From the NCBI GenBank assembly GCA_963422465.1, contig OY730171.1, forward strand, positions 4,546,202 to 4,610,201: a DNA stretch of 64,000 bases, read 5' to 3'. Within the stretch, counting starts at the first letter, position 1, and each line of letters opens with the position of its first letter. The notes under the pieces are model-generated. The model made no database searches. It was given only the letters and a program-made list of their open reading frames with translations, and was not told the DNA's origin. Positions 1 to 64,000 of this stretch are shown one piece after another. The DNA is from Lichina pygmaea. Lineage: Eukaryota; Ascomycota; Lichinomycetes; Lichinales; Lichinaceae. The translations under genes were made by a program, and so were the position numbers.

Positions 1-3000
1 GTGTTGGAGTGCTTTCTCCGTGTTTGGTGAAGCTCTGCTTGGCATCCCGATGTTCACATGTTGTCCAAAATTGGCAAAAAATGGTGATTCCTTTGTTGAG
101 TCTGATCTGTGCTGGTTGATTGCCAGCTGTGCCACTGGTAATAACTGTACCCAATTGCTGTGGGTCTTGTTGATGTAATGCCGTAAGTAAGTCTCCAGAA
201 CTTGGTTCACTCACTCCGTCTGGCTGTCGGTTCGTGGGTGATAGACTGTAGACATTTTGGGTTTTGTTCCCATGGCTGCACTGATTGTCTTCCAGTAGTT
301 GGATGTGAAGAGTTTATCTCTGTCTGTAATGATTGTGATCAGAACTCCGTGGTCTCTGACCAATCTGTCCAGTAAGAGGTGTCCCAACTGTTCTGCTGTG
401 TGGGTCTCCTTGAACAGTACCACTATTAGATATTTTGTGAATCTGTCCACTATCACCATAATCAAGTTGTAGGTGATTCCTGTGACTGGGTCTTTGGACT
501 TGGGTAGCTTTGTGATGAAGTCTATTGACACGTCTTCCCACAGGCCTCTTGGTATCATGTTCAGGTGTCCTTCTCCGTATAGCTTATGTCTTCCATGTTT
601 GTTTTTCTGGCATAGTAGACACTTGCTGATGTAGTTTGTGATATGTTGTCGGAGGTTAATGACATTGTTCCCTGCCTGTTGGATAAGGTCTGTGGTCTTG
701 GAGATTCCTGGGTGACCATGTGCTGGATTATCATGGTAGTTCCTTATTAGTTCTTCAGTGTCTTCTGCTGTGAGCTTGTTGATCTGTGGTTGAGGCACCA
801 GGTTTCCTTGCTGGTCCTGCTGTAAGATCATTCCTTGGCGTTCATCATCTTCCATGTGGTCTTTTCGTCAGCTTAGTGCGTCTGCTCTCCCATTGTCTCA
901 TCCAGGGGTGTACAAGATCTTGCACTTATGTTGCCCTAGGAGTTCAGCCCATCTGACTTGCCGTCTGTTCAGCTTCTTGGTTGTCGTGAACGTTGTCAGA
1001 TTCTTGTGGTCTGTGAGAATGGTGAGTTCGGAACTACTTTCCGCGTACACTCTCCAGTGTTCGAGTGTGTTGACGACTGCCAGTAGCTCTTTATCGTGGA
1101 TATCATAGTTTTGTTCTGCTTGTGTTATTTTTCGTGAGTAGTAGGCAACTGGGTGCCACTTGCTGTCTGCCTGTTGGCATAGACATGCTCCCACTGCCTG
1201 ATCTGAAGCATCTGTCTCAATTTGTGTCGGTTGGCCTGTCTTGAAGTTGAGGAGAACTGGTTCCTTGGCGCAAGTGTCCTTGAGCTGTTGGAATGCTTTT
1301 TGTTGTCTCTCCGTCCACCAGTACTCCACGTCCTTCTTCGTGAGTTCTGTCAGTGGTGTTGCCATCTGTGAGTAGTTCTTGATGAACTGTCAGTTGAAGT
1401 TGGCAAATCCTAGGAAGGCTTGTACTTCCTTAACTGATGTCGGTGTTAGCTATTGCTGAATCACTTTGATTTTCTCAGGGTCAATCTTGATCCCTTCGAT
1501 CTCTATGATGTATCTGAGGAATTCAACTTCTGGTTTGTTGAACTCGCATTTCTTTGGGTTGAGCTTGAGCCCTGCCTCTTGTAGGCATCGTAGAACATCC
1601 TTCACATGTTTGGTATGTTCTTGTTGCGTGTTTGAGTAGACAAGAATGTTGTCCAGGTAGGCGATAGCTGTTTGGTCTAGGTGTGCTCTGATGATGTTGT
1701 TGATCAATGCTTGACATGTTGCTGGTGTGTTTGTGAGTCTGAATGGCATAACCAGATACTTGTAGTGTCTGTATCAGGTTCTGAAGGCTGTCTTCCATTC
1801 TTCTCCTCCTTTCATGCGTATCAGGTTGTATGCTCCTTTCAAGTCCAGCTTGGTAAAGATTGTAGCTTGGCTGATCCTGTCTTGTAGTTCGTTCACATTT
1901 GGCAACAGATATCAGTTCTTGATGGTAATGTTGTTGAGTTTCCTGTAATCCACACAAAGTTGAAGACTTCCGTCTTTCTTTGGTGCAAATAGTATCAGGT
2001 ATCCTGCTGGCAATTGAGATTCTTGAATGAAACTCTTTTTCAGGTTTTCCTCCAGGTACTCGCAAAGTACTTGGAGCTCTTTCTCTGATAACTGGTAAAT
2101 TGGTCCAAATCCTGGCTCCATCCCTGGTTGCAACTTGATCTCATGATCCCAAGGTTGGTGCTTAGGCAACGCTGCTGTTGTTGTCTCTTCCTGAAAGAGG
2201 TTATCATACCCAGGTCAGTACTCTTCAGGGATCTCCAGAGGGTTAACAACTTCCTCTCTCTTCATCTCTGACTGTTTGGCCACCTGGTTCCGGGGTGTGC
2301 CTGTCGAGGCGGACCTCTTCTCTTGAGAGTTATCCTTTCTGTTGGTGAGGTTCCACTGAGGACTCCTTCCCTCATCTGTCCACACCTTCTGCGGCTGGTA
2401 ACAGGTCTGAGCTGTGTTGTTAGTGCAGTTCCTAAACGTGAGTACTCCTGTCTTCCAGTTAACAACTGGGTTGTGCTTCTTTAGCCAAGGCATCCTCAAA
2501 TAGATATCCTGAGTGGCTAACTCGACAATATCAAGGTGGATCCTTTCAGCATGGTGTCCGGTAACCATTTCCATTGGCTGTGTCTCATGGCAGACTAGCT
2601 CTGTCTGTCCATTTGCCATCGCGAGCTGATAGGGCTGCTGCTTGCGTCTCCTTCCAGTGCCGAGGGTGTCGTAAAGTTGTCTTGAAATGTAGTTCCCACT
2701 GGCTCCAGAGTCAACAAGTGCGTATGTCTGTACTGGCGTGTTGGCGTGTAGTGACACAGGCAATCGCAGGTGCTTTGTGTTGCTAGGGGTCATGTTGTTA
2801 AGCTCCCGATGTCACCCCTTGACAAGGGAGTTCAGTCTTTTCCTGATTGAAGTGTCTTTCCACTGACTGGGCAATGGGTCCAGCCATTCCCATCAGTCCT
2901 GAGGAATCTGTTCATGAATTTGTCTTGCTGATGCTTGTCACATCCAGGCTTGAGGCAGTACTGCCAATTGTTGACGTAGCAGTTGTGGTTGTTGCCTTGC

Positions 3001-4331
3001 TGTAGAAACATGAGGTGTTCGTGCCAATCATGTGTGTGCCCGGGGAATGCAGTGTGTTGGTGTTTGTCCCAAAGATGGATCTCACACGCATCCTTCTCGC
3101 AATTGACCCAATGCTTGTGGCAGGTGGTGTGGTAGGGTGAATGTCCTCCGTACCTTCGTAGTTGTTCGTGGTAGGTGCAGTAGTGCTTTGTGCAAAACCT
3201 CCACTGTAGTTCGCCGTGCCGTAGATTTTGTGAGTCCATGCTGTAAGCATAGCTTCCTCGTGGTATTTCTTCTTTGATAGACACGGGTTTGTCTTGGTCC
3301 CTATCAGAGGTGGTTAAGGGCTCCTGTCCCTTGTCCTGACCTGTCAGTTCTGGTAGGTCCTTGCCTCCTGATGTTGCCAGTTGGTGGGCTGCTTCCAATG
3401 TCTGATCGTAGTTGTCCCATTGTTCAAGGGATAGCTGAGCCTCTCCTGGTGGGTCCTCTGGCTTGATGACATTCCAGTCTCTGTCGAGCGTATTAAGTTG
3501 CTGTCAGTGCACCTTGTTCTTTGAACGACAGTCTTTCACCATGTGGCCTAGCTTGCCACAGGCATAGCACTTCAGTGCTTTCCTCTTTTTGTTGTTCCTT
3601 CCCTTCGTGAACCTTCCCTTGTGGTGGACTGCATCCAGTTCCATGGGTGCATAGCCATATGGATCATGTGGCGGTGCCTTGTTAGGCAGCTTGTAGTGGT
3701 TGCTCACATGCCATGCGGGGTGGCTGTATCCTCCATTGTGGTGTTTTTCCATCACTCACTCGAATAGTTTGTCATCAATGTTGATTGCTTGTGTGATGAG
3801 TTCATCCAGTGTGTCAACCACTTGTCCATCGAAGGTGATTTCATCCTTCACGTTTTCCTTGAGTCCACGTCAGTACATGACCATCAGGGTGTTGTCATCC
3901 CAGTCAGTCAGTACTAAGTATTGTTTGAACTGCGTGGTGTACTCTGCGGCTGAGCGTTGTTGTTTGATGTGCTGGATCATTTGTATAGCCACTTTGTCTT
4001 TGTTAGATGGTCCAAGGATCCTTTTGATCTTGTCCTTGAATCACGTCCATTTTGTCATCCATTCTGTTGTGCCGTCATGGTCTCTGTTTCCTGAGAGATG
4101 TTTGTTGACGTAGGGCTTGACCCATTGATAAGCATTGCCTCTCATGTAAGTGGTTGCAAAGAGGGGCCACTTTTCCTTAGGCAGCTTCGTCTCTGGTTGG
4201 AATTGAAAGTAGACTTGGAGTTGCATGAGCCAGTCGTTGACCTTGTTTCTTTCACTGTAGAACAGGTCTGGCTTGGCGACACTAATCTTTCCATCTGGGA
4301 AGTTGGGGTTGGTTGCTCCTGAGGTACTCAT
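1..4331 (-). pseudogene. gag-pol fossil of gyp-1a
   Basis: Gag begins at 4329-4331 (MSTSGATNPNFPDGK). A CCHC knuckle (CYACGKLGHMVKDC) lies near 3540-3590, a Cys/His-rich segment at 2832-3398, a retropepsin-like DSGASG segment near 2690-2730, reverse transcriptase at about 1450-2170, RNase H at about 900-1365 and the integrase core at about 211-855 (DFITKLPKS, TDRDKLF). This order is that of Ty3/Gypsy polyproteins. It is decayed and treated as a fossil. Open frames on the opposite strand here are shadows of pol. Confidence 0.9.
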
Positions 4332-4349
4332 CCTTGAGGGTCTTCAAAG

Positions 4350-4949
4350 TGTTGCGGTCTGTACCGTACTGTCCTATCCGAGTATAGGATTAGGGCGAGA
4401 GGTGGAAGGCAGGTTGGTTCTCGCAGGAGAGGAGTGTCAAGGAGTGCGAAGGGGTTTGGTGGAACGTGGTGGTGGTGACACCTGATCAACAGCTTCGTGC
4501 AAAGGATTGTATTGAAGTAGATCTAGTTGTCTGGATCACAACATGAGTTGAAGACGATTGTTCCATAAGGGAACTATCGCCAGACTATATAGTGCTGGCC
4601 TGTCAAGATGATCGAGATTGTCTTGACAGTCTTGACGTCAAGACGGGTGAGATTGTCTTGACAGTCCCACCATGTTATGCACCCTGCGTCAAGACTGGTA
4701 AGATTGTCTTGATGCTTCATGCATCCTGCGTCAAGACTGGTGAGATTGTCTTGATGCTTCATGCATCCTGCGTCAAGACTGGTGAGATTGTCTTGATGCT
4801 TCATGCATCCTGCGTCAAGACTCCTGTGTGTGTCTCGACAGTCACGTGACCCCTTGTTGGTTGGTCACTTGACTTCCATGGTGTCCTCTTGCCTGGCCCG
4901 CGGCCTGATTGCCTATAAATAAGTGGCTCCTATCCCCTGGGTCGTAACA
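4350..4949 (-). repeat. 5' LTR of gyp-1a (600 bp)
   Basis: The LTR begins (plus strand) TGTTGCGG and ends GTAACA, matching the other gyp-1 LTRs base by base at both edges. It contains a sense TATA-like CTATATAG, an antisense-pointing CTATAAATAA about 35 bp from the outer edge, and a tandem array with a perfect 16-bp palindrome at 4629-4644. Confidence 0.95.
4676..4821. repeat. Tandem array in gyp-1a LTR, about 42-bp unit
   Basis: Three to four copies of a unit of about 42 bp. Each holds CTGCGTCAAGAC, GATTGTCTTGA and TTCATGCA. CAAGAC and GTCTTG are inverted partners, so every unit can fold on itself or bind a dimeric factor. Just outside the array, GTCTTGACGTCAAGAC (4629-4644) is a perfect palindrome. 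Copy number differs between gyp-1 LTRs. Confidence 0.85.
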
Positions 4950-6254
4950 AACCATCTTATGCACAGGCAGCTGCAAAAACTTCCTCTGCTCAAATTCCAC
5001 TAGCTTCCAGAATTCTCAAAAAGGTTCTGGTACACCCTGGGCACCAGACTCCAGACATAGCCAACAGAACCCATGTCCAGCTCTTCCAAGCTCTCCAAGA
5101 CAGACTCCCAAGCCTTTATAACAAACAGATCAGAGCAGTGAGAAAACTCCCATCAGAGGATATTCTTATTCACACAGAGAGCCAGGAAACTAAGCTTTTT
5201 CTGGAAAAGGATTCCTCCTGGACTGCAACTATCTTCAACACAAAGACAATAGTCCAGCCCAAGAGATTCCCAGTTCTGGTTCATGGAGTCAGAACAGCAG
5301 ATTTTTGATTTTGATTTGATTTGATTCTTACACTGATTCGGCTGTTAAGCCATGCAGAACTTCTTGAAGGATTTTTGTCTCTGGTAGACTTGACTCGGGG
5401 ACCTCACGCATTTACTGTACACCCTGTGGTTTGTAGTGTACGTACTGTGGGAAAACCCCAAACCCTGTAGGGGAAATAGGAAAACCACAGTAATGAGAGT
5501 TTTGTGGATCTTGACAGATATTGGGTGAGCTATTTCTTGGGGGTTTTCATACATCTTGCGAGGAGTACATCTTAGACAAGTTCTATGAATCTCAGGGGTT
5601 TTTGTGGCAGAATGTGGGGTGGGTCAGATTCAAACTGACGACTAGTTTAGTCAGGTTCTCCAGGCCTGACACCACTAGTTCCGGGTCATGGGTGCCACGT
5701 AGTGGGAAACTCTCACCAGCTTCCCGCTACACTATGCCACCCCCAGAACAGCAGATATCCAGCCAGAGAATCTGGAGGACACCTGCAAAAAAATCCAGAC
5801 TAGCAACCCTTCTCTTGGCAAACAGATCACTATTCTGAGAGCATATTGGTCCAAGAAATCCATAGCTCAAAAGAAACAGGTCACCTCTCTCCACCTGGAT
5901 CTCTCTACTCCCCAACAGGCCAATCTTCTTATTGAGAATAGACGTGCTGGGACACAGACTACATGAAGTGGAACTCTTTCTGGCAAACACAGTTATTGCA
6001 CAATACTTCAAGTGCTTTGGCTATGGCCACCAAGCTCATGCCTGCAGGAACAGAACTGCCTGTGGAGCATGTGGTGGACAACATGAGAGGAGAGCATGCC
6101 CAATTCCTGAAAACTTGCTGAAACCAAAATACTGCAATTGCCAGGGATCTCACCCAGCCTGGGCTAGCACATGCCCAGTATGCCAGGAAGCAGCCAAGAG
6201 AGCCAGGGAAGCTTGGATTTCACGCCCAGGGAAGTATGAGATCCCAATCTCTAC
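4950..6254 (+). pseudogene. LINE-A ORF1 (Gag-like, CCHC) remnant
   Basis: The C-terminal two thirds of the LINE ORF1 nucleic-acid-binding protein. Three Cys/His motifs appear at about 6005-6180 (CFKCFGYGHQAHAC, CGACGGQHERRAC, CNCQGSHPAWASTC), as in LINE-B ORF1. The frame is interrupted by the SINE at 5303 and by a 2-bp deletion near 5945, relative to LINE-B, which changes frame just before the zinc knuckles. The same deletion is present in LINE-C. ORF1 resumes after gyp-1b at 12825 and ends at 13047-13049. Confidence 0.88.
5303..5743 (-). mobile_element. tRNA-derived SINE with 13-bp TSD
   Basis: A 441-bp insertion in LINE-A ORF1, flanked by perfect direct repeats CAGAACAGCAGAT (5290-5302 and 5744-5756). 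On the minus strand the head starts exactly with GGGGTGG, which pairs fully with CCACCCC (5616-5622) as a 7-bp acceptor stem. Next to it is a complete T arm (5623-5639): 5-bp stem GTCAG/CTGAC and 7-nt loop TTTGAAT. An A-box-like TAGTGTAGCGG lies at 5724-5734 and the B-box region at 5625-5635. The 3' end (TTCTGCATGGCTTAACAGCC, then CAGTGTAAGAATCAAAT and an A-rich tail) matches the LINE 3' ends in this window. The body between head and tail is unrecognised. Only one copy is seen here. Confidence 0.88.
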
Positions 6255-6836
6255 TGTTGTGGTCTGTACTGTACTGTCCTATCCAAGTATAGGATTAGGG
6301 CGAGAGGTGGAAGGTGGGTTGGTTCTCGCAGGAGAGGAGTGTCAAGGAGTGCGAAGGGGTTTGGTGGAACATGGTGGTGGTGACACCTGATCAACAGCTT
6401 CGTACAAAAAGGATTGTATTGAAGTAGATCTAGTTGTCTGGATCACAACATGAGTTGAAGATGATTGTTCTATAAGAGAACTATCACCAGACTATATAGT
6501 GCCCAGTTCGTGAGCACAGTGAGCTCTGCTCACTTTGCTCACTTGGTGAGATCAGTGAGCTCTGCTCACTTTGCTCACTTGTTCATGCACGCTGCAGCAA
6601 GCTGGGTGAGCTCTGCTCACTTTGCTCACTTTTCATGCACGCTGCGGTGAGCTGGGTGAGCTCTGCTCACTTTGCTCACTTGTTCATGCATATGCATGCT
6701 GCGGTGAGCACCCCCCAGTTTGTCTCGCCGGTCACGTGACTGGTTCCTGTGTCACACTGCCTGGTACTTCTGTCCAGTATCCTGTCTGCTGCTTTCTGTG
6801 AGTATATAAAGACTGTGTTTCTCCTGGGTTGTAACA
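6255..6836 (-). repeat. 3' LTR of gyp-1b (582 bp)
   Basis: TGTTGTGG...GTAACA, next to a purine-rich tract (on the minus strand) at the internal side. It contains about three units of the GTGAGCTCTGCTCAC array. It is shorter than its partner mainly because it has fewer repeat units. An antisense-pointing TATATAAA lies at 6803-6810, 34 bp from the inner edge. Confidence 0.94.
6803..6810 (+). promoter_or_regulatory. Antisense-pointing TATA box in gyp-1b 3' LTR
   Basis: TATATAAA on the plus strand starts 34 bp before the LTR/internal border and faces the antisense open frame at 6880. The surrounding LTR sequence differs from that of gyp-1a/c/d, yet a TATA sequence is kept at the same distance, which suggests function. 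Promoter activity is inferred. Confidence 0.5.
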
Positions 6837-6879
6837 CTATCCTCCTCTCCATCTTTCATCATCTTGATGAAATCTGGTC

Positions 6880-7380
6880 ATGCCTCCAAAGTCACATGCG
6901 ACTGTTAGCTGAACTCAGCTTGCTGCTCAAATCTGCGATCAGGGTTTTGTTTTGTGTACACCCTGCGACTTTTGTGTTCTCTGTAGTTGTCTGTGCTTCC
7001 AGATGTCAGGAGAAGATGATAAGTTGAAATGTGCTGTGTGCACTCAGTGCGGAAGGTCTTGTGTCTCTGTGTTCTGGGAATCTCTGAACATGTCCCGGGA
7101 CAACCTCTGTGAGGATGTGGCCACTGACAAGGCAACACATGACACACTCTTTGAACAACTTGCCACGGTGCAGGCTTGTCTGTCTCAGAAGTGAAAGGTG
7201 TTGGAGGGTGCTGAGGTCTGTGCAAGGCAGAAGCTTCAGTGCTTGATGAAAGAGATAGAGTCAGATGGTGAGGATTTGACTTGATCAGTCATTGACATGT
7301 CCCTCCTGCAGGCTGAGCTGTTCAGTCCTACTCCTGCTGAAACTGTCGCAGAAGAAGCTGGCAGTTCACAAGGTTCTTGA
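6880..7380 (+). pseudogene. Antisense accessory frame of gyp-1b (Cys-rich plus coiled coil)
   Basis: This frame lies between the 3' LTR and the end of pol on the strand opposite gag-pol. The equivalent segment is 501 bp in gyp-1b, gyp-1c and gyp-1d, with no length change. The N-terminal half has closely spaced cysteines (CAVCTQCGRSC at about 7036-7065); the C-terminal half is rich in Leu, Glu, Asp and Lys like a coiled coil (LNMSRDNLCEDVATDK region). It overlaps the 3' end of pol tail to tail. Function is unknown; a zinc-binding, dimerising protein is an inference. Similar uncharacterised frames occur beside fungal Gypsy elements, to my knowledge. This copy is decayed. Confidence 0.65.
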
Positions 7381-10300
7381 GTAGTTCCCAGGTATTTTCC
7401 GAGTCTGGGTATTCTTTCCACTTGACAAGGTATTGCTGACCTTTCCTAGCCAGGATCTGTTCAACTTCAAACTCTTGTTCTTCTTCGGGTTGATAATAGA
7501 ATGTTTCCTGCAAGGGTGTGCTCTGGTCGGCTGGTTTAATCATTGATATATGAAAGTTTGGATAGACTCTGGCATCCCTTGGTAGTTGTATCTTGATGTT
7601 GACTGGTCCTGTTTTTTCTTTGACTGAAAATAGTCTGACCTTGATGTTGTCAAGTTTCTTTGTCTTTGGTTTCTTTGTTTTCCAGTTTCTTGTGAGGAGG
7701 TAGACTTTATCCCCCTTCTTTAGCTGAGGTGCCATTTTCAATTTCTTGTCTATTTGACATTGCATTCTTTCTGAGGTCTCTTGAAGGTAGTGCCTCATTA
7801 TCGTGTACGTTTGTTGTAGGAGCTTGTCATGTTGGAGTACTTTCTCTGTGTTTGGTGAAGCTCTGCTTGGCATCCTGATGTTCACATGTTGTCCAAAATT
7901 GGCAAAAAATAGTGATTCCTTTGTTGAGTCTGATCTGTGCTGGTTGATTGCCAGCTGTGCCACTGGTAATAACTGTACCCAATTGCTGTGGGTCTGGTTG
8001 ATGTAATGCTGTAAGTAAGTCTCCAGGACTTGGTTTGCTCACTCTGTCTGGCCATCAGTTTGTGGGTGATAGGCTGTAGACATTTTGGGTTTTGTTCCCA
8101 TGGCTGCACTGATTGTCTTCCAGTAGTTGGATGTGAAGAGTTTGTCTCTGTCTGTAATGATCATGATTGGAACTCCGTGGCCTCTGACCAATCTGTCCAG
8201 TAAGAGGTGTTCCAACTGTTCTGCTGTGTGGGTCTTCTTGAATAGTACTGCTATTAGATATTTTGTGAATCTGTCCACTATCACTATAATCAAGTCGTAG
8301 GTGATTCCTGTGACTGGGTCTTTGGACTTGGGTAGCTTTGTGATGAAGTCTATTGACATGTCTTCCCACAGGCCTCTTGGTATCATGTTCAGGTGTCCTT
8401 CTCTGTATGGCTTATGTCTTCCATGTTTGTTTTTCTGGCATAGTAGACACTTGCTGATGTAGCTTGTGACATGTTGTCAGAGGTTAATGACATTGTTCCC
8501 TGCCTGTTGGATAAGGTCTGTGGTCTTGGAGATTCCTGGGTGACCATGTGCTGGATTATCATGGTAGTTCTTTATTAGTTCTTCAGTGTTTTCTGCTGTG
8601 AGCTTGTTGATCTGTGGTTGAGGTACCAGGTTTCCTTGCTGGTCCTGCTGTAAGATTATTCCTTGGTGTTCATCATCTTCTATGTGGTCTTTTCGTCAGC
8701 TTAGTGCATCTGCTCTCCTGTTGTCTTGTCCTGGGATGTACAAGATCTTGAACTTGTGTTACTCTAGGAGTTCAGCCCATCTGACTTGCTGTCTGTTTAG
8801 CTTCTTGGTTGTTGTGAACATTGTCAGATTCTTGTGGTCTGTGAGAACAGTGAGTTCAGAACTGCTTTCTGTGTACACTCTCCAGTGTTCAAGTGTGTTG
8901 ACAACTGCCAGTAGCTCTTTGTCATGGATATTATAGTTTTGTTCTGCTTATATTATTTTTTGTGAGTAGTAGGCAACTGGGTGCCACTTGCTGTCTACCT
9001 GTTGGCATAGACATGCTCCCAATGCCTGATCTGAAGTGTCTGTCTTGATTTGTGTTGGTTGGCCTGTCTTGAAGTTGAGGAGAACTGGTTCCTTGGCGCA
9101 AGTGTTCTTGAGCTGTTAGAATGCTTTTTGTTGTCTCTCTGTCCACCAGTACTCCATGTCCTTCTTTGTGAGTTCTGTCAGTGGTGTTGCCATCTGTGAG
9201 TAGTTCTTAATAAACTGTCAGTTGAAGTTGGCAAATCCTAGAAAGGCTTGTACTTCCTTAACTGATGTCAGTGTTGGCCATTGCTGAATTACTTTGATTT
9301 TCTCAGAGTCAATCTTGATCTCTTCAATCCCTATAATATATCTGAGGAATTCAACTTCCAGTTTGTTGAACTTGCAGTTCTTTGGGTTGAGCTTGAGCCC
9401 TGCCTGTTGTAGGTATCGTAGAACATCCTTCATGTGTTTGGTATGTTCCTGTTGCGTGTTCAAGTAGACAAGAATGTCATCCAGGTAGGTGATAGCTGTT
9501 TGGTCCAGGTGTGCTCTGATAATGTTATTGATCAATGCTTGACATGTTGCTGGTGTGTTCGTGAGTCTGAATAGCATCACCAGATACTTGTAGTGTCTGT
9601 ATCAGGTTCTGAAGGCTGTCTTCCATTCTTCTCCTTCTTTCATGCGTATCAGGTTGTATGCTTCTTTCAAGTCCAGCTTGGTAAAGATTGTAGCTTGGCT
9701 GATCCTGTCTCGCAATTTGTTTGTATTTGGCAACAGATATCAGTTCTTGATAGTAATGTCATTGAGTTTCCTGTAATCCACACAAAGTCAAAGACTTCCA
9801 TCTTTCTTTGGTGCAAATAGTATCGGGTATCCTGCTGGCGATTGAGATTCTTGAATGAAACCCTTTTTCAGGTTTTCCTCCAGGTACTCGTGAAGTACTT
9901 GGAGCTCTTTCTCTGATAACTAGTAAATTGGTCCAAATCCTGGCTCTGTCCCTGGTTGCAACTTGATCTCATGATCCCAAGGTTGGTGCTTAGGCAACAC
10001 TGCTGTTGTTGTCTCTTCCTGAAAGAGGTTATCATACCCAGGCCAGTACTCTTCAGAGATCTCCAGAGGGTTAACAACTTCCTCTCTCTTCATCTCTGAC
10101 TGTTTGGCCACCTGGTTCTGGGGTGTGCCTGTCAAGGCATACCTCTTCTCTTGAGAGTTGTCTTTTCTGTCAGTGAGGTTCCACTGAGGACTCCTTCCCT
10201 TATCTGTCCACACCTTCTGCGGCTGGTAACAGGTCCAAGCTGTGTTGTTAGTGCAGTTCCTAAACGTGAGTACTCCTGTCCTCCAGTTAACAACTGGGTT

Positions 10301-12159
10301 GTGCTTCTTTAGCCAAGACATCCCCAAATAGATATCCTGAGTGGCCAACTTGACAATATCAAGGTGGATCCTTTCAGCATAGTGTCCAGTAACTATTTCC
10401 ATTGGCTGTGTCTCATGGCAGACTAGCTCTGTCTGTCCATTTGCTATCGCAAGCTGATAGGGCTGCTGCTTGCGTCTCCTTCCAGTGCCAAGGGTGTTGT
10501 AAAGTTGTCTTGAGATGTAGTTTCCACTGGCTCCAGAGTCAACAAGTGCGTATGTCTGTACTGGCATGTTGGCGTGTAGTGACACAGGCAATCACAGGTG
10601 CTTTGTGTTGCTAGGGGTCATGTTGTTGAGCTCCTGATGTTGCCCCTTGACAAGGGAGTTCAGTCTTTTCCTGATTGAAGTGTCTTTCCACTGACTGGGT
10701 AATAGGTCCAGCCATTCCCATCAGTTCTGAGGAATCTGTTCAAGAATTTGTCTTGCTGATGCTTGTCACATCCAGGCTTGAGGCAGTACTGCCAATTGTT
10801 GATGTAGCAGTTGTGGTTGTTGCCTTGCTGTAGGAACATGAGGTGTTTGTGCCAATCATGTGTGTGCCCGGGGAATGCAGTGTGTTGGCGTTTGTCCCAA
10901 AGATGGATCTCACACACATCCTTCTCGCAATTGACCCAATGCTTGTGGCAGGTGGCGTGGTAGAGTGAATGTCCTCCATACCTTTGTAGTTGTTTGTGGT
11001 AGGTGTAGTAGTGCTTTGTGCAGAACCTCCACTGTAGTTCACCATGCTGTAGATTTCGTGGGTCCATGCTGTAAGCATAGTTTCCTTGTAGTATTTCTTC
11101 TTTGATAGACATAGGTTTGTCTTAGTCCCTATCAGAGGTGGTTAAGGGCTCCTGTCCCTTGTCCTGACCTGTCTGTTCTGGTAGGTCCTTGCCTCCTGAT
11201 GTTGCCAGTTGGTGGGCTGCTTCCAATGTCTGATTGTAGTTGTCCTATTGTTCAAGGGATAGCTGAGCTTTTCCTGGTGGGTCCTCTGGCTTGATGACAT
11301 TCCAGTCTCTGTCAAGTGTATTAAGTTGCTGTCAGTGCACCTTGTTCTTTAAACAACAGTCTTTCACTATGTGGCCTAGCTTGCCACAGATATAGCACTT
11401 CAGTGCTTTCCCTTTTTTGTTGTTCCTTCCCTTTGTGAACCTTCCCTTGTGGTGGACTGCATCCAGTTCCATGGGTGCATAGCCATATGGGTCATGTGGC
11501 AGTGCCTTGTTAGGTGGCTTGTAGTGGTTGCTCACATGCCATGCAAGGTGGCTGTATCCTCTGTCGTGGTGTTTCTCTATCACTTGCTTGAATAGTTTGT
11601 TATCAATGTTGATTGCTTGTGCGATGAGTTTCTCCAGTGTATTGACCACTTGTCTGTTGAAGGTGATTTTATCCTTCATGTTTTCCTTGAGTCTACGTCA
11701 GTACATGACCATCAGGGTGTTGTTGTCCCAGTCAGTCAGTACTGAGTATTGTTTGAACTGTGTGGTGTACTCTGCAGCTGAGTGTTGTTGTTTGATGTGC
11801 TGGATCATTTGTATAGCCACTTTGTCTTTGTTAGATAGTCCAAGGATCCTTTTGATCTTGTCCTTGAATCACGTCTATTTCATCATCCATTCTGTTGTGC
11901 TGTCATGGTCTCTATTTCCTGAGAGATGTTTGTTGACGTAGGGCTTGATCTATCAATAAGTATTGTCTCTCATGTAAGTGGTTGCAAAGAGGGGCTACTT
12001 TTCCTTAGGCAGCTTTGTCTCTGGTTGGAATTAAAAGTAGACTTGGAGTTGCATAAGCCAGTTGTCAACCTTGTTTCTTTCACTGTAGAACAGGTCTGGC
12101 TTGGCGACGCTAATCTTTCCATCTGGGAAGTTGGGGTTGGTTACTCCTGAGGTACTCAT
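7322..12159 (-). pseudogene. gag-pol fossil of gyp-1b
   Basis: Gag starts at 12157-12159. Then follow a CCHC knuckle (about 11350-11400), the W-x2-C-x4-C-x2-H repeat region (10660-11112), protease (DSGASG near 10530), reverse transcriptase with YLDD (about 9480), RNase H, integrase (about 8040-8390) and a C-terminal chromodomain ([16 protein letters not shown], about 7370-7450). The domain order and chromodomain place it among Gypsy chromoviruses. Decayed fossil. Confidence 0.9.
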
Positions 12160-12177
12160 CCTTGAGGGTCTTCAAAG

Positions 12178-12824
12178 TGTTGTGGTCTGTACCATACTGT
12201 CCTATCTGAGTATAGGATTAGGGCAAGAGGTGGAAGGCAGGTTGGTTCTTGCAGGAGAGGAGTGTCAAGGAGTGCGAAGGGGTTTGGTGGAACATGGTGG
12301 TGGTGACACCTGATCAACAGCTTTATACAAAAAGGATTGTATTGAAGTAGATCTAGTTGTCTGAATCACAACATGAGTTGAAGACAATCATTCTATAAGG
12401 GAACTATCACCAGACTATATAGTGCCCAGTTCGTGAGCACAGTGAGCTCTGCTCACTTTGCTCACAGTTCATGCACGCTGCGGTGAGCTGGGTGAGCTCT
12501 GCTCACTTTGCTCACTTGTTCATGCACGCTGCGGCAAGCTGGGTGAGCTCTGCTCACTTTGCTCACTTGTTCATGCATGCTGCAGCAAGCTGGGTGAGCT
12601 CTGCTCACTTTGCTCACTTTTCATGCACGCTGCGGCAAGCTGGGTGAGCTCTGCTCACTTTGCTCACTTGTTCGTGCATATGCATGCTGCGGCGAGCACC
12701 CCCCGGTTTGTCTCGCCAGTCACATGACTGGTTCCCGTGTCACGCTGCCTGGTACTTCTGTCCAGTATCCTGTCTGCTGCTTTCTGTAAGTATATAAAGA
12801 CTGTGTTCCTCCTGGGTCATAACA
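12178..12824 (-). repeat. 5' LTR of gyp-1b (647 bp)
   Basis: TGTTGTGG...ATAACA. It carries four to five units of a roughly 51-bp repeat (12435-12700) built on GTGAGC and GCTCAC. The sense TATA-like CTATATAG is near 12415-12422, and the leader motif TTGAAGAC (plus strand), complementary to the primer-binding site, lies about 35 bp downstream in the sense direction. Confidence 0.94.
12435..12700. repeat. Palindromic tandem array in gyp-1b LTR, about 51-bp unit
   Basis: Each unit has the hairpin GTGAGC-TCT-GCTCAC (first at 12442-12456), a second GCTCAC and TTCATGCA-CGCTGCGGC. The scaffold words TTCATGCA and CTGCG are shared with the gyp-1a/c/d array, but the inverted words differ there (CAAGAC/GTCTTG). 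Confidence 0.85.
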
Positions 12825-13045
12825 TCTACATCTCTGACACCAGTACCCCAATCTCCAGCTACATCTTTCTCTTTCTCCCAGCCACTCCCAGGGAGGAAAA
12901 AACATAAAACAGCTGAGCCAACCAGAAGCTCAGAGAGAATCAGGGGAAGCTGTCCAGAAGTACAAATTCTTGGGGCAAGATCAACAAATAATAAGGGAAA
13001 AGTATCAGCCAACCCTTTCAAGATCTTTGAAGATAAGATGTCTAC

Positions 13046-16000
13046 ATGAAAGACTCAAAGCTCACACTTCTCCAGTATAATGTGCAAAAAAGCCAATCAG
13101 TCCAAGAGCTACTTCTAGCAACCTCAGCTCTTCAAGAGGTGAACATTATTGCACTTCAAGAACTCTGGAAAAACTCTCACCTGGAGACAAGCACCTCTAC
13201 TGTTTTCTCTTCTTTTCTTTCTTTTTACTGTTCAGAGATTGGTAGAACACTTTTTCTTATTAATAAAAACCTGAAACTCTTTTCTCTTCATCCTACTTTC
13301 TGGAGTAAAGACTTTATTTCTCTTGAAATCTACTTGGAAAACTCTTCTACTTCTCTTTGGGTGTATAATCTTTACTTTACCCCATCAAGTCAAGAAAACT
13401 ATACAGAGGCATCAGAAGCTCTTCTCTTTTTACTCCAAAATACTTTACAAGCACAAGGACAACATATTCTTCTCACAGATTCAAACCTCCACCACCCAGA
13501 CTGGTCAAAGAAAAGAAGACTGTACTCTGACACTGCAAACAAGTTCCAAAGTCTAATGAAAGATTTAAATCTGGATTGAGCTATTGCACCTTTTACTCCC
13601 ACCAGAGCAAGATCTCTTTCAGAAAAACTATGTTCTGCAATTGATCTGTCTTTTATTTCTTCTTCTCTTTCTAACTCTCTGATCTTCTCTAAAGTGGCTC
13701 TCCAGTTCTTTCATGGGTCTGACCACAGACCTATACTAACTAGCCTGGACCTGGATCCTCCAAGGAAAACCTGGAAGCCAGAAAGGAACTGGAAAACACT
13801 GGACTCAAACCTTGCAAGAGTAGAGTGTGAGAAGCTACAGCTACCTTCCCACTTTCAAGACAAAAAGGAAGTGGACAAGTACTTGGAGTACCTGGACAAC
13901 TTTCTCCAAGAAGTGGCAAGCAAATGTACACAGCTCCAGAAGCAATCTGGTCACTCAGTTCCCTGGTGGAGCCAAGATATCCAAAACAAGGTTAGAGAGG
14001 AAAGAAGAGTAAGAAGACAAGTTCTCAGAGGACAGGCATCCCAAGAAGACCTTGAGCAAGCAACTAAGAACAAGAAAAAAGCAGTCAGAGAGGGAAAGCA
14101 GACCACCTTCAGACAACAAGTCCATGAGCTAGCCAGTTCTTCAAAATTCTGGAAGCTTGCAAAGTGGGGAAAAACAAAAGCCAACAGGACTTCTGATCTT
14201 CCCCTGGTCCCAGATTTGGAAACACAAGAAGGACTAGCTAAAATCTTTGAGGAGAAGACAAAAGTATTCTCAGCCCAGTTCTTCCCCAAAGCACTTGTTC
14301 CAGAACCAAGTACAGAGAGTTCCCAGAGTACTCCAGAGATCCAGCTCTCTCAGGAAGTTACTGCTGAAGAAGTGGAACAAATCCTGAACAAAAAGAAATC
14401 TTTCACAGCAGGGGGAAAAGATAAGCTGCCAAATGGATTTCTGAAAGCTCTGGGTTCCAAGTTCTGCCAAGCTATGGCTGTTCTCACATCAACATGCTGG
14501 AGACTGGAATACTTTCCAGAGAGGTTCAAGAATGCAAAAACAGTCTAAGAAAACCTGGTAGAGAATACTATAACCAAGCTAAAGCCTGGTGCCCTATAGC
14601 TTTGCTAAACACAACTGGCAAGCTGATGGAAGCTATTACAGCAACCAGGCTAAGCAAGGTAGCAGAAGAAGCTAGACTTTTGCCAGAAATCCAGATGGGC
14701 TTCAGGAAAGGAAGATCAACTGAATCAGCACTTTTCCTACTAACTTCCCAAGTGGAAAAAGTCTGGAAGGAAGGCATGGTTGCATCTCTACTTTCTCTGG
14801 ATATCTCAGGAGCCTATGACAGAGTTCTACCCAAGATCCTCCAACAAATCCTAGAGAGAAAAGGAATTCCTCTCTGGCTATCTTCCTGGATTCTCTCTTT
14901 CTGCACCAGTTGTTCTACCACTCTTGTGTTTGATGACTCTGAGTCTTCTGCTATTCCTATTCACTGTGGAGTTCCCCAAGGTTCCCCTTTATCTCCTATT
15001 CTGTTTCTATTTTATATTTCTGAACTTCATGAAACTGTACACTCTCCTCCCACTGGTGTTTCTGCTCTGGGATTTGCAGATGATACAAATCTGCTTGCAT
15101 TTGGACACTCTCTAAAAAGCAACCTTCTGAAGTTAAAGAACACACACCTCAAATGTCTATCATAGGCTGCAAGACATAGAATAGTTTTCTCTTCTGAGAA
15201 ATATAAAATACTTTATTTTTCCAGAAGAAGATCAGACAATCTTCAGCTTAAGCTCAGACTGGGGAATGTGATTCTAAGACCAAAAGAAGAAGTGTGAGTA
15301 TTAGGAGTGTACCTGGATGCAAAACTCCACTGGCATAAGCACCAGAGAATTATTCTTCAAAAAGCTCAGAAAGCACTTTCCTCTCTTTCTAGAACTTCAT
15401 ATTCTACTTGGGGTTTCCCAGTCCTCACATCATGTCTTGTGTACACTGCAATACTCAGATCTTTACTGAGTTATACTGTGGGGATCTGGTTCAATTCTCT
15501 AAGAAAATCTTCTAATATCTCTTCTCTTAGTATATTCTAGAACAAATGCCTGAGACTTATTGGAGGTGTCTTCAAAGCCACTCCATCTTTCTTATTAGAG
15601 AGTGAGCTGTTTCTTTTACCTCTAGATCTCTATTTCAAATTTCACACAGTCTGTTTTCTCTCTTCTATTCAAACCTCCTCTCTGAAAACACTTCTGGATA
15701 ATATCTTTTCCAATATCTTCCACTATACCTCTTCTATGAAGAAACTTTTAAAAAAATCCTCAACTATCTCCCTCTATTGGAAGTTCACTTTGTTAAACTA
15801 ATTAACTACTAACCAGGCTAGTTCAAAGAAAGAACTACAGAAACTCTTTGTTAAAGAGTGGGAAGACCAATAGAAGGAGAAGAAAAGAAGAAGCTACTCT
15901 GGGTGGCAGGTGTTTTGTCGAAAGCCTCACCACAACAACCTGAAGCTCTACAAAAAGCTACAGAAAGCTGAGGCCAGTCTACTACTACAAACCAGAACTG

Positions 16001-16284
16001 GGAGAATTGGCCTGGCAAGTTTTCTATTCAGAGTGGGAGTTCCAGATTTTCCTACCCTTTTATGTGTCTGTGGTCAAGTATAAGAGACAGTGAAACATAT
16101 CACCTCTTCATGCTCCTTTTATTCAAGTCAAAGACAGCAAGCTCCTTTTAATTCTCAAGATTTCACTTCTATTATTTCAAACCCAGAGCTTCTACAGAAG
16201 TTTCTATACTGGTTCATGTCTTTGAAAAGACTGAACCAGTTTAATCTGGCTTTCAAACTCCACTATTCACACTCTAATGTCTAG
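13046..16284 (+). pseudogene. LINE-A ORF2 (endonuclease-reverse transcriptase), broken
   Basis: The start codon overlaps the ORF1 stop as ATGA (13046-13049), as in LINE-B. The N-terminal apurinic-endonuclease domain (LLQYNVQKS, IIALQELW, GSDHRPIL) spans about 13046-13760. The reverse transcriptase follows (GFRKGRSTES, LSLDISGAYDR, GVPQGSPLSPILF, FADDTNLLAFG at about 14690-15115), then a C-terminal Cys/His region. Against LINE-B I see a TGA near 13577, a 4-bp deletion near 14543 (frameshift), TAG at 15163-15165, TGA near 15295, TAG at 15538-15540 and more downstream. Most nonsense changes are C-to-T or G-to-A. Several are shared with LINE-C. Confidence 0.92.
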
Positions 16285-17464
16285 AAGTCTTCTTTCTACC
16301 AGTCACTACAAGATTTCCTTTTGCTACATCCTCTAGTCACTCCCAGTCTTCAGTTTTTATTCCTCTAAAGGTTTTCTGAAGAAAATCACTCTTAGCTAGA
16401 AGATCTGCATGGCTGAAAAGCTACTATCAGTGTAAGAATCAAATAAAAAAAAAATAGGTGCAGTGCTGAACACCTTCTTGATGCTTTCAAACAAGCGCTG
16501 CTCTGGGGTTTCCCACTTGAAGGCAATATTCTTCTTGGTCAGAGCTGTGAGTGGGGATGCAAGCTTGGCAAAGTCTTTGATGAACCAGTGGTAGAAGTTT
16601 GCAAAGGCAATAAAGCTCTGCACTTCCTTGAGACTGGCAGGAGGATTCCACTCCTTGATGGCATCAGTCTTGGCTGGGTCCATGCTCACAGATCTGGGTC
16701 AGCCATCTTCAGTGGCAGACTGAATGATGAGGCCAAGGTACTTGACTTGATGCACTTCAAAGTCACACTTGGAGATGTCAACTTGTAGGCTTGCATCTTG
16801 TAGTTGACTGAGAACAAGCTTGACATACTTCTGGTGTTCCTTGTATGTCTGATTGTAGACAAGGATGTCATCCACATAGGCAGTGCTAAAGACATCAAGA
16901 ATGTCAGGTCCCAAAACATTATTGATGTAGTTCTGGAATGTGCTTGGAGTATTGGCAAGACCAAAGAGTATAACAAGGTATTCGTAGAGGCCTGAGTGTG
17001 TGCGGAACGTAGTCTTCCATTCTTCACCTTCCTTCATCTGGATACAGTTGAAGGCACCAACAATGTCAAGCTTGGTGTACCACACAGCTTTGCAAAGCTG
17101 GTCCAACATCTCCTGGATTAGTGGTAGGGAGTAACAGTTCTTGATGGTGATAGTGTTGAGTGCTCTGTAGTCTACACAGAAACACAATCCACCTCCTGGC
17201 TTCTTGACAAAGAGGACTGGTGCAGCAGTAGGTGATGAAGATGCTTGAATAAAGTTCTTGTTCAGGTTCTCTGTCAGGTACTTCTTGAGAACTTTGAGTT
17301 CTTCTCTGCTTATACTGTACAGAGGTCCAGAGGGTGCCTGGATTCCTGGTTCCATCTTGATCTTGTGGTCAACTCCTGGGTGTAGAGAAGGAAGCTTGTC
17401 AGCATCATCCTTGCTGAAGATGTCCAGGAACTTGTATTACTGAGCAGGGAGAAATATAGCAGGA

Positions 17465-18023
17465 TGTTGCGGTCTGTACTGTACTGTCCTATCCGAGTAT
17501 AGGATTAGGGTGAGAGGTGGAAGGCGGGTTGGTTCTTGCAGGAGAGGAGTGTCAAGGAGTGCGAAGGGGTTTGGTGGAACATGGTGGTGGTGACACCTGA
17601 TCAACAGCTTCGTACAAAAGGATTGTATTGAAGTAGATCTAGTTGTCTGGATCACAACATAAGTTGAAGATGATCGTTCCATAAGGGAACTATCGCTGGA
17701 CTATATAGTGCTGGCCTGTGGAGATGATCAAGATTGTCTTGACAGTCTCGACATCAAGACGGGTGAGATTGTCTTGACAGTCCCACCATGTTATGCACCC
17801 TGCGTCAAGACGGGTGAGATTGTCTTGATGCTTCATGCATCCTGCGTCAAGACTGGTGAGATTGTCTCAATGCTTCATGCATGCTGCGTCGAGACTCCTG
17901 TGTGTGTCTCGACAGTCACGTGACCCCTTGTTGGTTGGTCACTTGACTTCCATAGTGTCCTCTTGCCTGGCCTGTGGCCTGATTGCCTATAAATAAGTGG
18001 CTCCCATCCCCTGGGTCATAACA
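17465..18023 (-). repeat. 3' LTR of gyp-1c (559 bp)
   Basis: TGTTGCGG...ATAACA. About three units of the CAAGAC/GTCTTG array. The inner edge is next to the polypurine tract, which on the minus strand reads GAAGGAGAGGAGGGTAG. Confidence 0.95.
17988..17995 (+). promoter_or_regulatory. Antisense-pointing TATA box in gyp-1c 3' LTR
   Basis: TATAAATA starts 35 bp before the LTR/internal border and faces the antisense frame at 18068. The other gyp-1 LTRs have a TATA sequence at the same spacing. Use as a promoter is inferred. Confidence 0.5.
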
Positions 18024-18067
18024 CTACCCTCCTCTCCTTCATTCATCATCCTGATGAATTCTTGAGT

Positions 18068-18568
18068 ATGTCTGCAAAATCACATGCCTCTGCTTACTGA
18101 AACCAACTGGCAGCCCAGATCTGTGATCATAACTTTGTGTTGCTTGCTCTGTGTGACTTCTGTGTTTTGAACCACAAGCCCTGCTTCTGAATGTCTGACA
18201 ACAACAATAAGTTGAAGTGCGCTGAATGCACTTGTTGTGGGAAGTCCTGTGTGTCACTTTCTTGGGAGTTGTTGAACATGACTCGAGATAACCTTCGCGA
18301 GGATTTGGCTGTTGATGAGGCCAAGCGGGATGCTCTTGTTAAGCAGCTTGCCAAGCTGCAGGCTCGTGTGTCCCGAAAGTGAAAGGTTCTTGAGGGTGCT
18401 GAGAGTCAAGCGAAGAAGAAGCTCCAGTGCCTTGTTGCTGAAATGGAGGTGGATGGTGAAGATTTGTCGGTGACAGTCATTGACGTGTCCGCACTGCAGG
18501 CCGAGCTGTTCAGTCCTGCTTCTGCCGGAACTGCTGCAGGAGGAGCTGGCAGTTCGTGAGGTTCCTGA
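18068..18568 (+). pseudogene. Antisense accessory frame of gyp-1c (Cys-rich plus coiled coil)
   Basis: A 501-bp segment opposite gag-pol, the same length as in gyp-1b and gyp-1d. The clearest stretch (18191-18382) starts MSDNNNKLKCAECTCCGKSC and continues into a heptad-like acidic/basic region (DLAVDEAKRDALVKQLAKLQ). It overlaps the 3' end of pol by 59 bp (18510-18568) in convergent orientation. No known domain could be named; the cysteine spacing suggests metal binding. Decayed copy. Confidence 0.68.
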
Positions 18569-21500
18569 GTGGTTCCCAGGTATTTTCCAAGTCTGGGTAG
18601 TTTTTCCACTTGACAAGGTATCGCTGACCTTTTCTCTTCAGGATCTGTTCAGCCTTGAATTCCTGTTCTTCTTCGGGTTGGTAATAGAATGTTTCCTGCA
18701 AGGGTGTGCTCTGGTCGGCTGGTTCAATCATTGATATATGAAAGTTTGGATGGACTCTGGCATTCCTTGGTAGTTGTATCTTGATGTTGACTGGTCCTGT
18801 TTTTTCTTCAACTGAAAATAGTCCGACCTTGATGTTGTCAAGTTTCTTTGTCTTTGGTTTCTTTGTTTTCCAATTTCTTGTAAGGAGGTAGACTTTATCC
18901 CCCTTCTTTAGCCGAGGTGCCATTTTCAATTTCTTGTCCATTTGACGTTGCATTCTTTCTGAGGTCTCTTGAAGGTAGTGCCTTATCATTGTGTGTGTGT
19001 GTTGTAGGAGCTTGTCATGTTGGAGTGCTTTCTCCACATTTGGTGAAGCTCTGCTTGGCATCCTGATGTTCGCATGTTGTCCAAAATTGGCAAAAAATAG
19101 TGATTCCTTTGTTGAGTCTGATCTGTGCTGGTTGATTGCCAGCTGTGCCACCAGTAATAACTGTACCCAATTGCTGTGGGTCTGGTTGATGTAATGCTGT
19201 AAGTAAGTCTCCAGGACTTGGTTTGCTTGCTCTGTCTGGCTGTCAGTTCATGGGTGATAGGCTGTAGATATTTTGGGTTTTGTTCCCATGGCTGCACTGA
19301 TTATCTTCCAGTAGTTGGATGTGAAGAGTTTGTCTCTGTCTGTAATGATCATGATCAGAACTCTGTGGTCTCTAACCAATCTGTCCAGTAAAAGGTGTCC
19401 CAACTGTTCTGCTGTGTGGGTCTCCTTGAATAGTACTGCTATTAGATATTTTGTGAATCTGTCCACTATCACCATAATCAAGTTGTAGGTGATTCCTGTG
19501 ACTGGGTCTTTGGACTTGGGTAGCTTTGTGATGAAGTCTATTGACACGTCTTCCCACAGGCCTCTTGGTATTGTGTTCAGGTGTCCTTCTCTGTATGGCT
19601 TGTGTCTTCTATGTTTGTTTTTCTGGCATAGTAGACACTTGCTGATGTAGTTTGTGACATGTTGTCAGAGGTTAATGACATTGTTCCCTGCCTGTTGGAT
19701 AAGGTCTGTGGTCTTGGAGATTTCTGGGTGACCATGTGCTGGATTGTTGTGGTAGTTCCTTATTAGTTCTTCAGTGTCTTCTACCGTGAGCTTGTTGATC
19801 TGTGGCTGAGGCACCAGGTTTCCTTGCTGGTCCTGCTGTAAGATTGTTCCTTGGCGTTCATCATCTTCCATGTGGTCTTTTTGTCAGCTTAGTGTGTCTG
19901 CTCTCCTGTTGTCTTGTCCAGGGGTATACAAGATCTTGAACTTGTATTGCCCTAGGAGTTCAGCCCATCTGACTTGCTGTCTGTTCAGCTTCTTGGTTGT
20001 CGTGAATGTTGTCAGATTCTTGTAGTCTGTGAGAACAGTGAGTTCAGAACTGCTTTCCGCGTACACTCTCCAGTGTTCGAGTGTGTTGACGACTGCCAAT
20101 AGCTCTTTGTTGTGGATATCATAGTTTCATTCTGCTTGTGTTATTTTTTGTGACTAGTAGGCAACTGGGTGCCACTTGCCATCTGCCTGTTGGCATAGAC
20201 ATGCTCCTACTGCCTGATCTGAAGTGTCCATCTTGATTTGTGTTGGTTGGCCTGTCTTGAAGTTGAGGAGAACTGGTTCCTTGGCGCAAGTGTCCTTGAG
20301 CTGTTAGAATGCTTTTTGTTGTCTCTCTGTCCACTGGTACTCCATGTCCTTCTTTGTAAGTTCTGTTAGTGGTGTTGCCATCTGTGAGTAGTTCTTAATA
20401 AACTGTCAGTTGAAGTTGGCAAATTCTAGGAAGGCTTGTACTTCCTTAACTGACATCAGTGTTGGCCATTGCTGAATCACTTTGATTTTCTCAGAGTCAA
20501 TCTTGATCCCTTTAATCCCTATAACATATCCAAGGAATTCAACTTCCAGTTTGTTGAACTCACATTTCTTTGGGTTGAGCTTGAGCCCTACCTGTTGTAG
20601 GTATCGTAGAACATCCTTCACATGTTTGGTATGTTCCTGTTACGTGTTCGAGTAGACAAGAATGTTGTCCAGGTAGGTGATAGCTGTTTGGTCCAGGTGT
20701 GCTCTGATGACATTGTTGATCAATGCTTGACATGTTGCTGGTGTGTTTGTGAGTCTGAATGGCATAACCAGATACTCGTAGTGTCTGTATCAGGTTCTGA
20801 AGACTGTCTTCCATTCTTCTCCTTCTTTCATGTGTATCAGGTTGTATACTTCTTTCAAGTCCAGCTTGGTAAAGATTGTAGCTTGGCTGATCCTGTCTCG
20901 CAATTTGTTTGCATTTGGCAACAGATATCAGTTCTTGATGGTAATATCATTGAGTTTCCTGTAATCCACACAAAGTTGAAGACTTCTGTCTTTCTTTGGT
21001 GCAAATAGTATTGGGTATCCTGCTGGTGATTGAGATTCTCAAATGAAACTCTTTTTCAGGTTTTCCTCCAGGTACTCGCAAAGTACTTGGAGCTCTTTCT
21101 CTGATAACTGGTAAATTGGTCCAAATCCTGGCTCTGTCCCTGGTTGCAACTTGATCTCATGATCCCAAGGTTGGTGCTTAGGCAACACTGCTGTTGTTGT
21201 CTCTTCCTGAAAGAGGTTATCATACCCAGGTCAGTACTCTTCAGGGATCTCCAGAGGGTTAACAACTTCCTCTCTCTTCATCTCTGACTGTTTGGCCACC
21301 TGGTTCTGGGGTGTGCTTGTCAAGGTGGACCTCTTCTCTTGAGAGTTGTCCTTTCTGTCAGTGAGGTTCCACTGAGGACTCCTTCCCTCATCTGTCCACG
21401 CCTTCTGCGGCTGGTAACAGGTCCGAGCTGTGTTGTTAGTGCAGTTCCTAAATGTGAGTACTCCTGTCTTCCAGTTAACAACTGGGTTGTGCTTCTTTAG

Positions 21501-23347
21501 CCAAGGCATCCCCAAATAGATATCCTGAGTGGCCAACTTGACAATATCAAGGTGGATCCTTTCAGTATAGTGTCTGGTAACTATTTCCATTGGCTGCGTC
21601 TCATGGCAGACTAGCTCTGTCTGTCTATTTGCCATCGCGAGCTGATAGGGCTGCTGCTTGCATCTCCTTCCAGTGCCAAGGGTATCATAAAGTTGTCTTG
21701 AGATGTAGTTTCCACTGGCTCCAGAGTCCACAAGTGCGTATGTCTGTACTGGCATGTTGGCGTGTAGTGACACAGGCAATCACAGGTGCTTTGTGTTGCT
21801 AGGGGTCATGTTGTTGAGCTCCCAATATCACCCCTTGACAAGGGAGTTCAGTCTTTTCCTGATTGAAGTGTCTTTCCACTGACTGGGCAATAGGTCCAGC
21901 CACTCCCATCAGTTCTGAGGAATCTGTTCATGAATTTGTCTTGCTGATGCTTGTCACATCCAGGCTTGAGGCAGTACTGCCAATTGTCAACGTAGCAGTT
22001 GTAGTTGTTGCCTTGCTGTAGGAACATGAGGTGTTCATGCCAATCATGTGTGTGCCCGGGGAATGTGGTGTGTTGGTGTTTGTCCCAAAGATGGATCTCA
22101 CACGCATCCTTCTCGCAATTGACCCAATGCTTCTGGCAGGTGGCGTGGTAGGGTGAATGTCCTCCGTACCTTCGTAGTTGTTCGTGGTAGGTGCAGTAGT
22201 GCTTTGTGCAAAATCTCCACTGTAGTTCACCGTGCTGTAGATTTCGTGGGTCCATGCTGTAAGCATAGCTTCCTTGTGGTATTTCTTCTTTGATAGATGT
22301 GGGTTTGTCTTGGTCCCCATCAGAGGTGGTTAAGGGCTCCTGTCCCTTGTCCTGACCTGTCAGTTCTGGTAGGTCCTTGCCTCCTGATGTTGCCAGTTGG
22401 TGGGCTGCTTCCAATGTCTGATTGTAGTTGTCCTATTGTTCGAGGGATAGCTGAGCCTCTCCTGGTGGGTCCTCTGGCTTGATGACATTCCAGTCTCTGT
22501 CAAGTGTATTAAGTTGCTGTCAGTGCACCTTGTTCTTTGAACAACAGTCTTTCACCATGTGGCCTAGCTTGCCACAGGCATAGCACTTCAGTGCTTTCCC
22601 TTTTTTGTTGTTCCTTCCCTTCGTGAACCTTCCCTTGTGGTGGACTGCATCCAGTTCCATGGGTGCATAGCCATATAGGTTATGTGGTGGTGCCTTGTTA
22701 GGCGGCTTGTAGTGGTTGCTCACATGCCATGCGGGGTGGCTGTATCCTCTGTCGTGGTGTTTCTCCATCGCTTACTTGAATACCTTGTTATTGATGTTGA
22801 TTGCTTGTGCGATGAGTTTGTCCAGTGTGTTGACTGCTCGTCCGTCGAAGGTGATTTCATCCTTCATGTTTTCCTTGAGTCCACGTCAGCACATGACCAT
22901 CAGGGTGTTGTTGTCCCAGTCAGTCAGTACTGAGTATTGTTTAAACTGCGTGGTGTACTCTGCAGCTGAGCGTTGTTGTTTGATGTGCTGGATCATTTGT
23001 ATAGCCACTTTGTCTTTGTTACATGGTCCAAGGATCCTTTTGATCTTGTCCTTGAATTGTGTCCATTTTGTCATCTATTCTGTTGTGCTGTCGTGGTCTC
23101 TGTTTCCTGAGAGATGTTTGTTGACGTAGGGCTTGATCCATCAATAAGCATTGCCTCTCATGTAAGTGGTTGCGAAGAGAGGCCACTTCTCCTTAGGCAG
23201 CTTTGTCTCTGGTTGGAATTGAAAGTAGACTTGGAGTTGCATAAGCCAGTCGTCAACCTTGTTTCTTTCGCTGTAGAACAGGTCTGGCTTGGCGACACTA
23301 ATCTTTCCATCTGGGAAGTTGGGGTTGGTTGCTCCTGAGGTACTTAT
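18510..23347 (-). pseudogene. gag-pol fossil of gyp-1c
   Basis: Gag (right end), zinc knuckle near 22530-22580, W-x2-C-x4-C-x2-H repeats in 21848-22414, protease near 21690-21770, reverse transcriptase 20400-21250, RNase H near 19880-20330, integrase 19250-19870 and a chromodomain ([16 protein letters not shown]) near 18560-18640. Decayed. Confidence 0.9.
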
Positions 23348-23355
23348 CCTTGAGG

Positions 23356-23363
23356 GTCTTCAA
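23356..23363 (-). promoter_or_regulatory. Putative self-priming primer-binding site of gyp-1c
   Basis: In the sense direction the LTR is followed by CT and then TTGAAGAC. This is the exact complement of GTCTTCAA in the leader (23565-23572), which lies where the transcript should start. No tRNA 3'-end complement was obvious. The arrangement resembles Tf1-type self-priming. Confidence 0.5.
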
Positions 23364-23365
23364 AG

Positions 23366-23924
23366 TGTTGTGGTCTGTACTGTACTGTCCTATCCGAGTA
23401 TAGAATTAGGGCGAGAGGTGGAAGGTAGGTTGGTTCTCACAGGAGAGGAGTGTCAAGGAGTGCGAAGGAGTTTGGTGGAACATGGTGGTGGTGACACCTG
23501 ATCAACGGCTTTGTACAAAAGGATTGTATTGAAGTAGATCTAGTTGTCTGGATCACAACATAAGTTGAAGACGATTGTTCCATAAGGGAACTATCGCTGG
23601 ACTATATAGTGCTGGCCTGTCAAGACGATCAAGATTGTCTTGACAGTCTTGACGTCAAGACAGGTGAGATTGTCTTGACAGTCCCACCATGTTATGCACC
23701 CTGCGTCAAGACAGGTCAGATTGTCTCAATGCTTCATGCATCCTGCGTCAAGACTGGTGAGATTGTCTTGATGCTTCATGCATGTTGTGTCAAGACTCCT
23801 GTGTGTGTCTCGACAGTCACGTGACCCCTTGTTGGTTGGTCACTTGACTTCCATAGTGTCCTCTTGCCTGGCCCGCGGCCTGATTGCCTATAAATGAGTG
23901 GCTCCTATCCCCTGGGTCATAACA
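23366..23924 (-). repeat. 5' LTR of gyp-1c (559 bp)
   Basis: TGTTGTGG...ATAACA, same length as its partner. It contains the sense TATA at 23603-23608 and the putative self-priming leader motif at 23565-23572. Confidence 0.95.
23603..23608 (-). promoter_or_regulatory. Sense TATA box of gyp-1c
   Basis: CTATATAG on the minus strand, about 36 bp upstream of the leader motif GTCTTCAA. The same word and spacing occur in the other gyp-1 5' LTRs. Confidence 0.5.
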
Positions 23925-25596
23925 CAGGATCCACACACTTCTTTAGCTTCAACACCTGCTCAATGTTTCTCAGAGAAACACTGAACACCTGGTGATCTGG
24001 CTTGGCAGCAAGGAGAGAAAATGTGGCAGCATTGATGGGGATTGGTGTGGCAGAAAGGGGCTTGGAATTCTGAGGCTTTCCAGCAGACATCTTGGCTTCA
24101 AGATCTAAAGAGATTGGATAGCTATTGTTTGACTTGAGGCATGCAGATCAGCAGTGATCTGACTTGAACATGATTGAGGTGTTTGTCTAATCAATGTGTG
24201 GCCTGTGCTTCTGGAGCTATGGCATCCCCAGAATCACATCATAGTGAAGACCAGGAGACACAAAGAGAGAGACTTCCTCCTGGTGCACGCTATGTGCTGT
24301 GGTCATGATTGTCTTGGTGAGATGTGTGGTTTGTGACGTCTTGCCATCAAACAATCATAATGTGTGTGGGTAGGGGAGAGGTTCTTGGTGAAGAGATTGC
24401 GCAAAGGAAGCACCAATGCAGCCAAATGCTGAACAGCCAGAGTCAATAAGAGTATTGCACTTGAATTTCCCATCTAGGATACAAGGAAGAAACAAGCACT
24501 TACTGTCCAATTGCTGGTCTGGAGACAGATAGCCAACATGGAGATCCTTTTCATGTTCTTGGGTGTGACGATGACTAAGGACTACTTGTTTTCTGACTCT
24601 GGAGTAGTCTCAACAGTGGCAGACTTGGTGGTGGTCATGGTGGTGGCAACAACAGGCATACTTTTCACTGGACTGAAGGTTGAGACATGACCTTGGTTCC
24701 CACAGTAGAAGCAGAGGCCTTTGCTTTGGTGATGTTTTTACTCTTCTGGCGTCAGCTTAGAGTGGCTGAGATCTATGGTAGGACTTGGTGGCTGTGGCGT
24801 GAAGGCTAGCTTGATGAACTCTGGACACAGAACTGAAGCTCCTGACTGTGGAACTGAGGCTTGGGTGGGAGGTGCTTGACGTGGACAGCAAGAGTTGGCA
24901 GAAGTGGCACACAACTGGTTGTCCTGCAGCTGGCATTCCTCAACAAGCTTCTGATAGCTGATGTTCTTGAGGTTGATGCTGACAAGCTGCTTGGTAAGCT
25001 CTTCAGAGACAGCACACCAAAGATGGCACTTCAAGGCCTTGTTGTTGAAGCCTGTGCGTGGAGCATACTGATTGAACTCTGGGAAGAACTTGGCAAAGGC
25101 ACAGTTGGCCTGACGCAAGACAATAAGCTTCCTCTGAGCTAGGAACTCTGGGTCTGGGTTGGAGAAGGTGTTCCGGAGATCTTGGATGATGTTGTGCTAG
25201 TCAATGTACTTGCCAGCCGTGATCTTAGCTGAGATGTAGGACTGTGTAGTGCCAGTTGTGCGTGAAAAGACATACACAATCCACAATGTTTCCGTGGAGT
25301 ACCAGTCAGTGTTGAGTGTCATCTTGAGTGACAGTGACATGATAAAGCTCTCAAGCTTCTCATGTGTGATTTCCGTGTTTCCACTATCACCACTGAAGAT
25401 CTCTGGGTCAGCAGTGTGTTCGGACTTGGACTTGGGAGTAGTGTTAGTAGCTTGAATTCACATGAACTCTGCAAACATGTTGTGAAGGAACTTGTTATTT
25501 CCAGCAACTGGCATGGCTTGGTCTGGTTGTTGAGACATGACAAGGACGTGAACATGGCTTGGTGAAGTGTGTTATGGTTGGGTAGGTCTTTTGTAG

Positions 25597-25942
25597 TGTG
25601 ACAAGGCAATAGCAGAGCAGAACTCAAGCCTAACTGATTCAGTAACCTTGACCTGACTTGGCTTGAGACTTGAGACTTGGATTGATGTACAAGATGAAAG
25701 ACAAGGAAGGAAAAGAGAAAAGAAGAAGAGAAGAAGCTGGGGGAGCAGGAGAAGTTCTTATAGGCAGGGGATACAGTGGAGTAAACAGGCAACAGTGCAG
25801 ATGGAACTTGCCAGCAAGGTGTGTGACTTGTGCCAGATATACAACAAGGCAATAGCAGAGCAAACAGGCAACAGTGCAGATGGAACTTCCTGGCAAGGTG
25901 TGTGACTTGTGCCAGATATACAATAAGGCCAGAACTGTGACA
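25597..25942 (-). repeat. 5' LTR of gyp-2a (346 bp, with internal duplication)
   Basis: TGTGACAAGG...CTGTGACA. It is about 79 bp longer than the basic 267-bp gyp-2 LTR because a segment containing AACAGGCAACAGTGCAGATG is present twice. Confidence 0.92.
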
Positions 25943-26403
25943 CCCATGAACTGGTCAGAAGCAACACTCCTCAGATAGGAGAACAATCTCAAACAGCATA
26001 TTGAAAGACTAGAGAATAATCTGCAGAGATTGCTGGAGGACCTGCACATAGTCCAAGATCAGATTGACAAAGTCCACTGGAAGGATGACCTGATCTCTGA
26101 ATTCAATACAACAGACTACAAGATTGACACAGCTGGCATGCCACCAGTTCCTAAGACACTGATACTCTGACAACAGGACATAATCTTGTCAGAGACTGGT
26201 GAAGCAAGAGTGATATGATAGGTGGACAACACTATCAGTATCTCACAGCTCTGAAACATCACAATACAAGTGGACTTTCACCAGGCTATAACACCAGCCT
26301 GCAGACAATCCTATTGAAAAGACTATAAGGACCACCACTGCAAGGAGTATCTTCTAGAGAAAAGAAGAAAAAAACATTTCCCTGGCTCAGAATACCACAA
26401 GAA
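25943..26403 (+). mobile_element. Relic of a distant Gypsy gag-pol (gyp-4), continuing at 31735
   Basis: Coding-like but decayed plus-strand sequence. An early stretch is rich in Leu, Glu and Gln like a coiled coil (HIERLENNLQRLLEDLHIVQ). A later stretch (KKHFPGSEYHKKAGSF) resembles the Cys/His-rich region between gag and protease in gyp-1, which has FPGHTHDWHEHL there. LINE-B cuts it at 26404-26416, and similar sequence continues after the second target copy at 31735. The family assignment is tentative. Confidence 0.4.
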
Positions 26404-26592
26404 AGCTGGAAGTTTTTATTTATTTATTTATTTATTTGATTCTTACACTGGTAGTAGCTTTACAGCCATGCAGATCTTCTAGCTAATAGTGAACTCCTTC
26501 AGAAAACCTTTGAAGGGATAAAAACTGAAGGCAGGGTGTGACTAGGGAATGTAACAAAAGGAATCTTGAAGTTTCTGGTAAGAGAAGAGAAT

Positions 26593-29500
26593 CTAGGTAT
26601 TGGGTTGGGAATAGTGGAGTTTGAAAGCTAGATTAAACTGGTTTAGTCTTTTCAAAGACATAAACCAGTACAAGAACTTCTGTAGTAGCTCTGGGTTTGA
26701 AATAATAGTGGTGAAGTCTTGGGGATTAAAAAAGACTTGTTGTCTTTGTCTTGAATAAAGAGAGCATGAAGAGGTGATATGTTTTGCAGTTTCTTCTGCT
26801 TGGCCACACACACATAGTGGGGTAGGGAAGTCAGGAGCTCCAGCTCTGAAAAGAAAACTTGCCAGACTAATTCTTCCAGTCCTGATTTGCAGCAGCAGAC
26901 TTGCCTCAGCTTTCTGTAACTCTTTGTAGAGCTTCAGATTGTTTTTGTGTGGCTTTTGACAGAAAGTCTGCCAGCCTGGATAGCTTCTTCTTTTCTTCTC
27001 TTCCCATTGGTCTTCCCACTCTTTAGTAAAGAGCTTTTGTAGTTCTTTCTTCGAACTAGCCTGGTTAGTAGTTATTTGACTTAACCAAGTGAATTTCCAC
27101 TTAGGAGAGATAGTTGAGGATTCCTTTAAAGGTTTCTTCAAGAGAGAGGCATAGCTGGAAATAGTGGAAAAGATACTGTCAAGAAAGTATTTGAGAGGGG
27201 AGTTTTGAATAGAAGAAAGAAAACAGGCAGTGCGAAATTTAAAGTATAGGTCTAGAGGTAGAAGAAAAAGCTCACTCTCTAATAGAAAAGAAGGAGTGGC
27301 TTTGAAGGCACCCCCAATAAGTCTTAGGCATCTGTTTTGAAATGAAACAAGAGAAGAGATATTGGAGGATTTTCTTAGAGGGTTAAACCAGATCCCCACT
27401 GCATAGCTCAGTAGAGATCTCAGTATAGCAGTGTACACCAGACGTGATGTGTGAACTGGAAAGCCCCAAGTAGAATAGGAAGTTCTAGAAAGAGAAGAGA
27501 GTGCTTTCTATGCTTTTTGAAGAATAATCCTCTGGTGTTTGTGCCAGTGGAGCTTTGCATCTAGGTACACTCCAAGTACTCGCACTTCTTCTTTTGGTTT
27601 GAGAATCACATTCCCCAGTCTGAGCTTGAGCTGAAGATTGTCTGATCTTCTTCTGGAAAAATGAAGTATTTCATATTTCTCAGGTGAGAAGACTATTCCA
27701 TGACTTGCAGCCCAGGATAGACATTTGTGGTGTGTGTTCTTTAACTTCAGAAGGTTACTTTTCAAGGAGTGACCAAAAGCAAGCAGATTTGTATCATCTG
27801 CAAACCCCAGGGCAGATACACCAGAAGAGGGAGTATGCACAGTCTTATGCAATTCAGAAATGTAGAATAGAAAAAGAATAGGGGATAATGGAGAACCTTG
27901 AGGAACTCCACAATGAATAGGAATAGAATAAGACTCAGAATCATCAAAGACAAGAGTGGTAGAGCACTTATCACAGAAGGAGTAGATCCAGGAAGCTAGC
28001 CAGGCAGGTATTCCTTTTCTTTTCAGAATTTGCTGTAGTATCTTGGGGAGAACTCTGTCATAGGCTTCTGAGATATCCAGTGAGAGTAGGGATGCAACCA
28101 TGCCTTCCTTCCAGACTTTTTCCACTTGGGAGGTTAGAAGGAAAAGTGCTGCTTCTGTGGATCTTCCTTTCCTAAAGCCCATCTGGATATCTGGCAATAG
28201 TCCAGCTTCTTCTGCTATCTTGCTTAGTCTGGCTGCAGCAATAGCTTCCATCAGCTTGCCTGTTGTGTTTAGCAGAGCTATAGGGCGCCAGACTTTAGCT
28301 TGATTGTAGGTTCCCTTGCCAGGTTTCCTCAAGCAGACTGTTTTTGCACTCTTAAATCTTTCAGGGAAGTACTCCAGTTTCCAGCATGTTGAAGTCAGAA
28401 TAGCTAGAGCTTGGCAGAACCTAGGCCCCAGAGCTCTCAGAAATCTATTTGGCAGCTTATCTCTCCCTCCTGCTGTGAAAGGTTTCTTCTTGGCCAGAAT
28501 TTGCTCCACTTCTTCACATGTTACCTCCTGGGAGAGCTGTATCTCAGAGATAGTCTGGGAGCTTTCTGAGCCTGGTTCTGGAACTAGAGCTTTTGGAAAG
28601 AACTGTTGTGAGAAGGCTTTAGTCTTTTCCTCAAAGGTTTTGGCTATTCCTTCTTGTGTTTCCAGGTCAGGAACCAGAGGAAGATCAGGAGTCTTGTTGG
28701 CTTTGGACTTTCCCCACTTTGCAAGCTTCCAGAACTTTGAAGAGCTGGCCAGCTCATGGATTTGGTGTCTGAAAGTGTTCTGTTTTCCATCTCTGACTGC
28801 CTTTTTCTTGAGCTTAGTTGCTTGCTCAAGTTCCTCTTGACTTGCTTGCCTTTTTTGCACTTTTCTTCTTACTCTTCTTTCCTCTGTAACCTTGTTTTGG
28901 ATCTCTTGATTCCACCAGGGAACTGAGTGGCCAGGTTGCTTCTGGAGCTGTGTGGATTTGCTTGCTATTTCTTGGAGAAAGTTGTCAAGATACTCCAAGT
29001 ACTCATCCACTTCATATTTGTCTTGGAAGTGGAAGAGCAGGTGTAGCTTCTCACACTCTACTCTTGCAAGGTTTGAGTCCAGTGTTCTCCAGTTTCTTTC
29101 TGGTTTCCAGATTTTCCTTGGAGGATCCAGGTCCAGGCAGGTTAGTACAGGTCTGTGGTCAGACCCATGAAAGAACTGAAGAGCCACTTTAGAGAAAATC
29201 AGAGAGTTAGAAAGAGAAGAAGAAATAAAAGACAGATCAATAGAAGAACATGGTTTTTCAGAAAGAGATCTTGGTCTGGTAGGGGTGAAAGGTGCAATAG
29301 CTAAATCCAGATTTAAATCTTTCATTAGGTCTTGAAACTTGTTTGCAGTCTCAGAGTACAGTCTTCTTTTCGTTGACCAGTCTGGGTGGTGAAGATTTGA
29401 GTCTGTGAGAAGAATATGTTGTCCTTGTTCTTGTAAAGCATTTTGGAGTAAACAGAGAAGAGCTTCTGATGCCTCTGTGTAGTTTTCTTGACTTGATGGG

Positions 29501-29835
29501 GTGAAGTAGAGATTATGTACCCAAAGAGAAGTAGAAGAGTTTTCCAAGTAGATTTCAAGAGAAACAAAGTCTTTATTCCAGAAGGTAGGATGAAGAGAAG
29601 AGAGTTTCAGATTTTTATTAATAAGAAAAAGTGTTCTGCCAATCTCTGAACAGTAGAGAGGAAGGAAGGAAGAGAAAACAGTTGAAGTGCTTGTTTCTAG
29701 GTGAGAGTTTTTCCAGGGCTCTTGAAGTGCAATAATGTCCATCTCTTGGAGAGCTGAGGTTGCTAGCAGTAGCTCTTGGACTGATTGGCTTTTTTGCACA
29801 TTATACTGGAGAAGTGTCAGCTTTGTGTCTTTCAT
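26593..29835 (-). pseudogene. LINE-B ORF2: endonuclease-reverse transcriptase, one internal stop
   Basis: 1081 codons including the stop. Residues about 1-235 are an apurinic-endonuclease-like domain (LLQYNVQKS, IIALQEPW, LLTDSNLHHPDW, GSDHRPVLT) that would nick the target. The reverse transcriptase is at about 480-690 (WRPIALLN, GFRKGRSTEA, LSLDISEAYDR, GVPQGSPLSPILF, catalytic FADD). The C-terminus has CVCGQAEETAKHITSSC, the Cys/His motif common after LINE RTs. No RNase H domain is evident. An in-frame TAG at 27508-27510 replaces the CAG seen in LINE-A/C, a CpA-to-TpA change. The frame is otherwise open. Confidence 0.95.
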
Positions 29836-31223
29836 GCAGACATCTCAGCATCAAAGATCTTGAAGGAGTTAGCTGGTAGCTTTCCTCCAGAGTTGGCTGA
29901 TCTTGAAGAAAGAATTTGCACTTCTGGGAGTGCACCTCTGAGTCTCTCTGAGCTTCTGCTTGGCTCAGCTGTTTTACGTTTTTTCCCCCCTGGTAGAGAC
30001 TGAGAGAGAGGGAAAGACATAACTGGGGGGGGTTGTAGAGCTGGAACAGAGGTAGCTGTTGGGATCTCATATTTTCCTGGGCGTGTGTTCCATGCTTCTC
30101 TTGCCTTCTTGGCTGCTTCCTGGCGTACTGGACAGACACTGGCCCAGGCTGGGTGAGCTCCTCTGCAGTTGCAGCATTTTGGCTTGAGAAGCTGTTCAGG
30201 AACTTGGCAGGCTCTCCTTTCATGCTGGCCTCCACAGGCACCACACACAGCTTTGTTCTTGCAGAAGCGTGCTTGGTGCCCATAGCCAAAGCACTTGAAA
30301 CATTGTGCAATAACTGTGTCTGCCAGAAAAGGTTCTGCTTCATGCATCCTGTGCCCCAGCACTAGCCCACTCTCAATCAAAAGATTGGCTTGTTCAGGGG
30401 TAGCCAGATCCAGGTGGAGAGAGGTAACTGGCTTCTTTTGAGCTATAGCCTTCTTAGACCAGTAGACTCTCAGGATGGTGATTTGCTTGCTCAGAGATGG
30501 GTTGCTGTTCTGGATTATCTGGCGGGTTTTCTCCAGGTCTTCAGGTTGGATATCTTCTGTTCTGACTCCATGGATCAGAACTGGAAATCTCTTGGGCTGG
30601 ATGGTTGCTTCCTTTGTGAAGATAGCTGATACCCAGGCAGGGTTTTTCTCTAGGAAGACTTTAGTCTCTTGGCTTTCTGTGTTAATAAGGATATCCCCTG
30701 AAGGAAGTTTCCTTACTGCTCTGACCTGCTTGTTGTAGGGGCTGGGTAGTCTGTCTTGAAGAGCCTGGAAAAGCTGGATGTGAGTTCTATTAGCCATGTC
30801 AGGTGGCTGGATACCAGGATGTACAAGAACTTCTTTGAGAATTCTTGCAGGTAGAGGGATTTGTGCTGGAATAGATTTTTGGACAGCCTGGGCATATGAT
30901 GGCTTGGCTTCTTGTTTGTCCAGCCGCTTGTTGATATTCTCCAGCTCCTGGAAGATTCTGTTGGTGAGGCCAGTGGAGCTAGACTGGGCTTCTGTAGGGA
31001 AGGAGTTCTTTTTGATATTTTCCCAGCTTTTCAGAATGGATTCTGGGACTGGTTGAGTTTTGATCCAGGAGTCTACTAGTTTGTAGTCACTCTGGGGAGC
31101 TGGTTGGGGGGTAGGAGAGCTGGACTGGGTGCTAGCCAGACTGGGAGCTGGTTGGGAGAGTATAGCTGGTGTAGCTCTGGTGTTACTTTCTGAAAAGGTG
31201 GGTTTTTTCTTCTTGGGAGCCAT
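29832..31223 (-). CDS. LINE-B ORF1: Gag-like RNA-binding protein
   Basis: An intact 463-residue frame. The N-terminus is basic then Ser/Pro-rich (MAPKKKKPTFSES). The middle (about 110-290) has the conserved core with WVSAIFTKEATIQPKRFPVL. Three zinc knuckles lie at about 305-370 (CFKCFGYGHQARFC, CGACGGQHERRAC, CCNCRGAHPAWASVC). ORF1 proteins of this type coat the LINE RNA. The stop overlaps the ORF2 start as ATGA (29832-29835), which suggests termination-reinitiation. The start fits because the 5' UTR upstream is stop-rich and LINE-F begins at the equivalent Met (MTLKKKKPS). Confidence 0.95.
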   Translation of the reverse strand: MAPKKKKPTFSESNTRATPAILSQPAPSLASTQSSSPTPQPAPQSDYKLVDSWIKTQPVPESILKSWENIKKNSFPTEAQSSSTGLTNRIFQELENINKRLDKQEAKPSYAQAVQKSIPAQIPLPARILKEVLVHPGIQPPDMANRTHIQLFQALQDRLPSPYNKQVRAVRKLPSGDILINTESQETKVFLEKNPAWVSAIFTKEATIQPKRFPVLIHGVRTEDIQPEDLEKTRQIIQNSNPSLSKQITILRVYWSKKAIAQKKPVTSLHLDLATPEQANLLIESGLVLGHRMHEAEPFLADTVIAQCFKCFGYGHQARFCKNKAVCGACGGQHERRACQVPEQLLKPKCCNCRGAHPAWASVCPVRQEAAKKAREAWNTRPGKYEIPTATSVPALQPPPVMSFPLSQSLPGGKKRKTAEPSRSSERLRGALPEVQILSSRSANSGGKLPANSFKIFDAEMSA

Positions 31224-31734
31224 GTTAGAGATTGTTTGGCACTGGTTGGGTGTTTCCTGTCTGCAGAGTACTGCCAGAAAGAAGAGTCACCTGGTTTCCC
31301 AGCAGTAATAATCTAGTCCTGGGACCAATCCCCAAGACTAGACTTTCCTGGGCAGCTTTTTCCAACTAAGCTCTGGGCAAAGCTAGAAGTATTAACCTAG
31401 ACTAGGGACCAGACCCCCTATCTAGACTTTCCTTGAGCCAAACACTCTGCTAGCTCCAGAGTCAGTCAGACTCTAACCATTCCTCTTATTCTGAGACTCT
31501 CTCTCTGGTTGTGGGTAGATTGCTGGTTGTTGAAGAAGAAGATCTTGGATTCAAGATCACAACTTTTGACAAACAGGTGTGATTCTCAAAGGTGATGGGT
31601 TTTCACCTTAAGGTTTGGGTGGTTTCAGAGAGGAACTCGGCTGTTTTCCAGAACATATGACAAATTGTGGTGTTTGTCAAAATTGATGGTCCTTGAAGAA
31701 CGTGGTTCTGGGAAGAGTTTTAGCTGGAAGTTTT

Positions 31735-32014
31735 AGATACCAGCGAAGCCAGCAAGGGAAAGAACACAATAATTGCAGAGAAAACACATGGGAGCTATAC
31801 TTCACTGAGAAATAAGAGACACACAGCAGAACACCAGGCCCAGAGTCTTGATTGTTCAAAAAACTAGCAGTGCTCTTCAAATCTGGAGTTGGAAAAGTAG
31901 GTAAGACAACACTCTGGAGAGAAGAGGTCAAGCAGAGTCTTGACATAACAGCCTGCAGTCTGTATTTTCACATCAAGATGAGAGTTAACAGATGCCTGAC
32001 AAACACTATAATCA
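31735..32014. other. Spacer between head-to-head LINEs
   Basis: About 280 bp between the 5' ends of LINE-B and LINE-C. The left part (to about 31840) looks like the continuation of the gyp-4 relic, with a similar QQG-x-HN-x-C-x3-NTW pattern to the gyp-1 Cys/His region. I see nothing recognisable in the rest. Confidence 0.4.
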
Positions 32015-32521
32015 ACTCTGGCAACTCTTCCCATAACCACAGTTCAAGGACCATCACTTTTGGTAAAGACCGTAATTTGTCATATGTTCTGGAAAGCAGC
32101 TGACATCCTGTCCAGACCTACCCAAACCTTAAGGTGAAACCTCATCACCTTTAAGAATCACACCTGATTGTCAAAAGTTGTGATCTTGGGATCCATGATC
32201 TGTTTCTTCAACAACCAGCAATCCAGCCACAACCAGAGAGAGAAAGTCTCAGGATAAGAGGAATAGTTAGAGTCTGACTGACTCTGGAGCTAGCAGAGTT
32301 CTTGACTCAAGGAAAGTCTAGATAGGGAGTCTGGTCCCTAGTCTAGGCAAATACTCCTAGCTTTACCCAGAGCTTATTTGGAATAAGCTGCCCAGGAAAG
32401 TCTAGTCTTGGGGTCTGGTCCCAGAACTAGATTATTACTGCTGGGAAACCAGGTGACTCCTCTCTCTCTGGCACTACTTCACAGACTGGAAATAGTTAAC
32501 CTGTGCCAAGTAAGCTCCACC

Positions 32522-33914
32522 ATAGCACTAAAAAAGAAAAAACCCACTTCTTTAGAAACTAATCCCAGAGCACCACTAGCCACACCAGCTTCCAGTCTCT
32601 CTAACACTTAAGCCAGTCCTCCCACCACTGAAAGTACTATACAGAAAGACTGGGAACTTCTTAACTTCTGGCTGAAAACTCAAACAGTTCCAGAACCAGT
32701 CAGAAAAAGCTGGGAGAACCTTAAGCAAAAACTCTCTGCAGAGCTGCAGACTAGCACTGTCCAACCTCTACCCTCTGGCATTACTAACAAGATTATCCAG
32801 AAGCTTGAAAACCTCAACAAACATCTAGATAGACAAGAGGTAAAACTATCTTATGTACAGGCAGCTGCAAAAGCTTCCTCTACTCAAATTCCACTAGCTT
32901 CCAGAATTCTCAAAAAGGTTCTGGTACACCCTGGACACCAGACTCCAGACATGGCCAACAGAACCTATGTCCAGCTCTTCCAAGCTCTCCAAGACAGACT
33001 TCCAAGCCCTTATAACAAACAGATTAGGGCAGTAAGAAAACTCCCATCAGGGGATATTCTTATTCACACAGAGAGCCAGGAAACTAAGCTTTTTCTGGAA
33101 AAGGATTTCTCCTGGACTGCAACTATCTTCAACACAAAGGCAATAGTCCAGCCCAAGAGATTCCCAGTTCTGGTTCATGGAGTCAGAACAGCAGATATCC
33201 AGCCAGAGAATCTGGAGGACACCTGCAAAAAAATCCAGACTAGCAACCCTTCTCTTGGCAAACAGATCAGTATTCTGAGAGCATATTGGTCCAAGAAATC
33301 CATAGCTCAAAAGAAACAGGTCACCTCTCTCCACCTGGATCTCTCTACTCCCCAACAGGCCAATCTTCTTATTGAGAATAGACGTGCTGGGACACAGACT
33401 ACATGAAGTGGAACACTTCCTGGCAAACACAGTTATTGCACAATACTTCAAGTACTTTGGCTATAGCCACCAAGCTCATGCCTGCAGGAACAGAACTGCC
33501 TGTGGAGTATGTGGTAGACAACATGAGAGAAGAGTATGCCCAATTCCTGAAAACTTACTGAAACCAAACTACTGCAATTGCCAGGGATCTCACCCAGTGT
33601 GGGCTAGCACATGCCCAGTACACCAGGAAGTAGCCAAGAGAGCCAGGGAAGCTTGGATTTCACACCCAGGGAAGTATGAAATCCCAATCTCTACATCTCT
33701 GACACCAGTACCCTAATCTCCAGCTACGTCTTTCTCTTTCTCCCAGCCACTCCCAGGGGGGAAAAAACATAAAATAACTGAGCCAACCAGAAGATCAGAG
33801 AGAATCAGGGGAAGCTGTCCAGAAGTTCAAATTCTTGGAGCAAGATCAACAAATAATAAGGGAAAAGTATCAGCCAACCTTTTCAAGATCTTTGAAGATA
33901 AGATGTCTACATAA
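32522..33914 (+). pseudogene. LINE-C ORF1 (Gag-like), broken
   Basis: Homologous throughout to LINE-B ORF1. The start codon is ATA, an in-frame stop follows near 32608, and a 2-bp deletion near 33383 shifts the frame before the zinc knuckles, the same deletion as in LINE-A. The knuckle cysteines are partly lost (CGVCGRQHERRVC remains). The ATGA overlap with ORF2 has become ATAA at 33911-33914. Confidence 0.9.
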
Positions 33915-35591
33915 AAGACTCAAAGCTCACACTTCTCCAGTATAATGTGCAAAAAAGCCAATCAGTCCAAGAGCTACTTCTAGCAACCTCAGCTCTTCAA
34001 GAGGTGGACATTATTGCACTTCAAGAACTCTGGAAAAACTCTCACCTGGAGACAAGCACCTCTACTGTTTTCTCTTCTTTTCTTTCTTTTTACTGTTCAG
34101 AGATTGGTAGAACACTTTTTCTTATTAATAAAAACCTGAAACTCTTTTCTCTTCATCCTACTTTCTGGAGTAAAGACTTTATTTCTCTTGAAATCTACTT
34201 GGAAAACTCTTCTACTTCTTTTTGGGTGTATAATCTTTACTTTACCCTATCAAGTCAAGAAAACTATACAGAGGTATCAGAAGCTCTTCTCTGTTTACTT
34301 CAAAATACTTTACAAGTACAAGGACAACATATTCTTCTCACAGACTCAAACCTCCACTACCCAGACTGGTCAACGAAAAGAAGACTACTCTGACACTGCA
34401 AACAAGTTCCAAGGTCTAATAAAAGATTTAAATCTGGATTTAGCTATTGTATTTTTTACTCCCACCAGAGCAAGATCTCTTTCAGAAAAACTATATTCTA
34501 CAATTGATCTGTCTTTTATTTCTTCTTCTTTTTCTAACTCCCTGATTTTCTCTAAAATAGCTCTCCAGTTCTTTCATGAGTCTGACCACAGATCTATACT
34601 AACTAGCCTGGACCTGGATCCTCCAAGGAAAACCTGGAAGCTAGAAAGGAACTGGAAGACACTGGACTCAAACCTTACAAGAGTAGAGTGTGAGAAGCTA
34701 CAGCTATCTTCCCACTTTCAAGACAAAGATAAAGTGGATAAGTACTTGGAGTATCTGGACAACTTTCTCCAAGAAGTGGTAAGTAAATATACACAGCTCC
34801 AGAAGTAATCTGGTCACTCAGTTCTCTGGTGGAACCAAGACATCCAAAATAAGGTTAGAGAGGAAAGAAGAGTAAGAAGACAAGTTCTCAGAGAACAGGC
34901 ATCCCAAGAAGATCTTGAGTAAACAACTAAGAACAAGAAAAAAGTAGTCAGAGAGGGAAAGCAGACCACCTTCAGACAACAAGTCCATAAGCTAGCCAGT
35001 TCTTCAAAATTCTGGAAGCTTGCAAAGTGGGGAAAAACAAAAGCCAACAGGACTTCTGATCTTCCCCTGGTCCCAGATTGTATTTTTATTTTTATTTGAT
35101 TCTTACACTGGTAGTAGCTTTACAGTTATGCAGATCTTCTAGCTAATAGTGAACTCCTTCAGAAAACCTTTGAAGAGATAAAAACTGAAGGCAGGGTGTG
35201 ACTAGGGAATGTAACAAAAGGAATCTTGAAGTTTCTGGTAAGAGAAGAGAATCTAGGTATTGGGTTGGGAATAGTGGAGTTTGAAAGCTAGATTAAACTG
35301 GTTTAGTCTTTTCAAAGACATAAACCAGTACAAGAACTTCTGTAGTAGCTCTGGGTTTGAAATAATAGTGGTGAAGTCTTGGGGATTAAAAGAGACTTGT
35401 TGTCTTTGTCTTGAATAAAGAGAGTATGAAGAGGTGATATGTTTTGCAGTTTCTTCTGCTTGGCCACACACACATAGTGGGGTAGGGAAGTCAGGAACTC
35501 CAGCTCTGAAAAGAAAACTTGCCAGACCAATTCTTCCAGTCCTGATTTGCAGTAGCAGACTTGCCTCAGCTTTCTGTAACTCTTTGTAGAG

Positions 35592-35923
35592 TGTCACAGT
35601 TCTGGCCCAGTTGCATATCTGGCACAAGTCACGCACCTTGCCGGGAAGTCCCATCTGCACTGTTTGCCTGTTTGCTCCGCTGTTGCCTGATCCCCTGCCT
35701 ATAAGAACTTCTCCTGCTCCCCCAGCTTCTTCTCTTCTTCTTTTCTCTTTTCCTTCCTTGTCTTTCGTCTTGTACATCAATCCAAGTCTCAAGTCTCAAG
35801 CCAAGTCAGGTCAAGGTTACTGAATCAGTTAGGCTTGAGTTCTGCTCTGCCATTGCCTTGTCACAAGGTCAAGGTCACCAAATCAGTTAGGCTTGAGTTC
35901 TGCTCTGCCATTGCCTTGTCACA
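35592..35923 (+). repeat. 5' LTR of gyp-2b (332 bp)
   Basis: TGTCACAG...TTGTCACA. The right end (GTCAAGGT to TTGTCACA, about 65 bp) is present twice in tandem. TATA-like CTATAAGAA is at 35699-35707. Confidence 0.95.
35760..35768 (+). promoter_or_regulatory. Leader motif of gyp-2b complementary to its primer-binding site
   Basis: GTCTTTCGT, about 60 bp after the TATA-like CTATAAGAA, is the exact 9-nt complement of ACGAAAGAC at 35926-35934. If the transcript starts at or near it, the RNA 5' end could fold back and prime reverse transcription. Confidence 0.55.
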
Positions 35924-35925
35924 CT

Positions 35926-35934
35926 ACGAAAGAC
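35926..35934 (+). promoter_or_regulatory. Putative self-priming primer-binding site of gyp-2b
   Basis: ACGAAAGAC begins 2 nt (CT) after the 5' LTR, the same offset as TTGAAGAC in gyp-1. It pairs with the leader motif in the LTR of this element. Confidence 0.55.
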
Positions 35935-35981
35935 CTACCCAACCATAACACACTTCACCAAGCCATGTTCATGTCCTTGTC

Positions 35982-38900
35982 ATGTCTCAACAACCAGACC
36001 AAGCTATGCCAGTTGCTGGAAATGATGAGTTCCTTAACAATATGTTTGCAGAGTTCATGCGAATTCAAGCTACTAACACTACTCCCAAGTCCAAGTCTGA
36101 ACGCACTGCTGACCCAGAGATCTTCAGTGGTGATGGCAGAAACATAGAAATCACGCATGAGAAGCTTGAGAGCTTCATCATGTCACTGTCACTTAAGATG
36201 ACACTCAACACTGACTGGTACCACACGGAAACATCGCAGATTGTGTATGTCTTTTCACGCACGACTGGCACTGCACAGTCCTACATCTCAGCTAAGATCA
36301 CAGCTGGCCAGTACATTGACTGGCACAATATTGTCAAAGATCTCCAGAACACCTTCTCTAACCCAGACCCAGAGTTCCTAGCTCAGAGAAAGCTCATCAC
36401 CTTGTGTCAGGCCAACTGTTCCTTTGCCAAGTTCTTCACAGAGTTCAATCAGTATGCTCCACACACAGGCTTCAACAACAAGGCCTTGAAGTGCTATCTT
36501 TGATGCACTGTCTCTGAGGAGCTTGCCAAGCAGCTTGTCAGCATCAACCTCAAGGACATCAGCTATCAGAAGCTTGTTGAGGAATACCAGCTGCAGGACA
36601 ACCAGTTGCGTGCCACTTCTGCCAACTCTCACCATCCACGTCAAGCACCTCCCACCCAAGCCTCAGTTCCACAGTCAGGGTTCATCAAGCCAGTCTTCAC
36701 ACCACAGCCACCAAGTCCTACCATAGATCTCAACTGCTCTAAGCTGACACCAGAAGAGTGAGAACATCACTGAAGTAAAGACCTCTGCTTCTACTGTGGG
36801 AACCAAGGTCATGTCTCAACCTTCTGTCCAGTGAAAAGCATGCCTATTGTTGCCACCACCACAACCACCACCAAGTCTGCCACGGTTGAGACTACTCCAG
36901 AGTTGGAAAACAAGTAGTCCTTGGTCATTGTCATGCCCAAGGACATGAAAAGAATCTCCATGTTGGCTATCTGTCTCCAGACCAGCAGTTGGACAGCAAG
37001 TACTTGTTTCTTCCTTGTATCCTAGATAGGAAATTCAAGTGCAATACTCTTATCAACTCTGGCTGTTCAGCATTTGGCTGCATTGGTGCTTTCTTTGCGT
37101 AATCCCTTCACCAAGAACCTCTCCCCTACCCACGCACATTGTGATCATTTGATGGCAAGATGTCACAAACCACACATCTTGCCAAGACAATCATGACCAC
37201 AGCACATAGTGTGCACCAGGAGGAAGTCTCTCTTTTTGTGTCTCCTGGCCTTCACTATGATATGATTCTGGGGATGCCATGGCTCCAGAAGCACAGGCCA
37301 CACATTGATTGGACAAACACCTCAATCATGTTCAAGTCAGATCACTGCCAATCTACATACCTCAAGTCAAACAATAGCTATCCAATCTCTTTAGATCTTG
37401 AAGCCAAGACGTCTGCTGGAAAGTCTCAGGATCCCAAGCCCCTTTCTGCCACGCCAATCCCTATCAATACTACCGCATTTTCTCTCCTTGCTGCCAAGCC
37501 AGATCACCAGGTGTTCAGTGTTTCTCTGAGAGACATTGAGCAGGTGTTGAAGCCAAAGAAGTGTGTGGATCCTGCCACACTTCTCCCTGCTCAGTACCAC
37601 AAGTTCCTGGATGTCTTCAGCAAGGATAACACTGACAAGCTTCCTCCTCTACACCCAGGAGTTGACCACAAGATGAAGATAGAACCAGGAACCCAGGCAC
37701 CCTCTGGACCTCTGTACAGTATAAGCAGAGAAGAACTTGAAGTTCTCAAGAAGTACCTGACAGAGAACCTGAACAAGGGCTTCATTCAAGCATCTTCATC
37801 ACCTGCTGCTGCACCAGTCTTCTTTCTCAAGAAGCCAGGAGGTGGATTGTGTTTCTGTGTAGACTACAGAGCACTCAACACCATCACCATCAAGAACTAT
37901 TACCCCCTGCCACTGATCTGGGAGATGTTGGACCAGCTTTGCAAAGCTGTGTGGTACACCAAGCTTGACATTGTTGGTGCCTTCAATTGTATCCAGATGA
38001 AGGAAGGTGAAGAATGGAAGACTGTGTTCTGTACACACTCAGGCCTCTACAAATACCTTGTCATGCCCTTTGGTCTTGCCAATACTCCAAGCACATTCCA
38101 GAACTACATCAATGATATTTTGGGACCTGACATCCTTGATGTCTTTGACACTGCCTATGTGGATGACATCCTTATCTACAGTCAGACACTCAAGGAACAC
38201 CAGAAGCATGTCAAGCTTGTTCTCAGTCGACTACAAGATGTAAGCCTGCAAGTTGACATCTCCAAGTGTGACTTTGAAGTACATCAAGTCAAGTACCTTG
38301 GCCTTATCATTCAGTCTGCCACTGAAGACAGCTGACCCAGATCTGTGAGCATAGACCCAGCCAAGACTGATGCCATCAAGAAGTGGAAGCCTCCTGCCAG
38401 TCTCAAGAAAGTGCAGAGCTTTATTACCTTTGCAAACTTCTACCACCAGTTCATCAAAGACTTTGCCAAGCTTGCATCCCTGCTCATAGCTCTGACCAAG
38501 AAGAATGTTGTCTTCAAGTGGGAAACCCCAGAGCAGCACTTGTTTGAAAGTATCAAGAAGGTGTTCAGCACTGCACCCATCCTGCAGCACTTTGATCTGG
38601 AGAAGGAGTGTGTTGTTGAGACTGACACTTCTGACTATGTCTCTGGTGCTGTCCTGTCACAGCCAGATCATGAAGGAGTTCTACACCCTGTTGCCTTCTT
38701 ATCACACCACCACCTGCCAGCAGAATACAACTACAAGATCTACAACAAAGAGTTGCTGGCAATTGTCTGTGCCTTTGAAGAATAGCAAGCAGAGCTTGAA
38801 GGATCTCCAGAATCTGTCAAGGTGATCTCTGATCATAAGAACTTGGAGTACTTTATGTTGTCAAAGCACCTTTCCTGCTGTCAAGCCTGTTGGAGCAAGT

Positions 38901-40678
38901 TCTTGTCACACTTCAATTTCAAGATCAGCTACTGTCCAGGCAGTCAGTGTAAGGCCAATGCCCTCACTCGACATTCCCAAGACCTCCTGTCAGACAGTGA
39001 TCCCCTTCAAGACTTCATAGAGTAAGTCATCCTCAAGCCCAAGAATCTTGCACATTCAGAGGTTCAAGTCAAGCCTATCCAGATCCTGAGACATTCAGAA
39101 GCTGCACCAGTTAACACTGAACCTGATACTGCACCTTTTTCAGACATCATCCAAGCTGCCTATAACAACCTTGCTGAAGGTGATCCAGTGGCAACAGTGT
39201 CACAGATGCTAAGGGATAGTGTCAGGCACAGTCGAGAAGTGTCTCTCTCAGACTGCAGCTTGGAAAATAACTGTCTCTTCTACAAGAACTGACTCTGGAT
39301 CCCTGAGAACAATAAGCTACACCTACACCTGTTCCAAGAAGTCTATGACCAAGCAATGGCTGGCCACACTGGGATTGCCAAGACCCACAATCTTTTGTCT
39401 TGTTGGTACTATTGGCCAAAGATGGTGAACATCATACAGCAGTACATCAGGAATTGTCATGTCTGCTCTCAAGCAAAGTCTGCCTGTGATCACCAAAAAG
39501 AGCTGCTGTCTCTTCCCATGCCTCAGCAATGTTAGCAGGATCTGGCTATGGATTTCATTACTGACTTGCCCAAGTTAAGAGATGCCTGCTTCCCTGGTGC
39601 CAAGCACATCTGGGTCATCACTAACCATCTCACCAAAGAACACCACTTTGTGCCATGTGCTGAGATAACAACCTTGCATCTTGTCTGGATGTTCATCCAG
39701 TTTGTTGTCCGTACCTATGGCTTGCCCAGGAGCATTGTCTCAGACAGAGGAGGTCAGTTTGTCAGCTTATTCTGGAAAGCACTCTGTGTCCATCTTGACA
39801 TCATGCTACAACTATCCTCAGAACACCACCCAGAGACAGATAGTCAGACAGAACAAGAGAATCAGGAGCTTGAACACTACCTGAGATCCTATGTCAACTA
39901 TCTCCAAGATGACTGGGTCCAATGGCTTCCTCTGGCAGAGTTCACACAGAACAACTCCCAGTCTGATTCCTCTGGCATGTCACTGTTCTTTGCCAACAAA
40001 GGGTTCCATCCACAGCTCAGCATCACACCCATGAGTGAAGCCTGCAACCAGGATGCTATGGAAATCTCTGGAGAAATGACACAGATTCTGGAACAGTTGC
40101 AAGCTGAACTCCGACTATCCCAGGAAGCTCAAGCTCACACTGCCAATTTGCATCAAGTCCTGTCACCATCCTATCAAACTGGAGATCTTGTTTGGCTGAA
40201 TACCAAGAACATCAGGACACACCGCCCATGCAAAAAACTTGACAACAAGTGGATTGGACCATTCAAGGTGTTGAAGATAGTCGGAAGCTGTGCCTGCTAT
40301 CTGGAGCTTCCACACACTCTCAAGATCCACCCTGTCTTTCATGTTTCCCTTCTATGTCTGACACCTGCTAATCCTATCCCTGGCCAATCAAATGAACATC
40401 CTGGCTCTGTCATTGGTCAAGACACAGATGAAGAGTTCCAGGTTGAAGAAATCCTTGACTCCAAGCCAGCAACATCTTGACAGAAGTTCAAGTACCTGGT
40501 CAAATAGTCTGGATAGCCAATTGAAGATGCCACTGAAGAGCCTATTGAGCATCTTGACAACACTAAAGACACTATCTACAACTTCCATGAGAAATACCCA
40601 AGGAAGCCACAGCCACAGAACTACACCCACGAGCAGCCTGAGGCTCACAGAAGTTCGCCATGTGAAGGAGGAGGGTAA
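35982..40678 (+). pseudogene. gag-pol fossil of gyp-2b
   Basis: Gag starts at 35982 (MSQQPDQAMPVAG) with a knuckle near 36785 (CFYCGNQGHVSTFC). The protease-like segment (SGCSAFGCIG) is near 37060, reverse transcriptase with YVDD at 37680-38335, RNase H at 38580-38960 (ETDTSDYVSGAVLSQ), integrase at 39540-39870 (MDFITDLP, SDRGGQFVS, HHPETDSQTE) and a chromodomain at about 40430-40560. The reading runs through the polypurine tract, and its last codon abuts the 3' LTR. Decayed. Confidence 0.92.
40664..40678 (+). promoter_or_regulatory. Polypurine tract of gyp-2b
   Basis: GAAGGAGGAGGGTAA lies directly before the 3' LTR, the expected site for plus-strand DNA priming. Confidence 0.8.
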
Positions 40679-41055
40679 TGTCACAGTTCTGGCCCAGTTA
40701 CATATCTGGCACAAGTCACACACCTTGCTGGGAAGTCCTATCTGCACTGTTTGCCTGTATACTCCGCTGTTGCTGGGAAGTCCTATCTGCACTGTTTGCC
40801 TGTTTGCTCCTCTGTTGCCTGATCCCCTGCCTATAAGAACTTCTCCTTCTCCCCCAGCTTCTTCTCTTCTTCTTTTCTCTTTTCCTTCCTTGTCTTTCGT
40901 CTTGTACATCAATCCAAGTCTCAAGTCTCAAGCCAAGTCAGGTCAAGGTTACCGAGTCAGTTAGGCTTGAGTTCTGCTCTGCCATTGCCTTGTCACAAGG
41001 TCAAGGTCACCGAATCAGTTAGGCTTGAGTTCTGCTCTGCTATTGCCTTGTCACA
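40679..41055 (+). repeat. 3' LTR of gyp-2b (377 bp)
   Basis: TGTCACAG...TTGTCACA. It carries the same right-end duplication as the 5' LTR plus an extra 45-bp tandem copy around CTGGGAAGTCCTATCTGCAC, which the 5' LTR lacks. Confidence 0.95.
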
Positions 41056-43712
41056 TAGAGCTTCAGATTGTTTTTGTGTGGCTTTTGACAGAAAGTCTGC
41101 CAGCCTGGATAGCTTCTTCTTTTCTTCTCTTCCTATTGGTCTTCCCACTCTTTAGTAAAGAGCTTTTGTAGTTCTTTCTTCGAACTAGCCTGGTTAGTAG
41201 TTATTTGACTTAACCAAGTGAATTTCCACTTAGGAGAGATAGTTGAGGATTCCTTTAAAGGTTTCTTCAAGAGAGAGGCATAGCTGGAAATAGTGGAAAA
41301 GATACTGTCAAGAAAGTGTTTGAGAGGGGAGTTTTGAATAGAAGAAAGAAAACAGGCAGTGCGAAATTTAAAGTAGAGGTCTAGAGGTAGAAGAAAAAGC
41401 TCACTCTCTAATAGAAAAGAAGGAGTGGCTTTGAAAGCACCCCCAATAAGTCTTAGGCATCTGTTTTGAAATGAAACAAGAGAAGAGATATTGGAGAATT
41501 TTCTTAGAGGCTTAAACCAGATCCCCACTGCATAGCTCAGTAGAGATCTCAGTATAGCAGTGTACACCAGACATGATGTGTGAACTGGAAAGCCCCAAGT
41601 AGACTAGGAAGTTCTAGAAAGAGAAGAGAGTGCTTTCTGTGCTTTTTGAAGAATAATCCTCTGGTGTTTGTGCCAGTGGAGCTTTGCATCTAGGTACACT
41701 CCAAGTATTTGCCAAGCTATAGCTATTCTCACATCAACATGCTGGAGACTGGAATACTTTCCTGAGAGGTTCAAGAATACAAAAACAGTCTGTCTAAGAA
41801 AACCTGGCAAAGAAAGCTATAACCAAGCCAAAGTCTGGCACTCTATAGCTTTGCTCAACACAACTGGCAAGCTGATAGAAGCTATTACAGCAGCCAGGCT
41901 AAGCAAGGTAGCAGAAGAAGCTAAACTTTTGCCAGAAATCCAGATAGGCTTCAGAAAAGGAAGATCAACTAAATCAGCACTCTTCCTACTGACCTCCCAA
42001 GTGGAAAAAGTCTGGAAGGAAGGCATGGTTGCATCTCTACTTTCTCTGGATATCTCAGGAGCCTATGACAGAGTTCTACCCAAGATCCTCCAACAAATTC
42101 TAGAGAGAAAAGGAATTCCTCTCTGGCTATCTTCCTGGATTCTCTCTTTCTGCACCAGTTGTTCTACCACTCTTGTGTTTGATGACTCTGAGTCTTCTGC
42201 TATTCCTATTCACTGTGGAGTTCCCCAAGGTTCCTCTTTATCTTCTATTCTTTTTCTATTTTATATTTCTGAACTACATGAAACTGTACATTCTTCTTCC
42301 ACTGGTGTTTCTGCTCTGGGATTTGCAGATGATACAAATCTGCTTGCATTTGGACACTCTAAAAAGTAACCTTCTGAAGTTGAAGAACACACACCTCAAA
42401 TGTCTATCATAGACTGCAAGACATAGAATAGTTTTCTCTTCTGAGAAATATAATATACTTTATTTCTCCAGAAGAAGATCAGACAATCTTCAGCTTAAGC
42501 TCAGACTGGAGAATGTGATTCTAAGACTAAAAGAAGAAGTGTGAGTATTAGGAGTGTACCTGGATGCAAAACTCTACTGGCATAAGCACCAGAGAATTAT
42601 TCTTCAAAAAGCTCAGAAAGCACTCTTCTCTCTCTCCAGAACTTCATATTCTACTTGGGGTTTCCCAGTCCTCACATCATATCTTGTGTATACTGCAATA
42701 CTCAGATCCTTACTGAGCTATGCAGTGGGGATCTGGTTTAATCCTCTAAGAAAATCTTCTAATATTTCCTTTCTTATCACATTCCAGAACAAATATCTGA
42801 GACTTATTGGAGATGTCTTCAAAGCCACTCCATCTTTCTTATTAGAGAGTGAGCTTTTTCTTTTACCTCTAGATCTCTACTTCAAATTTTGCACAGCCTG
42901 TTTCCTCTTTTCTATTCAAACCTCCTCTCTGAAATCACTTCTGGACAATAGTTTTTCTAATATCTCCCACTATACCTCTTCCCTGAAGAAACCTTTAAAG
43001 AAATCTCCAACTATCTCTCCCTACTGGAAGTTCACTTGGTTAAACTAAATAACTACTAACCAGGCTAGTTCAAAGAAAGAACTACAGAAGCTTTTTGTTA
43101 AAGAGTGGGAAAACCAATAGGAGGAGAAGAAAAGAAGAAGCTACTCTGGGTGGTAGGTGTTTTGCTAAAAGTCTCACCACAACAATCTGAAGCTCTACAA
43201 AGAGTTACAGAAAGCTGAGGCAAGCCTGCTACTACAAACCAGAACTGGAAGAATTAGCCTGGCAAGTTTTCTATTCAGAACTGGAGTTCCAGATTTTCCT
43301 ACTTCTTTATGTATTTGTGGTCAAGCAGAAGAGACAGTGAAACATATCACCTCTTCATGCTCTCTTTACTCAAGTCAAAGACAGCAAGTCTTTTTTAATT
43401 CTCAAGATTTCACTTCTATTATTTCAAACCCAGAACTTCTACAGAAGTTTCTATACTGGTTTATGTCTTTGAAAAGACTAAACCAGTTTAATCTGGCTTT
43501 CAAACTCCACTATTCACACTCTAATATCTAGAAGTTTTCTTTCTACCAGTCATTACAAGATTTCCTTTTGCTATATTCCCTAGTCACTCCCAGTCTTCAG
43601 TTTTTATTTCTTTACAGGTTTTCTGAAGAGACTCACTCTTAGCTAGAAGATCTGCATGGCTGAAAAGCTACTATCAGTGTAAGAATCAAATAAAATAAAA
43701 ACAATAAAAACC

Positions 43713-43838
43713 ACTTTGGCAGAGTTAGCAGAGCTGGTTGCATCTCTGCCACCTCTGCCACCAGGTCAGGTGAATATTGTTCTGTGTACCTCTGCACACT
43801 TGCTTAGGTCAGCTCAGCTGTTCCAGCCTGGGCCTTAA
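43713..43838 (-). repeat. LTR fragment, family 3 type, inverted
   Basis: On the minus strand it starts TGTTAAGGCCCAGGCTGGAA at 43838 and matches the first about 120 bp of the forward LTR at 44222 (shared AAGCAAGTGT, CAGAGGTACACAGAACAAT, GGTGGCAGAGGTGGCAGAG). It breaks off at the LINE-C 3' end, so LINE-C probably inserted in this LTR. Confidence 0.8.
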
Positions 43839-44221
43839 CATTACTCTTCTTCTTGGACAACAAACCCAGCTGCTTGCAAAGACAGATCTTGCAAGGAAGA
43901 AGCTATGACTCCTACTTCTTGATATCCTGCAGCTGAGTCTTGAGCTGAGAGCACTTAAGCTCTATCTTTTCCTATTCTGATTCTGCAAGATGAAGATCAT
44001 AATAGTAACTTTTCTTGATGTACTGACTGCAAGATGTGGACTCCAAGCTGACAACACACTTGGCATAGTCATGACAACATGTGCTGCATGAAACTTTGGA
44101 CATCTTGCCTATTTTGCCAACACAAGAACTGAGGGCTCTGCAACAGTTGTTTCAAGATGTCTGGAGTATAGTGAAAAGAAAGTGAGAGAATCTGGGGACA
44201 GAACCTTTAGAAGAAGAGGAT
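43839..44221 (-). pseudogene. Family-3 3' internal remnant with antisense accessory frame
   Basis: The right part (about 44060-44221) matches the 3' internal region of gyp-3a (GACAACA, TTGCCTATTTTGCCAA, TCTGGGGACAGAAC), ending in the polypurine tract AAGAAGAGGATAG before the LTR. On the minus strand, about 44100 down to 43845, it encodes a decayed relative of the gyp-3a accessory product (shared CC-x4-AKCVVS and YDLHL-x-ESE). It is truncated by the inverted LTR at 43838. Fossil. Confidence 0.65.
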
Positions 44222-44520
44222 AGTGTTAAGACTCAGACTGGAACAGCTAAGCAAGTGTACAGAGGTACACAGAACAATGTTCACCCAACCTGGTGGCAGA
44301 GGTGGCAGAGGAAAGCACTCCTCATCCAACTCTGCCACACAGAAAGCTGATACCTCTTGGGGAGAACCTCTCTTCTGAGACTTCTGTATATAAGAGAACC
44401 CAGATAGCTGGGGAGAATAGCTCTCCAGACTGAACACACACAACCAAAAACAATAGCAAGAAAGTTACCCACCTTGCTATTCATCTATTGAGTCCCTGCC
44501 CTTCTTACCCAGACACACAG

Positions 44521-45627
44521 CCTGCAACGACTCAAACCTCCACGTGGTGCAGGCTGGGAATCTCGGGACAGTTGATGGCGGGCGGCTTCCCAGGCTGCTT
44601 GTAGTCGCTGCACCAAGAGCTAATCAAGTCACCGGTCAAGCTGCTGGTGTTGCGGAGTGACAGGCCACCGGAGGTGTCGCGCAGGCACCCTGGACACCCC
44701 TGTGAAACAGCTACAGTAGAACAGAGGACTGCGACCAAGCTTGGGAGATGAAAACCACCTGACAGACAACTACTGTGTACACTACAGCCTGAAGCCAGCC
44801 CCACAGCTGGTGGATGTGAAGTCTAGACGTCTGATAGGGCACCTCTGGAGTAGTCAAGAGGAGTTCTCATCAAGTCACCCTTCTAGCAGAGTCTCCAGCT
44901 AACGTGTGAGGATCTGCTAGGGGGGGGAGTGGCCTTGGCACCCCAGTGTTGTTAATCAAACAGGGACCACCTGTTAAAGAAGGAGAGTGGTTGTACGAGG
45001 AGACGTCACCACTCCAGTGCCTAAGGGCTGTGTGATAGCCAAAGTGCTGGCTTGATGGTTTTGCCTAAGGTCTTGCCACAAAGTCTCTTCATACAATCCA
45101 CAATCTGGGACTGGGGGACTGGGTCATCCAGTGGGCCAACAGATGCAACCAAGACCCCACAGACAACAGCGAACCAAGGAAAACTCCTCCCTACTTGGTT
45201 AGTGGGCTGGAAAGGTGGCCCTGCAGGTGCTGGCATGGCCTGCAGGGTCTGTAAGGCCTGCGAGGTATAGTCAGCCTTTGTACGAGAGATCTGTGAAGGT
45301 AACACAAAACAGTTAACAACTGCGAGGTGTGGCATATATTGGCAGTGACAGAGGTAGGGCCTGGGCCTACTACGAGACTGTCTATATGGCCTGAGAGAAC
45401 AGATGCACATGCCAGTTTGTACGGAGTGCAGGCTTAGACTGCAAACAACAAGCTCAGAGAGCAAACTACAGTTGGAGTGTGGGCTCTGGGCTGGTGACCC
45501 AGCGCTCCGAAGCAGGATCCCAGGGGTGAACACGTACAGCAGAGTGCAAGAGACCTCAGGACTGTGGGAAAGTGTGGTAGAGACCCTGTGGGGGGGTGCC
45601 AACTCTACACTATGTTCTGGCATAGTA
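44521..45627 (+). other. Unknown 1.1-kb sequence at the 5' end of the chimera
   Basis: More GC-rich and less T/A-decayed than its surroundings, with many intact CpG sites. I recognise no LINE, Gypsy, rRNA or tRNA sequence. A 206-codon open frame on the minus strand (45021-45641) shows no domain and looks accidental. The TSD position suggests that this is a copy of another transcript joined to LINE cDNA by template switching, or the 5' region of an undescribed LINE-borne element. Confidence 0.55.
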
Positions 45628-46368
45628 TGACTGTGGCTCAAGGATCACCTCTCTCTCCTATTTTATTTCTTTTCTATATTTCAGATCTTCATAATATTGT
45701 TCATACACCAGAGAAAGGTGTATCAGCTCTGGGCTTTGCAGATGATACAAATCTTCTGGCATTTTCCCCTTCTCTTAAAAGCAATCTCCTGAAGCTAAAG
45801 TCTACTCACTCCAAGTGTTTAGACTGGGCAAGAAAACATGGAATGAAGTTTGCACCTGAAAAGTATGAACTTCTCCATTTTTCTAGAAGAAGAACAGATA
45901 ATCTTCAGCTCAGACTAAGACTTGGAGAAGTGGTACTACAGTCTAAGGAAGAAGTGTGTATTCTGGGACTACACTATGATTCCAAGCTTCTCTGGAAAAA
46001 ACACCAGAAAATCATGTTACAGAAAGCTTCCAAGTTTTTCTCAGCACTTTCTAGAACTACTTTTTCTACATGGGGTCTACCTGTTCTCTCTGCTAGACTT
46101 GTCTACACTGCAATACTGAGATCACTTCTCAGCTATGCAGTAGGAGTCTGGTTCAATCCCCACAAAAAACCTTCTAATATTTCTTCTCTAAATCTTTTCC
46201 AGACTAAATGTCTAAAAACTATAGAAGGTGTCTTCAAAGCTACTCCTACATTTCTTATTGAAGGAGAACTATTCCTACCACCTCTTGATCTTTATTTCAA
46301 ATCCAGAACAGCAACTTTCCTACAATCTTTCTATTTTTCTAATACTTCTTCTAATCCTCTCTCCTCAC

Positions 46369-46635
46369 TGTGACAAGGCAATAGCAGAGCAGAACTCAAG
46401 CCTAACTGATTCAGTAACCTTGACCTGACTTGGCTTGAGACTTGAGACTTGGATTGATGTACAAGATGAAAGACAAGGAAGGAAAAGAGAAAAGAAGAAA
46501 AGAAGAAGCTGGGGGAGCAGGAGAAGTTCTTATAGGCAGGGGATACAGTGGAGCAAACAGGCAACAGTGCAGATAGAACTTCCCGGCAAGGTGTGTGACT
46601 TGTGCCAGATATGCAACAAGGCCAGAACTGTGACA
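46369..46635 (-). repeat. 3' LTR of gyp-2c (267 bp)
   Basis: TGTGACAAGG...CTGTGACA. The polypurine tract lies directly to its right on the minus strand (GAAGAGGGGTAA). It has no internal duplication. Confidence 0.96.
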
Positions 46636-46665
46636 TTACCCCTCTTCTTCACATAGTGAACTTCT

Positions 46666-47264
46666 TGTTACAACCCAGGGGATGGGAGCCACTCATTTAT
46701 AGGCAATCAGGCCGCGGGCCAGGCAAGAGGACACCATGGAAGTCAAGTGACCAACCAACAAGGGGTCACGTGACTGTCGAGACACACAGAAGTCTTGACG
46801 CAGAATGCATGAAGCATTGAGACAATCTCACCAGTCTTGACACAGGATGCATGAAGCATCAAGACAATCTCACCAGTCTTGACGCAGGATGCATGAAGCA
46901 TCAAGACAATCTCACCCGTCTTGACGCAGGGTGCATAACATGGTGGGACTGTCAAGACAATCTCACCTGTCTTGATGTCAAGACTGTTGAGATAATCTTG
47001 ATTGTCTTGACAGGCCAGCACTATATAGTCCAGTGATAGTTCCCTTATGGAACAATCATCTTCAACTCATGTTGTGATCCAGACAACTAGATCTACTTCA
47101 ATACAATCCTTTTGTACGAAGCTGTTGATCAGGTGTCACCACCACCATGTTCCACCAAACCCCTTCGCACTCCTTGACACTCCTGTCCTGCGAGAACCAA
47201 CCCACCTTCCACCTCTCACCCTAATCCTATACTCGGATAGGACAGTACGGTACGGACTGCAACA
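46666..47264 (+). repeat. 5' LTR of gyp-1d (599 bp)
   Basis: TGTTACAACCC...ACTGCAACA. It contains the CAAGAC/GTCTTG array (about 46795-47010), the sense TATA CTATATAG near 47022-47029 and the leader motif region near 47058-47066. CT and TTGAAGA follow the LTR. Confidence 0.95.
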
Positions 47265-47282
47265 CTTTGAAGACCCTCAAGG

Positions 47283-50200
47283 ATGAGTACCTCAGGAGCA
47301 ACCAACCCCAACTTCCCAGATGGAAAGATTAGCGTCGCCAAGCCAGACCTGTTCTACAGTGAAAGAAACAAGGTCAACGACTGGCTCATGCAACTCCAAG
47401 TCTACTTTCAATTCCAACCAGAGATAAAGCTGCCTAAGAAGAAGTGGCCCCTCTTCGCAACCACTTACATGAGAGGCAATACTTATCAATGGATCAAGCC
47501 CTACGTCAACAAACATCTCTCAGGAAACAGAGACCACGACGGCACAACAGAATGGATGACAAAATAGACACAATTCAAGGACAAGATCAAAAGGATCCTT
47601 GGACTATCTAACAAAGACAAAGTGGCTATACGAATGATCCAGCACATCAAACAACAACACTCAGCTGCAGAGTACACCACGTAGTTCAAACAATACTTAG
47701 TACTGACTGACTGGGACAACAACACCCTGATGGTCATGTACCAATGTGGACTCAAGGAAAACATGAAGGATGAAATCACCTTCAACAGATGAGCAGTCAA
47801 CACACTGGACGAACTCATCGCACAAGCAATCAACATTGATGACAAGCTATTCAAGCGAGCGATGGAAAAACACCACGATGGAGGATACAGCCACTCTGCA
47901 TGGCATGTGAGCAACCACTACAAGCCACCTAACAAGGCACTGCCACATGACCCATATGGCTATGCACCCATGGAACTGGATGTAGTCCACCACAAGGGAA
48001 GGTTCACAAAGGGAAGGAACAACAAAAAGAGGAAAGCACTGAAGTGCTATGCCTGTGGCAAGCTAGGCCACATGGCGAAAGACTGTCATTCAAAGAACAA
48101 GGTGCACCGACAGCAACTTAATACGCTTGACGGAGACTGGAATGTCATCAAGCCAGAGGACTCACCAGGAGAGGCTCAGCTATCCCTTGAACAATAGGAC
48201 AACTACAATCAGACATTGGAAGCAGCCCACCAACTGGCAACATCAGGAGGCAAGGACCTACCAGAACAGACAGGTCAGGATAAGGGACAGGAGCTCTTAA
48301 CCACCTCTGATGGGGACCAAGACAAACCTGTGTCTATCAAAGAAGAAATACCACAAGGAAGCTATGCTTACAGCATGGACCCACAAAATCTACAGCACGG
48401 TGAACTACAGTGGAGGTTTTGCACAAAGCACTACTGCACCTACCACAAACAACTACAAAGGTACGGAGGACATTCACCCTACCACACCACCTGCCACAAG
48501 TATTGGGTCAATTGCGAGAAGGATGCGTGTGAGATCTATCTTTGAGACAAACACCAACACACCGCATTCCCCGGGCACACACATGATTGGTATGAACGCC
48601 TCATGTTCCTACAGCAAGGTAACAACTACAACTGCTACATTGACAATTGGCAGTACTGCCTCAAGCCTGGATGTGACAAGCATCAGCAAGACAAATTCAT
48701 GAACAGATTCCTCAGAACTGATGGGAGTGGCTGGACCTATTGCCCAGTCAGTGGAAAGACACTTCAATCAGGAAAAGACTGAACTCCCTTGTCAAGGGGT
48801 GACATCGGGAGCTCAACAACATGACCCCTAGCAACGCAAAGCACCTGTGATTGCCTGTGTCACTACACACCAACACGCCAGTACAGACATACACACTTGT
48901 GGACTCTGGAGCCAGTGGAAACTACATCTCAAGACAACTTTATGATACCCTCAGCACTGGAAGAAGATGCAAGCAGCAGCCCTATCAGCTCATGATGGCA
49001 AATGGACAGACAGAGCTAGTCTGCCATAAGACGCAGCCAATGGAAATAGTTACCAGACACCATGCTGAAAGGATCCACCTTAATATTGTTGAGTTGGCCA
49101 CTCAGGATATCTATTTGGGGATGTCTTGGCTAAAGAAGTACAACCCAGTTGTTAACTGGAAGACAGGAGTACTCACATTTAGGAACTGCACTAACAACAC
49201 AGCTCAGACCTGTTACCAGCCGCAGAAGGTGTGGACAGATGAGGGAAGGAGTCCTCAGTGGAACCTCACTGACAGAAAGGACAACTCTCAAGAGAAGAGG
49301 TCCACCTTGACAGGCACACCCCGGAACCAGATGGCCAAACAGTCAGAGATGAAGAGAGAGGAAGTTGTTAACCCTCTGGAGATCCCTGAAGAGTACTGAC
49401 CTGGGTATGATAACCTCTTTCAGGAAGAGACAACGACAGCAGTGTTGCCTAAGCACCAACCTTGGGATCATGAGATCAAGTTGCAACCAGGGACAGAGCC
49501 AGGATTTGGACCAATTTACCAGTTATCAGAGAAAGAGCTCCAAGTACTTCGCGAGTACCTGGAGGAAAACCTGAAAAAGGGTTTCATTCGAGAATCTCAA
49601 TCGCCAGCAGGATACCCAATACTATTTGCACCAAAGAAAGACAGAAGTCTTCAACTTTGTGTGGATTACAGGAAACTCAACAACATTACCATCAAGAACT
49701 GATATCTATTGCCAAATACGAACAAATTGCAAGACAGGATCAGCCAAGCTACAATCTTTACCAAGCTGGACTTGAAAGGAGCATACAACCTGATACACAT
49801 GAAAGAAGGAGAAGAATGGAAGACAGCCTTCAGAACCTGATACAGACACTACAAGTATCTGGTTATGCTATTCGGACTCACAAACACACCAGCAACATGT
49901 CAAGCATTGATCAACAACGTCATCAGAGCACACCTGGACCAAACAGCTATCACCTACCTGGACAACATTCTTGTCTACTCGAACACGCAACAGGAACATA
50001 CCAAACATGTGAAGGATGTTCTACGATGCCTACAACAGGCAGGGCTCAAGCTCAACCCAAAGAAATGCAAGTTCAACAAACCAGAAGTTGAATTCCTTGA
50101 ATATGTTATAGGGATTAAAGAGATCAAGATTGACCCTGAGAAAATCAAAGTGATTCAGCAATGGCCAACACTGATGTCAGTTAAGGAAGTACAAGCCTTT

Positions 50201-52120
50201 CTAGGATTTGCCAACTTCAACTGACAGTTCATTAAGAACTACTCACAGATGGCAACACCACTAACAGAACTCACGAAGAAGGACGTGGAGTACTGGTGGA
50301 CAGAGAGACAACAAAAAGCATTCCAACAGCTCAAGGACACTTGCGCCAAGGAACCAGTTCTCCTCAACTTCAAGACAGGCCAACCAACACAAATCAAGAC
50401 AGACACTTCAGATCAGGTAGTAGGAGCATGTCTATACTAACAGGCAGACAGCAAGTGGCACCCAGTTGCCTACTACTCACAAAAAATGACACAAGCAGAA
50501 CAAAACTATGATATCCATGACAAAGAGCTATTGGCAGTCGTCAACGCACTCGAACACTGGAGAGTGTACGCGGAAAGCAGTTCCAAACTCACTGTTCTCA
50601 CAGACCACAAGAATCTGACAATATTCACAACAACCAAGAAGCTGAACAGACAGCAAGTCAGATGGGCTGAACTCCTAGGGCAATACAAGTTCAAGATCTT
50701 GTACACCCCTGGACAAGACAACAGGAGAGCAGACACACTAAGCCAACAAAAAGACCACATGGAAGATGATGAACACCAAGGAATGATCTTACAGCAGGAC
50801 CAGCAAGGAAACCTGGTGCCTCAGCCACAGATCAACAAGCTCACGGCAGAAGACACTGAAGAACTAATAAGGAACTACCATGACAATCCAGCACATGGTC
50901 ACCCAGGAATCTCCAAGACCACAGACCTTATCCAACAGGCAGGGAACAATATCATTAACCTCTGACAACATGTCACAAACTACATCAGCAAGTGTCTACT
51001 ATGCCAGAAAAACAAACATGGAAGACACAAGCTATACGGAGAAGGACACCTGAACATGATACTGAGAGGCCTGTGGGAAGACATGTCAATGGACTTCATC
51101 ACAAAGCTACCCAAGTCCAAAGACCCAGTCACAGGAATCACCTACGACTTGATTATGGTGATAGTGGACAGATTCACAAAATATCTAATAGTGGTACCAT
51201 TCAAGGAGACCCACACAGCAGAACAGTTGGGACACCTTTTACTGGACAGATTGGTTAGAGACCACGGAGTTCCAATCACGATCATTACAGACAGAGACAA
51301 ACTCTTCACATCCAACTACTGGAAGACAATCAGTGCAGCCATGGGAACAAAACCCAAAATGTCTACGGCCTATCACCCACGAACTGACAGCCAGACAGAG
51401 TGAGCAAACCAAGTCCTGGAGACTTACTTACAGCATTACATCAACCAGACCCACAGCAATTGGGTACAGTTATTACTGGTGGCACAGCTGGCAATCAACC
51501 AGCACAGATCAGACTCAACAAAGGAATCACTATTTTTTGCCAATTTTGGATAACATGTGAATATCAGGATACCAAGCAGAGCTTCACCAAACACAGAGAA
51601 AGCACTCCAACATAACAAGCTCCTACAACAAACACACATGATGATGAGGCACTACCTTCAAGAGACCTCAGAAAGAATGCAACGTCAAATGGACAAGAAA
51701 TCAAAAATGGCACCTCAGCTAAAGAAGGGGGATAAAGTCTACCTCCTTACAAGAAATTGGAAAACAAAGAAACCAAAGACAAAGAAACTTGACAACATCA
51801 AGGTCAGACTATTTTCAGTCAAAGAAAAAACAGGACCAGTCAACATCAAGATACGACTACCAAGGGATGCCAGAGTCTATCCAAACTTTCATATATCAAT
51901 GATTGAACCAGCCGACCAGAGCACACCCTTGCAGAAAACATTCCATTACCAACCTGAAGAAGAACAGGAATTCAAGGCTGAACAGATCCTGAAGAGAAAA
52001 GGTCAGTGATACCTTGTCAAGTGGAAAAACTACCCAGACTCGGAAAATACCTGGGAACCACTCAGGAACCTCGTGAACTGCCAGCTCCTCCTGCAGCAGT
52101 TCTGGCAGAAGCAGGACTGA
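47283..52120 (+). pseudogene. gag-pol fossil of gyp-1d
   Basis: Gag starts at 47283 (MSTSGATNPNFPDGK). A knuckle (CYACGKLGHMAKDC) is near 48040-48085 and W-x2-C-x4-C-x2-H repeats at about 48400-48700. Protease (DSGASGNYIS) is near 48900, RT 49440-50220, RNase H 50370-50640, integrase with HHCC-like and DDE parts 50870-51400 and the chromodomain near 51960-52075. Because it lies on the plus strand, this copy shows the family layout most plainly. Decayed. Confidence 0.92.
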
Positions 52121-52562
52121 ACAGCTCAGCCTGCAGTGCGGACATGTCAATGACTGTCGCCAACAAATCTTCACCATCCACCTCCATTTCAGCAACAAGG
52201 CACTGGAGCTTCTTCTTCGCTCGACCCTCAGCACCCTCAAGAACCTTTCGCTTTCAGGACACACAAGCCTGCAGCTTGGCAAGCTGCTCAACAAGAGCAT
52301 CCCGCTTGGCCTCATCAACAGCCAAATCCTCGCGAAGGTTATCTCGAGTCATGTTCAACAACTCCCAAGAAAGTGACACACAGGACTTCCCACAACAAGT
52401 GCATTCAGCGCACTTCAACTTATTGTTGTTGTCAGACATTCAGAAGCAGGGCTTGTGGTTCAAAACACAGAAGTCACACGGAGCAAGTGACACAAAGTTA
52501 TGATCACAGATCTGGGCTGCCAGTTGGTTTCGGTAAGCAGAGGCATGTGATTTTGCAGACAT
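52062..52562 (-). pseudogene. Antisense accessory frame of gyp-1d (Cys-rich plus coiled coil)
   Basis: A 501-bp segment on the strand opposite gag-pol, between pol and the 3' LTR. It overlaps the last 59 bp of pol (52062-52120). The stretch 52254-52439 begins MSDNNNKLKCAECTCCGKSC and is nearly identical to gyp-1c. The downstream part has a charged helical composition. A TATA sequence in the 3' LTR (about 52636-52646, minus strand) points into it. Product role unknown. Decayed copy. Confidence 0.68.
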
Positions 52563-52589
52563 ACTCAAGAATTCATCAGGATGATGAAT

Positions 52590-52606
52590 GAAGGAGAGGA
52601 GGGTAG
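52590..52606 (+). promoter_or_regulatory. Polypurine tract of gyp-1d
   Basis: GAAGGAGAGGAGGGTAG directly abuts the 3' LTR. The same tract is seen (inverted) beside the 3' LTRs of gyp-1b and gyp-1c. Confidence 0.8.
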
Positions 52607-53205
52607 TGTTACGACCCAGGGGATGGGAGCCACTTATTTATAGGCAATCAGGCCGCGGGCCAGGCAAGAGGACACCATGGAAGTCAAGTGACCAACCAAC
52701 AAGGGGTCATGTGACTGTCGAGACACACGGGAGTCTCGACGCAGCATGCATGAAGCATTGAGACAATCTCACCAGTCTCAACGCAGGATGCATGAAGTAT
52801 CAAGACAATCTCACCAGTCTTGATGCAGGATGCATGAAGCATCAAGACAATCTCACCTGTCTTGACACAGGGTGCATAACATGGTGGGACTGTCAAGACA
52901 ATCTCACCTGTCTCAACATCAAGACTGTCAAGACAATCTTGATTGTCTTGACAGGCCAGCACTATATAGTCCAGTGATAGTTCCCTTATGGAACAATCAT
53001 CTTCAACTCATGTTGTGATCCAGACAACTAGATCTACTTCAATACAATCCTTTTGTATGAAGCTGTTGATCAGGTGTCACCACCACCATGTTCCACCAAA
53101 CCCCTTTGCACTCCTTGACACTCCTCTCCTGCGAGAACCAACCCGCCTTCCACCTCTCACCCTAATCCTATACTCGGATAGGACAGTACAGTACAGACCG
53201 CAACA
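52607..53205 (+). repeat. 3' LTR of gyp-1d (599 bp)
   Basis: TGTTACGACCC...CCGCAACA, equal in length to the 5' LTR and with the same number of array units. Differences are mostly transitions. Confidence 0.95.
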
Positions 53206-56200
53206 CTTCTGTGAGCCTCAGGCTACTTGTGAGCGTAGTTCTGTGGCTGTGGTTTCCTTGGGTATTTCTCATGGAAGTTGTAGATGGTGTCTTTAGTGTT
53301 GTCAAGATGCTCAATAGGCTCTTCAGTAGTATCTTCAATTGGCCATCCAGACTATTTAACCAGGTACTTGAACTTCTGTCAAGATGTTGCTGGCCTGGAG
53401 TCAAGCATTTCTTCAACCTGGAACTCTTCATCTGTGTCTTGACCAATGACAGGGCCAGAGTGTTCATTTGATTGGCCAGGGATAGGATTAGCAGGTGTCA
53501 GACGTAGAAGGGAAACGTGAAAGACAGGGTGGATCTTGAGAGTGTGTGGAAGCTCCAGATAGCAGGCACAGCTTCTGACTGTCTTCAACACCTTGAATAG
53601 TCCAATCCACTTGTCGTCAAGCTTTTTGCATGGGTGGCGTGTCCTGATGTTCTTGGTATTCAGCCAAACAAGATCTCCAGTTTGATAGGATAGTGACAGG
53701 ACTTGATGCAAATTGGCAGTGTGAGCTTGAGCTTCCTTGGATAGTCAGAGTTCAGCTTGCAACTGTTCCAGAATCTGCGTTATTTCTCCAGAGATTTCCA
53801 TAGCATCTTGGTTGCAGGCTTCACTTGTGGGTGTGATGCTGAGCTGTGGATAGAACCCTTTGTTGGCAAAGAACAGTGACATGCCAGAGGAATCAGACTG
53901 GGAGTTGTTCTGTGTGAAATCTGCCAGAGGAAGCCATTGGACCCAGTCATCTTGGAGATAGTTGACATAGGATCTCAGGTAGTGTTCAAGCTCCTGATTC
54001 TTTTGTTCTGTCTGACTATCTGTCTCTGGGTGGTGTTCTGAGGATAGTTGTAGCATGACGTCAAGATGGGCACAGAGTGTTTTCCAGAATAAGCTGACAA
54101 ACTGATCTCCTCTGTCTGAGACAATGCTCCTGGGTAAGCTATGGGTACAGACAACAAACTGGATGAACATCCAGACAAAATGCAAGGTTGTCATCTCAGC
54201 ACATAGCACAAAGTGGTGTTCTTTGGTGAGACAGTCAGTGATGACCCAGATATGCTTGGCACCAGGGAAGCAGGTATCTCTTGACTTGGGTAAGTCAGTA
54301 ATGAAATCTATAGCCAGATCCTGCTAACGTTGCTGAGGCACAGGAAGAGACAGCAGCTCTCCTTGCTGATCATGGGCAGACTTTGCTCAAGAGCAGACAT
54401 GACAATTCCTGATGTACTGCTGTATGATGTTCACTATCTTTGGCTAATAGTACCAACAAGACAGAAGATTGTGAGTCTTGGCAATCCCAGTGTGGCCAGC
54501 TATTGCTTGGTTATAGGCTTCTTGGAACAGGTGTAGGTGTAGCTTATTGTTCTCAGGGATCCAGAGTCAGTTCTTGTAGAAGAGATGGTTATTTTCCAAG
54601 CTGCAGTCTGAGAGAGACACTTCTTGACTGTGCCTGACACTATCCCTTAGCATCTGTGACACTGTTACCACTGGATCACCTTCAGCAAGGTTGTTATAGG
54701 TAGCTTGGATGATATCTGAAAGAGGTGCAGTATCAGGTTTAGTGTTAACTGGTGCAGCTTCTAAACATCTCAGGATCTGGACAGACTTGACTTGAACCTC
54801 TGAATGTGCAAGATTCTTGGGCTTGAGAATAACTTGCTCCATGAAGTCTTGACAGAGATCACTGTCTGACAGGAGGTCTTGGAAACATCAAGTGAGAGTG
54901 TCAGCCTTACACTGACTGCCTGGACAGTAGCTGGTCTTGAAATTGAAGTGTGACAAGAACTCACTCCAACAGGCTTGACAGTGGGAAAGGCACTTTGACA
55001 ACATGAAGTACTCCAAGTTCTTATGATCAGAGATTATCTTGACAGGTTCTGGAGATTTTTCAAGCTCTGCTCACTATTCTTCAAAGGCACAGACAATTGC
55101 CAGCAACTCTTTGTTGTAGATCTTGTAGTTGCATTCTGCTGGCAGGTGGCAGTGTGACAAGAAGGCAACAGGGTGTAGAACTCCTTCATGGTCTGGCTGT
55201 GACAGGACAGCACCAGAGATATAGTCAGAAGCATCAGTCTCAACAACACACTCCTTCTCCAGATCAAAGTACTGCAGGATAGGTGCAGTACTGAACACCT
55301 TGATGCTTTCAAACAAGTGCTACTCTGGGGTTTCCCACTTGAAGGTAACATTCTTCTTGGTCAGAGCTGTGAGCAGGGATGCAAGCTTGGCAAAGTTTTT
55401 GATAAACCAGTGGTAGAAGTTTGCAAAGGCAATGAAGCTCTGCACTTCCTTGAGACTGGCAGGAGACTTCCACTCCTTGATGGTATCAGTCTTGGCTGGG
55501 TCCATGCTCACAGATCTGGGTTGGCTATCTTCAGTGGCAGACTGAATAATGAGGCCAAGGTACTTGACTTGATGCACTTCAAAGTCACACTTGGAGATGT
55601 TAACTTGCAGGCTTGTATCTTGTAGTCAACTGAGAACAAGCTTGACATACTTCTGGTGTTCCTTGAGTGTCTGACTGTAGACAAGGATGTTGTCCACATA
55701 GGCAGTGCCAAAGACATCAAGGATATCAGGTCCCAAAACATCATTGATGTAGTTCTGGAACATGCTTGGAGTATTGGCAAGACCAAAGAGCATGACAAGG
55801 TATTTGTAGAGGCCTGAGTGTGTGCGGAACACAGTCTTCCATTCTTCACCTTCCTTCATCTGGATACAGTTGAAGGCACCAACAATGTCAAGCTTGGTGT
55901 ACCACACAGCTTTGCAAAGCTGGTCCAATATCTCCCGGATCAGTGGTAGGGGGTAACAGTTCTTGATGGTGATAGTATTGAGTACTCTGTAGTCTACACA
56001 GAAACATAATCCACCTCCTGGCTTCTTGACAAAGAGGACTGGTGTAGCAGTAGGTGATGAAGATGCTTGAATGAAGCCCTTGTTCAGGTTCTCTGTCAGG
56101 TACTTCTTGAGAACTTTGAGTTCTTCTCTGCTTATGCCGTACAGAGGTCCAGAGGGTGCCTGGGTTCCTGGTTCCATCTTGATCTTGTGGTCAACTCCTG

Positions 56201-57895
56201 GGTGTAGAGAAGGAAGCTTGTCAGCGTCATCCTTGCTGAAGATGTCCAGGAACTTGTGGTACTGAGCAGGGAGAAGTGTGGCAGAATCCACACACTTCTT
56301 TAGCTTTAACACCTGCTCAATGTCTCTCAGAGAAACACTGAACACCTGGTGATCTGGCTTGGCAGCAAGGAGAGAAAATGTGGTAGTATTGATAGGGATT
56401 GGCGTGGCAGAAAGAGGCTTGGGATCCTGAGACTTTCCAGCAGACATCTTGGCTTCAAGATCTAAAGAGATTGGATAGCTATTGTTTGACTTGAGGTATG
56501 TGAATCAGCAGTGATCTGACTTGAACATGATTGAGGTGTTTGTCTAATCAATGTGTGGCCTGTGCTTCTGGAGCTATGGCATCCCCAGAATCACATCATA
56601 GTGAAGACCAGGAGACACAAAGAGAGAGACTTCCTCCTGGTGCACACCATGTGCTGTGGTCATGATTGTCTTGGCAAGATGTGTGGTTTGTGACGTCTTG
56701 CCATCAAACAATCGCAATGTTCGTGGGTAGGGGAGAGGTTCTTGGTGAAGAGATTGTGCAAAGGAAGCACCAATGCAGCCAAATGCTGAACAGCCAGAGT
56801 CAATAAGAGTATTGCACTTGAATTTCCCATCTAGGATACAAGGAAGAAACAAGCACTTACTGTCCAATTGCTGGTCTGGAGACAGATAGCCAACATAGAG
56901 ATCCTTTTCATGTTCTTGGGTGTGACGATAACTAAGGACTACTTGTTTTCTGACTCTGGAGTAGTCTCAACAGTGGCAGACTTGGTGGTGGTTGTGGTGA
57001 TGGCAACAACAGGCATGCTTTTCACTAGACAGAAGGTTGAGACATGAACTTGGTTCCCACAGTAGAAGCAGAGGCCTTTGCTTCAGTGATGTTCTTGCTC
57101 TTCTGGTGTCAGCTTAGAGTGGCTGAGATCCATGGTAGGACTTGGTGGCTGTGGCGTGAAGACTGGCTTGATGAACCCTGGACACAGAACTAAAGCTTCT
57201 GACTGTGGAACTGAGGCTTGGGTGGGAGGTGCTTGACGTGGACAGCAAGAGTTGGCAGAAGTGGCACACAACTGGTTGTCCTGCAGCTGGCATTCCTCAA
57301 CAAGCTTCTGATAGCTGATGTCCTTGAGGTTGATGCTGACAAGCTGCTTGGCAAGCTCTTCAGAGACAGTGTATCGAAGATGGTACTTCAAGGCCTTGTT
57401 GTTGAAGCCTGTGCGTGGAGCATACTGATTGAACTCTATGAAGAACTTGGCAAAGGAACAGTTGGCCTGACGTAAGGTGATAAGCTTTCTCTGAGCTAGG
57501 AACTCTGGGTCTGGGTCGGAGAAGGTGTTCCGGAGATCTTGGACAATGTCATGCCAGTCAATGTACTGGCCAGCCATGATCTTAGCTAAGATGTAGGACT
57601 GCGCAGTGCCAGTCGTGTGTGAAAAGATGTATGCAATCCACGATGTTTCTGTGGGGTACCAGTCAGTGTTGAGTGTCATCTTGAGTGACAGTGATGTGAT
57701 GAAGCTCTCAAGCTTCTCATGTGTGATTTCCGTGTTTCCACCATTGCCACTGAAGATCTCTGGGTCAGCAGTGTGTTCAGACTTGGACTTGGGAGTAGTG
57801 TTAGTAGCTTGAATTTGCATGAACTCTGCAAACATTTTGTGAAGGAACTTGTTATTTCCAGCAACTGGCATGGCTTGGTCTGGTTGTTGAGACAT
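53206..57895 (-). pseudogene. gag-pol fossil of gyp-2c
   Basis: Gag start at 57893-57895 (MSQQPDQAMPVAG). The knuckle region is near 57050-57080, protease near 56780-56840, RT 55626-56250, RNase H 55020-55320, integrase 53745-54330 and the chromodomain near 53290-53430. The last bases of the element's internal part lie left of gyp-1d at 46636-46665. Decayed. Confidence 0.9.
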
Positions 57896-57953
57896 GACAA
57901 GGATGTGAACATGGCTTGGTGAAGTGTGTTATGGTTGGGTACGTCTTTCGTAG

Positions 57954-58220
57954 TGTGACAAGGCAATGGCAGAGCAGAACTCAAGCCTAACTGATTCAGT
58001 AACCTTGACCTGACTTGGCTTGAGACTTGAGACTTGGATTGATGTACAAGATGAAAGACAAGGAAGGAAAAGAGAAAAGAAGAAGAGAAGAAGCTGGGGG
58101 AGCAGGAGAAGTTCTTATAGGCAGAGGATACAGTGGAGCAAACAGGCAACAGTGCAGATGGAACTTTCTGGCAAGGTGTGTGACTTGTGCCAGATATGCA
58201 ACTGGGCCAGAACTGTGACA
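57954..58220 (-). repeat. 5' LTR of gyp-2c (267 bp)
   Basis: TGTGACAAGG...CTGTGACA. The basic gyp-2 LTR length without duplications. Confidence 0.96.
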
Positions 58221-59048
58221 CTCACTTCTCTATAAGCTCTTTTCCCAGATCACTGTTGTTGTTTCTACTCTGAGAACACCTCCAAAGTCTCTGTCTACTG
58301 TCACACCTAACTGGAAAGCAAGATAGCTAGAAGAACTAACCACTAACCAAGATTACTCTAAGAAACAATTTCAAGAAGTGTTTCAGAAAGAGTGGAAAGC
58401 CAGATGGCAGGCAAACAGACAAAAGTGTTCTCCAGTCTGGGAGCTATTTTGCAGACTACCCCAAAGGAAAAATCTCAAAGTTTTCAAAGACTTGAGAAAA
58501 GCTGAAGCTAGTCTTTACTTGCAGATTCTATCAGCAAGGATAGGACTAGCCAGCTTTCTTTTCAGAGCAAATGTTCCAGACTTCCAATCCCCTCTATGTT
58601 CCTGTGGTTTTGGAGAAAAGACTGCTCAATATATCACTTTCTCTTGTAACAAGTTTCTTACTCAAAGACAGCAAGCCACTTTTCTTTCCTACAATTTCTC
58701 TACTTTACTTCAAAAGCCTAAAGTGCTTAAAGAATTTCTTCTCTGGTTTATGTCTTTGAAAAGACTAGACCAGTTTAACTTAGCACACCAACTCTTACCA
58801 GAAAACCTATCATTCCTGTGATTTTATTTTCTCCAGACACTGCATATTCTCCCAGATAACTCTCTAGTCTTACCCAAGTCTCAGTTTTTATCTCTTCAAA
58901 GGTTTTCTGGGAAAAAAAAGTATGTATCTAGAAGTTCTGCATGGCTCACCAGCCAAACCAGAGTAAGAATAAAATAAAATAAAAAAATAAAAATACCCAG
59001 ACACACAGACCACCCACATTCTGTGTGAACATGGACTGGCTCTTAACA

Positions 59049-59221
59049 AATAGATAGAAACTGACAACTGGTCTCTCAACCAGTGTTGGGGAGAAGGCCT
59101 GCTTATATGAATCTCACTTAATGATTATGTGACTGGGTACATACATATCACATGACTGCTAAGTAAGATAACATGCAGCGAAACCCAGTCAGGCACTCAC
59201 ACAAGCTGTGCAGCTCCTGAC
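59049..59221. other. Short spacer of unknown origin
   Basis: About 170 bp between the family-3 LTR end and LINE-F. It includes GGTCTCTCAACCAG and GCTTATATGAATCTCAC. I recognise no element in it. Confidence 0.4.
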
Positions 59222-60026
59222 AAGATGTTTGTTGAGGTTTTCAAGCTTCTGGATAATCTTGTTAGTAATTCCAGAGGATAGGGGTTGGGCTGTGCTAGTC
59301 TGCAGCTCTGTGGAGAGTTCTTGCTTAAGATTCTCCCAGCTTTTTCTGACTGGTTCTGGAACTGTTTGGGTTTTCAGCCAGAAGTTAAGAAGTTCCCAGT
59401 CTTTCTGTATAGTAATTTGGGTGGTGGGAAGACTGGCTTGAGTGCTGGAGAGACTGGTAGCTGGTGTAGCTGGTGATGCTCTGAAGTTGGTTTCTAAAGA
59501 ACTAGGTTTTTTCTTTTTTAGTGTCATGGTGGAGCTTGCTTGGCACAGGTCAACTGTTTCCAGTCTGTGAAGTGGTGCCAGAGAGAGAAGTCACCTGGTT
59601 TCCCAGCAGTAATAATCTAGTTCTGGGACCAGACCCCAAGACTAGACTTTTCTGGGCAGCTTATTCCAACTAAGCTCTGGGTAAAGCTAGAAGTATTCAT
59701 CTAGACTAGGGACTAGACTCTCTATCTAGATTTTCCTTGAGTCAAGGATTCTGCTAGCTTCAGAGTCACTCAAACTCTAACTATTTCTCTTATCCTGAAA
59801 CTCTCTCTCTTGGTTATGGATAGATTACTGGTTGTTGAAGAAAAAGATTGTGGATCCCAGGATCACAACTTTTGACAAACAGGTGTGATTCTCAAAGGTG
59901 ATGGGTTTTCACCTTAAGGTTTGGGTGGGTTGAAACAGATGTCAGCTGTTTTCCAGAACATATGACAAATTACAGTCTTTACCAAAAGTGATGGTCCTTA
60001 AACAGTGTAGTTCTGGGAAGAGTTTG
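59222..60026 (-). mobile_element. LINE-F: 5' fragment of a Tad1-like LINE
   Basis: Minus strand. It starts with CAAACTCTTCCCAGAAC, the common LINE 5' end, and includes the whole 5' UTR and the first about 100 codons of ORF1 (start at 59527, MTLKKKKPSSLETNF). Similarity stops at about 59222 after NKHL. The rest of the LINE is missing, an unusual outcome because LINE truncation normally removes the 5' end; a deletion or a later rearrangement is implied. Confidence 0.88.
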
Positions 60027-60030
60027 GCAC

Positions 60031-60525
60031 TGTTAAAGGCCAGGCCGGGTTCACACAGAAGGCGGTTCGGTCTTGCTGCTTTGCAGGGTGGGTTCTGGAC
60101 AGGGACTCGGTAGAGGAATAGACAGGTGGGGTAACTCTCCTGTGCTATTGTCTCAGTACGATGTGTGCATTGGTGTTCAGCCTGGAGAGCTAATCCCTCC
60201 GGACCCTTTGGGGGGTTTTTATACAGATGCCCCGAGGGGGGGGGTCTCCTCAAGGGGTATCATCCTTTTGCGTGGACAAGCTCCTCGCTTAGAGACTGCT
60301 TGTCCACCGGACGAGCTCCTCACTTAGGGACTGCTTGTCCACCAGACAAGCTCCTCGCTTAGGGACTGCTTGTCCACCAGACGAGCTCCTCGCTTAGGGA
60401 CTGCTTGTCCACTGGACAAGCTCCTCACTTAGCTCCTGCTTGTTCACCAGATCAGTCAGATGTTGTTCTGCATGACTAACATTCCTCCCTCGCTTACCTG
60501 GGCTGTTCCAGCCTAGGCCTTAACA
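60031..60525 (-). repeat. 3' LTR of gyp-3a (495 bp)
   Basis: TGTTAAAGGCC...GGCCTTAACA. The inner edge follows a purine-rich tract on the minus strand (GGAGGGAGAGGATAG). It contains a tandem palindromic array. Confidence 0.9.
60274..60455. repeat. Palindromic tandem array in gyp-3a LTR, about 35-bp unit
   Basis: About five units. In the clearest, GACAAGC and GCTTGTC form perfect 7-bp inverted arms around CTCGCTTAGGGA. Variation is mainly CG versus CA/TG. Confidence 0.88.
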
Positions 60526-60643
60526 CTATCCTCTCCCTCCAAGAGTTCTGTCCCCAGATCCTTTTTGTTCCTGCTCCTCTTTTGTCATGAACTGAGACCA
60601 GACAACTTGAACTCATCATCGTGGTTTTCTTTCTTGTTGTATT

Positions 60644-61159
60644 GGCAAAATAGGCAAGGAATCAAAAATCACATGCGGTGCTTGTTGTCGTGACCACGCC
60701 AAGTGTGTTGTGAGCTCCACATCATCTTTTTGTTGTCAGTGTGTTGAGAAGGGTTGTTGCTACGACCTTCATCTCTCGGAATCAGAATGGAAGAAGATAG
60801 AACTTGAGCGTGAGCAGCTCAAGGCTCAGCTGTGAGAGACTGATGACCAATTGTCAAAGTTGCTTCCCCAGCAGATCTGCCTTCACTGGCAGCTGGGTTA
60901 TCTCTCTCAGAAAGAGGCTGATGTCATCTGTTGTGAGCTGTCGGCCATCAAGGATCAAGAGTCCCTTGATGCTCAGAAGCAGAAGACTCTCCATGTTATT
61001 CGCGAACAGGAGGCCAGTCAGACTGCTGCTCCTCTGTCCTTTGAGGATGTCTTCTCCTCAGAGACTTTGGCTTCTCTCAAGCTGTTGTCACTGTTGGACC
61101 TGGTTGCTGCGGGTTTGCTCAGTGGTAATCCACCAGCTTCTGGTTTATCGCAGGGCTGA
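60644..61159 (+). pseudogene. Antisense accessory frame of gyp-3a
   Basis: Plus-strand frame between the 3' LTR and pol. The first part is cysteine-dense (CGACCRDHAKCVVS, CCQCVEKGCC near 60674-60760), followed by a charged helical stretch (ESEWKKIELEREQLKAQ) and a Leu/Ser-rich C-terminus. It ends at 61159 and overlaps the pol end (61119) by about 40 bp, tail to tail, as in gyp-1. Sequence similarity to the gyp-1 frame is limited to the layout: Cys cluster then coiled coil. Function unknown; at least one interruption. Confidence 0.62.
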
Positions 61160-64000
61160 AGTTCTTGGTTGGTTCCCACAAATTCTCCTCTTCGTCAAAT
61201 CCTAACCACTTCACCAGGTACTTGATTTTCTGTCTGTTTCTTCGGCTATCCAGGATTCTTTCAACATCGTACTCTTCTTCAGCATCCTTGAAGTTCTATT
61301 CTGTTTCAATCTCTGCGTCACTGGGTGCTGGTTCAAGCAGTAAGATGTGGAATACTCAGTGTATCCTTGCTTTTCGTGGTAGTCTCAGTCGGTAGTTGAC
61401 CTTCCCAGTGTGCTTCTTGATTTTGAATAGTCTGATTTGTACATAGTCCAGCTTTTTGCTTGGTCACTTCAAGTGCAGGTTTTTTGTTGATAGGTAGACC
61501 TTATCTCCCTTTTCCAGGGTTAGTCCCTTCAACCTTTTGTTGTGCAGTTGGCAGGTGGTAGTGTTCTGGGCACAGTTGATTGTTGTTTTCATTATCTTGT
61601 GCATAGCAGCAAGTTTATCAACATTGACAATATTACCTCCTGCTGTTGCCTGCCATCAGGGGTTTCTTCCATAGTTCGCAAAGAACAGTGTTGTCCCTGT
61701 CACACTGTGTTGCTGGTTGTTGTACGCAAACTGTGCTATTGGTAGCAGTTCCACCCAGTTGTCTTGCTGGTGGTTGACGTAGTGTTGTAGATACTGCTCC
61801 ATTGTCTGGTTTGCCTGCTCAGTTTATCTGTCAGTCTGTGGGTGGTAGACTGTTGACATTCTTGTATCAATGCCAAGTTGCCTTGTCTACATGTTCCAGA
61901 ATTTCAAGGTGAAGAGTTTGTCTTGATCTGAGATGATTGTTTTTGGTAGCTCTCAGTGGCTTACCAACTCTTTGAGTAGGACACTCGCAAGTTTGTTCGC
62001 AGTTCCTGACTCTTTCCATGGGACCAGGTGGGTGTATTTGGTGAGCTTGTCAACAACCACCAAAATACTATCGTATACCACCTTTGTTGCTGGGTCTGTT
62101 GACTTTGGCAACTTGACCACAAAATCTATCATGATAGTTTTCCATGGTGCCTTGGGTAGGTCCATTTGCTGTGCCTGCCCGTAGGGCTTATGTCTTGATG
62201 GTTTGTTCTTTGCACACTGTTCGCAGTTGCGAATAAACTCTGTCACCTTGCACTTCATTCTGTCAAAGTGGTAGTTCCTTTGGATTTTTTCCAAGGTTTT
62301 ATCTTGCCCAGGGTGTCTGTGCAAAAGTCCATCATGGTACCTCCAGATCACCTCCTCTTGTGCTCTTTCTGGCACAATTTCCTTTTTGTTTGCCACCTTG
62401 TGGCCAAGGGTAAGGAGTGGACCTTTTGTTTCAGTTGTCGCCAGTTGGGGTTGGGCATAGACCAGAGTTTGTCCTTTCATCATTAGGATTGGGTGTTCCT
62501 CTGTTGTTTTTTCATCCATCAGGTCTGGTCGCCTGCTGAGTGCGTCTGCTTGAGCATTTTCAGTGCTCTTCCAGTAGAGGATTTGGAAGTTGTATGATGC
62601 TAACAACTCTGCCCATCAAACTTGTTGTCAGTTTAGCTTCTTTGTTGTTGTGAAGTAAGCTAAGTTCTTGTGGTCTGAGTACACATCCACTGTGTATTTT
62701 GCCCTCTCCAAGTAAGGCCTCTATTCTTGGAATACGTTGATGATTGCTAACAATTCTTTGTTGTGAACATCGTACCTCAGTTCTGGGCCAGAGAACTTTC
62801 TTGATCAGTACACAACAGGGTGTAAGTGGTTGTTGGTGTCTGGTTGACATAAGCAGGATCCCAATGCTTGGTCTGAGGTATCAGTCTCCAAAATGATCCT
62901 CTTCTCAGAGTCAAATAATGCCAAAATAGGTGCGGAGATGAATTTCTTCTTCAACTCCTGGAAGGCCACTTGTTGGCTCTCCCCCCACCTGAAAGATTTG
63001 TTCTTTCTGGTTAACTCTGTCAAGACTGCTGCTGTTCTTGAGTAGTCCTTGATGAATCATCAGTAGAAGTTTGCAAATCCTAGAAAGGATTGTACTTCTT
63101 TGAGGTTTTTGGGTGTTGGCCAGTCTTGTACTGCTGCCGTCTTTGTGTTGTCCATTCAGATTTCTTCTGTTGTTAGGATCAACCCCAAATATTCCACTTC
63201 TTTTGTGTGGAAAACACTCTTATCAAGGTGTAACCTTATGCCAGCTTTCTGGAGTGCATGTAGAATCTTCTTGACATACTGTTTATACTTCTCCAGGGTT
63301 CCATTGGTGTATACCAAGATATTGTCAATGTAGGCAGTGACAAATATGTCCAGGTATTGTTGGAGGACAGTGTTAATGAGTGATTGGAATGTCACCGGTG
63401 TATTCGTAAGGCTGAATGGCATCACAGTATACTTGTAGTGCCTGTACCTTGTACGAAAAGCTGTCTTCTATTCTTCACTGTCTTTCATCCTAACCAGGTT
63501 GAAAGTGCCTTGAATATCAAACTTGGTAAACTATTTGGCTTCTTGGATCTGGTCTTGGATTTCTGATATCAATGGCAGCAGGTAACAGTTTTTCACTGTG
63601 ATCGCATTTAGCCGCTGATAATCAACACACAGTTGAAGTTTGCTGTCTTTCTTTGGCACAAACAATATCAGGTATCCAGCCAGTGATGTTGAAGATCTTA
63701 TGAACCCTTTCACTAGGTTCTTGTCCAGGTAGTCTCTCAGAGCCTTAAGCTCTTTCACTAACAGAGTGTAGATAGAGCTGTGTGTGGGCTTCTTTCTGTC
63801 TTCCAGCAGAATCTTGTAGTCCCACTCCTGATGTTCTGGTAGTGTCGTGATCACTGTTTCTTCGAACATCTCCTGGTATTCTTTATACTCACTTGGCAAC
63901 TGCAGTGCCTGAGTCTTGCCCACAGTGTCTTGCGTGGTGCAAAGTTGTTGTGTTCGGGGTTTCATCCAGGCCACACAGGCCTCCCCACACTGGTGGTGTT
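61119..64000 (-). pseudogene. pol fossil of gyp-3a
   Basis: Chromodomain at about 61160-61300 (KYLVKWLGFDEEENLWEP). Integrase is at 61850-62330 (IDFVVKLPKSTDPATK and a Cys-containing zinc region CEQCAKNKPSRHKPYGQ). RNase H is at 62640-62950 (LETDTSDQALGSCLCQP), RT at 63156-63720 (LQLCVDYQRLNAITVKN) and the protease-RT linker to 63974. It runs off the right edge. Decayed. Confidence 0.9.

Follow-up and report, generated by a model that had tools for sequence, protein, structure and literature searches.

Whether a reading frame that runs against gag-pol in the gyp-1 retrotransposons of Lichina pygmaea was ever a gene, how it would have been expressed and what its product may have done for the element are the questions raised by the 64,000-nucleotide stretch of DNA analysed here (the window). 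Four gyp-1 copies were found in the window: copy A (46666-53208, plus strand), copy B (17465-23925, minus), copy C (6255-12824, minus; called gyp-1b in an earlier sequence-only reading) and copy D (2-4949, minus), the 3' end of which lies outside the window; 3' ends are present in A, B and C. Copy A is a Ty3/gypsy element with a chromodomain, having an LTR pair (46666-47267 and 52607-53208, plus strand) and Pfam matches for reverse transcriptase (RVT_1, in 49841-50221), RNase H and integrase (RT_RNaseH and Integrase_H2C2, in 50486-50965; rve, in 50966-51400), SH3_Tf2-1 (in 51638-52009) and the chromodomain (Chromo, E 5e-15, 52010-52117) that with the stop ends pol (52010-52120, plus strand); four further gyp-1 pieces matched no Pfam family. 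CpG decay does not account for all mutations among the copies, as A and B differ by 94 CpG-compatible transitions, 87 other transitions and 6 transversions, and A and C by 96, 128 and 8 such events, respectively. Elsewhere in the window, split matches place copies B and A apparently nested in gyp-3, a third gypsy-like element (16454-25845 and 46369-58223), and 27508-31223 holds a pair of ORFs on the minus strand that overlap each other, 775 and 463 aa long, the 775-aa ORF having endonuclease and reverse transcriptase domains and probably representing a fairly well-kept non-LTR element.

The sequence-only reading had described an antisense frame of 501 bp in the interval between pol and the 3' LTR of three gyp-1 copies. 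Such a frame (here, the aORF) is indeed present in copy A at 52062-52562 (minus strand; 166 codons plus the stop), in copy B at 18068-18568 (plus) and in copy C at 6880-7380 (plus), and in all three it is exactly 501 bp long, antisense to gag-pol and positioned between pol and the 3' LTR. Its length and place were borne out, and internal stops, not given in that reading, occur at codons 41 and 103 in A (two), at codons 11, 41, 105 and 164 in B (four) and at codons 11, 105 and 135 in C (three), and all eight of those within the first 438 nt of the three copies are TGA. Since every copy has internal stops, the aORF is a decayed gene, no longer open. An overlap of 59 bp with the 3' end of pol, also described earlier for two copies, was measured in A (pol stop ending at 52120) and B (18510), with 53 bp in C (7328). 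Two other frames of copy A, one antisense with 150 codons from stop to stop (51896-52348) and one sense with 173 codons (51982-52503), are both longer than the three pieces into which its aORF is cut; length alone therefore cannot single out the aORF, and it is the codon tests that do so. An extra ATG precedes that of the aORF by 13-14 nt in each copy (52560-52607 in A); read from it, a frame of three codons closes immediately ahead of the aORF in A and B.

Codon-level comparison of the aORF was undertaken among the three copies, dN/dS across copies being a check that had been named beforehand. Copies A and B differ at 17 aORF sites, all transitions with no transversions, and dN is about equal to dS, which by the substitution pattern is neutral decay as expected after insertion. 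The comparison with copy C was of another kind, some 31% of sites being different from those of A (154 of 501) and B (156 of 501). Outside the pol overlap, the A and C differences number 41, 29 and 73 at codon positions 1, 2 and 3. For codons 1-146, outside the overlap and with stops left out, dN and dS were 0.244 and 1.909 (NG86) or 0.231 and 1.311 (LWL85) for A versus C, and 0.262 and 2.004 (NG86), 0.259 and 1.261 (LWL85) or 0.298 and 1.033 (YN00) for B versus C. The resulting dN/dS of about 0.13-0.29 across the three methods (YN00 for B versus C) is rough, as dS is near saturation, and gives the codon constraint outside the pol overlap that the check was to look for, with A/B versus C as the one independent comparison. 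A and C have the same residue at 93 of 146 positions; 2000 random placements gave 62.5 on average and never more than 76.

Two explanations that would deny the aORF a coding past are addressed by these same comparisons. In four of the other five frames, dN between A and C is near or above dS; the fifth is the mirror sense frame, which shares its wobble positions with the aORF, and it could be argued that the constrained frame is this one, as an extra frame or an extension of pol on the sense strand that the aORF simply mirrors. Its NG86 values (dN 0.294, dS 1.155, A versus C), a score above those of free shuffles (reached in 0 of 1000, z 3.8) and its 173 open codons in copy A (51982-52503) all favour it, whereas shuffles that keep the wobble phase reached its score in 111 of 1000 trials and that of the aORF in none of 1000, it retains 81 identical residues of 145 compared with 93 of 146, and it has six stops in copy C. 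The wobble-phase shuffles part the two frames and favour the antisense frame over its mirror as the constrained one, and a sense-strand origin of the signal is regarded as very improbable. A chance open frame devoid of function, for which it may be said that A and B are too alike to reveal constraint (the 17 transitions noted above), is refuted by the codon tests of A/B versus C and has against it the same length and place in all three copies; its probability is close to nil. From the codon patterns it is concluded that, during the divergence of the A and C types, the aORF was a genuine gene coding for protein, a conclusion drawn from the single independent comparison of A/B with C.

The divergence of copy C extends beyond the aORF. 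Between A and C, gag-pol is 94% and R-U5 91% alike with almost only transitions, whereas the aORF and U3 are strongly different. In copy A this diverged cassette, flanked by nearly identical gag-pol and R-U5, spans 51990-52958, and its counterpart in C lies at about 6490-7450; the left break falls between about 51978 and 52130, near the end of pol, and the right break immediately ahead of the sense TATA, near 52958. In gag-pol, compared over 4281 sites (positions 620-4900, numbered on the first copy in each pair), all six pairs among A-D are 93.8-95.4% alike and differ by 5-13 transversions. Five pairs are 91.4-95.9% alike in R-U5 (positions 380-600), and the 88.1% of C and D arises because the 5' LTR of C is longer and the fixed coordinates include some U3. 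For U3 itself (positions 1-330), identity is 94.5-95.5% in the pairs formed by A, B and D; between C and each of these three it is 62.5-64.4%, with 52-56 transversions in 278-308 sites. Between A and C, transversions affect 55 of 501 sites in the aORF versus 8 of 4689 in gag-pol (Fisher p about 2e-48). By this distribution of substitutions, the aORF and U3 would have changed hands jointly, as a single block. Simple drift does not describe copy C, its aORF and U3 being of a different, older lineage on the same gag-pol.

A route for such an exchange can be proposed from standard reverse transcription. The aORF and U3 adjoin at the 3' end of the genomic RNA; first-strand transfer onto the 3' end of another RNA would start the exchange, and one template switch near the end of pol would then move the aORF with U3 and place the new U3 in both LTRs. 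As a single switch would move both by virtue of their adjacency, joint exchange requires no functional link between the protein and U3, though it would preserve one. Modular U3 subfamilies are found in tobacco Tnt1, with coding region and R-U5 alike and U3 different; the block exchanged in gyp-1, unlike these, also includes an antisense gene. Tandem arrays with units of 35-51 bp were observed in each U3 type (52732-52877, 12442-12678 and 60274-60448).

The 3' LTR also provides a putative promoter for the aORF. An antisense TATA sequence, TATAAATA, lies in the 3' LTR of copy A at 52635-52642 (minus strand), with the same motif in copy B at 17988-17995 (plus; inner edge at 18023) and TATATAAA in copy C at 6803-6810 (plus; inner edge at 6836). 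A TATA facing the aORF 34-35 bp from the inner LTR edge had been proposed earlier; the motif and its placement hold in all three copies, and the distances measure 36, 36 and 34 bp (TATAWAW starts in A, B and C). The aORF ATG follows 44, 44 and 43 bp beyond the edge. In base shuffles, the chance of TATAWAW at 20-45 bp from the edge is about 0.0016 for A and 0.0018 for C, for a motif picked post hoc. It had further been claimed that the LTR of copy C has mostly changed and its TATA been kept. The TATA does stand at 34 bp; the change, however, is limited to U3 upstream of the sense TATA, and R-U5 is conserved. With U3 otherwise about 63% alike between A and C, the antisense TATA must have been kept or regained. 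The motif occurs in the 5' LTRs as well, where it would point out of the element.

Other signals of this region are the sense core promoter TATATA (52963-52968, plus strand, in the 3' LTR of copy A), just before which the strong A/C divergence ends, and a purine-rich stretch between the aORF start and the 3' LTR (52590-52606, plus strand, copy A), presumably the polypurine tract. A transcript starting 25-35 bp downstream of the antisense TATA would begin at about the LTR edge, and from the TATA position we infer antisense transcription of the aORF from the 3' LTR. A 10-bp palindrome, GTCACGTGAC, is found some 97-110 bp inside gyp-1 LTRs, in both U3 types and in five of seven LTRs.

The predicted product was examined for its cysteines and its likely fold. 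Nine Cys residues are common to all three copies, and six of them fit CX2CX6CX11CX2CX6C in each of the three, a spacing within the Zn(II)2Cys6 consensus CX2CX6CX5-12CX2CX6-8C. Among 20000 full shuffles, the broader Zn2Cys6 pattern arose never for A, once for B and 7 times for C, and it arose in 48, 51 and 269 of 20000, respectively, when shuffling was confined to residues 19-66; given the local Cys content, the six-Cys pattern is only moderately unlikely. In Gal4 the spacing is CX2CX6CX6CX2CX6C and the Cys cluster is followed by a coiled coil, and in the gyp-1 product the cluster is likewise followed by a predicted helix; unlike Zn(II)2Cys6 proteins, the gyp-1 product has no Pfam Zn_clus match and is poor in basic residues from the second Cys to the third. 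The stop-free 93-codon stretch of the aORF in copy C (6913-7191, plus strand), holding the Cys cluster and the helix start, was modelled with seven window sequences (mean pLDDT 68.4, pTM 0.35). A helix was predicted at residues 55-92 of the piece, with pLDDT of 84-94 in blocks 61-90 and at least 90 over 22 residues, and the Cys region was modelled at a low pLDDT of about 48-65 by blocks. The Cys cluster and coiled-coil-like tail of the sequence-only reading are thus seen in the nine shared Cys and in the predicted helix, the Cys part at low model confidence.

Database searches gave the product no family. The HMM search suggested earlier for a Cys-cluster/coiled-coil protein returned no Pfam family reaching cut-off, a second scan had no match, and Zn_clus was not among the matches up to E 10, a range in which HMMER filters drop most matches above about 0.1. 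A Pfam match of residues 80-142 to DDE_Tnp_ISL3, with E 0.01 and 16.1 bits where the cut-off is 23, was rejected as a chance match of the helix region, as were PDB matches to Tektin, PelD, SAS-6 and uL13. Neither the PDB sequence search with the product (best E 0.98) nor Foldseek with the modelled piece (best E 3.2) found a significant match. With no significant Pfam, PDB or Foldseek match, the feature is named here a Cys cluster with Zn2Cys6-like spacing rather than a family member. Relatives of the copy A aORF were absent from viral_contigs, which is not a fungal genome collection and in which single-protein queries find close relatives only, as were relatives of the gyp-1 RNase H/integrase piece, the gyp-2 aORF and the gyp-2 integrase piece; genome_contigs and plasmids, likewise not fungal genome collections, yielded no relative.

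A comparable frame exists in a second gypsy family of the window, gyp-2, whose pol is encoded by the minus strand and whose DNA is about 59-60% identical to that of gyp-1 A-C over 2.7 kb. Its antisense frame (60659-61159, plus strand; one internal stop and no ATG at the start in this copy) occupies the same place as the gyp-1 aORF and has a Cys cluster and a helix-like tail, with a Cys spacing that departs from the Zn(II)2Cys6 consensus in the last gap; the start of the frame with an ATG is found in a second, more decayed copy (43975-44103, minus strand). Homology of the gyp-1 and gyp-2 products was considered and is not borne out by BLASTP (E 1.4), although place and architecture agree. The gyp-2 frame is also 501 bp long, and as the first Cys of the pattern is residue 29 in gyp-1 versus residue 6 in gyp-2, the equal length is probably coincidence. 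Between the two gyp-2 copies, differences at codon positions 1, 2 and 3 number 42, 26 and 49 in 300 sites, a weak support for coding. In neither gyp-2 copy does a TATA occur in the 70 bp next to the inner edge of the LTR, so the arrangement seen in gyp-1 is not general. A gyp-3 antisense ORF (40388-40909, minus strand) was rejected as one of the same kind; it overlaps LTR repeats and pol and has no such Cys cluster.

The original paper on brtn, an antisense gene of the Boty element of Botrytis, is reportedly that of Zhao et al. (2011). Together with gene23 of maize Grande and genes of RIRE2, Retand and PvRetro13, brtn is counted among the aORF-3R genes, which lie antisense between pol and the 3' LTR in most copies and are of unknown function; Grande is reported to be transcribed in antisense, and Retand weakly so (PMC7264820). 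A transcript of Monilinia resembles truncated Pol and BRTN, its strand not being stated in that passage (PMC5987419). Boty, like gyp-1, has a chromodomain (PMC4227169). In all three copies the gyp-1 aORF shares the aORF-3R position and orientation, and its keeping as a coding frame across copies is seen between A/B and C, A versus B being without constraint; the likeness to brtn and the other genes is drawn from their descriptions. The gyp-1 aORF thus belongs to a known kind, and the exchange of aORF and U3 as a block is an added finding: neither such an exchange nor a U3 TATA facing the aORF is mentioned for aORF-3R elements in sections 5, 7 and 8 of PMC7264820. In the open-access literature, no paper joining Zn2Cys6 with antisense LTR elements was found, nor any title matching this case for fungal or basidiomycete antisense ORFs, coiled-coil ORFs or U3 template-switch subfamilies (compare PMC8365987, PMC7264820 and PMC5408684). 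A further parallel is HBZ of HTLV-1, a bZIP regulator made from an antisense transcript of the 3' LTR (PMC3185765 and PMC3736048). The gyp-1 product is unlike HBZ in having a Cys cluster and no bZIP, and the analogy is by arrangement only. Pairing through a coiled coil is a property of bZIP proteins.

Taken jointly, these findings are best accounted for, with a probability of about 0.62, by gyp-1 parents that carried a real antisense gene, swapped with U3, presumably transcribed from the LTR and, less certainly, encoding a nucleic-acid-binding regulator. In this chromodomain Ty3/gypsy element, sequence comparison shows that a gene of about 166 codons between pol and the 3' LTR evolved under protein-level constraint and was exchanged with U3 as one block. 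Transcription would have entered the element from U3 of its 3' LTR, with the TATA 34-36 bp inside the LTR edge as promoter and a start near the polypurine tract. Less certainly, the small protein, with its Cys cluster and then a long helix, may have been a dimeric nucleic-acid-binding accessory factor that acted on the element's own promoter or RNA, by a logic like that of HBZ of HTLV. All three copies with the gene in the window have since decayed. The earlier proposal of a bidirectional LTR that also makes an antisense mRNA for a DNA- or RNA-binding protein is partly supported, by the conserved coding frame and by the TATA in three of three gyp-1 3' LTRs, while nucleic-acid binding and a regulatory or protective effect stay conjectural. 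An antisense accessory regulator is thus the most likely, if unproven, identity of the aORF.

Other roles have to be set beside this. The antisense RNA itself could matter, controlling the element through dsRNA or siRNA, with the protein a relic or irrelevant; stops in all three copies and the non-coding antisense RNAs known in other LTR elements (PMC7264820) agree with this, but a function of the RNA alone gives no reason for one frame to favour synonymous changes, and the protein-level constraint between the A and C types counts against it, making it unlikely. Rather more conceivable, if still improbable on balance, is a real protein that served the particle or the pre-integration complex, as a nucleic-acid chaperone or in nuclear entry, and not transcription. 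Such roles have been suggested for plant aORF-3R proteins, and Grande GENE23 is nuclear (PMC7264820); a Cys cluster with a helix would fit a nucleic-acid-binding assembly factor. Against this, no link between the aORF and the particle was seen, the frame is separate from gag-pol, and by the position of the TATA it would have had a promoter of its own.

An extension of the regulator reading is that aORF and U3 form a swappable cassette of self-regulation, in which a dimeric Zn2Cys6-like factor would bind tandem, partly palindromic arrays in its own U3. Inverted repeats of 7 bp (A-type) and 8 bp (gyp-2) occur in the U3 units, and palindrome arms as long were reached by 9 of 500 shuffles for the A-type, 0 of 500 for gyp-2 and 81 of 500 for the C-type, and by 500, 126 and 377 of 500 for three gyp-3 units. 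These results across U3 types leave the operator idea mixed, and the cassette is considered speculative and doubtful. If it were true, specificity would move along with its targets, much as a phage repressor does with its operators, and elements with the same gag-pol could switch regulatory type by one template switch, escaping the control of resident copies.

In summary, antisense accessory genes of LTR retrotransposons are known (PMC7264820), and the gyp-1 case offers both measurable protein-level constraint and a candidate promoter facing the gene. As nature has joined two aORF-U3 types to a common gag-pol, recognition of its own U3 by the product would be directly testable.
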